Below are positions 1 through 64,000 of a stretch of DNA of 64,000 nucleotides, piece by piece (the first letter of the stretch is position 1; each line of letters starts with the position of its first letter). The position numbers and the translations under genes were made by a program. The notes under the pieces are model-generated. The model saw only the letters and a program-made list of their open reading frames with translations, had not been told where the DNA came from and made no database searches. The DNA is from Paratinospora sagittata (Eukaryota; Streptophyta; Magnoliopsida; Ranunculales; Menispermaceae): the NCBI GenBank assembly GCA_035771175.1, contig CM069597.1, positions 13,241,001 through 13,305,000 of the forward strand. The letters run 5' to 3'.

Positions 1-581
1 TCTTTCTCTTCTTCTTTCCTTTCTCTTCTTTTCTTTCTCTTCTTTTTTCCTTTCTCTCCACTCACCTCTTTCTAGCACTTCCTTGATTCCCTCCTTGATT
101 CTCTCCTTGATTTCCTCCTTGATTCTCTCCTTGATTCCCTCCACTCATTCTAGCACTTCCTTGAGGGCATGGGACACTTGTCCACTTTCATGCACCAACC
201 TTCACATGTGTTGGTCTCATACTACCCATACCAACCTCATGTACTTTAACCAATTTCATGCTTCCATGTATTTTAGATGTCCAATCCATTTAATACACAA
301 AATTTTCATTCTCATTTATCCTTTTATTCAATCAATCCTAACTCATATCAATTCATGGTTTAATGGGTCCATGCATAAATAATAACATATGCATTATAAT
401 TTAATTTAACATGACCCATATACAATTTATGATACACATATTTATATACATTATCAAGCATCAACTATATAAACATTAAACAACCATCAAACAAACACCA
501 AACACATCAAGGCAACGCATAGAGTTTGGGCAAAGTGCAATTGGGTTATGGGCTAGATGAAATAATTTTCGGGGCGTCACA
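1..581 (-). mobile_element. Tekay-type gypsy LTR, right-end fragment
   Basis: The right part of an LTR that runs in from outside the window. Its last 60 bases (a 'gggttatgggctagatga' block and a GGGGCGTCACA end) match the end of solo LTR B near 11095-11154, which ends GGGCGCTACA. By comparison with gypsy 1 it lies in minus orientation. Bases 1-165 are CT-rich low-complexity sequence. It is inserted in the 5' LTR of copia element 1; the sequence after it begins ctaag, a candidate target-site duplication whose partner is outside the window. Whether it is a solo LTR or the end of a full element cannot be told. No gene is seen in it. Confidence 0.7.
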
Positions 582-961
582 CTAAGTGAGGTTCAATACG
601 CTCTGTAAGTTGTGCTTTAATATTGATTCTTGGTAAAATAATCAAGTTTCTAAACCGGTAACTAGTATTGTAAAGTAATGGTGTGTCACTTGGAAGGTGC
701 TTGGTTAAGCTCGGTTGGTGAAGTTGATAAATGTGTAAAGGTTTGATCCTCGCCTGTGAAGAGGTATCAATAGTGGAGTTTGTGAAATCCTAACTTGGGA
801 GGTTAGGTAGTGGACGTAGGTGAGGGCCGAACCACTCTAAATCTACTGTGTATTTGATTTATTTCCATTGTATTTTATTTTTTGTCATTGCTTTATTTTG
901 GAAGGTAAAACCTGCAAACTTGTTCAATTCACCCCCTCTTGGACACTTATTTCAGCCAACA
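582..961 (+). repeat. copia 1 5' LTR, 3' part
   Basis: Ends in the CCAACA terminus shared by the copia LTRs here and is followed at once by the PBS. The tail carries the conserved blocks of this LTR family: 'aggttaggtagtgga', 'ccgaaccactctaaatc' and 'caattcaccccctcttgga'. The same blocks occur before 12727, 20658 and 32575, and in reverse after 23306, 26286 and 28761. The 5' part of this LTR lies left of the window. Confidence 0.85.
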
Positions 962-963
962 AG

Positions 964-975
964 TGGTATCAGAGC
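964..975 (+). other. primer-binding site of copia 1
   Basis: TGGTATCAGAGC two bases after the LTR end. It is complementary to the 3' end of plant initiator Met-tRNA, the usual primer for minus-strand cDNA in copia elements. Confidence 0.9.
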
Positions 976-1015
976 AGGTTAACCAATCAAGAGATCTAAC
1001 AATCTTTGATTATCT

Positions 1016-2398
1016 ATGGTAGGAGAAAATTCTAAGGATACTATTCTTGGTGCAGGTCACTCCACAAACAGACCATCATCTTTCAATGAAGAAAACTATC
1101 TTTATTAGAAAACTATGATTAGATTTTATCTCACTTCCCAAGACCTAGATATGTGGGACGTTGTGACAAAAGGTTATCCAAAACCCACCAAAATCGTAGA
1201 TTGTATAGTTGTTCTTAAAGAGTTTGATAAGTGGAATGTCAAAGAAAAAAAAAAGAGTTGCTAAACAACTAGGCCATGAACATTCTGTTCTATAGTTTAT
1301 TTAGTGATGAGTTTAATAGGATTAGTGCTTGTGAAACAACAAAAGAAATCTGGGAAAAACTTGAAGTTACTCATGAAAAAACCTTGCAAGTCAAGAAAGC
1401 CAAGCTTCAAATGCTTATAGAGGTTTATGAGACTTATAGGATGAAAAAAACTGAGACAATTTATGATGCAATAGCTCGTTTTACCAAAAACATCAATGAG
1501 ATGAAAACCTTAGGCAAAGTGTATGATCAGGAAGAGACCCTTAGGAAGTTTCTAAGAGGTTTACTCAAGACATGGGAACCTAAGCCAACCGCCATTGAGG
1601 AAGCCAAAAACCTAGCCAAGTGAACTATGTGGTTTATTGATGGTTCATGAAATGAAGTTCAAAAACAATAAAGTTCAACCCAAAAAAATAGATGACAAAG
1701 GAAAGAAGACCATAGCCTTGAATGTTAACACTGAATCATAAAGTTCATCAAAAGATGAAAACACTGATGAGGACACAACAATGTTATCTAGGAAGTTTAA
1801 TAGGCTCATTAGGAGAAGAGGAAATGAAGGCTTAAACCAAAAGTTCCACAACGGAAAGTGGTTTGGAGCAAAACCTAGTGAACTAATATGTTTTGGTTGT
1901 AAGAAACCTCGTCATATGAGTAGTGAATGTCCTAACAAATATAAGAAGAGTTTCAACTCAACGACGAAGGACAAGAAGGTGCTAAAGGCAACTTAGGATG
2001 ATACAAGCTCAAGCGAAAGTGATTCAGATTCTAAAAATAATAAAGCCATCATTTGTCTTATGGAAAATGTCGAGGTACAATCTGAAACATTTGATGATTA
2101 TGATGATTTATTCAATTCACTTTATTATAGCATTGCTAAGACCAATCTAGATAGAGAAATCAAGAAAAATACCATGCTCAAAAGAAGCTTAAAGGAAGCT
2201 CTTGAAGAGGTTGAATCTCAACAAGAGAATCTTGATGAGTTATCCCTAGATAATGAACAACTAACTAAGTTAGTTAATAGGTTGAAGAGTGAAAATGAAA
2301 CACTCAAAAAGAGTGAAAAATATGTGCTCATTAATGCTAACATACAAGGACCCAAAGCAACATGGGTACCAAAATCAAAAGTGTTTTATGTTGTGTAA
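1016..2398 (+). pseudogene. copia 1 gag (UBN2 capsid, zinc knuckle, coiled-coil tail)
   Basis: Structural polyprotein of a copia retrotransposon, which would form the particle and bind RNA. The start ATG at 1016 is chosen by alignment with copia 2 (12781). Codon 31 (1106-1108) is a stop where the family has Trp. The UBN2-type capsid is clearest at 1276-1623 (ISACETTKEIWEKLEV, then KFLRGLLKTWEP). A CX2CX4HX4C zinc knuckle lies at about 1889-1931 (CFGCKKPRHMSSEC). The tail at 2060-2398 is rich in Glu, Leu and Asn in a heptad-like pattern (about 2190-2320), suggesting a coiled coil. It is split by stops at 1621, 1738 and 1994 and by frameshifts, so it cannot make a full protein. Confidence 0.85.
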
Positions 2399-2760
2399 AT
2401 GGACACAATTGGAGACACTTGGTACCTTGATAGTGGATACTCAAGACATATGACTGGAGACAAGTCAAATTTCTTATGCATGGAAAGGAAGAAAGGAGGG
2501 AACGTGACATTCGAAGACAACAACAAAGGTGAAATCACTGGTATTGGTACTATTGGTAACAATTCTCTTTCCATATGTGATGTTGTTTTTGTCAAAGGCC
2601 TTAAACATAATCTCTTGAGCATAAGTCAATTATGTGACAAGGGTTATGGAATATCTTTTGAAGCAAATAGATGCATTGTTAAGCATTCGAATGACTCAAT
2701 TGCATTCATAGCATCTAGGCATAAGAATGTATATTGAACAAATTTTGATGATATGAGAAA
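2399..2760 (+). pseudogene. copia 1 protease domain
   Basis: Aspartic protease of the pol polyprotein. The active-site triad DSG is at 2429-2437 in WYLDSGYSRHMTG, the usual copia protease context. The gag stop at 2396-2398 comes directly before it. The downstream conserved block LLSISQLCDKGY also fits the family. A stop at 2736 (where copia 2 still reads Cys) ends the frame. The matching domain of copia 2 is at 33110-33480. Confidence 0.85.
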
Positions 2761-2784
2761 ACAAAATGTTTCATTTTTAAGTGT

Positions 2785-3430
2785 TATAACTTGTGATGAT
2801 GCATGAATTTGGCATAGAAAACTAGCACATGTTAGTATGGACAACAAATCTAGGCTAGTTAAGAATGATTTTGCCAAAGGTATTCCTAAGGGTGTACACT
2901 TGAAAGACAAGTCTGCGAACCATGTCAATTGGGCAACATACCAAATCATCATTTAAGAGAAAGAAATATTTATCTACTACTAGAGCTCTTGAATTGATTC
3001 ACATGGAGTCTCTGCCAAAGGTATCTGCTACTTCAGAGTGTTTGGTTGTAAGTGCTTCATTTAAAATGACAAGGACAAACTAGACAAATTCAAACCAAAA
3101 TCAGATATAGGAATCTTCTTAGGATACTCTTCTCATAGTAGAGCTTATAGAGTATTCAACAAGGTAACAAAAGTTGTAGAAGAATCCACCCATGTCAAGT
3201 TCGATGAAAGTGATCCTAGAAAGAACATTAGAAATGAAGTTGAAAAGATTGATATAAATGATGATGATGAAACTCCTAGAGTTTTACAGAACCCTAAAAT
3301 TAATGATGAAACACCATTAGACACGCCTACAAATTCAAGATTGCTTCTCAGTTACTCTAGAGACCAAATCTTATGTGATCCATCTAAAGGTGTGACAACT
3401 AGAACCTCAATTCATGAGGGCCAATAGCTT
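2785..3430 (+). pseudogene. copia 1 integrase remnant, catalytic core deleted
   Basis: The N-terminal zinc-binding segment of integrase is recognisable at about 2800-2960 (IWHRKLAHVSMDN, KGIPKGVHLKDK). It contains a frameshift before the CX2C pair. The frame then reads LELIHME (about 2991-3008) and jumps straight to the post-catalytic segment YFRVFGCKCF (3030-3060) and the IGIFLGYSSHSRAYRVFN block (about 3110-3160). The D,D(35)E core present in copia 2 (33720-34072) is missing, a deletion of several hundred bases. An acidic linker (DINDDDE) leads to RT. Confidence 0.85.
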
Positions 3431-4260
3431 GTAGCTTTTGTGTCTCAAATTGAACTGACCAAGATAGATGATGCATTAAAAGATGAGAACTGGACTCTTG
3501 CTATGCAAAAAGAGCTAGGACATTTTACCAAAAATAAAGTATGGGAATTAGTTCCTAGGTCATCTCATCAAACTGTTATTGGAATAAAATGGGTATTTAC
3601 GAATAAGAAAGATGAACAAGGTGTAATTGTTTGAAACAAAGTTTGATTGGTTGCCCAAGGGTATAACCAAGAAGAGCGCATTGATTATGAAGAAGCATTT
3701 GCCCCCATAGCAAGATTAGAGGCTATTAGAATGCTATTTGTCTACCATTGCTAAAAAAAAAATTTGCTTATACCAAATGGATGTCAAAAGTGACTTTTTA
3801 AATGGCCATATCAATGAAGTGGTATTTGTGGAACAACCTCTAGGTTTCAAGGACTATCATAACCCAGAACATGTACTGAAACTCCACAAAGCTTTGATGG
3901 ATTTAGACAAGTTCCTAGAGCCTGATATGATAGGCTTAGTTCAGTTCTTCTAGATCACAACTTTCATAAGGGCAAGTTGGATCCCACTTTGTTCATTAGA
4001 CACCGAAATTCTAATATGCTGCTAATTCAAAAATATGTGGATGATATCATTTTTGGTGCTTCAAACAAGAATCTGTGCAATGAGTTTTCAAAACTTATGC
4101 AAGATGAGTTAGAAATGAGTATGATGGGAGAGCATACATACTTTCTTGGTTTGCAAATTAAGCAAATGTCACATGACACATTTTTAAGCTAATCAAAGTA
4201 TGCTAAGGAAATGCTCAAAAAGTTCAAGATGAATAATTTGAAAACTATTGATACTCCATG
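3431..4260 (+). pseudogene. copia 1 reverse transcriptase
   Basis: Makes cDNA from the element RNA. The RT begins at about 3440 with DALKDENWTLAMQKEL and the block [37 protein letters not shown] is at about 3658-3735, and MDVKSDFLNGHI near 3780. The catalytic YVDDI is at 4034-4048, and MGEHTYFLGLQIKQ at 4126-4167. Where the family has LYGLRQAPKAWY the copy is badly damaged (about 3895-3950). Stops and frameshifts at 3634, 3954 and 4190 break it. Confidence 0.85.
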
Positions 4261-4299
4261 AAACTTAGCAACAAAGTTAGTTAAAGATGAAAAGGTAAA

Positions 4300-4999
4300 C
4301 CTATAGATCCAAAGTTATACAGAAGCATGATTGGAAGCTTACTTAATGGCCAACAGACCTGACATTATGTTTAGTGTATGTCTCTGTGTAGATTTCATTC
4401 GAGTCCTAGAGAATCCCGCCTTAAATATGTTAAAAGAATTTTTTGATATCTTTATGGAACTATTGATCTTGGACTTTGGTATCCCAAAGGTACATCTTTT
4501 AAACTTAAAAGTTATGTAGGCTATGACTATGTTAGTAGTTTAATTGATAAAAAGAGTACCTTTGAATTTTATCACTTTCTAGGAAATTCTTTGATTTCCT
4601 AGTTTAGTAAAAAACATTCAGTGGCATTATCCACGGCTAAAGCAGAATATGTCGCAACTTGTAGCTGTTGTTCTCAAGTTCTTTCCATGAGGCAACAACT
4701 TCAAGATTATCAAATTCACACAGACTGTGTTGAGATATTCTGTGATAACCTAAGTTCCATCAATATATCCAAAAATCCAATTTTGCACTCAAGAACAAAA
4801 CATATTTAAATAAGACATCAATTCTTGAGAGATCATGTGCAAAATGGAGATGTGAAGCTCATTCACATCGACACTAAATATCAGCTTGCAGACATTTTTA
4901 CGAAAGCCTTATCTAGAGATCAATTTGTTCATATTAGACGAGAATTAGGACTATTTTTTGAATCCAATATTTTATTGCTTGACATTTTGATTGCTTGAT
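4300..4999 (+). pseudogene. copia 1 RNase H and C-terminal pol
   Basis: Removes the RNA strand from the RNA/cDNA hybrid. RNase H blocks include SVALSTAKAEYVA (4618-4656, with the catalytic Glu), a CDN segment (4741-4749, catalytic Asp) and HSRTKHI (about 4789-4809). They are followed by the family's C-terminal block [19 protein letters not shown] (4870-4926). Between 4330 and 4600 the linker (ANRPDIMFSV at 4348-4377) has several frame changes. Stop codons at 4517 and 4807, among others, disable it. Confidence 0.8.
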
Positions 5000-5346
5000 A
5001 TTTTGATGATTGTCTTCCTCTTTCGTGAGAGAGATATCTTCTTACTCTTTTTGCTATTTTGAAAAGGGGGAGCAGATCTAATGACCATATTAGTTAAAGT
5101 AAAGGTTAATAATAATTGGGGGAGAGATATTAGCTGATAGGGAGAGAAATTGGCTAATGAAATCCATAAGTAAAGGGGAACTTAATGACCCTTATTAAAT
5201 TCTTGCTTATTCAATAACTATTGAGTATGATTGTTATGTGCATATATTATCTCATCAGAAGCATGTTGAAGCTTCATGCAGTCATGTATATTAGTTTACT
5301 TCAAGGCCAACAATGATGTGTTTGAAATCATAAAAAAAGGAGAGAT
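5000..5346 (+). other. copia 1 3' untranslated region and polypurine tract
   Basis: No gene is seen. The stretch holds several purine runs (GAAAAGGGGGAG near 5063, TTGGGGGAGAGAT near 5118). The run directly before the 3' LTR, AAAAAAAGGAGAGAT (5332-5346), is the likely polypurine tract that primes plus-strand cDNA. Confidence 0.7.
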
Positions 5347-5969
5347 TGTAAAACGAAGAACTTTCATGACCCATATGAGAGATATTTTGATGATTACAAA
5401 CCACATTCTATACTGTAATTTCAAATCATATTTTGATGATCACAAACTCTATGAAGAAATATTCGCTATGTGCAAAGAAAATTTTATATAGATCTATCAT
5501 GTTAAGATGGAGATCAAGCTGGATAATTCTAAAGCATTGAATGATATTGTAATTGTTTTAGTTTGTCTAGAATATCTTTAGGCTTGTAGAATCTCATCTA
5601 GAATTTGTTTTGCAACTTCATCATACATCTTCAAGTTTTTCGAAATGCATTTTTATATATTTCAATGTACTTGATTCTTGATGAAAATGAATTTGAGTGA
5701 TTTCAAATGAATTCCAAATTCTCTAAATGATTTCTGTTCATTTGATTTGATCGGAAGTGTGCAAAGATCGAGTTCATTCATCAGATTTCAAAATGGGAAA
5801 ATAATTGAATTTTTATAAGTGTCGACCAGGATGCTCATGGCGTTTAGGAAGCTCAAGCAATGGCCAATTCACTTGAAATCAGGCCTACATTGCAAAATGC
5901 TACTAATGTTATAGGACGCTTAAGATTTCTGGGAAATCTTGGAGTGTAGTCCGGTAAGATGCTCCTATT
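5347..5969 (+). repeat. copia 1 3' LTR, 5' part
   Basis: Begins TGTAAAACGAAG directly after the polypurine tract. It carries the family's early block CATGACCCATATGAGAGATA then TTTTGATGATTACAAACC. The same block lies near the start of the next LTR (5983-6030) and of solo LTR D (16525-16570). It is cut at 5970 by the 5' LTR of copia 2; the rest of this LTR must lie right of the window. Confidence 0.8.
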
Positions 5970-6414
5970 TGTTATTACAATAATCTCATGACCCATGAGA
6001 GAAAAGATATTTTGATGATTATAAACCACAATCCTATGTATACATTTCTATGCATGAAGAAGATCAATGAAGAATATCAAAAGAAGAATGATCGTGATTG
6101 TGATCGTGTTGAAGAATGTGTTGATTCAAGCCGTTGATATTAGTCTTAGATGATATAAAATGATTTAGGCTCGTAGAATCTTAGTTATCACACGTTCAGC
6201 AAAATCATTCATCCCATAAGCATTTTCATGAGTTTTTCAAAAATAGTTCATCCTTCGAGAAAATATTTCTGATTGATTTGATTCGAAAGTTTTTTGAATG
6301 GATTTTCAAACTATTTGAATGTTTTTCTAAATAATTGATTTGATCCAAAAATCACAAGTCTTGATTTGATTTGATCAAATTTTGAAAATTGTTAAAATCA
6401 GAAAAATCAAAAGA

Positions 6415-6729
6415 CAGTGTCTTCCAGGACGTTAATGGTCATCCAGGACGCTAATGCATTGGTTAGTCACTTAATATCGAGCCAACACTGCAGGATGTCG
6501 ATGGACCATCAGGACGCTGATGGTTTCTGGTCACTAATACTCTAGTAGCGCCCTTTTCAAACAAACTTGGAATACTGGCAGCTATTCGTCAGGACGCTAA
6601 TGGAACGTTAACGCCCTCTCTGAAGTTCGAGGATCAAGCTCTTCAGGGTGCTGATACGATATTAGCGACCTCTCTGAGCAAGTCCATGAAAATCTAACTT
6701 TTCAAAATAGTTCATTTCAGGACGCTAAT
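6415..6729 (+). promoter_or_regulatory. U3 GGACGCT motif cluster of the copia 2 LTR
   Basis: Recurrent CAGGACGCTAATG-type motifs (6429, 6448, 6507, 6590, 6718 and others) alternate with 'agcgccc' or 'cgccctc' (6547, 6612). They lie in the U3 of the LTR upstream of the TATA box at 12071 once insert A is ignored. The same cluster occupies the same place in copia LTRs D, F, G and the 5' LTR of copia 3. Confidence 0.6.
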
Positions 6730-6944
6730 TGTAACGCCCCATATGTACGAGTCAAACTTATACGTTGACCAATACGTATTGTCAAGCATATTTGTATGCA
6801 TATACGCATGTACATGACCTTAAAATAAAGAAAATACAAGTATTGTAGGGCTATTGGTACCCTAGGAGGCTAGTTGTATCATAAAATGCCCAACACTTAG
6901 TGAAAATTTCATATTTGAGTACAAGAAGCACGCTCCCTAAGGCG

Positions 6945-7075
6945 AGAAGCGCGCTCCTATGGAAAATTTGAGAGTCAAATTTTTAGGAAAGTTCAGAGAA
7001 GCGCTCTCCTTAAGGGAGAAGCGTGGTCCTGAGGCGAGAAGTGTTCTCCCCAAGGGGAGAAGCGTGCTCCTCGGT
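6945..7075 (+). promoter_or_regulatory. GCGCGCTCC motif cluster in U3 of LTR A
   Basis: Six spaced copies of variants of GAAGCGCGCTCCT within about 130 bases (for example 6947, 6971, 6999, 7019, 7037, 7061). They stand out in A+T-rich sequence. The core is a palindrome, and its position near the LTR start places it in U3. Confidence 0.6.
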
Positions 7076-8954
7076 GGGCCTGATAGTTTTTTTTAAAAGT
7101 CGGTGTGGCGGTTTGCATGCATCTTAAACACTTGTCTCGATCATTCTAGCACATTTTGAGCTGGCTAAACTTGGAGAAACCCAGAGCAACAAAGAGAAAG
7201 AGAAGATTTGATCTTGGAGAGCCAAATCCAAAGTGAGAATCATGATTTTTGGGTCAAAAAGTTATAGATTTTTGTTCTTCTCTTCAACTTGTATAACATA
7301 TACGAAATTTGCATGATTTCCATGGCTAGATTGAGAGCTGGGAAAAAGGGGTTTCAGCTGGATAATTGTTAAATCATTGAAAGGAAACCATAGGTAAGTA
7401 GTTCCTTGTGGTTTTGTGGTTAATTTGATATTAAATTTACTGATTTTCCATGGTTGGAAATAGAGTTCCAGACCTTGCAGGGTAAGGGTTTTGGAAATCC
7501 ATTTGAGTATTGAATTGATGTATTTTAGTATGGATTAAAGTATGATTGTGATTAATTGTGGTTTAGCAATGGTAATTACAGAGATTAGAGGAAAGAAATC
7601 GGTGGTTTGATGATGGGATGATGCACACAAGTGAGGTGTTTGTGCTATAACAGTTTAAAAGTTGGAAAATTGGCTAAGTATAGAGTGTGGACTTAGACAA
7701 AGTCCTATAATTGTGAGTATTTCTTATTTTTGGTTTTTATGTGTGGCATTGTAGTATAAACTCTATTTTATGAATTGAATCATATTGGTTATGCATTGTT
7801 GATAAAATGCATCAAAATTTGTTTTAAACATCGAATATGCCTGGGCTTCTTAATGTAAGAAAGGCATGAGATCAATTCCATTGTAAGGGAGAATCTGTAA
7901 GAAGATGATTTATGGATCAGGCCCTTAGGAATGATCGAATTTGATGGTTAGGTGAGTTAAGTTCTCTTTACCAATGCATAACAGGGATATAGACTTTCTC
8001 ATACACTGGATTATGAGTGGATGGTCAGATGAGGCATTTCTCTTTGATGTACATAAAAGGGAAAATGTGCTCATGAACCTGATGGTGAGGATTTACTATT
8101 TATGCATAGTATGATATGTATAGAATGTGACGACCCACACCCCAGACCACCATCCCTCATGGATCGGCGTGCAAAAGTCCCAGGGTAGGACTCCCGACGT
8201 AGGCATCTACGACCACCTCAAATCATCCCATGAGATGATCGGGACCCTACAAGCCTCAACCAGACTCTCATAGAGTCCCCAAAAAAAAATAATTAAACAA
8301 CATCAATCACCTAATAGACTTAACAATTCTAATATCAATGACATGCACATAAATCAAATAAGAATGATCTTCCAAGGCACACATAAACAACAATAATCAT
8401 AATCTCCCAAAATAATCCAAAGTCCAAGGCACATGGCCAATATACATCAAATCCAAGGCCACAAGGCCAATATACAACCATAAACACAAAGTCTCTCACC
8501 ATCTAGATTCAACAAGTGTTATATTAATTACATATGTATCAAAATAATTAAAACCATACACATGTAATTAAGGACATCAAACCATACGTAAGAGTCCTAG
8601 CTTGGCAATAGCTATCTCTCAAGCGTATGCTATGTCCTTTCCCTTGCCCTTGCCCTTATTAGTAGAACTTGAAAAGAGAATGAGAGTATGAGCCAACGGT
8701 GCCCAGTGGATAGTGTTCAGTACTGCCATCAATTATAGATCAACAAAAGTCATATGAATATTCATGCATGAAATAATACCATAAACATGCGAATCACAAA
8801 ACACAGTAAAATAAGCATTCTCAATTCCATGCATTTCAAAACCATTCATTTCCTGTTGTAGAGACCTACACGACCCTCCCTTATTGGGGTACAACTGACG
8901 TATAGATCATTCACTCGTTAGTGACATGATCCTCCCTTAATAGGGGCATTTAAA

Positions 8955-9265
8955 TTTCCACCTCTAGAGAAGTCAGCTTGGCAAACATGCACAAGCCTCT
9001 TAGGAACACCTAGGGAACTTAGCTTGGAACACCAAGCTTCTAGAGTTTCAAAACCATTCAAAATCCATCTCTAGAGAAGCCACCCTCGCAAACATGCACA
9101 AGCCTCCTAAGAACACCTAGGAAACTTAGCTTGGGAACACCTAAAGCCTTGTAGAGCTTCCACATACAAATCTACCTCTAGAGAAGTCAGCTTGGAAAAC
9201 ATGCACAAGCCTCCTAGGAATACCTAGGGAACTTAACTTGGAAACATCCAAAGCCATCTAGAGTA
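8955..9265. repeat. tandem imperfect repeat inside LTR B
   Basis: About three copies of a roughly 110-120 bp unit built on 'ctctagagaagtcagcttgg', 'catgcacaagcctc' and 'acacctagggaacttag' (starting near 8958, 9063 and 9174). It lies in the downstream half of the LTR when read on the minus strand. No coding is evident. Confidence 0.7.
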
Positions 9266-10591
9266 CCAATGCATGTCATTTTAAAACATATTTAAACACA
9301 TGCATTTCCATAATGATATTCATGACTTTCAACATACAAGTATAAGTAAATAGAACGACACAAGTGATAAGCAAGATGAACAACTACTCACAACCAACGC
9401 CACGCAAACAAAGCTATCCACACACGGACTAACACAGATTCCAATGCAAATCAAGATCCTGTAAACCATAGATTCATGCACATATATCAATTACCATGAT
9501 CATCCATGCATAGACACACTAATCATGATCAATTCCTAATTCAATAAAAACATTTGCATCTAATTCCCATCATGAGTTTCCCATCTCATGAATCAACCTC
9601 GACATCCGTGCGAATCCACATATAAGACTAATTTCCAAAAACTAAGACAATCACTTAGTCTAGGTCATTCAATCCTAACACAAGTCCAAAGCATTCAAAA
9701 CCATGCAAGATTGATCATAATCAAGTCAAATTCCTCAATTCAAATCAATACATGGCATATGACCCAATTTGGGAAAAAATCTCTATAATAGGCATAAAGC
9801 CAAATTGCACTAAGTCATACAAAATTAACATAGGTTCAAACAATCTAAACCCATGATTCCACTCCATTTAGGTCCAATTAAACAATCCCCAAGTCAATTT
9901 GATCAATTGACTTGGTTTAGGTCAAAATCCCCAATTTGGGCAAAATCTCCAAAATCAAGCCCTAAGGCGATTTTACACTAGAACTAGGGTTTTCAATGGA
10001 TAAAAATACTAAACACCACCATCAATCAACTAGAATCAGCCATTTATCCAACATAGAGGACATGCAAGCCCAAAGGAAATCCCTACGTTTGATTTCTAGG
10101 GTTTAGGCCTTTACACTTAGATTTACCAATTTCTTGTTAGAAATTGGGGAAAATGGTGTCATTGGGTTCCAAAACCACCAAGGAACCCAAATCTATAGCA
10201 TACACCATGGCCCTAAGGGTTTCCAACAAAACCCTAATCTCTTGCACCACCAAAACGTGGTGAAGTTCATGCAAAATGCATTCCAAGTGTAGATCTAGGT
10301 CTTAGAGGGTTGAATCAACCATAAGCAAGCCAAAAATGGCGAAGATCAGTGAACCCTAGGTTAGGGTCACTTCCAAACCGTGGTCAACACCGTCCCTTAG
10401 GTCAAAACCAAGCTTGTTTACTCATGTACAACGAGAAACTAGGAAGAAAATGGAGAAATATACTCACTTTGGGTGGGATTTGAGCAAGCAATCACCAAGC
10501 CCTAGCTTTCCCCCTTTTCTTCTCCTCTCCTCCTCTTTCTCCTCTTTCCAAGCTAAAAAATGTACTAATGAGCTCAAAATAGGTATACATT

Positions 10592-10862
10592 GCTTAAATA
10601 GTCAATTTTGGGCCCACACAAAAACACTTGCAAGAACTACCAAAAATCAGATTTCTGGGTTTTTTGGACATGGAGCGCACTCCATGCTCAGTGGAGCGCG
10701 CTCCTTTGAGTCCTAAATACGAAAATACCTCATTTTTTGGTTCATGGAGCACGTTCCTCAGGGGTTTTTTCAAAAATTTTGGGTTTTCTCTTCTCATGAA
10801 GCTCGCTCCTCGGTTGTTTTCCAAAAAATTGAGTTTTTTTCACTTCATGGAGCTCGCTCTAT
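10592..10862 (-). promoter_or_regulatory. U3 promoter region of LTR B: TATA plus GGAGCGCGCTCC cluster
   Basis: On the minus strand, GACTATTTAAGC (10592-10603) is a TATA-like box. Upstream of it lie clustered palindrome-like motifs: TGGAGCGCACTCC (10672), TGGAGCGCGCTCC (10692), TGGAGCACGTTCC (10745), GAAGCTCGCTCC (10798) and TGGAGCTCGCTC (10847). Confidence 0.65.
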
Positions 10863-12729
10863 AGATGTCCGAAATTTTAGAACTTCATTTCGACATTGCG
10901 CGCTTGATGCACATCGAAATTTCGCGTTTAGATAGGTGTTTTCCACATAAAAATGCATGTCGAACTCAATTCTAACATCCCCGAGTCTATTTGACACACT
11001 GAACATAAAGTTATCATAAAATCAACGTGAAAACACTCGAAATAACATGCATGAAACATCAAACATACAATCAAACACAAGGCAAAATACATAGAGTTTG
11101 GGAAAACACACAAACGGGTTATGGGCTAGATGAAATCATTTCCAGGGCGCTACATAGAGTGGCGGAAAATATATTTGAATCATGTATTGAAAGTTAGATG
11201 TGAATTGCATATTGAGTTTTATAACATGTTACATGCCATGATTTTGTATAAATGCATATGTAACGCATGGATAGTTTACTCACTGGGCTTGTTATAGCTC
11301 ACCCACCCCCTTTTATCTCAGGTATTGATTACAAAGGCAAAATCAAGGCTCCAGAGAAGTGATCTGAGCCTGTTGATTGCTGATATAAGTATTGTGGATG
11401 GGGAGTTGGTTTTATATCATTTTATTTTGGATATGTATATGTATATAACACTAGACTATGTATAAAATGGTTAGTGAGTGTATGAATGTAAAAGATATAT
11501 GTGAATGATATTAAAAGTTGTAAGTGAGATTATGATTTTAATATCATGTGGTCAAATGTGTATGAATTATGTGGGATGTGATATGGGATGGAATATTTGA
11601 GTATATGTGGATGTGAATGGTTTATATGTATATATTGAGATTCATATGTTGAATTGTGAATGTCTTGAGGACTATCATGTGTATGTGGAACTTCAGATTT
11701 ATGGAGAGGTTCTGCCAAAGATTTTGAGTGTATTTTGCGTGTATTTTCTTTAAGAGAGAGGCTAACAGGGTATTATATACGTCTATGTATGATGTATATG
11801 GTATTATGTGCCAGACATGATGTTGCCCTACGGAGGGGGTCGTGACACTAATGTTTCTTCAGGATGCTAATGCAACCTTGTCAGAAAAATCAAAAAGTCT
11901 GAAAAATTTATTTGCATTGTGCACTGTTCTGATTATTTTTACTTTCATGTATGCACAGAGATTTCAAAAATTCTTCAACGTTATTGTTTACTCCATTTCC
12001 GTGAAAGTATTTGATTTGAATTTTGAAATCAAAGTGCCAAAATTTTGGGAGATTGAGAATCCAAACACTTTCTATATATTCAATGACTTATGAGCCGTTG
12101 AGAGACAGAACAAGTGAAAATATCTTTCCGCTATTACTCTTTGAATGTTATTCACTTATCTCGCTGTGATACTACTTTGATACACATTTTACCTTTCGAA
12201 TTTCTCGAATCAACTTCATATCTTTCAAAATCCTACGAAGGAAAATATGAGCAAGTAACCTCAACTCTTTTAGCCTAGATTCAAACTTCTATCCATTACT
12301 GAAACTGTGATTAACTGAGGTTCATTGATTACTCTGTAAGGATTTCTTTGATTCGTAGTAAAATAATCAAACTCTTATCATGTATTTGACTTGTGAAGTG
12401 ACGGTATGTCACTGTGATTTTGAGCTGGTTTGCTCAAGGTGAGATGGTTGTCTCACTCCCGTAAGTTGAGAAACTGCAGAGGTTTTATCCTCACCTAGGA
12501 AGAGAATTGATTAGTGGAGTTTGGAAAAAATCATAGTTGGAGAGATTAGGTAGTGGAGGTAGGCAAGAGTCGAACGATTATAAATCGTGTGTGTTCTCTA
12601 TTTATTTTTCAGTTATTGCTTAACACTCGTTGTAACTTGTTTAAACTAAAAATTGTAATTTTTATTGAGTTATATAACCTGCTAAGCCGTCCAATTCACC
12701 CCCGTCTTAGATATTTTTGGGCCAACAAT

Positions 12730-12741
12730 TGGTATCATAGC
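12730..12741 (+). other. primer-binding site of copia 2
   Basis: TGGTATCATAGC, three bases after the LTR end. It has one mismatch to the Met-tRNA complement seen in copia 1. Confidence 0.85.
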
Positions 12742-12780
12742 AGGTTATCTATCAAAGCATCTAACAATCTTTGATTATCT

Positions 12781-13673
12781 ATGGCAAAACAAAGTCTTAA
12801 GGATGTCACAACTCTCGGTAAAGGAAACTCCACCAATAGGCCTCCACTTTTCAAAGGAGAAAACTATCTCCATTGAAAAACTAGGATTAGATTCTATCTA
12901 AGAGCCCGAGATCTAGAAATGTGGGATGTTGTGATGAATGGTTATCCAACACTTACAAAAATAGTCGACGGTGTAGCTGTTCCCAAAGACTTAGATGAGT
13001 GGACAACAAAAGAAAAGAAGAGAGTTCTTATTGAATAACCAAGCTGTAAATATCATATTTTGCAGCCTATCTAGTGATGAGTTTAATAGAGTTAGTGCAT
13101 GTGATACAGCCAAAGAAATTTGGGAAAGACTTGATGTAATCCATGAGGGAACCTTACAAGTCAAGAAAGCGAGGCTTCAAATGTTGATCGAAACCTATGA
13201 GACCTATAGGATGGAAGAAACCAAAACTATTGCATATGCAGATGCTCGGCTTACCAAAAATGTGAATAAGATGAAGACCTTAGGAAAGATGTATGATCAG
13301 GAGAAAATTGTTAGGAAGTTTTTAAGAGGCTTACCAAAAATATGGGAACCCAAGGCCACGACCATTGAAGAAGCCAAAAACCTAGCCGAGTATACTTTCG
13401 ATGAACTATGTGGTTTATTATTGATGGTTCATGAGATGAAACTGAAAAATAACAAAGTCCAAACCAAGGTTGAGGATAAGGAAAGGAAAGCAATAGAATT
13501 GAATGTAGATACCGAATCTGAAACTACCTCAGAAAATGAGAGTAGAGATGAGGATATAGCTATGTTATCTAGGAAGTTTAATAAGTTAATTAGGAGAAAA
13601 GGAAAGGAAAGCTCAAGCTCTTAGATTCCACAAAGGAAAAAAGCTTGGAGCAAAACCTACTGAACTTATTTTC
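12781..13673 (+). pseudogene. copia 2 gag, N-terminal part (UBN2)
   Basis: Capsid part of the structural polyprotein. The ATG at 12781 follows the PBS as in copia 1. Codon 32 (12874-12876) is TGA where the family has Trp. A frame change near 13000 leads to a long open stretch 12995-13624 with the UBN2 blocks ACDTAKEIWERLDV and FLRGLPKIWEPKA, then an acidic, Ser-rich linker and MLSRKFNKLIRRKG. It stops at 13622 and is split by solo LTR C at 13674, just before the zinc knuckle. Confidence 0.88.
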
Positions 13674-15874
13674 TGTCGCGACCCCTCTCCGGGTGACATC
13701 ACGACCGGCACAGTACCCCAAATAATGCCACAATACGACAAAACCCGAGGCACTGGTAAGCCTCTACGAGGAAAGTACCTAATAAACTCAAATACATAAC
13801 CTGTATATAATTAAGATAATTGAACCAAAAATAAATAATACATCATCATCCAAATAATTATTCTAAGGTTCAATAATCCTCAAGACTATATGGAACTCAT
13901 CATAATAGTCCATCAAAATATCATAACTATCTATGTTTTATATACATAAGTACCTGTGATAGTTATATACAAATTCAAATAGCAAAACAATTAAAACTAG
14001 TCCCAAGTCCTAAAAAATATACAAGCCAAAACCTACATTCAAAAAGAATAAGAGGAAGGCCACACATACTTTAAGCCTTGTCCTTTCCTTTCTGATCTAA
14101 ACTTGAGAAAAGTAGGAAAAAATGGGGTGAGGTCAACTAGCTCAATAAATATTTTTCACAATAATCTCCACATATGCATTTATAAAAAAACATCTATGAT
14201 ATTTGAAATCTCATTCATAAACCAAATGCATCAATGAAAACTCATAATATACATGATTCCAAACTAAACATATGATTTATGCATCATTTCCATAAGAATC
14301 AAATATGCAAACTCTTTACCAAGAGGTCATGACAGAATAACACATTCATTTACTTCCCCCATTGGCCAATAGGTTCAGACCGGCACATTACCCATCACTA
14401 ATCCTCCTACTCTTCCATTCTTCAGTGCTTCGGAAAGTCTTTTCCACGGAGTACTAATTCAAGCATTCAGGTGGCACGTTTCCTTAAAGAACAAGCAAGT
14501 AGAAAGACAACAATGCCAAGGTATTTAATCCAAAACACCCAAGGCAATACTAATGCATAAACTCCATGCTCATGTTCTTAAAACACAATGCACAATATAT
14601 AATAGGATGCATACCATTCAACAATCCAATTTCATATAAATACAATGCTTTAAATGGAGAAATAAGGTAAAAAATGCTCACAAACAGTCCAATAGCCAAT
14701 TAAACAAATCAATTACATCCCAATTGGCCAATCAACTCACATAAACCTGAAATGAATCATATACATACACCAAATGATCAATTTCAAGTCAAGTATGCCT
14801 AAATACATAATTACTAACTCAAATCACATCTAATCCACACCAATTTGGATTAGAAACACCCAACACAATTTAATTGACCATTTCCAATTCAAATGCCTCA
14901 AAAGCCCTAATTTAGATAAATCTTTACATGGTCAAATTGAACTAAACACCATGCTACACCATGGAATTCATTAAATTGGCTCCATACTTTAATAAAGTAT
15001 GCCATAAACATCAACATAGCTCACATGCACACCATTTGAACACCTAAATCATAATAAATTCCATTAAAGTCTACATACATGCTAAGTTCCAATTATACAA
15101 GCTAAACTCATCAATAAAATGGAAACTCACCATTAAAACATGTATAACCACTCCAATTAATGGAATCTAAGCTTAAAGTTGGTAGGTTAGGGTTTCAAAT
15201 TCAAAAACCCTAACTTTACCCAGAAATGCAACTCATGCATGTGATCAAAACACTATACAATAGCAGAAAATCAACCTAATAAGCAAAACTAAGGAAGAAA
15301 TGGGGAAGAATTATCACCTTGGAAGCAAAGTTCACCAACCCTAGCTCCCAATCACCCAAAACCCCCCAAATTCCTCCACTCTTCTCCTTTCTTCTCTTCT
15401 TTCAGCTGCAAATGTTGCAAATGAGGAAGAAAAAAATGAGATTTCGCTTATATACCAAAGCTGGGCCCACTTGCAAATTTTTTTTAAAAAAAACTGCCCA
15501 GATGCAAGGAGCGCGCTTCTTAGCTCAAAATTGAGGAAAACAGGTCTCTTCCATTCCTAGAAAAATCCATATTTCAGTTTCATGCAAGGAGCACGCTTCT
15601 CTATTCAAGGAGCGCGCTTCTCCAATTACTAAAAAACTTCAACTCTTAGTTTTAAACAAGGAGCACGCTTATGCCATCCAGAAATTGAAAATTTACATGT
15701 CCAAGTGTATATCCACTTATACAATCATTCTAACAACAAAGAAACATGAAAATACACGTAAATACTTTGTATACACACAAAATACGAGTACTATACACAT
15801 AAAATACATACACAAGACCTAAAGTCAGGCATTTTACGTTATCATGACATCATATGTGAAAGTGGGTCGTTACA
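13674..15874 (-). mobile_element. solo LTR C, Tekay-like gypsy
   Basis: 2201 bp from TGTCGCGACCCC to GGGTCGTTACA with exact duplications ttttc (13669-13673 and 15875-15879). No internal region is present. It is the same family as LTR E. The minus-strand TATA is GGTATATAAGC (15446-15456). The upstream motif cluster at 15508-15668 has AAGGAGCGCGCTTCT at 15508 and 15606, and variants at 15587 and 15658. Inserted in the copia 2 gag. Confidence 0.92.
15446..15668 (-). promoter_or_regulatory. U3 promoter region of LTR C
   Basis: A minus-strand TATA box (15446-15456) with four AGGAGCGCGCTT-type motifs upstream of it on that strand (15508-15668). The layout is as in LTR B. Confidence 0.6.
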
Positions 15875-16358
15875 TTTTCTTTGATCGCAATAAACCAAGC
15901 CATGTTAGGAGTGACTGTCCTAACAGGTACAAAAGAGTTTCAGCACAAAGTATTGAAAGCCACTTGGGACGACACAAGTTCAAGTGAGAGTGATTCAAAT
16001 TCAGACCACAGAGCAGCGGTTTGCCTTATGGCAAGCAACGAGGTAAAATCTGAACCATTTAGTGATAATGATGATGTATTGAATTCTCATGCATATGATG
16101 TTGTTAAGGTCAAACTTGATAAAAAAAATTAGGAAAAACACAAATCTCAAAAAGAGTTTAGAAGAAGATGTTGAAGAGAATGAATCTTAACAAGAGGATC
16201 TTGATGAACTATCCGTAGAAAATGAACAACTCATGATAATGCTTGAGAAAATGAAAAATGAGAATGAGTTACTTAGAAAGAAAAAATGAAGACTTGGATA
16301 GCGTAGTGCACAAATTGACAAATGGATAAAAAATGTTTGATATGATTCCTTCCCTAAG
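15875..16358 (+). pseudogene. copia 2 gag, zinc knuckle and C-terminal tail
   Basis: Continues the copia 2 gag after LTR C. The zinc-knuckle context is clear (NKPSHVRSDCPNRYK, about 15891-15935) but the first two Cys positions read Phe and Arg, so metal binding is lost. It then has the Ser/Asp-rich block SSSESDSNSDH, FSDNDD and a Glu-rich coiled-coil-like tail matching copia 1 at 2060-2320, with stops and frameshifts from 16130. The frame is lost near 16345, where copia element 3 begins. Confidence 0.85.
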
Positions 16359-16359
16359 A

Positions 16360-16386
16360 TCATGGGGTTCCTTTTCCATAGGAACA
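16360..16386 (-). repeat. stub of copia 3 3' LTR
   Basis: On the minus strand this reads TGTTCCTATGGAAAAGGAAC then CCCATGATC. It matches the first bases of the copia 3 5' LTR (from 33003) and of solo LTR G (from 28228). Past this point the sequence is copia 2 gag, so nearly all of the 3' LTR is missing. Confidence 0.55.
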
Positions 16387-17668
16387 TCCATAAGAGATGG
16401 TGGATCAGAAATTTTTCTGTCTGAGTCAACACTAACTCTCTCTTGAACAGTTTCTTCAACAATAGCTTCAACAATAGTTTCAACAACTTCTGTTGAACCA
16501 ATTATCCTCATGTCCCTTACAAGAATATATCCCTCATATGAACGATATTTTGATGATTACAAGCCACATTATGTTTATAATAATATTGTATACATGACAC
16601 ATCTAATCTTACATGAAGGTTTCGAAGAATCAATGATGCATGGTAAAAGTGTTATCAAGATCTATTTGAAGGCCATGATCCTTTGAAGACATATTTTGTC
16701 GCAACCGGCACATTACCCCAGATAATGCCACAACCTAACAAAACCTGAGGCACTGATAGGCCTCTACTCGAAAAGTACCAAATAAACTCAAATACATAAT
16801 CTATATATGATCAAGATAATCGAACCAATAATGAATTAATACATCATCATCCGTAACATGATGTTATATGATCCATAATTTTAACATAAGATTCAATTAT
16901 CCTAAATATCAACATGAAACACCCAAAATAAAATTTCATCATTCCTCAGATTATCATATATAGACCAGAATCCATCACTACCTATGTTTTGTATACAATA
17001 GTATCTGTTAGTTATATACAAAAATAAGAGATCAAACATTTAGAACTAGTTCCCAAGTCCCCATAATTACATATCAAAACTTAAATTCAAAAGACGAAAA
17101 GGAAGGCTACACAAAATCTAAGCCTTGCCCTTTCCTCTCTAATCTGGACCTGAAAGAAAATAGGAAAAAATGGGATGAGCTCAACTAGCTCAATGAATAT
17201 TTTTCACAGTAATCTCCACATATGCATTTATGTAAAACATGTATGATACTTGCAATAACATTGATAAATTTAAATGCATCAATGAAATATATGATACATG
17301 CTTCCAAACTAAAGATATAATTATGCATCATTTTCATAAAAAATATGTAGAAAAGCCTCAACAGGAGGTCACATCAAGATAACATTGCCTACACTTCCCC
17401 CATTGCGCCATGGGTTCAAACCAGCATGTTACCCAACTAATCCTTCTACCCTTACACCCCTCAGTGATTCAGAAAGTCCTTTCTACAGAGTACAAATCCA
17501 AATACTCCGGCGACACATTTCCCCGAAGAACAAGTAAGTAGAAAGAAATCCAATGCCAAGGTATTTAATCCTAAATACCTAAGACCATTCCAATGCATAA
17601 AATCTGTGCTCATGATCATAAATACAATGCACATATATATAATAGGATGCATATCATTCAACAATTCA

Positions 17669-17674
<6 letters not shown>

Positions 17675-17746
<72 letters not shown>

Positions 17747-17752
17747 TATATA
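17675..17752. repeat. (TA)n microsatellite in LTR E
   Basis: About 39 TA units, broken once by CA near 17741. LTR C has no such run at the matching place, so it expanded after the two copies separated. Confidence 0.95.
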
Positions 17753-18654
17753 ATATATTGCTATAAATGGAGAATTAAGGTGAGAAATACTCACAACTAC
17801 AAAATTTTGCCTAAGTCCACAATTCTTAGCCAATTCACCAATACTTCAATTGTGTTCACAAATCCTCATTCAATTCATAATCAACGCTCTGCCATAAACA
17901 TTTTAGTTACTAACATGGAAATTCCAGCACATAATTATTTAATCAAATTAAGCATTTGATCACCAAATTAATCACTAACTGACCCAACTTACCCATATAT
18001 GGCCCATAAGTCATATATTTAACCAACTTACCCAATTCTCTAAATTTTCAACACACTGTTTCAGTTAATTATTCATCAATTGAACCATCACCCAACCCAG
18101 AATTTTATAACTTCTGTATCTAAAATTTTGTAACTCACAATTACCAAGTATCCAAGATTAATTCCAGCATTCAAACACATAAAAATACAACAAATTACCA
18201 ATGAAATTGGGTAGCAAAATACTCACCCATCAACTAGCAATCAAACTCCTATCGTTTCCTTCAAAGAATCATTCAAAATCCATTAATAACCTCAAGTTTC
18301 CAACTCCAATTCTAATCATGGAACCATGTGCATGTCACATATGTTGTACAAATGGAAGAAAGGAACTCAAATTTGTAATTTACACACCCAAAACCAGAAA
18401 TCTTACCCTTGTTTAGGAGCTCCAGCATCATCTTATTTCTTCTTTTCTTCTCATTTGCTCTGGAATTTTCAATCCAGCAAGTGTAAAATGAGTTTAAACA
18501 TCTAAATCAGTTTGCTAGCATATTTAATTGCACATGTTAGCTTGCCAGCAGGCTAGGTATGTGCCAAAACTATCCTTAGGTGGCTGCAATTAAGAGAGAC
18601 AAGTGTTGAGCAATAAATAAATAAATACATTTATTTAGTTCTTTAGTTATTTTA

Positions 18655-18680
18655 TTTTATTTTATTTTATTTTATTTTTT
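18655..18680. repeat. (TTTTA)n run in LTR E
   Basis: A short TTTTA pentanucleotide array within a longer A/T run near the U3 end of LTR E. No other function is seen. Confidence 0.7.
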
Positions 18681-19029
18681 AAAATTTCAGGCCCACCTAG
18701 AAGCGCATTTCTTGCACCCAAATTTCAAATTTCACTAAGTATTATCCACATCAAATACATACACAAGACCTAGAGTTGGGCATTCTTCGTCATCATGAAG
18801 TCATATGCGAAAAGTGGGTCGTTACATATTTTTATAAGATTAGAGTGTGCTTAGGTTGTAGAACATCTTTTATCATATGATTCAGCAATATGCATGATTG
18901 CATGATTTAGTCAAGTTGATTTTTTATCATTTACATTGAATTTTCTATGTTTGATTTGATCCGAAAGTACTAAGACTTTAATTGTGTTTATCAAGTTTTA
19001 AATTAAAAATCAAAATTATTTTTAAATGT

Positions 19030-19955
19030 CCATTAGGATGCTAATATGTTTTTTCAGGACACTAATGTCTCAGCAGCGCCCTCCTGGAGTTGGTAAGTCA
19101 GGACGCTGATGAAACATTAGGACGCTGATAGAGTTCAAGGTTGAAACGTTCATATCCATCAAGACGCTTACTTCATCAATATCGCCCTCATTGAGTCAAC
19201 CAATGTACTTGTCAGGATGCTGATTCAATATCAACTCACTGATTATTTTTTGAGTTTTTAATGATTTAAATCATTAAGGACGCTGATAGTTATAAGTTGG
19301 AAAACTTTCAAGACGCTACTTGAACAAGAAACGCCCTCACTAAATAACCAACTTAGTAACTCTCAGGACGCTGATCGTTCTTTATCATACTTATCGTTTT
19401 ACGAATTTAAACACGTTAAAAACATCAAGACGCTCATAACCTTAGCAGTGCCCTTATGTTTTACTTGTTTTAAACGTGTCAGGACGCTAACTTTTGATTA
19501 GCGCCCTCACAGCTTTTGTCATCATTAATATTTAAGTAAGTCAGGACACTTACATTCTTGTAGCGCTTCACTTCTCAGTTCAGCAGGATGCTTATGGTCC
19601 ATGGGCGCCCTCAATGAACAAAACGACAAAGTTGACATTATGTGGCAGGATGTTGATTGACCAATCAGGACGCTAATCCAACACTGTCACAAAGCTGATA
19701 CTTGCACTTTTCAAAAGAAAATTTTTAGAGCTAAGCAAAACTTTTTTAGAAATCTTTGAATCTTTTAAGAACGTTCAAATACTTTATCTGAACACTCATT
19801 TATCATGAATGATCAAAAGATTCAGGTATTATTGTCGTAATTGCACAGACTGAATCAAATCATTTTTGGGAAAGAATGTGTTCGTTGTTTTTGAAATAAC
19901 TTTGTGCGCCAAAATCTTCAAGTTCATTGCGTCACTGTTGTTTCTATATATATGC
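19030..19955 (+). promoter_or_regulatory. U3 of LTR D: GGACGCT/AGCGCCC cluster and TATA box
   Basis: Between 19030 and 19690 there are more than fifteen copies of AGGACGCTGAT-type motifs and complementary AGCGCCCTC-type motifs, roughly every 30-60 bases. A TATA box CTATATATATGC follows at 19944-19955. This is the clearest example of the cluster in a forward copia LTR. Confidence 0.65.
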
Positions 19956-22129
19956 TGCCTTGGAGCAGATCAAAACAATTATCAAATAGAAAATTAAAAA
20001 CTTCTTTCAAAATGTTTATCAGTTTTCACTTGTGTAAAACTTTTGGATGTTAATCTTCTACTCATTGCTTTAAACTCTCAATATTTTTGAAATACGTTAA
20101 GTCTTCTAGATTAATTAATCTTCATCTATATCTTGTCAAATAATCCATTAAAGAAGACGAAAGCTTTTTGAACCGGTTTTTAGTTGAACTTCATCATACA
20201 TATTTTGTTAAATATGTGCTAACAGAAGGTTCAATCCAAAGCTTTGTAAGTACCATTTTGATTCTAATTAAAGGGAATCATATCTCATCTTGTACCTTGG
20301 TTTTGTGACTGGATAGTCACTAGTTTAGAGCAAGTGTTGCTCAAGTTGTAATGATCATTCTCACACCTGAAAGTTGAGAAATGGTTATTCTCAAGCCCGT
20401 AAATTGAGAAGGTGTAACGGTTTGGTCTTCACCCATAAGAAGATCCTTAGTGGACTTTGGATAAATCTTAACTGAGGAGGTTAGGTAGTAGATGTAGGTG
20501 AGGCCGAACCATTCTAAATCTTTTGTGTCTTACTGTTATCATGTTTGATTTACCATACTTGTTTAATCTACTTTCATTATTTCATACATTTTAAAGAAAG
20601 GTTATAATCTGTTGAGTGTCCAATTCACCCCCCCCTGTCGGACACATCTGGGCCAACAGCTTCAACATCTTCTCGAGCTATCACAAGTTTTTCAACAATA
20701 ACATGAGCAATCTGGCTGACTTCCTTCATGATATCATCAGTAGCCTATTCAATTTGCTCAGCTTGTTTACTCTAAACATCTTGCTCCATTTGAACATCTT
20801 CCATGACTTGTTCAGCATGAGCCTTAGTTTGAACTTCTTCAGCTTGAACTATTTGAGCTTCAACATGTTCAACTTGAGCTTCTACAGGATGATCATCTGG
20901 ATGATCAGCATGCTCATTAAAACCATGAACAACTTCTTCTTCAGCACGACTAGCATGGTTTTTTTGCTCAATCTAAGCCTTTTCCTTTTCACTAGATTCC
21001 ACTCCTTGTGGAACTTCTGCCATTGGGAACCATTTCTTCAATGCAAGAACATAGGCATATCTCATAAACTTCACAGTCATTTGTCCAATGCAATGATATC
21101 TACTAGCTTCTTTAACATCTTCTCCACTGAAGTTAATTCTACTTCTCTCAAACAATGTGGTGACGTACATTCCGAAGGGAAGACCTCCTCCTTTACTGAC
21201 CACAGTGTCGATGATGTGGATGAGAATGTGGGCGAGATTGATCTTCTTATTCTTGAGAATGCTCCATGTCAAGAAAAAATCCAGCTCATTTACATTGCCC
21301 CTACTTCCTAACTTGGGCTGAATGATATGGGTTATGATGTTATGGATAATTCTGGGAATTGGTTGGCGAGCTTTTTATCAACACTCACATGATCCTTCTT
21401 TCTGGATATGAGGTTCGAGGCTGAAAGGTTGTCATAGCTTGGCAATGGAAATTTACCTTTAGTGAAAGAAAGTATATGAGCACTTTCATCATTAGGTAGT
21501 GAAAATGTTTCAGAGAAGAATTGAGGAGAAATCTATACAGATTTTTCTTTAACCTTGGATTGTCTCACAAGTCCTGATTTGGGTTTCTCTTGAAAATTTT
21601 GGAAGAATTGACTAACTAGATTTCGATACCATCTAGAATGGTTCGTGAGAAGTTTGGTCCAACCGTAGAACTCAAACAAAGGCAGCATATCGAGGTGTGC
21701 ATTAGTGAAGAAATCAAAATCAACAAAATAACCGTCAATAACGACTCGGTTGGCAAGCCTTTTAGCTTGAACTTCCTACTTGGATTTCTAGGTTGAAGAA
21801 GATGGTTAAGGAACATCAATTGAAGTTTCAACTGGAGATGGGTTAACAGGTTCGGAGGCGATGGGTGCCTCAGCAGGTTCTGCTTGAGATTCCACTATTC
21901 TTTGTCTCACTCTCATTGATGCAGGTGGTGAAGGTGACGAAGCCCTCTTTCTAGTTGAGAAAGTGCATAGCTTCTTGGTTTTGGGTGCCATTAATAAAAA
22001 TGGTGATTAATAGAAATGACTCGATGAAAACTTGTGAAATGGGGATCAAAAGGTTTGAAATTTAACAGAGATCAAGTTTTTACCTAAAAATTAAAGAATG
22101 GCTATGGTGAAATCGACTGAGCGTAGGAG

Positions 22130-22460
22130 TAGCAGGGGTTTTGGTACGAGTTCTCGGTTCGTTCAGAGTGAGCGTCCTAGGCTATCAACAGATGAGAATG
22201 ACGACTAAGTCACCCTATTCGAATATATATACTACCCTAATAGTAAGCGTGTTCCTGACACACTTCATGTGCTACAACCTATTGAACATTAGCGTCTTAA
22301 TGCCTCTATTGCTTAAACAGACCAACGTCCTCTCTGGAAATAAGCGTCCTTGAACAACTGATAGCTTTGTGTGTATTAGTGTCCATGTATTCAACGAGCG
22401 TCTTACTAACGCAACAGTAGCGTCCTAAAGCGCTATTAGCGTCTTTCTGGATAGTTATAC
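22130..22460 (-). promoter_or_regulatory. U3-like motif cluster and TATA upstream of the copia 3 envelope-like ORF
   Basis: Read on the minus strand, GGACGCT-type motifs (plus-strand AGCGTCCT at 22171, 22340 and 22418; variants at 22288, 22323, 22396 and 22436) surround a TATA-like GTAGTATATATATTCG (about 22221-22236). The ORF ATG is about 230 bases further on at 21991. This resembles the U3 promoter of the copia LTRs but without the R/U5 tail or LTR ends, so it may be an internal promoter for the second ORF. Confidence 0.45.
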
Positions 22461-22698
22461 TCTGATTTTAATCAGATGCATTTAATCATTCTTATATAAT
22501 TTCATGGATGAATAATCGATGTCAATAATTAAATTTAATAAAACATCCATCAACAAATTAATCACATAATCAAAATTATTTACTCATTTCAAGCAATACA
22601 TGATAATCAGATAACTTCAATAATCACTGAGATATATATTCAAATAATCATAGTAGTGATGAAGTGATTTATACCTTGTAGAGATTTTTTATTTTACC
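22461..22698. other. spacer between the copia 3 ORFs
   Basis: A+T-rich sequence between the gag-like ORF stop and the motif cluster. I see no gene, repeat or site in it. Confidence 0.6.
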
Positions 22699-23544
22699 TC
22701 AAGGAACTGCAAAATCCTCGATTTGTGCACTTTGATTGTTGAAGCAGTTGAAATGCTTCTTGATATTTATTCTCTGAGCTGACTTCCTTGCTGATACATC
22801 ATCATGTAATCTTTCATTTTGCACCAATGTTCTTGTTAAGGATTGTTGACTTCTCATTATTGGATATTCCTCATCAACAAGCTCACTTTTGTTTCTGCTT
22901 GGCAAATTTGCAAGCATGTCTTCTCTCTCAAATGATGATTCTAATCCATTTAAATTATAATCAATTTCTTGAAAACTGATTTCAAATGGATTTGAAAAAT
23001 CATTTAAAAATTTTACTTTGTATTTCCATTTTTCAAGAAAAACTTTAAGAAAATATTGCACTAACGTAGAATGAGAGATGGATTTTCCAAATTGTTCGAG
23101 ATCATCAACCAAGTGTTCAAATCGTTGGAGATTATTATGAACTGACTCATTTCTAGAAGTCTAAATTTTGTGAGTGATTCCTCTAAGGCACTGACTTGAT
23201 TTCTAGGTTCTTCATTTCCTTCCATGGATTTCAGTAAGTCACATAACTCTTTCAGAGTCATTTCCCATGGATCGAGTGTTTCAGCAATGGTGATTGACTT
23301 GTCATTGTTGGTGCACCCAAGAGGGCGGATGAATTGGCTGATGGTCAAATTAAAGTCTTTTCAAATGACTTAGTAATATACTTTGATACATTAGAACTAA
23401 ATGCACATACTAACCATAAAGTAAAATGCATAACGTAAAGCACACTGGAATTTATAGTGGTTCGGCCAAGCCCACGTCCACTACCTAATCTCCCGATTAG
23501 GATTTTCTCAATCCACTAACTGATTCTCTTACGGATGAGAACCA

Positions 23545-23960
23545 AACCGTTACAATTTTCCCTTTTACAGGTTCAAGGCAAACCTATCCTTTTACGGGCT
23601 AAGGATGAACCGTTTCTCTTTTACAGGTTCAAGGCAAACCTATCCTTTTTTGGGCTAAGGATGAACCGTTTCTCTTTTATAGGTACAAAGATAACCTATC
23701 CTTTTACAAGTTAAGGATGAACCTATCATTTTGCGGGCTAAGGATGAACCAGTTCTCTTTTACAGGTTCAGAGATAACCTATCCTTTTATAGGTTGAGGA
23801 CAAACTTTCCCTTTTACTGGCTAAGGAAGAACCATGATCCTTTTACAGGATAAGGAACAACCGATTTCCTTTTTTTGGGCTGAGGAAGAACCCATGTTCC
23901 TTTTACGGGATGAGTAAGAATTGTTATCCTACTTACAGGTGAGGATGAACCTTCACATGA
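23545..23960. repeat. degenerate tandem repeats in the R/U5 part of LTR F
   Basis: About a dozen units of roughly 30-35 bp built on 'ccttttacgggctaaggatg' and 'tcttttacaggttcaagg', each followed by 'aacc'. They lie downstream of the TATA box in the LTR and so would be in the transcript leader. Shorter versions are visible in related LTRs (26500-26660, 28990-29130, 32160-32320). Confidence 0.8.
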
Positions 23961-24693
23961 TTTCAACCTTGAAATCATCAAGTAAACTACATTCACTTGT
24001 CCTGGTTGTTTCATTCCCAAAACACACCAGCATACCACAATATAAAAATAATATTGGTTCTAACTAAGTAGAACACTTTACAATTAAGATCAATACATAG
24101 CATTACAAAGATGTGTAAATTTAAGTATGTAATGCTAAGAGAAAATACACTTACAGTCCTATACCTTTCAATTTTCGGTATTGCTCAAGTACAGTTTTGA
24201 AAAGCATGAATAATATGTAAATCAATTGAATACTTTTTCGAAAACTTTTGATACCATTAAAACATTGAACTTGAAAATGCAAGACCAGTGTAAAACACAA
24301 ACACAAAAGGTTTTCAAAATAAATAAAATATATAAGCGTGAAAACTTGTGGTTCAGCATTAGTAGTTAACATAACTACTGATGTAGTTCAATACAGTACT
24401 GAGATATGAAATCAAGTGCCATTGTATCTCATGAACTATCTCTCAAATTCTTTGATTAGCATGATTAATGTTAAGTATAGATCCAGGCTGAGAATTTGAG
24501 TAGAAACTAGTTCAAATAGATTTTCAAAGATAGAATATAATTTAAGCTCAGTATGAAAATCTTTTGAATAATTAAAGTATCAGTGAAAAATATTTTGAAA
24601 ACTTAGAACATTTGAAAGATTGAAAAATGACTAAGATTCAAAAAGTTTTTGTCACAATAAAAATTATCAGCAAGTTATTTGATTCAAAGTATT

Positions 24694-25645
24694 AGTATTT
24701 ATAGACTTAGTAGATAATAGTTGTTAGATATTTGAAGTTCAAATACAATGTGAACGTTTACACACACCAGCTAGAATGTTATATGAAAATGGCAACTGTA
24801 ATTTTCACTAACATTCTGGTTCTTTTCATATTACGTGAATAAGGAAAGTTTCAGGAAACTTGATTCATGCATCAAAGAAAATCTCTAATAAATCTGAAAA
24901 GGATTTTGTGCAAAGATCCGTTCTGAAAAAGTAGACTGATATAGTGTACCTGTCAGAACAGTGACAATTGTTGAATTAGCGTCTGGATTTCCTAGTCAGT
25001 GTCTTGACGCATAACATCAACTCTGTCATTTTGTTCCTTGAGGGTGCTCATTATGCATACGCGTCCTGCTGAACAATGAAGTGAGGGCACTACTAACTCG
25101 TAAGCGTCCTGACTTTCTTTGCGACAGAAATGACTCAACTTTGAGGGCGCTAAAGCACAGTTAACGACCTATTTATTTTTAAAAACAATTAAATGAATGA
25201 GGGCGCTACTTCCGGGTAAGCGTCCTACCTTTTAAAAACAAAACACGAGGGCGCTACTACTATGTAAGCGTCCTAACATATTTAAAACATTTGAAGAACA
25301 GGACTAAGTACGTTGAAGGATAATCAGCGTCCTGAAATTTATTAAGTTGGTTCCCAAATATGAGGGCACTCCTATCCAGGTAGCGTCTTGATAGTTTATC
25401 TAACTTATAACTATCAACATCCTCAAAGATAACATTTTTGAAGAACTTAGACTCTCAAAGATCTTTCAACAAGCTAATTCACAATCAGCGTCCTGACAAC
25501 TTCAAAGGTTGATTCTAAGTGAGGTCGTTACTTACAAGTAAGCGTCCTGATGAATCAGTTCAATTCAGCCTTGAATGTCATCAGCGTCTTAATGAGTTGT
25601 CAAGTTCAGGAGAGCGCCGTTAAATCATTAGCGTCCTGAAATACT
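24694..25645 (-). promoter_or_regulatory. U3 of LTR F: TATA and GGACGCT cluster
   Basis: On the minus strand, TATA CTATAAATACT (24694-24704) lies downstream of about twenty motifs. These appear on the plus strand as AAGCGTCCT/CAGCGTCCTGA and GAGGGCGCTACT between 24990 and 25645. Confidence 0.65.
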
Positions 25646-26285
25646 CTGAAAACGGTTTTTGACATTTGATTAAAAATATGATAAGTGCGATTAAAAACTC
25701 GGTAAATTTCAAATCAAATTAAACATAGAAAATTAAATCATTTGAAATACGACAAAGTGTATGATCAAAACATGCCGATTTGAAAAACATATGCAAGTAA
25801 TTTGTGCATGATTTTGGAAAACGTTTGAGCAATATCGATTAAAGAAAGATATACCTTAAATACTTTGTGTATTCTTCTCAATCTTTAGATTTAATTCATC
25901 ATTAAGAGATTTTCAAAACTTAGCGCTTGAATTGAATGTCTTGAATGTTGATCGAATGATGTCATCTTGAAGCTCTTGATCGAATCGTTCGTGAATGTGT
26001 GGTTTGATCTTGAAGTCCTTGATTGGGACGATCTTGAACGTATGATATGACCTTGAGTTCCTTGATCAAATCATTCTTTGGTTTTTTGCTTTCCTTAGGT
26101 GTTGAGATAGGTTCTTGATTAAAGCTCGTTAGCACTGAAAGAGATTTTGTTTGTGATCAACAAAATATAATTCATCAAGGATACTTAGGGGCGTGCTAAG
26201 AGATGAACCGCTTAGGCCAACAGTCATTCCATTTCTTTGGAAGCTTATTACAGAAACACACTAAGGCTATCCCTATAGGTATTTC

Positions 26286-28228
26286 TGTTGGGCCAAATAT
26301 GTCCAAAAAGGAGGGTGAATTGGACATTTAGATAATTAAAATTAAATGCAATGGCAAAAATATAAGTGCGGAAATTAAATAAGATTTGCACAGTCGATTT
26401 ATAGTGATTCGACTACTTGCCTACATCCACTACCTAACCTCCTCAATTAGGATTTTAAACCTTTTCACTAAGGGATTCTCTTACGGGTGAGAATCAAACC
26501 GTTACACATTTTCTCAACTTCCGAGTGTGAGAACAACCGGGGCTTGAGACCAACCTATCTCAACTTTCGAGTGTGAGATAAACCTAAACCTCTTGACTTG
26601 TAGGCTAGCGAGATACCTATCTCAACTTACGGGTGTGAGACTTACCTGTTTACTTGTTGGATACAAGAGTATCAACTTAGTAGTTTATCTAACTACTGTT
26701 ACAACCTTGATACAATATACAAGATATGAAATGAAGTACAATTGTATCTTATGAACTATCTCTCAAATTTTCCTTTCAGCAAGAATAAAATAAGTAAAAA
26801 CAGTGCTGAAGATTTGAGTGAAAACAGTTCAATCTTTCAAATAGATTTTCAGATAAATATATAAATTTAGCTCAGTATGAAAATCATTTAAATAAACAGA
26901 GTTCCAAAGAAAACGCTTTGAAAAACAAAATAGTTCAAACTTTTTGATCAAGTCAAAATTCGACTAACTTTCAAGAGTGTTTTGGCTCAAAGAATTTTTG
27001 GCATTTGACAGATTGTTAAGTGTTGGTATTTATAGACTAGTAGAGATAAATTTATTGTTCATTTGAATTTGCATTTCAAATATGAACGTTTACACACAAC
27101 AGCTAGAATGTATCACAAAAATGGCAACTGCACATTTTATGAACATTCTGATTCTCTTCAAATTCACGAATAAGGAAAGTCTAAAAAAAGTGGTTCATGA
27201 ATCAAAAGATATATCTAACAAATCAAAAAAATTGATTTTTGTAAGAAAAGTGATTCTGAAAAGTAGTCTAAAAAGATGTGCGAGTCAGAAACTAAAATAT
27301 CATTTTTGTCGTTTTGTTTATTTGAGGGTGCTCATAGACCATAAGCATCCTACTGAACAGTGAAGTGAGAACGTTACTCAATTGTAAGCGTCCTAACTTA
27401 CTTTGACGATTAAACGATTTAAATCATGAGGGCGCTAATCGACAGTTAGCATCCTGCTTTGTTTTAAAAACATTTAAACGCACGTGGACACTACTTAAGA
27501 GTAAGCGTCCTAATATTTTTAAAATACTAGAAAATAACTTTGAGTACGTTGAAGGACAATCAGCGTCCTGAAAGTTATCAAGTTGGTTCTTAAGATGAGG
27601 GCGCTCCTATCTAAGTAGTGTTCTGACAATTTTTCCAAATTATAACTATCAGTGTCCTCAAGGATAAGATTTTTGAAGAACTTAGACTCTTAGAGACCTT
27701 TCAGCAAGTTGATTCACAATTAGCGTCCTGACAACTTCAAAGGTTGACTCTAAGTGAGGTCGCTACTTACAAGTAAGCGTCCTAATGAATCAGTTCAATT
27801 CAACCTTGAATGAATGTTAGCGTCCTGACTTACCAAGTCTAGGAGGGCACTCATGAAATATTAGCGTCCTGAAAGACTCTATAAAAATGGTTTTTGATTT
27901 TTCGTTTAAAGCTCGATAAGTACGATTAAATCATGGTATTTTCGGATTAAATCAAATACTTTGGAAGTCGTTAAAATACCTTTAAAATGTGACGATCAAA
28001 ATATGCAAACGATTAAATCTTGCTGAGAGTGATTTGATCGATAGTCTTTACATTCTAAGTATTAAAAGACTTTGGACTTTAATCACGATATTCAATAGGC
28101 CTGTGAGCACTGATCCTTGATCTTGATTCTTGATAAATCTGAAACACTTGACAAGATCATTAGATACACAAACCGGAGATATTTGAAATCATCAAAACAT
28201 TCATATCATGGGGTTCCTTGAGGTAAAA
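26286..28228 (-). mobile_element. solo LTR G, SIRE-type copia with mutated terminus
   Basis: 1943 bp from TGTTGGGCCAAAT to a right end reading, on the minus strand, TTTTACCTCAAGGAACCCC. It is flanked by exact duplications atttc (26281-26285 and 28229-28233). The expected TG at the LTR start has become TT. TATA CTATAAATACC is at 27025-27035 and the motif cluster at 27305-27880. It splits the copia 3 gag; frames join if it and one atttc are removed. Confidence 0.85.
27025..27880 (-). promoter_or_regulatory. U3 of LTR G: TATA and GGACGCT cluster
   Basis: The same arrangement as LTR F: minus-strand TATA at 27025-27035 and the motif cluster upstream at 27305-27880. Confidence 0.6.
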
Positions 28229-28746
28229 ATTTCTTGACCATGTTCTTTCATTTCATCAAGGATAGACTGATACCTACAGCAAGCTATATCTAGAGACTGA
28301 TTCTCAGATGCTTCAAAGTCATCAAATAGCTTTTCATGCTCCTTGAGCTTTTCATCTTGATTTATTACCTTTTCACCATGGAGTGATTTGAGATTTTCCC
28401 AAATCTCCTTAGCACTTTCGAGATGAACTACCTTTTGTACTTCTTCATCGAGTAGACAGTAATATAATGCATAAAGAGCTTAAGAGTTATGTTTATCATT
28501 GAGTCTCTCCTCGTCTGTCCATAGTTCAATAGACTTGTTGGGCATGGTGTAACCATTTAATACCATTTCTCATAGACTGATGTCCTTAGATCGAAGAAAA
28601 GCTTTCATCATTTTCATCCAATCTTAAAAAAAATCTCTATTGAATACAGGTGGTTTGTCTAGGGATTGACTTACTTTCATGATGGAACTTCTAGACTTTG
28701 CCATTGATATCAAAGAAATTGTTAGATTTCTTTAATGAACAACTCT

Positions 28747-28758
28747 GCTCTGATACCC
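28747..28758 (-). other. primer-binding site of copia 3
   Basis: The minus strand reads GGGTATCAGAGC just after the LTR end, a one-base variant of the Met-tRNA complement. Confidence 0.85.
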
Positions 28759-30327
28759 CTTGTTGGCCCAAGTATGTCAAAGGGGGGTGAATTGGACACT
28801 TAAATAATTGAAATTAATCTAATGTCAAATAATAAAATGCGAAAAAGTAAATTAATCGACACAATTGATTTATAGTGGTTCGGCTACTTGCCTACCACCA
28901 CTACCTAACCTCCTCAGTTAGGATTTTCAAACCTCTTCACAAAGGGATTCTCTTACGAGTGAGAACCAAACGATTACAACTTTTTGTCAACTTCTGGGTG
29001 TGAGAACCACCGTTACACTGCTCAAATTATAGGCTTGAGACTAACGTACACCTCTTGACTTACAGGCTAGAGAACTACCTATCTCAACTTCCAGGTGTGA
29101 GACTAACCTAAAACTTTTTCAACTTGCAGGCTTGAGAATGATCACTTTGTTGAACAAACAAAGATAAGCATTCAACAGTTTGTATAAGTACTGTTACAAC
29201 TCGATACAGTATACAAAATATGAAATGAAGTACAACTGTATCCTATGAACTATCTCTCAAATTTCTCCTTCAGCAAGAATGATGTGAGATTAAAATCGTG
29301 CTGAAAATTTGAGTAAAGTTAATTCAATAAACTTCAATTAGATTTTCAATGAAAGATGTAAAGTAAGCTCAATATAAAAATCTTTTGAATAAAACTTGTT
29401 TCGAAGATAACACTTTGAAAACTAAAACAGTCTTGAACTTTGAAATCAATTTGAAAATTTGACTAACTTTCAAAAGTATTGGCTTTGTGAATTTTCTATG
29501 TTGTTTTGTTTGGATTCTAACTGTTGGTATATATAGACTTAGTAGGGATAAAATTGTTGATCATTTGAATTTGAATTTCAAAATGAACGTTAGCTCACAA
29601 TAGCTAGAATCTTTCCCGAAGATGGTAAAAACAATCTTTATGAACATTCTGATTCTCTTCAGGTTACATTAAAAAGTAAAGTCTCAAAGGACGTGATTCA
29701 TGCATAAGAAGAAATCTCTGACAAGTTTGAAAAGGGTTATGTGCATAAAAGTTCTGAAAAGATAAACTGAAAAAGTGCACAAACGCAACTTTATGACAAT
29801 GTTGGGTTAGCGTCCTGACGCGTAAAGCCAACCTTTCATTTTGTTCCTTGAGGGGGCTTATAGACTATAAGCATCTTGTTGACCTGTGAAGTGAGGGTGC
29901 TACTATAACGTATGCGTCTCGACTTACTTAATGTGTAAAATCGAATAAAGCTGTGAGGGCGCTATTTGAATATAAGCGTTCTGACTAGTTTTTGAAACAC
30001 TTTAAAATCAAAAGGGCACTACTAATATCGTAAGCATCCTAACATTCAAAGTATGAAAACATAAGAGCGCTGCTAAAGACGTAAGCGTCTTGATGTTTAA
30101 AACTTTATAAACAACCAAAAACATAAGGGCGCTACTGGACCGTCAGTGTCCTGATGTTAAAATCGATCAGTGAGGTAATGTTCAATCATCATTCTGATAA
30201 GTTCCTTTGTTGATTCAATGAGGGCGCTACTGATAAAGTAAGCGTCTTGATAGATATGAACCTTTCAACCTTGAATATTATCAGTGTCCTACTCTATTAT
30301 CAGCGTCCTGACTTACAAAGTTCAGGA

Positions 30328-32575
30328 TGTTGATGTAACTACTCTCACCCAGTTTTGTTTTGATGATTGCAAACAACATACCTGTGTTATCTAATCTCTT
30401 TAACGTAGTTGTTTCAGTGCTAACTAGTTATATCTAATGGATTTAGCTGCTATGTTTGCATGTGGAAGGAACAATACTTCACGAAGATTCAAGAACTTCA
30501 TGGTTGTATTACTTTACTAGAATCTTAGTGTTGTAGAGTAATTATTACTTGTTCCAACCACACATGATTTGCATCTTTTCAAAAATCATTTATATAGTTT
30601 AATACACTCATGCATATACATTATTATATGATTAATCATGCATGCACATATTTCAAGATGATAATTATACTATCACTTAGTCATAATTGTTTAGCATACC
30701 TATAATGATTAGTGTTTAACATGCATCTATCTTGTCAACTTTGCATGGTTGTATCGTCTCACATGTTTTGTACCTATTGCTTTTATCATTAGTTTAATCG
30801 ATTAAATTCCTCATGTTTTAACTATGTTAATTATACTTTAATTGTGTTAAAAATGTTTTTGACAATATCTTATACCTAAAATGATTAAAAATCAAGTCTC
30901 TTTCACTTGTCAGTGAAGGAATGTGCTCCTATAGTAAAGAACGCGCTCCCGAGCTTTTTCCCGAAACTCAGTGATTTTTTTATCAGGGTTAAGGAACGCG
31001 CTCCTGTGGCATTTCTCGAGACTCAAATTTTTTCTGATCAGGAAAAAGGAATGCGCTCCTTAAAAGAGGAACGCGCTCCTATTGCCAAGGGAAAAATGAA
31101 AAAAAATTAAGAGTCTATAGTTCTTGTTGAAGGAACCCGTTCCTATGCCGAATAAACATATTGAGGAACGCGCTCCTTAATTAGAGGGAAATCTAAAATT
31201 TTTCAGATTTCAAACCAGAAACACGTTCATGTGCCTCGGTGTGGTGTTTATCTATAAATACCACACTTGCTCATTTGAAGAACAACTTTTGCAAAATTAA
31301 GAGAACTTGTACGATTTTCTCTACATCATTTATACTCATCCTAAACAAGTTCTTGAGTCATTTAATCCTTCATTCAAGGCAAACGTTCACTACATTTGAG
31401 TTCTTTGATTCAATCTTTTGAAGAGTTCTCCAAACCATTCCAAAATCTTTGAGAAACTAAGTTCTAGAGTGTTTGATCAAGGTGTTCTTAAATGTTTTCA
31501 TCACATACTTGTTGATCTTGATCATCTTTGTTAGAGAAATCTCTCAACCACATACACCTTGCATAATCAATGAACTTCATCTTACCTAAGTTGCGTAACT
31601 TTTCTTTTTCGATTCTAGTGTTTGTGTTTTGAATAGAAACGGTTTTATTGCTTGTTTTAATACATTATCAAATCGTTTTCTCTATTGTGTGAAACCGTAC
31701 TTGTGCTTTCATCTTCTATTATCTTGATAGTGGTTTCATGAGGTTTGATTAACATCGATTCTTATGCTTAATACATATATTGTTTGAATCAATTGTTTTG
31801 ATCGTAACTTGTATATATTGATTCACATGCTTGAACATTGATTATTTTAAATCAATAAGTTTTGATCAATAACTTGCATATTGATTCTTGTGCTTTATTA
31901 ATCATACTTAGAATCAATGTTTAGAAATACATGTATGCATACAATTCTTGAACTTGCATAAAAATACTTCAAATCAGTTGCATGTATTTTTAAGAAACTA
32001 TTTCAACATTGCACTTCATTTAGAATCATAGTGATTGGAATAGTGATTGTTGACTCAATCAAGATTGTAAGCTAAAATTGTTGAGAGTGTTGTTATTCTC
32101 TTCTCTATATCTTTGTAATCTTGATGTATCGTTGACTTGGTTAAGTCAACCAGGATATGACCTTACTCTGTACACGTAACCACGCCTGTAAGTTGGTTGC
32201 AACTTGTGGCTTACTAGCCAAGCCCTGGTATAGGCTAGATTGTGGCTTTCTAACCAAGCCCTCGTGTAGGTTAGTGTTATAGTGACTTTCTAACCAGGCC
32301 TTGATGTTGGTTAGTTTAAACGACTTCTAATCCCCCCATAAGTGATTTGCCAATAGTGGATTGAGAAATTCTGATCGATGTGATTGGTAGTGGACATAGG
32401 TTCAAGGGGGACCGAACCACTCTAAATCCTTTGTGTTCATTTATTTTCTTGCATTTAATTTTTGGATTGTTACCGTCTGCTCATATTATTTGTTTAAGTA
32501 AAATATTATAAAGGTAATATGAAAATTTGTAGAGTCTAATTCACCCCCCTCTTGGACGATTATACTGGGCCAACA
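30328..32575 (+). mobile_element. solo LTR H, SIRE-type copia variant
   Basis: 2248 bp from TGTTGATGTAACTACTC to GGGCCAACA, flanked by cagga (30323-30327) and cagaa (32576-32580), one mismatch. The R/U5 tail (from about 32330) is the copia family type, with 'gaccgaaccactctaaatcc'. U3 is different: in place of GGACGCT motifs it has GGAACGCGCTCCT motifs. TATA TCTATAAATA is at 31251-31260. Confidence 0.9.
30910..31260 (+). promoter_or_regulatory. U3 of LTR H: GGAACGCGCTCC cluster and TATA box
   Basis: Eight copies of GGAACGCGCTCC-type motifs, exact or with one to three changes, lie within about 310 bases: 30916, 30939, 30992, 31048, 31068, 31131, 31163 and 31218. They end about 30 bases before TCTATAAATA (31251). 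The motif is nearly the palindrome GGAGCGCGCTCC seen in gypsy LTRs B and C. Confidence 0.7.
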
Positions 32576-33003
32576 CAGAAGGGCGTTGCAGAGACATTAA
32601 CATCTGATAAACACATTAGCGTCCTGATGGACACTATAAAATAGTTTTGATATTTTTCAACTTTTAAAGCTCAATAAAATAGGATTAAAGTCTCAGTGTA
32701 TTTGAATCAAATCTATTATAGAAAGTTCATTGTAAGTGATCGAAAAATACTTTGAAATCAAATCGATTAAACCATGCAAATATGTTAAACTTGCAGAGAG
32801 TTATTTGATCGAAAGTTTTACATACTAAGTACTTGAAAACTTGATACTTTGATCTTTGATGTTCAATGGACATGTAAGCTCTACTCTTGGATCTTGGTTC
32901 TTGATAGTCATGAAACATTTAACAAGATCATTAGATACACAAACATGAGTAGCTTGGAATCATTAAGACATTCTCATCATGGGGTTCCTTTGAGATAAGA
33001 ACA

Positions 33004-33500
33004 AAAATAAAGAAAAGAAAACTTGCTTGGGTTGAAAAGAGAGTTCTTATTGATGCTAACATGCATGGACCTAAAGCAACATAGGTACCAAAATAAAAAG
33101 TATTCTATGTCGTGTAGATGAGAAAAAAATGGAGACATATGGTATCTGGACAGTGGATTCTCAAGACATATGACTAGTGACAAGTCAAAGTTCATGTGCA
33201 TGAAAAAGAAGAGAGGGAACGTGACGTTCGGAAACAACTACAAAGGTAAAATTGCAGGCATTGAAACCATTGGTAACAATTCTCTTTCTATCTCTGATGT
33301 ACTGTATGTCAAAAGTCTAAAACATAATCTCTTGAGCATAAGTCAATTACGTGACGAGGGTTATGAAATTTCTTTTAAAGCAAATAAGTGCATCATTAGA
33401 CATTCTGATAGTTCAATTGCATTCATAGCATCTAGACATAAGAATGTATATTGCACAAATTTTGATGATAAGGAAAAACAAAACATTACATGTTTGAGTG
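33004..33500 (+). pseudogene. copia 2 gag end and protease
   Basis: Picks up copia 2 to the right of copia 3. It opens with the gag end (GLKRVLIDANMHGPKAT near 33030), then protease with the DSG triad at 33149-33157 (WYLDSGFSRHMT). An open stretch at 33170-33679 continues through VTFGNNYKGKIAG and LLSISQLRDEGYEISF. A stop at 33081 and a frame change near 33125 break the start of the domain. Compared with copia 1 (2399-2760) this copy is clearly better preserved. Confidence 0.87.
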
Positions 33501-34072
33501 CTATATCTTGTAATGATACATGGCTTTGGCATAAAAGACTAACGCATGTTAGTATGGAAAACATATCTAGGTTAGTCAAGAATGATCTTGCCAAAGGTAT
33601 TCCAAAAGGAATATACTTAAAAGACAAAGTTTGTGAATCATGTCAATTGAATAAACATACAAGGTCATCTTTTAAGTGAAAAAAGTATTTATCTACTATT
33701 TGAGCTCTCGAATTGATTCACATGGATCTTTTAAGACCAACCAAAACACAAAGTTTAGGTGGTGAATCTTATGCATTTGTGATTATTGATGACTTTACCA
33801 GATTTACATGGATATTTTTATTAGCACATAAATCTGAAGTGTATGAATTGTTTGTCAAATTTTGTTGAAAAGTTGAAAATAAAAAGGGATATAAACTAAA
33901 CACAATTAGAAGTGATAAAGGAGGAAAATTTGTTAATAAAAATCTTAAAGAATTTTGTAAAAACCAAGGTTATACCCACAATCTTTCAGCCCCTAGGACA
34001 CCACAGCAAAATGGTGTAATTGAAAGAAAGAATAGAACATTACAAGAAATGTGTAGGACAATGCTTGGTGAA
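33501..34072 (+). pseudogene. copia 2 integrase, zinc domain and catalytic core
   Basis: Inserts cDNA into chromosomes. The HHCC zinc domain is intact at 33517-33676 (LWHKRLTHVS, then CESCQLNKH). The core follows a stop at 33679. The first Asp is in FVIIDDFTRFTWIF (about 33776-33817), the second in IRSDKGGKFVN (about 33906-33938), and the Glu in QQNGVIERKNRTLQEM (about 34005-34052). A stop at 33867 (within FVKFC*KVENKK) disables it. The frame is cut at 34072 by gypsy element 2 and resumes at 59039. Confidence 0.9.
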
Positions 34073-35397
34073 TGTCACACCCCGCATAAACGCGCCTAAA
34101 TCGAGGAAACACTCACAGGCAGGGCGCAAATGCATTGTAGCAATAACCGAGTACACAGGTACACAATTGAGTACAAGTCTAATTTCATTAATTTTAGAAT
34201 GTATTTTTGTACAAAATATGATTGAGGGAACATCCTCCCAAAATCTTCCTATAATTAACAAGGGTTACAAAATGTGGGCCCAAAAACCTCTACCCAGTCT
34301 ACCCTAAACTCCTGTGAAAAATTGGATAGCAACGGCGTGAGCTATTGCCCAATGGGTAAAATAGTTCGTAAATATGACAATTAATAAAGGAAACTTCATA
34401 ATCAAATATCACATATACACAACAAAACATCATAATTAGTACAACATGTATGTATGCATGATACCATCTCGTAACGGTTCCTGATTGTACGTCGCCCTGA
34501 GTTCACGTACAGATGTCTATCCCTAGGTAAACCTGAGTTCCCATTGTACGTCCCTTCCCAAGGTCATCACGTTAGATTCACGTATAGATGTCCATCCCCA
34601 GGAAATTCCAGATTCTCATTGTAAGTCCCTCTCTATGGAAATATCAAGAATAGTGAGCATTACTTCTAACTATTTTGTGGATCATGAACCACTTACGTCC
34701 CTAGGTGGTGTTTATGTATGATGCCAATGCATGAGCAGGTCCGATCTTTACTAACATTAGACAGGATTTAGCAGCGTCTGATGATTCTTATCAGGTCAGT
34801 ATCACCACGTGTAAAGTTAGGATGTAAAGTATCACTTGTACAAACAGATAGCTTCCAAATAAGACCAACCAGATCAGTCTCCAGTTGAGAGGTGGGACAC
34901 GAGGTCCACTTAAATACCAATCGTTTAGAGCAGCACGCTGCCTCCCGTTCACTATTTAAAGTTACTGAGGACAAGACTAAGTCTGGTTGAGTCAGATTGA
35001 CCACTAATCCAGCATAATAACAGTGTAATACATGAACTCCAAATAAACAGGCATACGTATGACATGTATGAACATTATACGCAATAATGCAGTGGAAATG
35101 AATAGTAGACATAACGATAAATGAATGTAAACTTTAATAAAAGTTATAAGACACGCAAACCTATGTTTCGTTCCCACCTTCAGATAAAATCTCCTTCTGG
35201 AACTGGCACTTTCTCCCGGGCAGAACCGCGAAGAGAATCTCTTAGAGAAAGTCTCAAAAAGAGAAGAGAGAAATCACAAGGAGAGCAAAAGAGAAGAGAG
35301 TGATTTGGTGTGAAAAATAACAAAGGGGGGGCTTTTTATAGCCAAAAGGTGCCCGAAGTTCTTTTTTTTTTTTGGTGTGCAACCCTGGGGTATTACA
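34073..35397 (-). repeat. gypsy 2 3' LTR
   Basis: 1325 bp; on the plus strand TGTCACACCCCGC to GGGGTATTACA. A minus-strand TATA-like GGCTATAAAAAGC lies near 35330-35342. Imperfect direct repeats with an ACGTACAGATGTC core are at 34490-34640. It aligns to 57701-59038 over its whole length with scattered changes. Confidence 0.9.
34490..34640. repeat. ACGTAC-core direct repeats in the gypsy 2 LTR
   Basis: About two units of roughly 70-75 bp carrying 'cacgtacagatgtc', 'atccc', 'agg' and 'cattgtacgtccct'. The same block is in the other LTR (58105-58255) and, reversed, in gypsy 3 (62945-63035), so it is old and kept in the family. Confidence 0.65.
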
Positions 35398-35743
35398 CTC
35401 TACCCCCTTAAAAGAATTTTGCCCTCGAAATTCAGTCCACGTAGTCATTATTGCTATTTGTGTGAGATTCACCGTCGTCATCATTCGCTAGCCAGGGTAG
35501 TTCCTGTAAGGTCCCTTAATAGCCCTATGGCCGGGGGAATCCTAAACATCATCAAACAATGGCGAACAAATGGAATCGAATTCTTCCTCAAAAGGTTCTG
35601 ACATTTGCCTCACAGATGGCGGCGTAGGGTACTACAAGTTGCAGTGTTTCAGAGGAGGGAGGTTGAGCGATGAAATGTTTTTTCGTGCAGTTGCCCGAAT
35701 TTGACCGCCTGACAATTTTGGTAGGAGATCTTGCCAGGATGAG
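35398..35743 (-). other. gypsy 2 distal internal region and polypurine tract
   Basis: On the minus strand, TAAGGGGGTAGAG (35398-35410) directly before the LTR is the polypurine tract. Just upstream the frame reads EFRGQNSFKG, in the usual position of the pol-distal tail of plant gypsy elements. The region continues beyond gypsy 1 at 46744. No other gene is seen. Confidence 0.7.
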
Positions 35744-38700
35744 TGTCACGACCCACTATACGTGACGTCATGACCGGCACGGGAACCTCCGAGTATACCT
35801 TCCGTCAGTACACCCGACGTCCTGTCAGCCTAAAATACATATGCGAATCCCCAAAAAGAAATAAAAGTACATCCTTAACAACCAACTAACATGATCATAA
35901 TGAAATAAAATAATACTTCTCCAAATTACCAAATATAAAATTCCAAAGTATTTCAAAATGATACAAAATCCAACACATCCCAACTATGTGTTAAATATAC
36001 AATTACTAGGTGTTATCATGTACATAGTTATCAAAATCCAAAACTAAATGTACAACACCTACATGAGACAAAAACAAGGGACGCTCCGCAGTCAAGCCTT
36101 CCCTTTTCCTTTTCTATCAGATCCTGAAAGAAGATGGTGAGGTGTGAGCTACAGCCAGCTCAGTGAATGTTATATACAAGTGGCATATACGTGCATTTAT
36201 AAAACATGGTAAGATCATAAATCATTGAAATATCATGATGACAAAATAGATTACATACATGCTAACATAATGGATCAAGTCATACATAAGCCAATGCATA
36301 ACATTTGAAGTCATGCTCATTCAATCCTAACACCTCCTGAGTACGGGGGTTCAAGGCTGGTGTGCTACACACAGTACCTGAACACACACTCAATACTCGT
36401 ATCCTAATAGGATTTTTGGGGCTGTGCAGCACGTAAGATTAGCCTAAACTAACCTACCCATACACAAGCCATAAAACCCTCTGCCAGGTACACAACTGGG
36501 ATCGCCGCTAAACTTACGAGAATTCCCAAAAAGAAGAAATTCCAAGTAGGAGCCTCAACCCAAATTGTCATCCCAATGAATTATGCTCAAATGTATTTCA
36601 TGGAATATTAAAACATGTATACCATCATACATAAGCATTTAAAACATTTCTATACTACAATGCCACATTTAAATAATCCAAAAGTAAAAGAACACTCACC
36701 CTTGATGGGTTAAGTCTAGCCAATTCAATCACCAACACTCTTCAATTGACTAAACAGGTTCAAGATCAATCACAAGACCTGGAAATAACATGGTTCACAC
36801 AACTGAAAATCAGTCATAAAGTGTGTCAAAACCCCATGTTCAAACCCAATCTAAAGTCAATTAGATTCTAAATTGATTACCCCCTCGAGCCAATTTCCTT
36901 ATTGCTCAACTTAATCATTTAGACTCAATTAAACTGAGATTGACCTTAATTGAATGTAATAGGGTGATTCCATGATCCAACCACTAATATACATGACATT
37001 CAATTATAATTAGGGTCAATCAGACTATACATCAAGTCAATTTTATCAATTGACCAAGTCTTGGTCAAAATCCCCAATTAGGCCAATATAAAACATAAGA
37101 TCAAAATGAACTAAGTCATATCAATTTAACATAGGTTCTAACATTTTAAACCCATGATTCTACTCCATTTGGGTCCAATTAAACAATCCCCAAGTCAATT
37201 TCATAAATTGACTTGCTTTGGGTGAAAAGTCTCAATTTGGGCAAAATCCCCAAATTACATGCAAAATTGCCAAAGTACATGAAAAATACCAAATACTTAG
37301 CCTAGATCAAAATTAGTCAACCTTAGGGTGTCCATTATGAGAACCCACTGAATTCAATAATCAAACAACCCTAATCATGTCCAATAAGACCTACATTGCA
37401 TAATTTTCCAGACTTTATATCAAGAGCATCAAAAGCCCCAAATCTGGAAATTTTCATGCACAGGCCATATTGCCAATTTTACACTAGGCCACCATGTTCA
37501 GCCATGAATTTTACTGCTCTTGCAACATGGAATCATCCACAATGCCACCTAGAACAACATAGTTGACATGCATGACTTTTGGAAAAGCCTAAGGCCATGA
37601 ACCAAACAATGACCATTTACACTAAACCATATGATTTCACCATTAAAATCTCAAGCTAAATACATGAATCAATCCCTAATACTGATCAGTCCATCATAGA
37701 TGGCATGCAAAGCTTAAGTCAAAGTCTAGGTCAATGAACCAAGACTAGGTCATTTGTACTGAACCCTACCAATTTCTTGCTAGAAATTGGGGCTTTTGCC
37801 TTTAGAGGGTTCCCAACACACTCTAAACACACATATCAAACATGCAAAGCATTTGAACAATATTTGATTTCCACTACCCCTTCAAATCTGGGTTTCATAC
37901 AATGCATGCATCAAAACAACACTAGCATGCATGAACCAAAGAGATTGAAGGAAGAACAATGAGGAAAAACATGCAAACTTTAGGAATTTTGAGCAAAATC
38001 CACCAACCGTAGGTTTCCTCTCATTTTCTCCTCTTCTCCTCTTCAGCTCCTTTCTCTCTTCTCTAGCTCCTTTCTATCTTTTCTAGCTGAGAAATGAGCA
38101 AATGATCCTAAAATTACGTTTTGGTTGCTTAAATAGATAAGCTTGGGCCCACAACTAAAAGTTGCCCAAAAACTATCAAAAAAATAGTTTTCTGTTGCAA
38201 TACTTGCACTTAGATAGTCCATTTCTTGCAAAATACCCACCAATTTAACATCTTAACCGTACAAAAGTTGCATTAGTCAGTTACCAACATTTTGGTAAAT
38301 TTCAACTCAATCCAACAATGGGATTGCGAGATTTAACTGTTTGATCAAAACTGCGCAAGAAAATCTAAAAATTTGTGAAACAGTGTTTGAAGTCTTATAA
38401 CTCATAGTAGGTAACTCCTATCAAGATCTTCACCGTTCATAATCAAGATCTATCTTATAAGAATGAGCTGACAAAATTTCAGCTCAATCGGACCAGGATC
38501 TAAGAGATCACACCATTGATGTAATTTGTGACAGAAATCTCTTCCTCCATGGAGAGAGCTCCACTGGATCCAAAACACCGTTTTCGACATGTTTTGACGT
38601 CGAACGGGTCTCCGATGGTACCAAAACTTCATGCGCACTCTTTATGACTTAAAATCATGCAAAGACACTCGAACTTACGTGTTTTGAGCATCAAAATATA

Positions 38701-38789
38701 TATACACATACGTATACGAATACGTATACGTGTACTCTACGGGTACACTATGGGTCAAAATGACGTCACCTAAAGACACGGGTGCTACA
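35744..38789 (-). repeat. gypsy 1 3' LTR
   Basis: On the plus strand TGTCACGACCCAC to GGGTGCTACA. Minus-strand TATA-like CTATTTAAGC is at 38127-38136. Near the U3 end it has overlapping CGTATACG palindromes (38698-38735). It is closely related to LTR B and more distantly to A, C, E and I. Confidence 0.93.
38698..38735. repeat. CGTATACG palindrome cluster at the gypsy 1 U3 end
   Basis: Two TACGTATACG units within 38 bases in the 3' LTR. The other LTR (46645-46682) keeps a decayed version with point changes. Confidence 0.6.
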
Positions 38790-38801
38790 ACTCTCCCCAA
38801 C
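38790..38801 (-). other. gypsy 1 polypurine tract
   Basis: The minus strand reads AGTTGGGGAGAGT ending at the LTR boundary, the expected plus-strand primer. Confidence 0.85.
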
Positions 38802-38846
38802 TTAGGAATATTTTTTTCCTCAAAAATAAAAGCAAGAGAACTAACC

Positions 38847-41800
38847 TCAGTCGGTAAAGAGGTCGGGGAATTGCTCCCTTATCTGTTCCTCGCGCTCCTA
38901 GGTTTGCTTTTCATTATTGTGGAATTGCCATCTGACTCGCACAAGCGGGATTTCCTTATTTCTCAATTTCTGAACACTACGAGCCACAATCTGAATAGGC
39001 AACTCCTCATAAGTCATATCCTCCCCAACTTGCAGATGACTCACATCAAACCCATGAGCTGGATCGGGATAAGACTCCTTCAATGGATCCTCATTAAACT
39101 TCCTCAGCATCGATACGTGGAATACATCATGAACACCCTCGAGCTGAGAAGGTAGAGCCAACATGTACGCTACTGGTCCAATCCTCTCAACAATCTAGAA
39201 TGGCCCAATAAACCTAGGGGCAAGTTTCCCACTGACACCGAACCTCTTCTGACCTTGAGTGGTGAGACCTTAAGCAAAACTAGATTTCCTACTGCAAACT
39301 CTAACGGCCGATGTCGGTTATCATAATAACTTTTTTGCCTGTCCTGAGCTGACTTCAGCCTCTGCCGAATCAGCTTGACTTTCTCAGTCTGCTCAACAAC
39401 TGCATTAGGGCCCCATAACTGCGTATCACCCACCTCGTACCAACAAGTTGGAGATCTACAGGGTCTTTCATACAAAGCCTCATACGGTGCCATACTGATG
39501 CTAGCCTGATAACTGTTGTTGTAAGCAAATTCACACAAGGGCAAATGCTCACCCCAACCACCACCGAACTCTAAAATGCAAGACCTGAGCATATCCTCCA
39601 GCATCTGAATCACTCTCTCGGACTGACCATCTATCTGAGGATGAAATGTTGTACTGAGTCAGAGGCAGGTCCCAAATCGAGTCTGTAAGGCCTGCCAAAA
39701 CCTTGATGTAAATCGTGGATCTCGATCCGACACGATAGACAAGGGCACTCCATGCAATCTCACGATCTCTCTCACATATAATCTACTCAGTCTATCCGCA
39801 GAGTCCCTGACGCTCATAGGAAGGAAGTGCGCACTCTTGGTCAATCTATCGACCACAACCCAAATGACATCAAATCTTCCCTGAGACCTCGACAATCCCA
39901 TGATGAAAGCTATTGTGATGTGTTCCCATTTCCACTCGGGTATGGGCAATGGTTGCATCTGACCTCCAGGTTTCCGGTGTTCAGCCTTAACCTGCTGACA
40001 CACCTCACATCTCTGCACATACTCAACAATACTCTTCGTCATCTCGTGCCACCATACAGATCTCTTCATGTCATGGTACATCTTGGTAGCCCCTGGATGA
40101 ACAGTATACTGAGACCTGTGAGCCTTTCGAAGTATCTCAGCACGCAACTCAGCATCATATGGGACCCATAGTCTCTCTCTATACCGCAAGACATCATCTA
40201 GACCAATCTGCCAATCGGCCTGGTCAACATTGTCTGCGTATCCACGATACATGTCATAATCTGGACAATGTTCCTGTAAATATCTAACCTGCGGAATATG
40301 GGCATCCGCAAGCTGCACGTGCATCTGAGCACATATCTCAGTAAGTGGTGCGTTCGAGAGTATACTCATCATAGTCACTTTCTCAAGTAAATGCCACTGT
40401 TGGGCCATTTGAAAAGCAACCACCTGAGTCCCTGCTCACCTACGGCTCAAAGCATCAGCCACAACATTGGCTTTGCCAGGATGATACTCCAAAGAGAAAT
40501 CATAATCCTTTAGTAACTCGAACCATCTCCTCTAGCGCATATTCGGCTCCTTCTGATCAAAGAGGTACTTCAAACTCTCGTGATCAGAAAACAAAGTGAA
40601 CCTCTCACCATAAAGGTAATGCCTCCATAGCTTCAGTGCAAATACAATAGCGGCTAGCTCCAAATCATGCACAGGGTAGTTGTGCTCATGCACCTTAAGT
40701 TGTCTAGATGCATATGCAACCACTCGACCCTCCTGCATCAGTACACATCCCAGACCTAAGAGTGATGCATCAGTATAAATTACCAACTCTTTCCCAGGCT
40801 CTGGAAGAATCAACACTGGAGCTGTAGTCAACCTCTTTTTCAACTCACTGAAAGCCCTCTCACAGGCATCTGACCACGTGAAGGCCACGCTCTTCTGAGT
40901 CAGCTTAGTCATCGGCGTGGATATTGTGAAAAAGTCTTTCACGAACTTCCTGTAATAGCCAACCAAACCCAGAAAGCTACGAATCTCGGTCACTGTGGTA
41001 GGTCTTGGCCAATCAATGATTGCCTCAACCTTAGCAGAATCAACAGAAATACCCTCTGCACTAACCACATGACCCAAGAATTTCATCTCAGTCATCCAGA
41101 AATCACACTTGCTCAGCTTGGCATACAACCTATGCTCCAACAATGTCTGTAAAGTAACTCTGAGATGACGCTCATGATCCTCTCTTGTCTTAGAATAGAC
41201 TAGGATATCATCGATGAAGACTATAATGAACTGGTCAAGGTACGGCCTAAACACTCTCTACATCAGATCCATGAACATAGCTGGTGCATTAGTCAACCCG
41301 AAGGGCATCACCAGAAACTCGTAATGTCCATACCTCGCCTGAAAAGCAGTCTTCGGCACATCCTCATCTCTAAACCTCAACTGATGGTACCCAGACCTCA
41401 AGTCAATCTTCGAAAAGAACTTGGCCCCAATCAGTTGGTCAAACAAGTCATCAATACGAGGAAGTAGATATTTGTTCTTCACAGTTACCTTATTCAGTTG
41501 ACGGTAGTCTATACACAAACGAAGACTCCCATCTTTTTTCTTGACGAACAACACAGGCGCTCCCCAAGGTGACATGCTAGGGGAAATAAATCCCTTGTCC
41601 ATCAGCTCATCAAGCTGGGCTCTGAGTTCATTCAACTCTTTCGGTGCCATACGATACGGTGGAATGGAAATTGGTTTAGTCCCGGGCATCAACTCAATGA
41701 TAAAGTCTACCTCTCGCCTCGGCGGCAAGCCAGGTAACTCATCAAGAAAGACCTCTGGGTACTTGCAGACTATAAGAATGTCTGCTAGCTGAATACCCTG

Positions 41801-42339
41801 ACTCACATCATCCACTGGCGTCAAACTCGCCATCGTAGCAACCTCATCATTAGTGGCTAATCTACCCTGGGTAGGTGGTCTCGATGCAGTCCTGCCTCGA
41901 AAGACGAAGGCTGGCTCTCCTGGTATCTGAAAGATAACCCTCTTGCCGAAGCAATCAATGTGAGCGTGATACGCTGCCAGTCAATCCATACCCAAAATGG
42001 CATCAAACTCTAGGACCTCTAAGACTCTAAGGTCAACAGACATCTCGTGGTCTTCGAATCTCACAATGCATCCCACACATACCATATTAGGGTAAATTCT
42101 CTCACCGGCCGCCGTCTCAAAATCAACGGCGTACTAGTCCTAACGGTACACAATATCAAACTATCTACTACACCACCAGAAATAAATGACAGAGTAGAAC
42201 CAGCATCAATCAAGACATACATCAAAGAATTGCAAATGCTGATTGTACCTTCTATTAGTTGCTTGCTAGCCTCGGGATCTGCCTGTGTCACAGCTCTGGC
42301 CTGCTCTCTGGTAAGTGCAGCTGTAGATCTAAACTGACC
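38847..42339 (-). pseudogene. gypsy 1 pol (protease, RT, RNase H, integrase, chromodomain-like)
   Basis: Tekay-type pol. The protease motif reads DAG (42200-42208) in LIDAGSTLSFIS, where retroelement proteases have DTG or DSG. A frame change follows near 42061. RT (41833-41000) has [23 protein letters not shown] and the catalytic FIDD (about 41203-41220). RNase H is at about 40795-40590 ([10 protein letters not shown], then [10 protein letters not shown]). Integrase has the HHCC domain (about 40125-39995), then [10 protein letters not shown] where the first catalytic Asp is replaced by Ala, [10 protein letters not shown] with the second Asp, and DGQSERVIQMLEDML with the Glu. The end has HDVFHVSMLRK and a chromodomain-like PLVRVRWQFHNNE segment. 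Stops are at about 41257, 40531, 40424 and 39656. Confidence 0.92.
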
Positions 42340-43476
42340 AAAATGCATCCTCTGTGGACATTGGTTCCTCTTATGCCCTGGAGCCCCACAACCATAACAC
42401 ACAATCGGCCTAGGTGCTCTAGATGCAGAAGATACAGCCTGCGACCCGATTCCGGCTGTCTGCTATCCACCAGATCTGACAAAACTCTGTTGTTGCTGCT
42501 GGGATTGACTAAAAATCCGAACACTGTGGCCCGCAGCTGGTGGTACCACTGATACTGGAGCAGAGGCTACAGATGCCTCATATCCACTGCCGCTGAATCT
42601 TAGCCTCTTATTACGTCGGCCTCTCCTGCCACTGAAATACTGTGCCTCTGATCCTGCCTGTTGAGTCTGAACTGTAGGAGCTGCGGGTGCCTGGACTGCT
42701 GCAGGTAACCTCATCCGAGAATTGGCCTCTGCGGCCTCAAAATATGCGGCCTGCCCCATAGCTTGCGCATCGGTCTGCACGCCAGCCAGTGCCAAACCCT
42801 CACGGATACGGTCTCTGAAACCATCCCGTATCCTCTGCATCCTCAGCTCATTGGTAGAAACCATCTCTGGAGCGAAGAGTGCCAACCTGTTGAACTCTTG
42901 CTCGTACTCTCTCACGGACATGTTGCCCTGGGTCAGATGTAAAAATTGGATCCGACGTTGATCCCTCTCGGCTGGTGGATAGAACTCTACAAAAAATAAC
43001 TCATTGAATCTAGTCCAGGTCCAGACCTCGCCCTTGAGACGCTCCACCCGTTCCCACCATTTGTTAGCCTTGTCAATTAGCTTAAACCTGGCAAGCATGA
43101 CCTTATCATGCTCAAGCGCCCTCATATCGCTGAAAATGGTCTCCAAACGAGTCAACCAACCCTCAACAAGCTCTAAATCAAGACCTCCCGGAAACTCAGC
43201 AGGATTCCGATTCTTAAAGGCTTTCATAACTCTCTCATAGCGGTCCTTCTCTGCCCGCTCAGCCTCAGTCTCCCCAGCTACGACATGCTGGACCCCAGCT
43301 GGTCTTGCCTGCTCTGTCTGATCCCCTACTACTGTTGCCACACTACTGTCCTCTACAGCCACTGCTCCATCATCCTGCGGTGGTGGCCTAACACCTTGCC
43401 TACGGCCTAGCAACTCAAGAATCTGGGCCTGCTGCTGCTGAGTGGCCTCTAAGAATGCCTCTATACGCCTAATCAT
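42340..43476 (-). pseudogene. gypsy 1 gag (retrotransposon gag, zinc knuckle)
   Basis: Capsid/nucleocapsid protein. Starts at ATG 43476 about 190 bases after the PBS. A Gln-rich N-terminal helix (FLEATQQQQAQILELLG) is followed by a Retrotrans_gag domain (FPGGLDLELVEGWLTRLETI to FNRLALFAPEMVSTNELRMQ, about 43200-42830) and a basic linker. The CX2CX4HX4C knuckle CYGCGAPGHKRNQC lies at about 42355-42396. One in-frame stop at about 42463-42465 lies between capsid and knuckle; otherwise the frame is open for 337 codons, the longest coding stretch in the window. Confidence 0.92.
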
Positions 43477-43673
43477 TCCTCTGGGTCCATGGCTGATCCT
43501 GTTTTTTCTTCTCTTATAAATATCTGAAATTCACAATAAGGAAGAGCTCAATCAGGATGACAATCCAGGAAAAGTTACCCCCTAAGATAACTACCCAAAA
43601 TCATACTCATAAAGGCAATCATAATATCTTATAAGTTTTTTATTCTTTTAAGGATTTTAAACCTAAAACACTC

Positions 43674-43685
43674 GCTCTGATACCA
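43674..43685 (-). other. gypsy 1 primer-binding site
   Basis: The minus strand reads TGGTATCAGAGC, four bases inside the 5' LTR end; an exact Met-tRNA complement. Confidence 0.95.
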
Positions 43686-43689
43686 TAGT

Positions 43690-46600
43690 TGTCACGACCC
43701 ACTATACGTGACGTCATGACTGGCACGGGAACCTCCGAGTATACCCTCCATCGGTACACCCGACGTCCCGTCAGCCTAAAATACATATACGAATCCCCAA
43801 AAAAAAAATAAAAGTACATCCTTAACAACCAACTAACATGATCATAATGAAAATAAAATAATACTTCTCCAAATTACCAAATATAAAATTCCAAAGTCTT
43901 CAAAATGATACAAAATCCAACACATCCCAACTATGTGTTAAATATACAATTACTAGGTGTTATCATGTACATAGTTATCAAAATCCAAAACTAAATGTAC
44001 AACACCAACATGAGACAAAAACAAGGGACGCTCCGCAGTCAAGCCTTTCCTTTTCCTTTTCTATCAGATCCTGAAAGAAGATGGCGAGGTGTGAGCTACA
44101 GCCAGCTCAGTGAATGTTATATACAAGTGGCATATACGTGCATTTATAAAACATGGTAAGATCATAAATCATTGAAATATCATGATGACGAAATAGATTA
44201 CATACATGCCAACATAATGGATCAAGTCATACATAAGACAATGCATAACATTTGAAGTCATGCTCATGCAATCCTAACACCTCCTGAGTACGGGGGTTCA
44301 AGGCTGGAGCGCTACACACAGTACCTGAACACACACTCAATACTCGTATCCTAATAGGATTTTTGGGGCTGTGCAGCACGTAAGATTAGTCTAAACTAAC
44401 CTACCCATACACAAGCCATAAAACCTTCTGCCTGGTACACAACTGGGATCATCGCTAGACTTACGAGAATTCCCAAAAAGAAGAAATTCCAAGTAGGAGC
44501 CTCAACCCAAATTGTCATCCCAATGAATTATGCTCAAATGTATTTCATGAAATATTAAAACATGTATACCATCATACATAAGCATTTAAAACATTTCTAT
44601 ACTACAATGTCACATATAAATAATCCAAAAGTAAAAGAACACTCACCCTTGATTGGCTAAGTCTAGCCAATCCAATCACCAACACTCTCCAATTGACTAA
44701 ACAGGTTCAAGATCAATCACAAGACCTGAAAATAACATGGTTCACACAACTGAAAAACGGTCATAAAGTGTGTCAAAACCCCATGTTCAAACCCAATCTA
44801 AAGTCAATTAGATTCTAAATTGATTACCCCCTCGAGCCAATTTCCATATTGCTCAACTTAATCATTTAGACTCAATTAAACTGAGATTGGCCTTAATTGA
44901 ATGTAATAGGGTGATTCCATGATCCAACCACTAATATACATGACATTCAATTATAATTAGGGTCAATCAGACTATACATCAAGTCAATTTTATCAATTGA
45001 CCAAGTCTTGGTCAAAATCCCCAATTAGGCCAATATAAAACATAAGATCAAAATGAACTAAGTCATATCAATTTAACATAGGTTCTAACATTTTAAACCC
45101 ATGATTCTACTCCATTTGGGTCCAATTAAACAATCCCCAAGTCAATTTCATAAATTGACTTGCTTTGGGTGAAAAGTCTCAATTTGGGCAAAATCCCCAA
45201 ATTACATGCAAAATTGCCAAAGTACATGAAAAATACCAAATACTTAGCCTAGATCAAAATTAGTCAACCTTAGGGTGTCCATTATGAGAACCCACTGAAT
45301 TCAATAATCAAACAACCCTAATCATGTCCAATAAGACCTACATTGCATAATTTTCCAGACTTTATATCAAGAGCATCAAAAGCCCCAAATCTGGAAATTT
45401 TCATGCACAGGCCATATTGCCAATTTTACACTAGGCCACCATGTTCAGCCATGAATTTTACTGATCTTGCAACATGGAATCATCCACAATGCCACCTAGA
45501 ACAACATAGTTGACATGCATGACTTTTGGAAAAGCCTAAGGCCATGAACCAAACAATGACCATTTACACTAAACCATATGATTTCACCATTAAAATCTCA
45601 AGCTAAATACATGAATCAATCCCTAATACTGATCAGTCCATCATAGATGGCATGCAAAGCTTAAGTCAAAGTCTAGGTCAATGAACCAAGACTAGGTCAT
45701 TTGTACTAAACCCTACCAATTTCTTGCTAGAAATTGGGGCTTTTGCCTTTAGAGGGTTCCCAACACACTCTAAACACACATATCAAACATGCAAAGCATT
45801 TGAACAATATTTGATTTCCACTACCCCTTCAAATCTGGGTTTCATACAATGCATGCATCAAAACAACACTAGCATGCATGAACCAAAGATATTGAAGGAA
45901 AAACAATGAGGAAAAACATGCAAACCTTAGGGATTTTGAACAAAATCCACCAACCCTAGGTTTCCTCTCCTTTTCTCCTCGTCTCCTCTTTAGCTCCTTT
46001 CTCTCTTCTCCAGCTCCTTTCTCTCTTTTCTGGCTGAAAAATGAGCAAATGATCCTAAAATTACGTTTTGGTTGCTTAAATAAATAAACTTGGGCCCACA
46101 ACTAAAAGTTGCCCAAAAACTATCAAAAAAACAGTTTTTTGTTGAAATACTTGCATTTAGATAGTCCATTTCTTGCAAACTACCAACCAATTTAACATCT
46201 TAACCGTACAAAAGTTGAATTAGTCAGTTATTAACATTCTGGTAAACGTTCAACTCAATCCAACGGTGGGATTGCGAGAGCTAACTCTTTGATCAAAACT
46301 GCGTAAGAAAATTTGAAAATCTATGAAACAGTGTTTGGAGTCTTATAACTCATAGTCGGTAACTCCTATCAAGATCGTCACCGTTCATAATCAAGATCTA
46401 TCATATGAGAATGAGCTGAAAAAAGTTCAGCTCAATCGGACCACGGATCTATGAGATCAAACCATTGATGTAATTTGTGACAGAAATATCTTCCTCAATG
46501 GAGAGAGCTCCACTGGATCCAAAACACCGTCTTCGACATGTTTTGACGTCGAACGGGTCTCCGATGGTACCAAAACTTCATGCGCACTCTTTATGACTTA

Positions 46601-46738
46601 AAATCATGCAAAGACACTCGAACTTACGTGTTTTGAGCATCAAAATACATATACACATACATATACGAATAGGTATACGTGTACTCTACGAGTACACTAT
46701 GGGTCAAAATGACGTCACCTAAAGGCACGGGTGCTACA
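43690..46738 (-). repeat. gypsy 1 5' LTR
   Basis: 3049 bp partner of 35744-38789. Divergence between the two is uneven: almost none across 44750-45840, much more across about 45890-46500. The TATA region at about 46071-46080 has one change from its partner. Confidence 0.93.
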
Positions 46739-46743
46739 ATGAG

Positions 46744-47039
46744 GGCACTTGTTTGTTTCGGGCAATATTGTTTTGATAAATCCATACGCGCTCTGGTGAT
46801 AAGGACCGCTGCCGCTGAGGCAAGGGAGTTGGTGATGCAAAGAAGTTGTGGTTTGCATCAGAGTCTCAAGGAGTCTCTACTGGTTGCCAAGTAGGCCATG
46901 GAGTGTATGACTCATTACTCTTGTCTAAGTTGTTTTCAGACATCTGCAAGGTTAATTAAATGAAACAATATATTAAGATATTGTAAACAAAGTTCCACAA
47001 TTTTATTGATAAGTGAAAAAGGTACAATGCATCACATCA
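46744..47039 (-). other. gypsy 2 post-pol region with a short possible spliced ORF
   Basis: On the minus strand, after the pol stop, a pyrimidine-containing stretch ends in TTAACCTTGCAG followed at once by ATG (46943). This opens a 25-codon frame (MSENNLDKSNESYTPWPTWQ...) to a stop near 46868. The same frame continues beyond that stop with few further stops (SPTPLPQRQRSLSPERVW) until gypsy 1. It looks like a 3' splice site and a decayed downstream ORF, but this is inference; no known domain is seen. Confidence 0.35.
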
Positions 47040-50000
47040 TCAACTATTACTGGAAAACAATTCAGGGCATTTAAGTTTAATTGTTTCTTCTAGTTCCCAA
47101 GTTGCTTCCTCTATTCCGTGGTGATCCCTGAAAACCTTCACCAGTCGTATGCTACGTCGCCTTAGTTCTTGAGTTTTTCTATCCATAATTTGTATCGCTC
47201 TCTCCTGATACTTATTTTCTTTTTCAACCCAAACCTCGACTAAAGGGATGATATGCGAAGGATCGGGACGATACTTTCGAAGCATGGATACGTGAAAAAC
47301 GTCATGAACCTTAGACATGGACGATGGAAGGGATAAACAATAGGCTAGTTTCTCAATATGTTCAATGATCTGAAAAGGACCTATATGTAGTTGGGAGAGC
47401 TTTCCTTTGATCCCAAAGCTTTCGACACCTCTTGTAGGCTGAACTTTTAAAAAAACCAAGTCTCCCTTGTCAAATTCTAGAGGTTGTCTCTGCTTGTCGG
47501 CATAGCTCTTATGTCGACTTTGTGCTACACGAAGTCGCTTCTTGACTAATGTGATCTTCTCAGAAGTCTCTTGAACTAGTTCAGGCCCCAACTGCGGCCT
47601 CATATGGTGCCATGTCGATACTGGTTTAGTAGCTATTGTCGTATGCAATCTCAGCCAAATGTAAGTGTTTTGCCCATCAGTCATGAAAGTCCAAAATGCA
47701 GCATCGTAACATATCCTCTAAGATTTGGATTAGACGCTCTGACTGCCCATCAGTCTGAGGGTGAAAAGTTGTGCTCATGGTGATCTTGGAGCCCATTCTA
47801 CTATGGAAGCTTTGCCAAAATTTTGATATGAATCAAGGGAGAGACGATCGTGAGTGGTATGCCATGGAGGCGTAAGATCTCTCTTCCATACAATTCGGCT
47901 AGCTTGGCGGGGTTAACCATGAACTTTATTGGTAAAAAGTGTGCAGACTTTGTAAGCCTGTCAATGATAACTCAGATTGCATCTTGCCCTTTATTATTTC
48001 GAGGCAAGGCCGTAATAAATCCATTACGATGTTCTCCCACTTCCATTCTCCAATAGGTAAAGGCTGGAGAAGTCCAGAGGGAAGTCTACATTTTGCCTTT
48101 ACTTGTTGGCACACGAGACATCGAGCAACAAAGTCTGCAATAGCCTTCTTCATTCTAAAAAACCAGAATTATCCCTCGACATCCCTGTACATCTTGTCTC
48201 CCCCAGGATGCATAGCGAACCTTGAACAATGCATTTCAGTGAGCACTTCTTTCCAAACTTGAGGATCGTTCTGTAGACAGAGACATTTTTTGTAGAAAGT
48301 ATCCCCCTCATTGGAGATCGACCAGTGAGGAAGGTTCTGTCCGCTGAGTAGAAGTTCTCGTTTCTCCATTATCATAGGGTCGTTGGCTTGAGCGGTTGAA
48401 ATCTTTCGAATGAGCTCAGAGTTGGCTGATAATTGAGAGAGTTGTGATCTTCCTCCCTCCTCAATGAGCTGTGGGTTAAAATTCTCCATCTTTATAGCCA
48501 ACTTCTCCATCTCGAAGTTAAGAGTGCAAGCAGCAACATAAGATTTTCTAGTCAGAGCATCAGCCACAACATTGGCCTTACCCATATGGTATTGGAGTTG
48601 AAAGTCATAATCTTTCAAGAATTCCAACCATCGTCTGTGGCAGAGGTTTAGGTCTCTCTGAGTGTAGATGTACTTGAGACTCTTGTGATCCGAGAAGACC
48701 TCAAACCGTTCACCGTATAGGTAGTGACGCCATAACTTCAGTGCGAATACGACAGCTGCAAGTTCCAAGTCATGCGTTGGGTAATTATCCTCATGAATTT
48801 TTAGTTGCCTAGAAGCATATGCAACAACCTGGCCTTCTTGCATTAGTATTGCACCTAAGCCTTGGAGAGAGGCGGCGGTGTACAGTAAAAACCCAACTCC
48901 ATTTCTTAGAGTGACTAGTATTGGTGCTGTCGTGAGACATTTTTTCAATTCTTGAAATGACGATTCATAGGCTAGATTCCAGATGAATCGCACGTCTTTC
49001 CGAGTGAGCTTGGTCGTAGGTTCATCAATCTTTGAGAAATCCTTGATGAAGTGTCTGTAGTAGCCAACCAAACTAAGAAAAATATGGATTTGAATAACTA
49101 TGGTATGCTGCTTCCAGTTTAAAACCGCTTCAACCTTTAAAAGATCCACCTCATTGAAACCACATGACCTAGGAGTTGAACTTTCTTTGCCCAAAATTCG
49201 CACCTACTCAACTTTGCATACAACTGATTGCTTCTTAAGGTCTGGAGGACAATCCTCAGATGTATCTTATGGTCTTCCTCGATTGAGGAATATATCAAAA
49301 TATCATCCACAAAGACCACAACGAATTGGTCTAAGTATAACCTGAAGATGCGGTTCATCAAATCCATGAACCCTGCAGGTGCATTTGTTAGACCAAAAGG
49401 CATAACCAAGAACTCGTAATGACCGTACCGAGTTCTGAAAGCTGTTTCATTAGTGTATGACTCTCTGATCCAAAGTTGATGATAACTAGATCGTAAATCA
49501 ATCTTAGAGAAGTATTTGGCATCTTTAAGTTGGTCAAACAAGTCATCGATCCTGGGTAATGGGTATTTGTTCTTGATGGTGGAGTTATTCAACTTGCGAT
49601 AGTCGATGCAAAGTCATAACAAACCATCCTTTTTGCGAACAAACAGAACTAGAGCTTCCCAGGGTGATGAACTTTTTCTGATGAAGCCATTACTCTCCAA
49701 TTCCTTCAGTTGCTTGTCCAACTCAACCAATTCGACATTAGACATTTTGTATGGCGGAATTGAGATGGTTCAAGTCCCTGGTATGAGGTTGATCTCAAAA
49801 TCAAATTCCCGAACTGGAGGTAGACTAGGAAGGTCATTTAAAAAAACTGTTGGAAATTCAGATATAACCGGGACATCATGTACCTCGAGAGGGTATAGTG
49901 TTGGTGATTCATTATCATCACCAAGGGATAGAGCTCGGAGCTGTGCCTTGAGGAAAGCAATAGTCTAGTTGTGTATCTATTTCCTCATTCCCTGAACTTT

Positions 50001-50379
50001 GACAAACTCCCTAGTAGGCAAGGTTAACTGAGCTTGCTTCTTCAAACAATTGATCGTTGCATTCAGTGGTGTGAGCCAATCCATACCGAGGATAATGTCG
50101 AAGTCTTCAAAGTCCATCACTAAAAGGTCTGCATAAACTATCTGTTCCAACATTCAAAATTCACATCTAGAACACTTCAATGTCACGTCAGTACCAGATC
50201 CTAATAGTGATGAGACATAGATTGTGATGTCTGTGGGTTCAGGATGCAACCCTAAATGCCTTACCAATGTAGAAGATATAAAGGAGTCTGTAGCACCCGA
50301 ATCAAACAAGACATGCAACATTGGATTGAACAAAGGAAATGTACCTTTGACTACATTATTATCTGGGAGGGGTTGCTAA
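47040..50379 (-). pseudogene. gypsy 2 pol (protease to chromodomain-like end)
   Basis: Chromovirus pol. Protease DSG is at 50295-50303 (LFDSGATDSFIS). RT has [20 protein letters not shown] (about 49620-49560), MPFGLTNAP and catalytic FVDD (about 49300-49315). RNase H (about 48895-48670) reads [10 protein letters not shown], so the first catalytic Asp is Ala. Integrase HHCC is at about 48220-48100, with a stop after RDVEG. The core has VMDLL and TDGQSERLIQILEDML; the second Asp region near 47830 is lost to a frameshift. The C-terminus HDVFHVSMLRKY and IRLVKVFRDHHGIEEATWELEE is chromodomain-like. At least six frame breaks are present. Confidence 0.9.
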
Positions 50380-51641
50380 GCGATGGCAAACGCTCTGCTC
50401 TATTATCGTTGCCCCTAGTTCAGCTGGTTCTGCCTGGGTTGGGCGTTAGCAGCAGGTGGGGCTTGTTGGACTGGAACAGGCTGTTGCGGTTGTTGACGGT
50501 GAGGACAGGCATTTCTTACATGGCCCTGTTGGCCGCAGTTGAAACCCGTCAGCCTCTGCTGCTGAGGCTCTTGTTGATGATTCTGCTGGCCATGCTGATT
50601 ATGCTGCTCTTGACCACCACCCCTGCCATTGCCATTATTGTGGCCACCTCTATTACAATTCTAAAAACCTTACTGGCCAGGGTTAGAAGTTTCTGCCGCA
50701 GGTGCCACTGCCTCATGTCTTTGTACCAGGGCCGGGAGGGCTGGGTTTTGATTAAAGTAGGACTTCTTTTTTTTGCCCTGTTAAGTGCCCTGTTGGGAAA
50801 ACATTGCAGGCCGTTTTCCCCTGTTCATTCTCTATTCCTGCTCAGTTTTCTCCTGCTCAAAGCTTATGGCCTTGTCACTGTAATTCTTGAGATCCAAGAT
50901 CGATAGGGCTTGTCGGATGTCTGGACGAAGGCCATTATAGAATTTCTCGGCCTTATCTTGCTCCATTGAGATGGTGGAGAGAGAGTAGACTGATAATTCC
51001 TTGAACCTAACAACATACTTGCGAACTATCATGCTACCTTGGTACAGCCTAGCGAACTCCTGGCGCCTCTACCTCTTCACTACGCCAGGGAAGTACTCGT
51101 CAATGAACAATGACTCAAACTCTTGCCAAGTCATGTCTGTGTTATTGACCCTTGGGTCTTCTTTCACCATTATCCACCATGTATTAGCTCTACCAACAAG
51201 TTGGTAGGAAGCTAGTGGAGTTTTTCGAACCTCGTCGACTCTCATAGCCATGAGAGCATTCTTTGACTCATCAAGCCATTTATGGCGCTAGCAAAGGTAA
51301 GGGGGCTTTAGCCCTCTTATACTTCATAATCTAATTGGTTTGAGTCTCCGTCCCAGATCCAACAGGTGCCTACACAGTGACCACCTGGTTGGCCGCAGTC
51401 TCATGGACGGCCTTTTGAACAATCATCTTCATCACCTCAATAAATATGGCGAAGAAGTGTTCCATGCCCGAGGGCATGACAAAGGGTGTGGGCTGAGGTG
51501 GCACTGCCTGCCCAAAATGAGTGGCAGTGACGGTGTGGCCTACTCTGCCCTTAGAGGTGGTGGTTGCTGATTTTGTATCTCAGGAGGTGCCTCCTCTACT
51601 AGACGAGCCGTGCGTGGCCTTCCTCTCTTCCTGGTTCGCAT
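50380..51641 (-). pseudogene. gypsy 2 gag
   Basis: ATG at 51641 (MRTRKRGRPRTARLVEEAPP), a basic N-terminus. The Retrotrans_gag domain spans about 51250-50900 (YQLVGRANTWW, FESLFIDEYFP, MIVRKYVVRFKEL, FYNGLRPDIRQ). A Gly/Gln/Asn-rich linker follows. The zinc-knuckle remnant FNCGQQGHVRNACP (about 50545-50505) has Gly where the first Cys should be. Several stops and frameshifts separate these pieces. A Gln/Pro-rich stretch leads into protease. Confidence 0.87.
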
Positions 51642-52315
51642 TTTCTCACTGGCAAGGAGAAAATAAAACCATGTTTTAGGAACCGTAGCCAAGTATGGTG
51701 TTATGATATTCTCAGCAAAAAGTTCAAGAGTTCTGTAATATAAAACCACCTATTTTTCTAGGTATGGTGTAAGGTTTTTTTGTTGAGGAATCAAAAAATC
51801 TTATGTACCTCGTATGTTTGTCCATGGTATAAAATAAGGTTAAAGTGTTCATATAATAAGTAAATCTTTTAAAGAGCTTCAAATATTTTGGTTATGGTTT
51901 GTGAATATACATATATTTTTGAAAATTCATACGAGTCATAAAAGTTCTAAGATTTGCCTCGGTAAATATCCTAATCTAACGTTCTATAGCATTCTTATGT
52001 GTTCAAACTCTTTCGCTTAATCTTTCCGGCTATTATCCAAGTTCGTGTGTCTTATACCACATGAATTTGGTAATAAAGGGTTCAACCAAGTTAAGTTGTA
52101 TGAACACGGTCTCTACAAAACATTGACGGGAGAGGAGTTCACTAATAGTATCGTCCAAGTTTACTCGTCCCATACTGTGTATACTTAATGATAATGTTAG
52201 TATTTCAACTTTTCCCAGATGTTTTTCCACACAAAGTCGTGGGTTTTCTTACTTCCACATTTTATTTAGTATCTTTTAATTTTGTTGTGTCCCATACCAC
52301 TCCAAAGTTAGTGAT
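51642..52315. other. gypsy 2 leader between gag and LTR I
   Basis: No gene is recognised. A 65-codon minus-strand open stretch (52230-52033) has no known motif. Copies of 'cccatac' flanked by similar bases occur at 52168 and 52290. It is probably untranslated leader of gypsy 2. Confidence 0.5.
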
Positions 52316-55300
52316 TGTATCGCCCCGTATGTACGAGTCAAACTTATACGTTGACTTATACATATTGTCAAGCATATGTGTACGCATATATATATATGTA
52401 CATGACCTTTAGATAGTGTATTTGTATGTATTTTAGGGCTATTGGTACCCTAGGAGACTAGTCGTATCATAAAATGCCCAACACTAGAAAAAATTTCAGA
52501 TTTGGGTGCAAGAAGTGCGCTTCTCGGTGGACCTGCAATTTTTTTTATAAGATTTGGTCTGTGAGGCAGTGTGTGCATGTTATGAAACACATGTCTTGAC
52601 CTTTTGCAGCCATGTTGAATTAATTTGGACACGTTATGGCTTGCTAGCACGACCAAATGAAACCATTTGTGTTGTCTACAACTTGTTGATTTGAAAAAAA
52701 GAACAAATCAAATGAGAAAGAAGAAAGTTGCAGAGCAACGTTGAGGAGAGGAAGAAGAGGACTGGTCTTCGAGCTTCAAATTTGAGGTAAGAACTAAGGT
52801 TTCTGGTCATGAAATTTACTTATTTGGACTCCTCTCTTCCATTTATACATCATATATAACATGCACATGGTTTTCATGGCTAGATCAAAAGCTGGAAATT
52901 GGGAGTTTCATTTGGAAATTAATCAAATTACTAGCCGAGACCATTGGAGATCAATTGTTGGGTTATTGGTGAGTGTTTTCATGTTTAAAACACTGATTTT
53001 ACATGGCTGGAAATGATTGAATTGTTGACTACGACCACGAGAGATTGATTCCTAGTTGCTTGGTAAGTTAATTAATGTTCAATTCATTGATTTTCCATTA
53101 CTGGTTTGGGTGTTCCAAACCTTGTTGAGTAAGGGTTTTGGAACCTACTTTCAGTGATTGATTTGGGTTGTTTTGATGTGTTTAATTGCTAGAAACTGAT
53201 CTTGGATGATTGGTGATTGTGAATTGTAGAGGTCAGAATACAGATTTTGTGAAAATCGGGATTTGGTGATGTGCACAAATCAAATTCATGTGCTGGAAAT
53301 TTACAAAATTGGGTAATTCTAAGGTAATGGCCTATTGATGTGTTATGATTAATTGGTAATCAATTGATCTAATTCTGTAGCTGGAATGTATGATTAAGTG
53401 TGTGCAATATGAACTTTTCAGAGAATTGGATATGAATTGAGTAATGGAATGGATACAAGGGAGATGCTTGTGTGATAATAGTGCTGGTAATACATTGGTA
53501 AGATGTTTCTTAATGTATTGAGATTAATTTGATGAATCAGTGATTAATTAGTGATTAAATGATTAATTTGATAATTAATTGAATGAATTCATGTGCTGAA
53601 ATTCATGTATAATGTTTGCAATATTGAATTGCAGTGAGTTGAGTAATGAAATGAACAAGCAAGGTACTTGGGTTGTGCTGTAAAAGTTGAGAAAAATGAC
53701 TGAGTGTGGTGTTTGTGCTGTTATAGTGGTGAATTGAGTAAGTGTGTGTTGTATGTTGTGGACTTGGTGAAAATCCTGTAATTGTGGAAAGTGAGAGTTT
53801 TGAGCTGGAAATGATTGAATTGTAGACTACGACCACGAGAGATTGATTCCTAGTTGCTTGGTAAGTTAATTAATGTTCAATTCATTGATTTTCCATTACT
53901 GATTTGGGTGTTCCAAACCTTGTTGAGTAAGGGTTTTGGAACCTACTTTCAGTGACTGATTTGGGTTGTTTTGATGTGTTTAATTGCTAGAAACTGATCT
54001 TGGATGATTGGTGATTGTGAATTGTAGAGGTCAAAATACAGATTTTGTGAAAATCGGGGTTTGGTGATGTGCACAAATCCAATTCATGTGCTGGAAATTT
54101 ACAGAATTGGGTAATGCTAAGGTAATGGCCTATTGATGTGTTATGATTAATTGGTAATCAATTGATCTAATTCTGTAGCTGGAATGTATGATTAAGTGTG
54201 TGCAATATGAACTTTGCAGAGAATTGGATATGAATTGAGTAATGGAATGGATACAAGGGAGATGTTTGTGTGATAATAGTGCTGGTAATACATTGGTAAG
54301 ATGTTTCTTAATGTATTGAGATTAATTTGATGAATCAGTGATTAATTAGTGATTAAATGATTAATTTGATAATTAATTGAAAGAATTCATGTGCTGGAAT
54401 TCATGTATAATGTTTGCAATATTGAATTGCAGTGAGTTGAGTAATGAAATGAACAAGCAAGGTACTTGGGTTGTGCTGTAAAAGTTGAGAAAAATGACTG
54501 AGTGTGGTGTTTGTGCTGTTATAGTGGTGAATTGAGTAAGTGTGTGTTGTATGTTGTGGACTTAGTGAAAATCCTATAATTGTGAGTATTTCTATCTTGG
54601 TTTTATTTATGGCATTGTAAAATATATAAACTCTGTTTAATAAATGTAAGCATGTTATGAAATATTGCATTTCGGTTTGAATGCACAAAAAAATGTGTTT
54701 TAAGCATTGGTAAGACCAAGGTAGATGAGGTAGGGTTCTCCTTATGAATGTATAATAAGGATACAAACTCGCTCATTACCTAATGAATTGGATCTGGTTA
54801 GAAAGGGTAAGTTCTCCTTTTTTAGACGTATGAAAAGGATATAGAGTTGGCCCGTATACTAGGATCGTGTGCACGTCTTATGAAAATATGCATGGTTTAA
54901 ATTCTACAAATGACATGAAGTATCTTGAGCATGTATTATTATTTGATATTGGCTTGCATAGAGTTTATAAAGTTATTTCAACATGCCATGTTTTTATATT
55001 GATGCGTATATACTGTCATAGATAGATTACTCACTAAGCTTGTTGTAGCTCACCCCACTCCTTTTTTATTACAGGTGTAGATCACAAGGGCAAGGGCAAG
55101 GGCAAGACTCCAGAGAGTTGATTGAGTCTGTATTTGCCAATGTGAATATTTTGTGTGTTCAGGGAGATGGGTATATACTTTATTTTTGGTATATATGTAT
55201 TTATATAACACCAAACAATATTAGTGAGATGTATAAATGATAGTATACATGAGAATAATATATGTTGATGTATATTTTGGGGAGACTTAGTTGTATAAGT

Positions 55301-55523
55301 CTTATGAAAAAAAAAAGAATTATATATATGAATGATATTTTGTGTATATGTTGAATGGATTAATATGAATGATGATAATATGATTCATATGTGATAATTT
55401 TTTTAGAGATTTACATGTATGTCTTAAAGGACGAAGGCTGACAGAGTATCGCATACGTCTAAGTAAGGCGTATACGATATTCTGTGCCGGTCATGATGTC
55501 GCCCTATGAAGGGGGTCGTGACA
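52316..55523 (+). mobile_element. LTR I, Tekay-type gypsy, solo, no target duplication
   Basis: Starts TGTATCGCCCC and ends GGGGGTCGTGACA, the same family and orientation as LTR A. The flanks gtgat (left) and gatac (right) do not match, so it may be the product of recombination between two insertions, or one flank has been altered. It contains a 798-bp tandem duplication (about 53007-54584). It sits between gypsy 2 ORF1 and gag. Confidence 0.75.
53007..54584. repeat. 798-bp tandem duplication in LTR I
   Basis: Two copies in direct order (53007-53804 and about 53805-54584). For example 'gactacgaccacgagagatt' starts at 53027 and 53825, and 'gtgctgttatagtggtgaat' recurs at the same spacing. The copies differ at only a few bases, so the duplication is much younger than the LTR. 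Confidence 0.93.
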
Positions 55524-55629
55524 GATACAAAAGAAATAATGGTTGTAAGTCGCCCCACCAAACAGAGTCTCGAACAAAACATTTCATTCATGAAAAGAAA
55601 ATAGTTACAATGCCAGTAATTTTCCTAAT

Positions 55630-57240
55630 TTTCGCACCCACTACTACTCCTCCTAGACCTTCTGCTAGTTACAGAATGACTACCAGAAGAACGTTGAGAA
55701 GTTGTTCCCCGTTCTTCTATGTTTTGCAATCTCATTATCAAAGCATTGTGGTTCTCCTGCATCCGAGCAAGACTAGATACTATCACATTTAACTAGTCAA
55801 ATGGGTTAGCCTGTTGTCCCATAGATGGTTGGTTGGTCGATTGTCCCATCGATGGATAGTAGGTTGACTGTCCCATAGGTGGAGGGTAGGTTGTAGGCAT
55901 TGGTGGAAAGTATTGGCCATATGGTTAACTCATAGTGGAGGATAGTTTGTTTGATTATATGAAGACTCCTTAACTGGGACCTTTTGGACGTTTGGATATG
56001 CTTGAGTCGAAAAGTTTTGAAACAGTGGACTCATCGGGATATCCTGTCTTCCAAAATTTGGTGCCGTCCAATTCTGTTGTGCAACATTCATAGGAAATCC
56101 TATATTCGGCTGGTAAGGTATCTCAGGAGTTGGAAACCCCTGAGACGTCTTATTTCCATGGTTTGGGAGGTTCCAGGAAGATGGATTTGCCAGAACTCCC
56201 CGTCCATCCTGATTTGTTTGTGGTTGACAAATGTTGCCAAAGAGATCTTCCTCGGATAATAGATGATTGGGTTAACCATTATTTGGGGTTGGGCTTGTTG
56301 TAGTGTTCTGATTTGGTTCATTAATTGGTGTTTCCCCAATATGAATCTTATGCCGACTTTTTCGTTGATAACCTCCATTGTTATCGCTAGTCCTTTCGTT
56401 ATTTTCCCCTGAAGTCGCACCAAATATTTCTTCATCAGTCACCCCTCCCTTTGAGACAAAAGTCTTGGAGACGGAGGATACTATAACAGCTTTAGTGATC
56501 TGTGTCAAAGATTCATCAAAGGTATTGACGTTTGCCTCCCATATCATCATCATTATCATGACTCCGTAGCCGAGGAGCTCTTTCTTTGTAGGGTTTTAAA
56601 TTTCCCGTAACATTTACTAGATGATAATGTGAGGTAGGGAGACAGAGATTCCCTTTTCTAAGCAATATAGCACAAGAAGTTGAGCTCTTGTCATAAATTC
56701 TCTAGTCACCATTTCCGGCAAGATGTTGCTGACTACAATCTTTCCAAAGCTGGCAAGGGGTGGTTTAAGGAGATTATTTGGGAGGTGGACGTACGTCATT
56801 TAGGTGTACGCCTTTTCAGTGAGGAAATTAAACAACTGTTCTTTGGATTCCACGATCTCTGCAACCGTTTGAGGTTCGTGTGGATCAATGATCTTGTCTC
56901 TTATTGAGATTTGCATAAGTCGTGAAATAGTTTTGACGCTGATGGAAATCTTTGCTCCCTTGAACATTGTCTCCAAGACAGGGCTAATCTCATCTTCTTA
57001 AAGTCCCACGTTATTCATGGATTCGTAAAATGACTTCACCAAGTTGAAGAAGACGTAACCCTCAACTTTTGTTATATTCAGCCACCCCAGCTTTGCGAGT
57101 TTGTCATGAAGGATAGGACGGAGGCGGAGATCTCTCATATCGATACTCCTCATAGTCATAACCTCCCGTTTGGAAAGTTCTGTAAGTCTGGTGGGAATTG
57201 GTTCCCGACTACTGGAAGTCGTTCCTTCAATTGAGGCCAT
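55630..57240 (-). pseudogene. gypsy 2 ORF1, plant-transposon-like protein upstream of gag
   Basis: Starts at ATG 57240 (MASIEGTTSSSREPIPTRLT) after the TA-rich leader. The N-terminal region carries KLGWLNITKVEGYVFFNLV (about 57107-57051), SISVKTISRLMQISIRD and VVSNILPEMVTREFMTRAQL (about 56731-56672), then VLYCLEKGISVSLPHIII. This arrangement is like 'putative plant transposon protein' domains. An acidic linker (SKGGVTDEEIFG), an Asn/Pro/Gln-rich region and repeats of MGQS (about 55880-55815) follow, then a short coiled coil and a Ser/Arg tail ending near 55632. Stops near 56998, 56800, 56615 and 56270 break it. About 535 codons in all; function unknown. Confidence 0.6.
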
Positions 57241-57391
57241 TATCTTGCTGAAAGGAAGATAAAACTTGTGAAATACACAAAATATATTCCTAACATTTTT
57301 AAGATTTATGCCTTGTCTGTTGGACAATATTTTCTATTTTCCTCTTGATGTTTATGCCATCATTGAATTCAAATTTTCCATTAGCAACAAG

Positions 57392-57442
<51 letters not shown>

Positions 57443-57683
57443 ATATGCATACATAGATATATAGACATATATATATATATTATAAATCTTAACTATGTAT
57501 ATATAGTTTTCATAAATCATAACTATATATATAAATCTAAACTATATAAAAACTATATAGTTATCTAGATACATATATTTAATATAATTCTTAACTATAT
57601 ATAATTCATATATATAGTTCTAAAGAGATATATATAATATCAATTTTCTTCTCCTAATTGGGGGACTTGGTGGTGGACTTTTC
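57241..57683. other. gypsy 2 5' leader, TA-rich
   Basis: Holds a (TA)n run (57391-57438) and many ATATATA/TATAGTT words up to 57640. The same kind of leader follows the PBS of gypsy 3 (63500-64000), so it belongs to the family. No gene is seen. Confidence 0.75.
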
Positions 57684-57695
57684 GCTCTGATATCA
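57684..57695 (-). other. gypsy 2 primer-binding site
   Basis: The minus strand reads TGATATCAGAGC, six bases from the LTR. One change from the Met-tRNA complement. Confidence 0.85.
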
Positions 57696-57700
57696 TTAAA

Positions 57701-59038
57701 TGTCACACCCCGCCCAGACGCACCTAAACCGGTGGAACACTCACAGGCGGTGCGCGAATGCATTATAACAATAACTGAGTACGCAGATACACAATTGAGT
57801 ACATGTCTGATTTCAGAATGTATTTTTGTACAAAATATGATTGAGGGAACATCCTCCCAAAATCTCCCTATAATTAACAAAGGTTACAAAATGTGGGCCC
57901 AAAAACCTCCACCCAGTCCACCCTAAACTCCTGTGAAAAATTAGATAACAACGGGGTGAGCTATTGCCCAGTGGGTAAAATAGTTCGCGAATATGACAAT
58001 TAATAAATGAAACTTCATAATCAAATATCAGATATACACAACAAAACATCATAATTAGTACAACATGTACGTATGCATGATACCGTCTCGTAATGGTTCT
58101 ATGATTGTACATCACCCTGAGTTCACGTACAGATGTCCATCCCTAGGTAAACCCGGGTTCTCATTGTACGTCCCTCTCCAAGGTCGTCGCCTTATATTCA
58201 CGTACAGATGTCCATCCCCAGAAAATACCGAGTTTTCATTGTACGTTCCTCTCTAAGGAAATATCAAGAATAATGAGCATTGCTTGTAACTATTTTGTGG
58301 ATTATGAACCACTTACGCCCCTAGATGGTGCTTATGTATGATGCCAATGCATTAGCAGGTCCGGTCTTTACTAACATTAGACAGGATTTGGCAGTGTTTG
58401 GTGATTCTTATAAGGTCAGTATCACCACGTATAAAGTTAGGATGTTCAGTATCACTTGTACAAGCTGATAGCTTGCAAATAAGACCAACCAGATCAGTTT
58501 TCAGTTGAGAGGTGGGACCCGAGGTCCACTTAAATACCAATCGTCTAGAGCAGCACGTTGCCTCCCGTTCACTATTTAAAGTTACTAAGGACAAGACTAA
58601 GTTTGGTTGAGTCAGATTGACCACTAATCCGGCATAGTAACAGTGTAATACATGAACTCCAAATATACAAGAATAAGTATGACAGGTATAAACATTATAC
58701 GCAATAATGCAGTGCAAATGAATAGTAAACATAATGATAAATGAATGTAAACTTTAATAAAATTCATAAGACACGGAAACCTATGTTTCGTTCCCCACCT
58801 TCAGATAAAATCTCCTTCTAAAACTGTCACTTTCTCCCGAGCAGAAACGCGTTGCACCGCAAAGAGAGTCTCTTAGAGAGAGTTTAAAAAATGAAGAGAG
58901 TGATTTGGTGTGAAAAATAACAAAAGGGGGGGGCTTTCTATAGCCAAAAGGATGCTCAAAGCTTCGGGCAGGCGCCCCATTGCCCGACGTTCATTTTTTT
59001 TTTTTTTTTTTTTTTGTGGGCAAACCTGGAGTATTACA
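57701..59038 (-). repeat. gypsy 2 5' LTR
   Basis: 1338 bp partner of 34073-35397. A T run of about 23 bases at 58993-59015 lies near its U3 end. TATA-like GGCTATAGAAAGCC is near 58934-58947. ACGTAC repeats lie at 58105-58255. Confidence 0.9.
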
Positions 59039-59800
59039 GTTAATATAATATAGAAAACTACTTTTGGGCAAAAGCAATTAACATTGCATGTCATGTGATG
59101 AATAAGAACTATGATCAGAAGAAGTGTGAAAAAGACTCTTTATGAATTATGGAAGGGTAGAACACCCAACTACTTTAGAGTCTTTGGATGTAAATGTTTC
59201 CTTATCAATGGCAAGGATAACCTTGATAAATTTGAACCAAAATCAGATATATGAATCTTTCTAGCATATTCTTTTCACAGTAGAGCTTACAGAGTTTTCA
59301 ACACAAGTACTAAGACTGTAGAAGAATCAATTCATGTCAACTTTGATGAATGTGAAATTAAAAAGAATCTTGGAGATGAGATTAAAAGGATTAATTTCAA
59401 AGATGATGGTGATGATGATCATAAGAAAGTGCAAAATCTAGAAATCAGCAATGAGTCACCTCTAAAAGTTTCAAGAAACTCTAGAATACTTATTAGTTAC
59501 CCCAAAGATAAAATCTTAGGTAATCCATCAAAAGGTGTATTCACCAGATCTTCAGTTCATAGAGATCAAGAGCTTGTTGCTTTTGTATCTCAAATTAAAC
59601 CAACAAAAGTGGAAGATACATTGAAAGATGAGAACTGGATTCTTGCTATATAAGAAGAACTAGGACACTTTGTCAGAAACAAAGTATGAGAATTAGTTCC
59701 TAGACCATCTCATCAATCAATTATAGGAACCAAATGGACATTTAGGAACAAAAAAGATGAACAAGGAATCATAATCAGAAATAAAGCAAGATTGGTTGCA
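59039..59800 (+). pseudogene. copia 2 integrase C-terminus and RT start
   Basis: Continues the integrase of 33501-34072. It has the post-catalytic YFRVFGCKCFLING block (about 59171-59212), then FHSRAYRVFN (about 59274-59303), an acidic linker (FKDDGDDDH), and the RT start VEDTLKDENWILAI (59611-59652). A stop at 59650, a second near 59688 and a frameshift near 59145 disable it. It is split at 59801 by solo LTR J within the block that precedes QGYNQEE. Confidence 0.88.
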
Positions 59801-61319
59801 TGATAAGTTGAGTTTTATACGTAGTAATTTGTAGGATTTTTATTAGTTTTTTAGAAGCATTTTCCCAATTTCTAGGTGTTTTTGGCATATGTTGCATATT
59901 CCGTGTCTTAGGTTCATTTTAGTGTTTTTGTGTGTTTTAGAGGTTAATTTTAGTTGTTTTCATGAATAAAATGCATTAGGTTAGTTTAGGAAAATAAATA
60001 TGACTTTTAGGAATTTTTCCTAAAATTGTTAGTGTCATTTTTATGTTATCACGCTTCATGTTGCATTTTTAGTACGTAGTTGCATTTCGAGTTTTAGCAT
60101 GTGATTAGTATGATGGATTTACTTGCTTTTGTGTGATGTTTTGCAAGTGAATAAGAGCTTCAAAGTGTCATGAAACGAGGTTAAAACGATGAAGAAAAGT
60201 AGCCAAGAACATGTGCGAGAAGTATACAAGGAAGTGTGCAAGAATGAAGAATAAACAAGAAGGAAAAAAATGGCAAGATGCCATTTTGCAGCGCCCAGAA
60301 CACTGAAAATCAGTGTTAAAAATCAGTCTCGGAGTGCTACAGCGCTACCCACTTGAGTGTTGCAGCGCTACCACAAAATATTGGCTTTTTTAGTTAAGTT
60401 TTTGAGCAATTTTGGCAATTCGAATCTTAGGCGAAGTAGGGCATATTATATATCATTTTTTAGGATTTTTCGAGGGGAACACACTGGAGAAGAGAAAAAG
60501 ATGGCTCAAAGGCGAGGAACGTGAAGATCCCACTTGCAAACAAGGAGAAGATTCAAGTCCCAAGATTTTGAGTTTGCTATCCAATGTTTATGATTGAGTG
60601 TTTCTCCATATCTTGTGTTGTTTTCATTCAAGCTATGAACTAGTTTTGTCTTCTAGAGAAAAGATGGATCTTAACTTGAATATTATGGTTTAATATTAGA
60701 TTTTGTTTCTTATCAATAAAATTCCCATCGTTTATTCATGATTTCATATTCTTAATGTTTTCGGTTTCTTGGCCACAAATCGAATTATTTTAGACTTAGA
60801 AGGCGGCACTTGAGAAAGGGTTTTATAGGTTGGAAAAAGGGATTCTGACATGAAATTCTTGTAGATTCGAGAGGTTTACAAAGTTTCATGAAGTTGTAGG
60901 AAAATCACAAAGTTTAATGGGTTGTTAGAACTTAGATTTTATCGAGAGATTGAACCTTGTTTTTGACAATACGTTCTAATTCGGCACTCAAGAGAGGGAA
61001 TTAGAGACGAGAGGATTTTGACTTGTAGACTGGGAAATTGATTTGGTGATAAGCATGTCTAAATTACATAATTGAAGGGTTAGGTGAAATCGATTATCTA
61101 GATATTCCCATATATATTGATTTTTCTCACAATTCGTTCAATTTAATTAGTTTTATTTGTTAGTTAAATACTTGAATCCCTACAATTTGATCGCTAGATA
61201 AAGTTAGAAATTAGTGAAAACGGTAATTGGTGAGGTAAACAATCCCAAAGGACGACAACCCGCTCTTCATCGGTTATTATTACTATCTGTCACCATACAC
61301 TTGCGGTTTTCAGGGACCA
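59801..61319 (+). mobile_element. solo LTR J, gypsy-like family unlike the others
   Basis: 1519 bp from TGATAAGTTGAG to TTTTCAGGGACCA, flanked by exact duplications ttgca (59796-59800 and 61320-61324). The end, with 'aacaatcccaaaggacgaca' and 'cacttgcggttttcagg', is like those of Tat/Athila-type gypsy LTRs; the lineage is inferred only. It has CAGCGCTACC motifs (60290-60375) just before TATA ATTATATATCA (60445-60455). No internal region. Confidence 0.85.
60290..60455 (+). promoter_or_regulatory. U3 of LTR J: AGCGCTACC motifs and TATA box
   Basis: CAGCGCCC (60290) and two ACAGCGCTACC/GCAGCGCTACC copies (60339-60375) lie about 70-150 bases before the TATA-like ATTATATATCA. Confidence 0.5.
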
Positions 61320-61669
61320 TTGCACAAGGGTACAATCAAGAAGAAGGCATAGAATTTGAAGAAGCCTTTGCCCCAATAGCAAAAATAGAGGCAATTAGAA
61401 TATTACTTTCCTATGCTTGTTACCAAAATTTCCCCTTATACCATATGGATGTAAAAAACGCATTTCTAAATGGCTACATTAATGAAGAGGTATATGTGGA
61501 AAAACCTCCAAGTATAGAGGATGCTTTTTGAAAATGCTCATAACCCAGAATATGTGTTTAAACTTCACAAAGATTTATATGGACTCAGACAAGCCCCTAA
61601 AGCTTTGTATGATAGACTCAGTTCATTTCTTTTAGCTCACAAATTTCAAAAAGGAAAACTTGATCCAAC
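61320..61669 (+). pseudogene. copia 2 reverse transcriptase, middle part
   Basis: RT palm segment. [20 protein letters not shown] (about 61323-61382), [13 protein letters not shown] and [19 protein letters not shown] (61446-61502, containing the first catalytic Asp in MDVKNAF) are well kept. After a frameshift near 61520 it continues with NPEYVFKLHKDLYGLRQAPK (about 61541-61600) and LDPT. It is cut at 61670 by gypsy 3, before the YVDD motif. Confidence 0.92.
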
Positions 61670-61717
61670 TGTAATACCCTGTATTTCACAAAAAAAAAAA
61701 AATTACTATTTGGGCAA

Positions 61718-62155
61718 CGCCCGAACGTTTAGGCGCATGACAGAACGTTCAGGCGCATGACAGAACTTTCAGGCGCATGCCAGAACGTTCAGGCGCATGA
61801 CAGAACGTACAGGCGCATGCCAGAACGTTCAGGCGCATGCCAGAATGTTCAGGCGCATGACAGAACGTTCAGGACGTTCAGGCGCATGCCAGAACGTTCA
61901 GGCGCATGACAGAACGTTCAGGCGCATGACAGAACCATCAGGCGCATGACAGAAAGTTCAGGCGCAATGCATGCCCAAACGTTCAGGCGCATGCCAGAAC
62001 GTTCAGGCGCAAGGCATGCCAGAACGTTCAGGCGCATGCCAGAACGTACAGACGCATGCCAGAACGTTCAGGCGCATGCCAGAACGTTCAGCCGCATGCC
62101 AGAACGTACAGGCGCATGTCAGAACGTTCAGGCCCATGCCAGAACGTTCAGGCGC
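61718..62155. repeat. 20-bp minisatellite in U3 of gypsy 3
   Basis: About 21 copies of a 20-bp unit, consensus CAGAACGTTCAGGCGCATGC, with scattered changes and a few short or long units (61871, 61966, 62010). Each unit holds the palindrome GAACGTTC and the near-palindrome GGCGCATGCC. It ends directly before the TATA box. The gypsy 2 LTRs have at most one related unit here. Confidence 0.95.
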
Positions 62156-62160
62156 AAAAA

Positions 62161-62172
62161 TCTCTATATAAG
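62161..62172 (+). promoter_or_regulatory. TATA box of gypsy 3
   Basis: TCTCTATATAAG, followed within 30-60 bases by pyrimidine-rich sequence typical of a plant start site. It lies a few bases after the minisatellite. Confidence 0.75.
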
Positions 62173-63477
62173 AAACCTCCTCATTTCTCATTCCTCACAC
62201 CAAATCACCTTCTCATGTGAATTTCTTCTCCTTTCCACGCATTCTAAGTTTTTGAGACTCTCTGTCCGAGACTCTCGGTGCGGTGCAACAAAGTTCTGTC
62301 CGGAGGAAAGCTCCAGATCTGAAAGCGGTGCAACGAAGTTCTATCCGGAGGAAAGTGCCAAATCTGAAAGAAGAAGTTTTATCTGAAGGTGGGGAACGAA
62401 ACATAGGTTTGCGTGTTTCATAACTTTTATTAAAGTTTACATTCAATTATTATTATGTCTACTATTCATTTACACTGCATTATGTCATATACTGTTTATA
62501 CTGCCGCACTTATGCCTGTATATTTGGAATTCATGTATTGCGCTATTATAATGTCGGATTTGTGGTCAATCTGACTCAACTAGACTCGGTCTTATCCTCA
62601 GTAACTTAAAATAATGAACGGGAGGCAGCAGGCTGCTCTAGGCGATTGGTATTTAGGCATACCTTGTGTCTCACCTCTCAACTGAGGACTGATCTAGTTG
62701 GTCTTATTGAAAGCTATCAGCTTATACTGTAATACTGAATGTCCTAATCTTGCTCGTCGTAATACCGACCCTAATAAGGATCACCAGACGTTGCCAAAGT
62801 CAGTCTAAATGACAAGAAAAGACTAGACCAGTAGACTAGATCAGTTCATGCATTGGCATCATACATATCACCACCTAGGGACGTATATGGTTTATGACTC
62901 ATAGAATAGTTAGGAGCATTGCTCGCTATTCATTACATTTCTCTGGAGAAGGACGTACATGAGAACCCGGCTACACCCGGGGAGGGACATCAGTACGTGA
63001 ATCCAGAGCATCGTTCCTGTACGTGAATTCAGGCGATGTACGTTCATCAAACCATTACGAGACGGTGTCATGCATACATTCATATTGATTGATTATGATG
63101 CTCACATGTGTATTTAAGATATTTGATATTGAAGTATGCTTTATTAATTGTTATACTCATGCACTATTTACCCACTGAGCGCGTTAAGCTCACTCCATTA
63201 TTGTCAAATCTTTCACAGGAAATTAGGGTGGACTGGGTGCAGGTTATGGGGCCCACATTTTGTACCCTTTGTATGATTCATTGGGGATTTTGGGAGTATG
63301 TTCCCTTGACCATTTTATGTACAAAAGTATTCTGAATTAAATGAAATCAAATTTGTACTATGTGTACCGTATTTCCGCTGCGCACTTTGTTGTTACCATT
63401 GTAATTGTTCCAAATGCGCGCCCCGTCCGTGAGTGTACCGCCGGTTTAGGGGCGTCCGGGCAGGGTGTGACATTTAA

Positions 63478-63489
63478 TAGTATCAGAGC
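63478..63489 (+). other. gypsy 3 primer-binding site
   Basis: TAGTATCAGAGC, five bases after the LTR end. One change from the Met-tRNA complement; a different change from that in gypsy 2. Confidence 0.87.
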
Positions 63490-64000
63490 GTACGGTCCAC
63501 GGCCCGCCCAAGTCCACCTAATTAGAAGAAGAAAAATTTCACTAGATATATATATCTTTAGAACTATATATATATGAATTATATATAGTTAAGATTTGTA
63601 TTAAATATATATCTAGAAAACTATATGATTTATATATAGTTTGATTTAAATATACATATAGTCATGACTTATTAGACATTATATGTGTAGTTATAATTGA
63701 ATATATATATCTATATACCTTAGTGTATATGAGGTATATAAAAAAAAAAAAAAAAAATTCGAAAAAAGTTTTATTTTTCGAAAAATATTTATTCGAAAAA
63801 CAAAACAAAAAAATTTCGAAAAAAAAAAATTTGAAAAAAAAAAAAAATTGAAAAATTTTATTTGATATATCTAGAACTATATATATATATATATGTGAAT
63901 TATATATATAGTTAAGATTTGGATTAAAAACAACTATATATGATTTTTATATAGTTTAATTTTAACTATATATATATAGTTGATTTATGGAAACTATAAT
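63490..64000. other. gypsy 3 leader, TA-rich and A-rich
   Basis: ATATATA/TATAGTT-type words as in the gypsy 2 leader, plus A runs with TTCGAAAAA words at 63740-63855. No gene is seen before the window ends. Confidence 0.75.

Follow-up and report, generated by a model that had tools for sequence, protein, structure and literature searches.

The closest described counterpart of the repeats analysed here is the Sirevirus RM, a palindrome that recurs many times within the first half of the LTR, a short way before the TATA box, and is suspected of being a regulator (Bousios et al. 2010, PMC2829016). In the available text of that paper, the published RMs share a CGG-CCG core and a start 200-400 bp into the LTR, with Tnd-1 as the exception, and the RM is called Sirevirus-specific and absent from other Ty1/copia elements, within a data set of Ty1/copia elements. 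Other systems are comparable in part: Ty3/gypsy Del elements have CpG islands (Cruz et al. 2014, PMC4029996), ONSEN and other COPIA families carry heat-response elements (PMC5059998), and a palindrome links Copia and Helitron elements in maize (PMC10760457).

The window (the whole stretch of DNA that was analysed, 64,000 nucleotides; Table 1) contains arrays of a short palindromic word in LTRs of both Ty1/copia and Ty3/gypsy type. Like the Sirevirus RM, the arrays of the LTR termed H hold many copies of a palindromic word upstream of a TATA box (13 of 15 loci) and lie in a Sirevirus LTR; the H word is an imperfect palindrome. Unlike the RM as the available text presents it, the majority word of H, GGAACGCGCTCC, lacks the CGG-CCG core, the H array begins 572-612 bp into the LTR (five loci with the start located), and the GGARCGCGCTCC word is found also in the gypsy groups B and D and, judged by LTR ends, in A and C. 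The Del islands, as far as the accessible text describes them, are likewise CpG-rich and variable and occupy the 5' part of long gypsy LTRs; that text, however, does not contain "palindrom", the eudicot Del group of that study had no island, and the arrays here are only 40-52% GC. The ONSEN/COPIA elements, in the available text, also provide LTRs with transcription-factor sites, which duplication has partly enlarged and which were gained repeatedly, but they are nGAAn arrays, belong to Ty1/copia only, and come with expression evidence. The maize case, as described in the accessible part of its report, also places one palindrome in different superfamilies of one genome, whereas its word is CACCGGACNNNGTCCGGTG and its carriers are an LTR retrotransposon and a Helitron, not copia and gypsy promoters. 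Literature searches with the exact words returned no plant LTR paper by title, and among the matches listed none reported, by title or abstract start, one palindromic word in copia and gypsy promoters.

We propose that the arrays are upstream activating sequences of LTR promoters, similar in kind to the Sirevirus RM, and that one unit design occurs in both superfamilies, most likely by way of exchange between elements; we put the probability of this reading slightly above even, at roughly 0.53.

Table 1. Positions of the stretch analysed and of the LTRs, arrays and promoter elements within it (window numbering unless a contig is named).
Feature	Position	Strand	Remarks
Stretch analysed	C9:13241001-13305000		genome assembly 1.29 Gb
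LTR A	6730..11847	+	ends TGTAACGCCCC...GGGGGTCGTGACA; LTR B nested within; target duplication CTAAT
A array	6925..7070	+	GAGAAGCGCGCTCC variants; TCGGTGTGG at 7100-7108
B array	10672..10860	-	GGAGCGCGCTCC variants; LTR sense start 11154, opposite end not found; then TGGGCCCA 10609-10616, TATTTAA 10594-10600
LTR C, solo	13674..15874	- (sense inferred from ends)	target duplication TTTTC; gypsy-type ends
C array	15508..15671	-	four copies, sense RAAGCGYGCTCC; then TGGGCCCA 15462-15469, TATATAAG ~15447-15454
GGACGCT / AGCGCCC array	19075..19674	+	related minus-strand sequences 25103-25636, 27387-27869, 29809-30308
LTR H, solo, Ty1/copia Sirevirus	30328..32575	+	nested in another element; imperfect 5-bp target duplication CAGGA/CAGAA
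H array	30918..31176	+	7 copies of GGAACGCGCTCC variants; start-to-start spacings 20, 55, 55, 20, 64, 33
H core promoter	31236..31276	+	TCGGTGTGG 31236-31244, TATAAATA 31253-31260, GCTCATTT 31269-31276
gypsy 1, reference Ty3/gypsy element	35744..46738	-	~3-kb LTRs, 97% alike; used to class B and D
20-bp tandem array containing GAACGTTC	61723..62155	+	ends ~10 bp before TATATAAG (62165)

LTR H has the ends TGTTGA...CAACA, and its copies L006-L008 align to the window across 30330-32575. In the full copy L049, AGGGGGAGAT is followed by TGTTG at the 3' LTR, which AAAAAGGGGGAGAT immediately precedes, and L061 is alike in both respects. The two loci have AGGGGGAG, then AT, then the TG that starts the 3' LTR, which are the Sirevirus PPT and att site as given in the available text of PMC2829016; because of these sites, LTR H belongs, by its sequence, to a Ty1/copia Sirevirus. 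Stretches of L049, which also holds an insertion, are about 70% alike to window sequence with RVT_2, and the two stop-free pieces of L049 itself that were tested gave no Pfam hit; from where the alignments end, the copia genes downstream in the window would be part of H's host element. The 3.6 kb around H (29300-32900), including flanks beyond the LTR, recur at 99.7-100% identity at four other places (L001, L003, L004 and L005: one on C2518 and three on C21), which suggests a recent duplication of the entire nested structure.

An earlier note on this DNA had claimed GC-rich motif clusters in LTRs H, A, B and C. Counts in the intervals that it named (30910-31260 for H) are far above what base composition predicts: GGARCGCGCTCC-like words with at most 2 mismatches number 7 in H, 5 in A, 5 in B and 4 in C, whereas 300 dinucleotide-preserving shuffles per interval averaged 0.037, 0.087, 0.030 and 0.050 and never exceeded 2. 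The genome has 1,076 places with exact GGAGCGCGCTCC and 5 with the word reversed; for GGAACGCGCTCC the corresponding counts on both strands are 4,473 and 22. Reversal of the word is the sole genome-wide control for this excess. The palindrome arrays are real and far above chance.

For a survey of arrays, 50 of the 1,076 exact GGAGCGCGCTCC places were listed and fell into 44 clusters on C1 and C2, of which 40 were fetched, one (L009) came from a 200-kb sample and 3 were left out. At least 3 copies (at most 3 mismatches) stand in one cluster at 37 of the 40 fetched sites; L031 and L046 have 2 copies each and L060 is without a cluster. At the sites surveyed, the word hardly occurs outside such arrays. 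When the words were masked and the arrays grouped by blastn, there were 16 arrays in H, 11 in A, 11 in B and 5 in D, with L046, L065 and LTR C single; these sizes include the window LTRs, L006 and L009, and exclude three overlapping secondary clusters (L050.0, L048.1 and L055.1). The unassigned L046 and L065 were kept out of the group tests, L046 re-entering for the CCGAGA/TCAGG unit test only, and H was held apart by hand from the other groups, its links to them being nested neighbours and one 26-bp match. At the same tolerance of 3 mismatches, each of the 16 H arrays has 6-11 copies, and 12 of them have at least 8.

The classification of B and D depends on gypsy 1, which has gypsy gag, protease, RT, RNase H and integrase domains. 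The B-group LTR L009 aligns piecewise over the full gypsy 1 LTR at 68-77%, and the D-group locus L051, in which no LTR start was found, is 67% alike over 366 bp to the 3' internal end of gypsy 1; by this homology B is Ty3/gypsy, and so is D, from one locus. A and C have similar, gypsy-type LTR ends, and an A promoter profile scores 4 of 5 D loci above the best background; from the ends, and for A also from this profile link, A and C are probably gypsy-type. (For LTR A, an alternative CTAAT end at 9518 was passed over, as the LTR end misfits there.) On this sequence evidence A, B and C form one broad lineage and H alone is separate. The note had described the LTR families as unrelated, which holds for the Sirevirus H and not for A, B, C and D, all gypsy-type; the independence of A, B and C is not supported.

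Other structures were seen in and beyond these groups. A second A-type LTR at 52316-55523 has the end GGGGGTCGTGACA, its target duplication was not found, and inside it lies a 781-bp tandem duplication (53006-54584, 98% alike). L015 and L025 are tandem arrays with units of about 1.17-1.19 kb that partly match a stretch of L051, and by their sequence are probably satellite DNA.

The arrays have a common architecture. In every group the sense-strand word is GRARCGCGCTCC with small differences, and most intervals between neighbouring copies measure 19-22 or 48-57 bp: 83 of 116 in H and 98 of 111 in A, B and D together. The GGA/TCC flanks of the word are shared between families and are less variable than the CGCG core in H, A, B and D. 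Among changes in the CpG core, transitions predominate in H (75 of 97), A (29 of 42) and D (18 of 21), which fits methylation of silent copies; in B, transversions nearly equal transitions (23 of 48). Helical phasing of the copies was considered for A, B and D (R 0.71-0.76 at 10.4 bp) and is not claimed, because H differs (R 0.40, with a best period of 11.2 bp at R 0.73) and because two spacing classes fit many periods.

Downstream of the arrays, the picture differs by group. A TATA box within 150 bp after the last copy, found in nearly all H loci as given above and 23 bp beyond the last copy in 9 of the 15, is present in 6 of 11 B loci, in the single C locus, in 2 of 11 A loci (0.6 expected by chance) and in 1 of 5 D loci (0.3 expected), loci with less than 140 bp downstream (one in H) being omitted; no canonical TATA box follows the window A array within 150 bp. 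The note's placing of the motif cluster just upstream of TATA is therefore borne out in H, C and half of B, and describes only rare loci in A and D. Within 130 bp past the last copy, TCGGTGTGG is exact in 5 of 15 H, 5 of 11 A, 0 of 11 B, 0 of 1 C and 0 of 5 D loci (with at most 1 mismatch, in 7 H, 6 A, 4 D and no B or C loci), and it occurs once on both strands of the 200-kb sample. In the same interval GCTCATTT, which we take to fit the plant initiator consensus, stands in 11 of 15 H, 3 of 11 A, 3 of 11 B, 3 of 5 D and 0 of 1 C loci. In LTR B, LTR C and 7 of the 11 B-group loci, TATA is shortly preceded by TGGGCCCA, presumably a TCP site by its consensus.

Arrays of other words are also found. 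The GGACGCT/AGCGCCC arrays that the note listed are real: the window holds 33 copies of GGACGCT and 14 of AGCGCCC, largely clustered, in sequences that blastn relates to one another. These sequences were looked at as possible Sireviruses, and the only AGGGGGAG in the window (5065) is without the following AT and TG. The GAACGTTC cluster likewise proved to be an array, in a separate LTR that by eye starts at 61670 with TGTAATACCC. This LTR-like family (61670-62155) has about 20 copies of a 20-bp unit, made of GAACGTTC and GGCGCATGCC, directly before TATATAAG, and a second copy of the family is found in L024 (up to 7279). Two further clusters dissolved on inspection: LTR J has only two exact AGCGCTACC plus variants, which is not an array, and gypsy 1 only two adjacent CGTATACG (38711 and 38723) near the LTR start, together with one decayed GGAG-word copy per LTR (38551 in one) and no array of it.

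In a scan of 264 kb, comprising the window and the 200-kb sample of 20 stretches chosen by us, a TATA-plus-initiator pattern, which missed the window LTRs H, A and B, matched 20 sites. At least 4 copies of a GC-containing palindromic word lay within 350 bp upstream at 6 of the 20 and downstream at 1; two of the six belong to the GAACGTTC family, so the comparison is of five families against one. The note's view that LTRs carry arrayed, promoter-proximal palindromes resembling activator sites is upheld by this contrast and by the presence of such arrays in both Ty1/copia and Ty3/gypsy LTRs. Repeats ahead of TATA-like sites were also seen as the palindromic words AGGCGTCT/AGACGCCT at L012:4569 (-), as CCTCGAGA about 100 bp apart at L016:4948 (+), and as TCTCGAGA at L020:6766 (+).

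The likeness between H and the gypsy groups extends beyond the word. In gypsy spacers, the commonest 6-mer with at least two G or C is CCGAGA (9 loci, 3 groups), whose offset from the word start is 22 in all 9 exact gypsy spacer occurrences and 23 in 6 of 7 in H, and TCAGG stands near the unit end in both superfamilies. With at most 1 mismatch each, both are in place in 19 of 38 units in H, 5 of 13 in D, 5 of 26 in B, 2 of 12 in A and the single unit of L046, where mononucleotide shuffles predict 0.028, 0.034, 0.064, 0.017 and 0.005, an optimistic expectation because the words were first noticed by eye in the same loci; with TCAGG exact, the two-arm units number 12 of 38, 3 of 13, 1 of 26, 0 of 12 and 1 of 1, in the same order. 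The matched offsets and the occurrence in both superfamilies are the stronger part of this evidence. The gap from CCGAGA to TCAGG is longer in H than in gypsy units, which would account for a 55-bp unit in H and a unit of about 51 bp in gypsy.

Such a unit would begin with the palindrome AGGARCGCGCTCCT, with CCGAGA about 22 bp from the start in many units, continue with an A/T tract and end with TCAGG before the next palindrome; a second palindrome may follow the first by 20-21 bp. Units would have multiplied through local tandem duplication, at least in H and D, where it is clear because spacers are alike within a locus (mean scores 23.5 and 18.0, against 5.5 and 4.6 after shuffling); in A and B, spacers of one locus (11.0 and 12.8) resemble each other no more than they resemble those of D (12.8 and 12.1). 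We infer that the sites bind host transcription factors and raise transcription, because they precede the promoter, keep one orientation in H, and are better conserved in the flanks than in the CpG core. A U3 promoter piece may have passed between elements long ago, its protein-binding parts being kept.

Wider homology between H and the gypsy LTRs was sought in several ways. Apart from nested neighbours, masked blastn yielded a single match of 26 bp, between L048 and LTR B, which was rejected as being in opposite sense and A/T-rich; a match between L046 and L047 was set aside as a neighbouring LTR end. Whole-spacer homology was likewise rejected: forward against reverse-complement scores of H are 10.2/6.8 with A, 7.6/7.6 with B and 6.9/7.6 with D, so that H spacers align better than their reverse complement with A only. 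Core-promoter homology by profile was too weak to keep: in a test omitting L061, L033.0 and L045.0, the H profile scored 2 of 5 D loci and hardly any A or B locus above its best background piece, and the A, B and D profiles scored no H locus above theirs.

These outcomes sit well with convergence, in which Sirevirus and gypsy LTRs independently gained sites for one host activator complex, as Brassicaceae COPIA elements did for heat-shock factor; we regard this as a substantial possibility, short of even. Heat-response elements are, in the available text of PMC5059998, gained repeatedly and species-specifically in COPIA families, H and gypsy LTRs have no flanking homology beyond nesting, their core-promoter profile links are weak, and neighbouring sites vary by group, TGGGCC within 130 bp past the last copy being found in 7 of 11 B, 4 of 11 A and 1 of 1 C loci and in none of 15 H or 5 D loci. 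What convergence explains poorly is the extent of the match between H and gypsy, which exceeds the needs of one binding site: a word of 12-14 bp in the same orientation, paired spacings, and corresponding offsets of CCGAGA and TCAGG. Transfer of a unit would fit the matched sub-elements at least as well, and since several sub-elements, offsets and one orientation are common to H and gypsy, we lean, with low confidence, towards exchange. Against a shared unit, TCGGTGTGG is absent from B and C and never exact in D, and a canonical TATA is mostly absent in A and D; the comparison of H and gypsy arrays covers one plant genome.

The palindromes might instead be kept for folding as RNA or DNA, as packaging signals or small-RNA hotspots, and not as protein sites, which we consider improbable. 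Small-RNA hotspots have been reported for maize Sireviruses, a link cited in the accessible part of PMC10760457. Array pieces do fold in the sense strand, at mean z of -2.3 in H, -3.2 in A, -5.7 in B and -4.8 in D, against -1.1, -2.3, 0.1 and -0.7 for downstream pieces (pieces of at most 220 bases, 15 shuffles each, first 5-6 loci per group), and 18-42% of the spacers in 48-57 bp units of these groups fold at p<0.1, against 13% of 764 controls; yet any array of palindromes would fold. Moreover, in H and A the palindrome is interrupted at a constant pair and in one orientation: pair 4 is complementary in 28% of H copies and pair 2 in 30% of A copies, 11 H copies are exactly GGAACGCGCTCC and none is its complement. 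The half-sites vary independently of each other, although independent decay of dead copies would mimic this, and 13 H copies are perfect palindromes, although the fetched sites had been chosen for holding one. Selection for hairpins is thus less likely than protein sites.

Less probable still is that slippage passively multiplied a functionless GC-rich word into minisatellites. The likeness of spacers within H and D loci and the greater variability of the CpG core relative to its flanks in H, A, B and D are as this would predict, but it leaves unexplained why one word occurs in two superfamilies, stands ahead of TATA in H, B and C, and keeps a single orientation. Binding of CAMTA factors to the CGCG core, which the note suggested and for which ACGCGC and GCGCGC presumably fit the CGCG-box consensus, is very improbable, given that the shared GGA/TCC flanks are the less variable part and that the words GGACGCT, GAACGTTC and CCGAGA are without CGCG; no literature treating LTR retrotransposons with CGCG and CAMTA together was found.

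Activating arrays of one design therefore stay our preferred reading, and the evidence suggests that both superfamilies use, or have swapped, one promoter part. We advance more tentatively, as a possible and not a probable outcome, that the composite unit crossed between Ty1/copia and Ty3/gypsy in one genome and that, by way of the word's thousands of copies, both superfamilies have come to rely on a single host activator and to compete for it. A kind of feature reported as Sirevirus-specific among Ty1/copia elements is here extended to gypsy elements, and the unit of about 52 bp offers a concrete bait for finding the host factor. Were a single promoter design to serve both superfamilies, many mobile elements of this genome might be controlled at once by one host factor, and LTR promoters might be handled as interchangeable modules.
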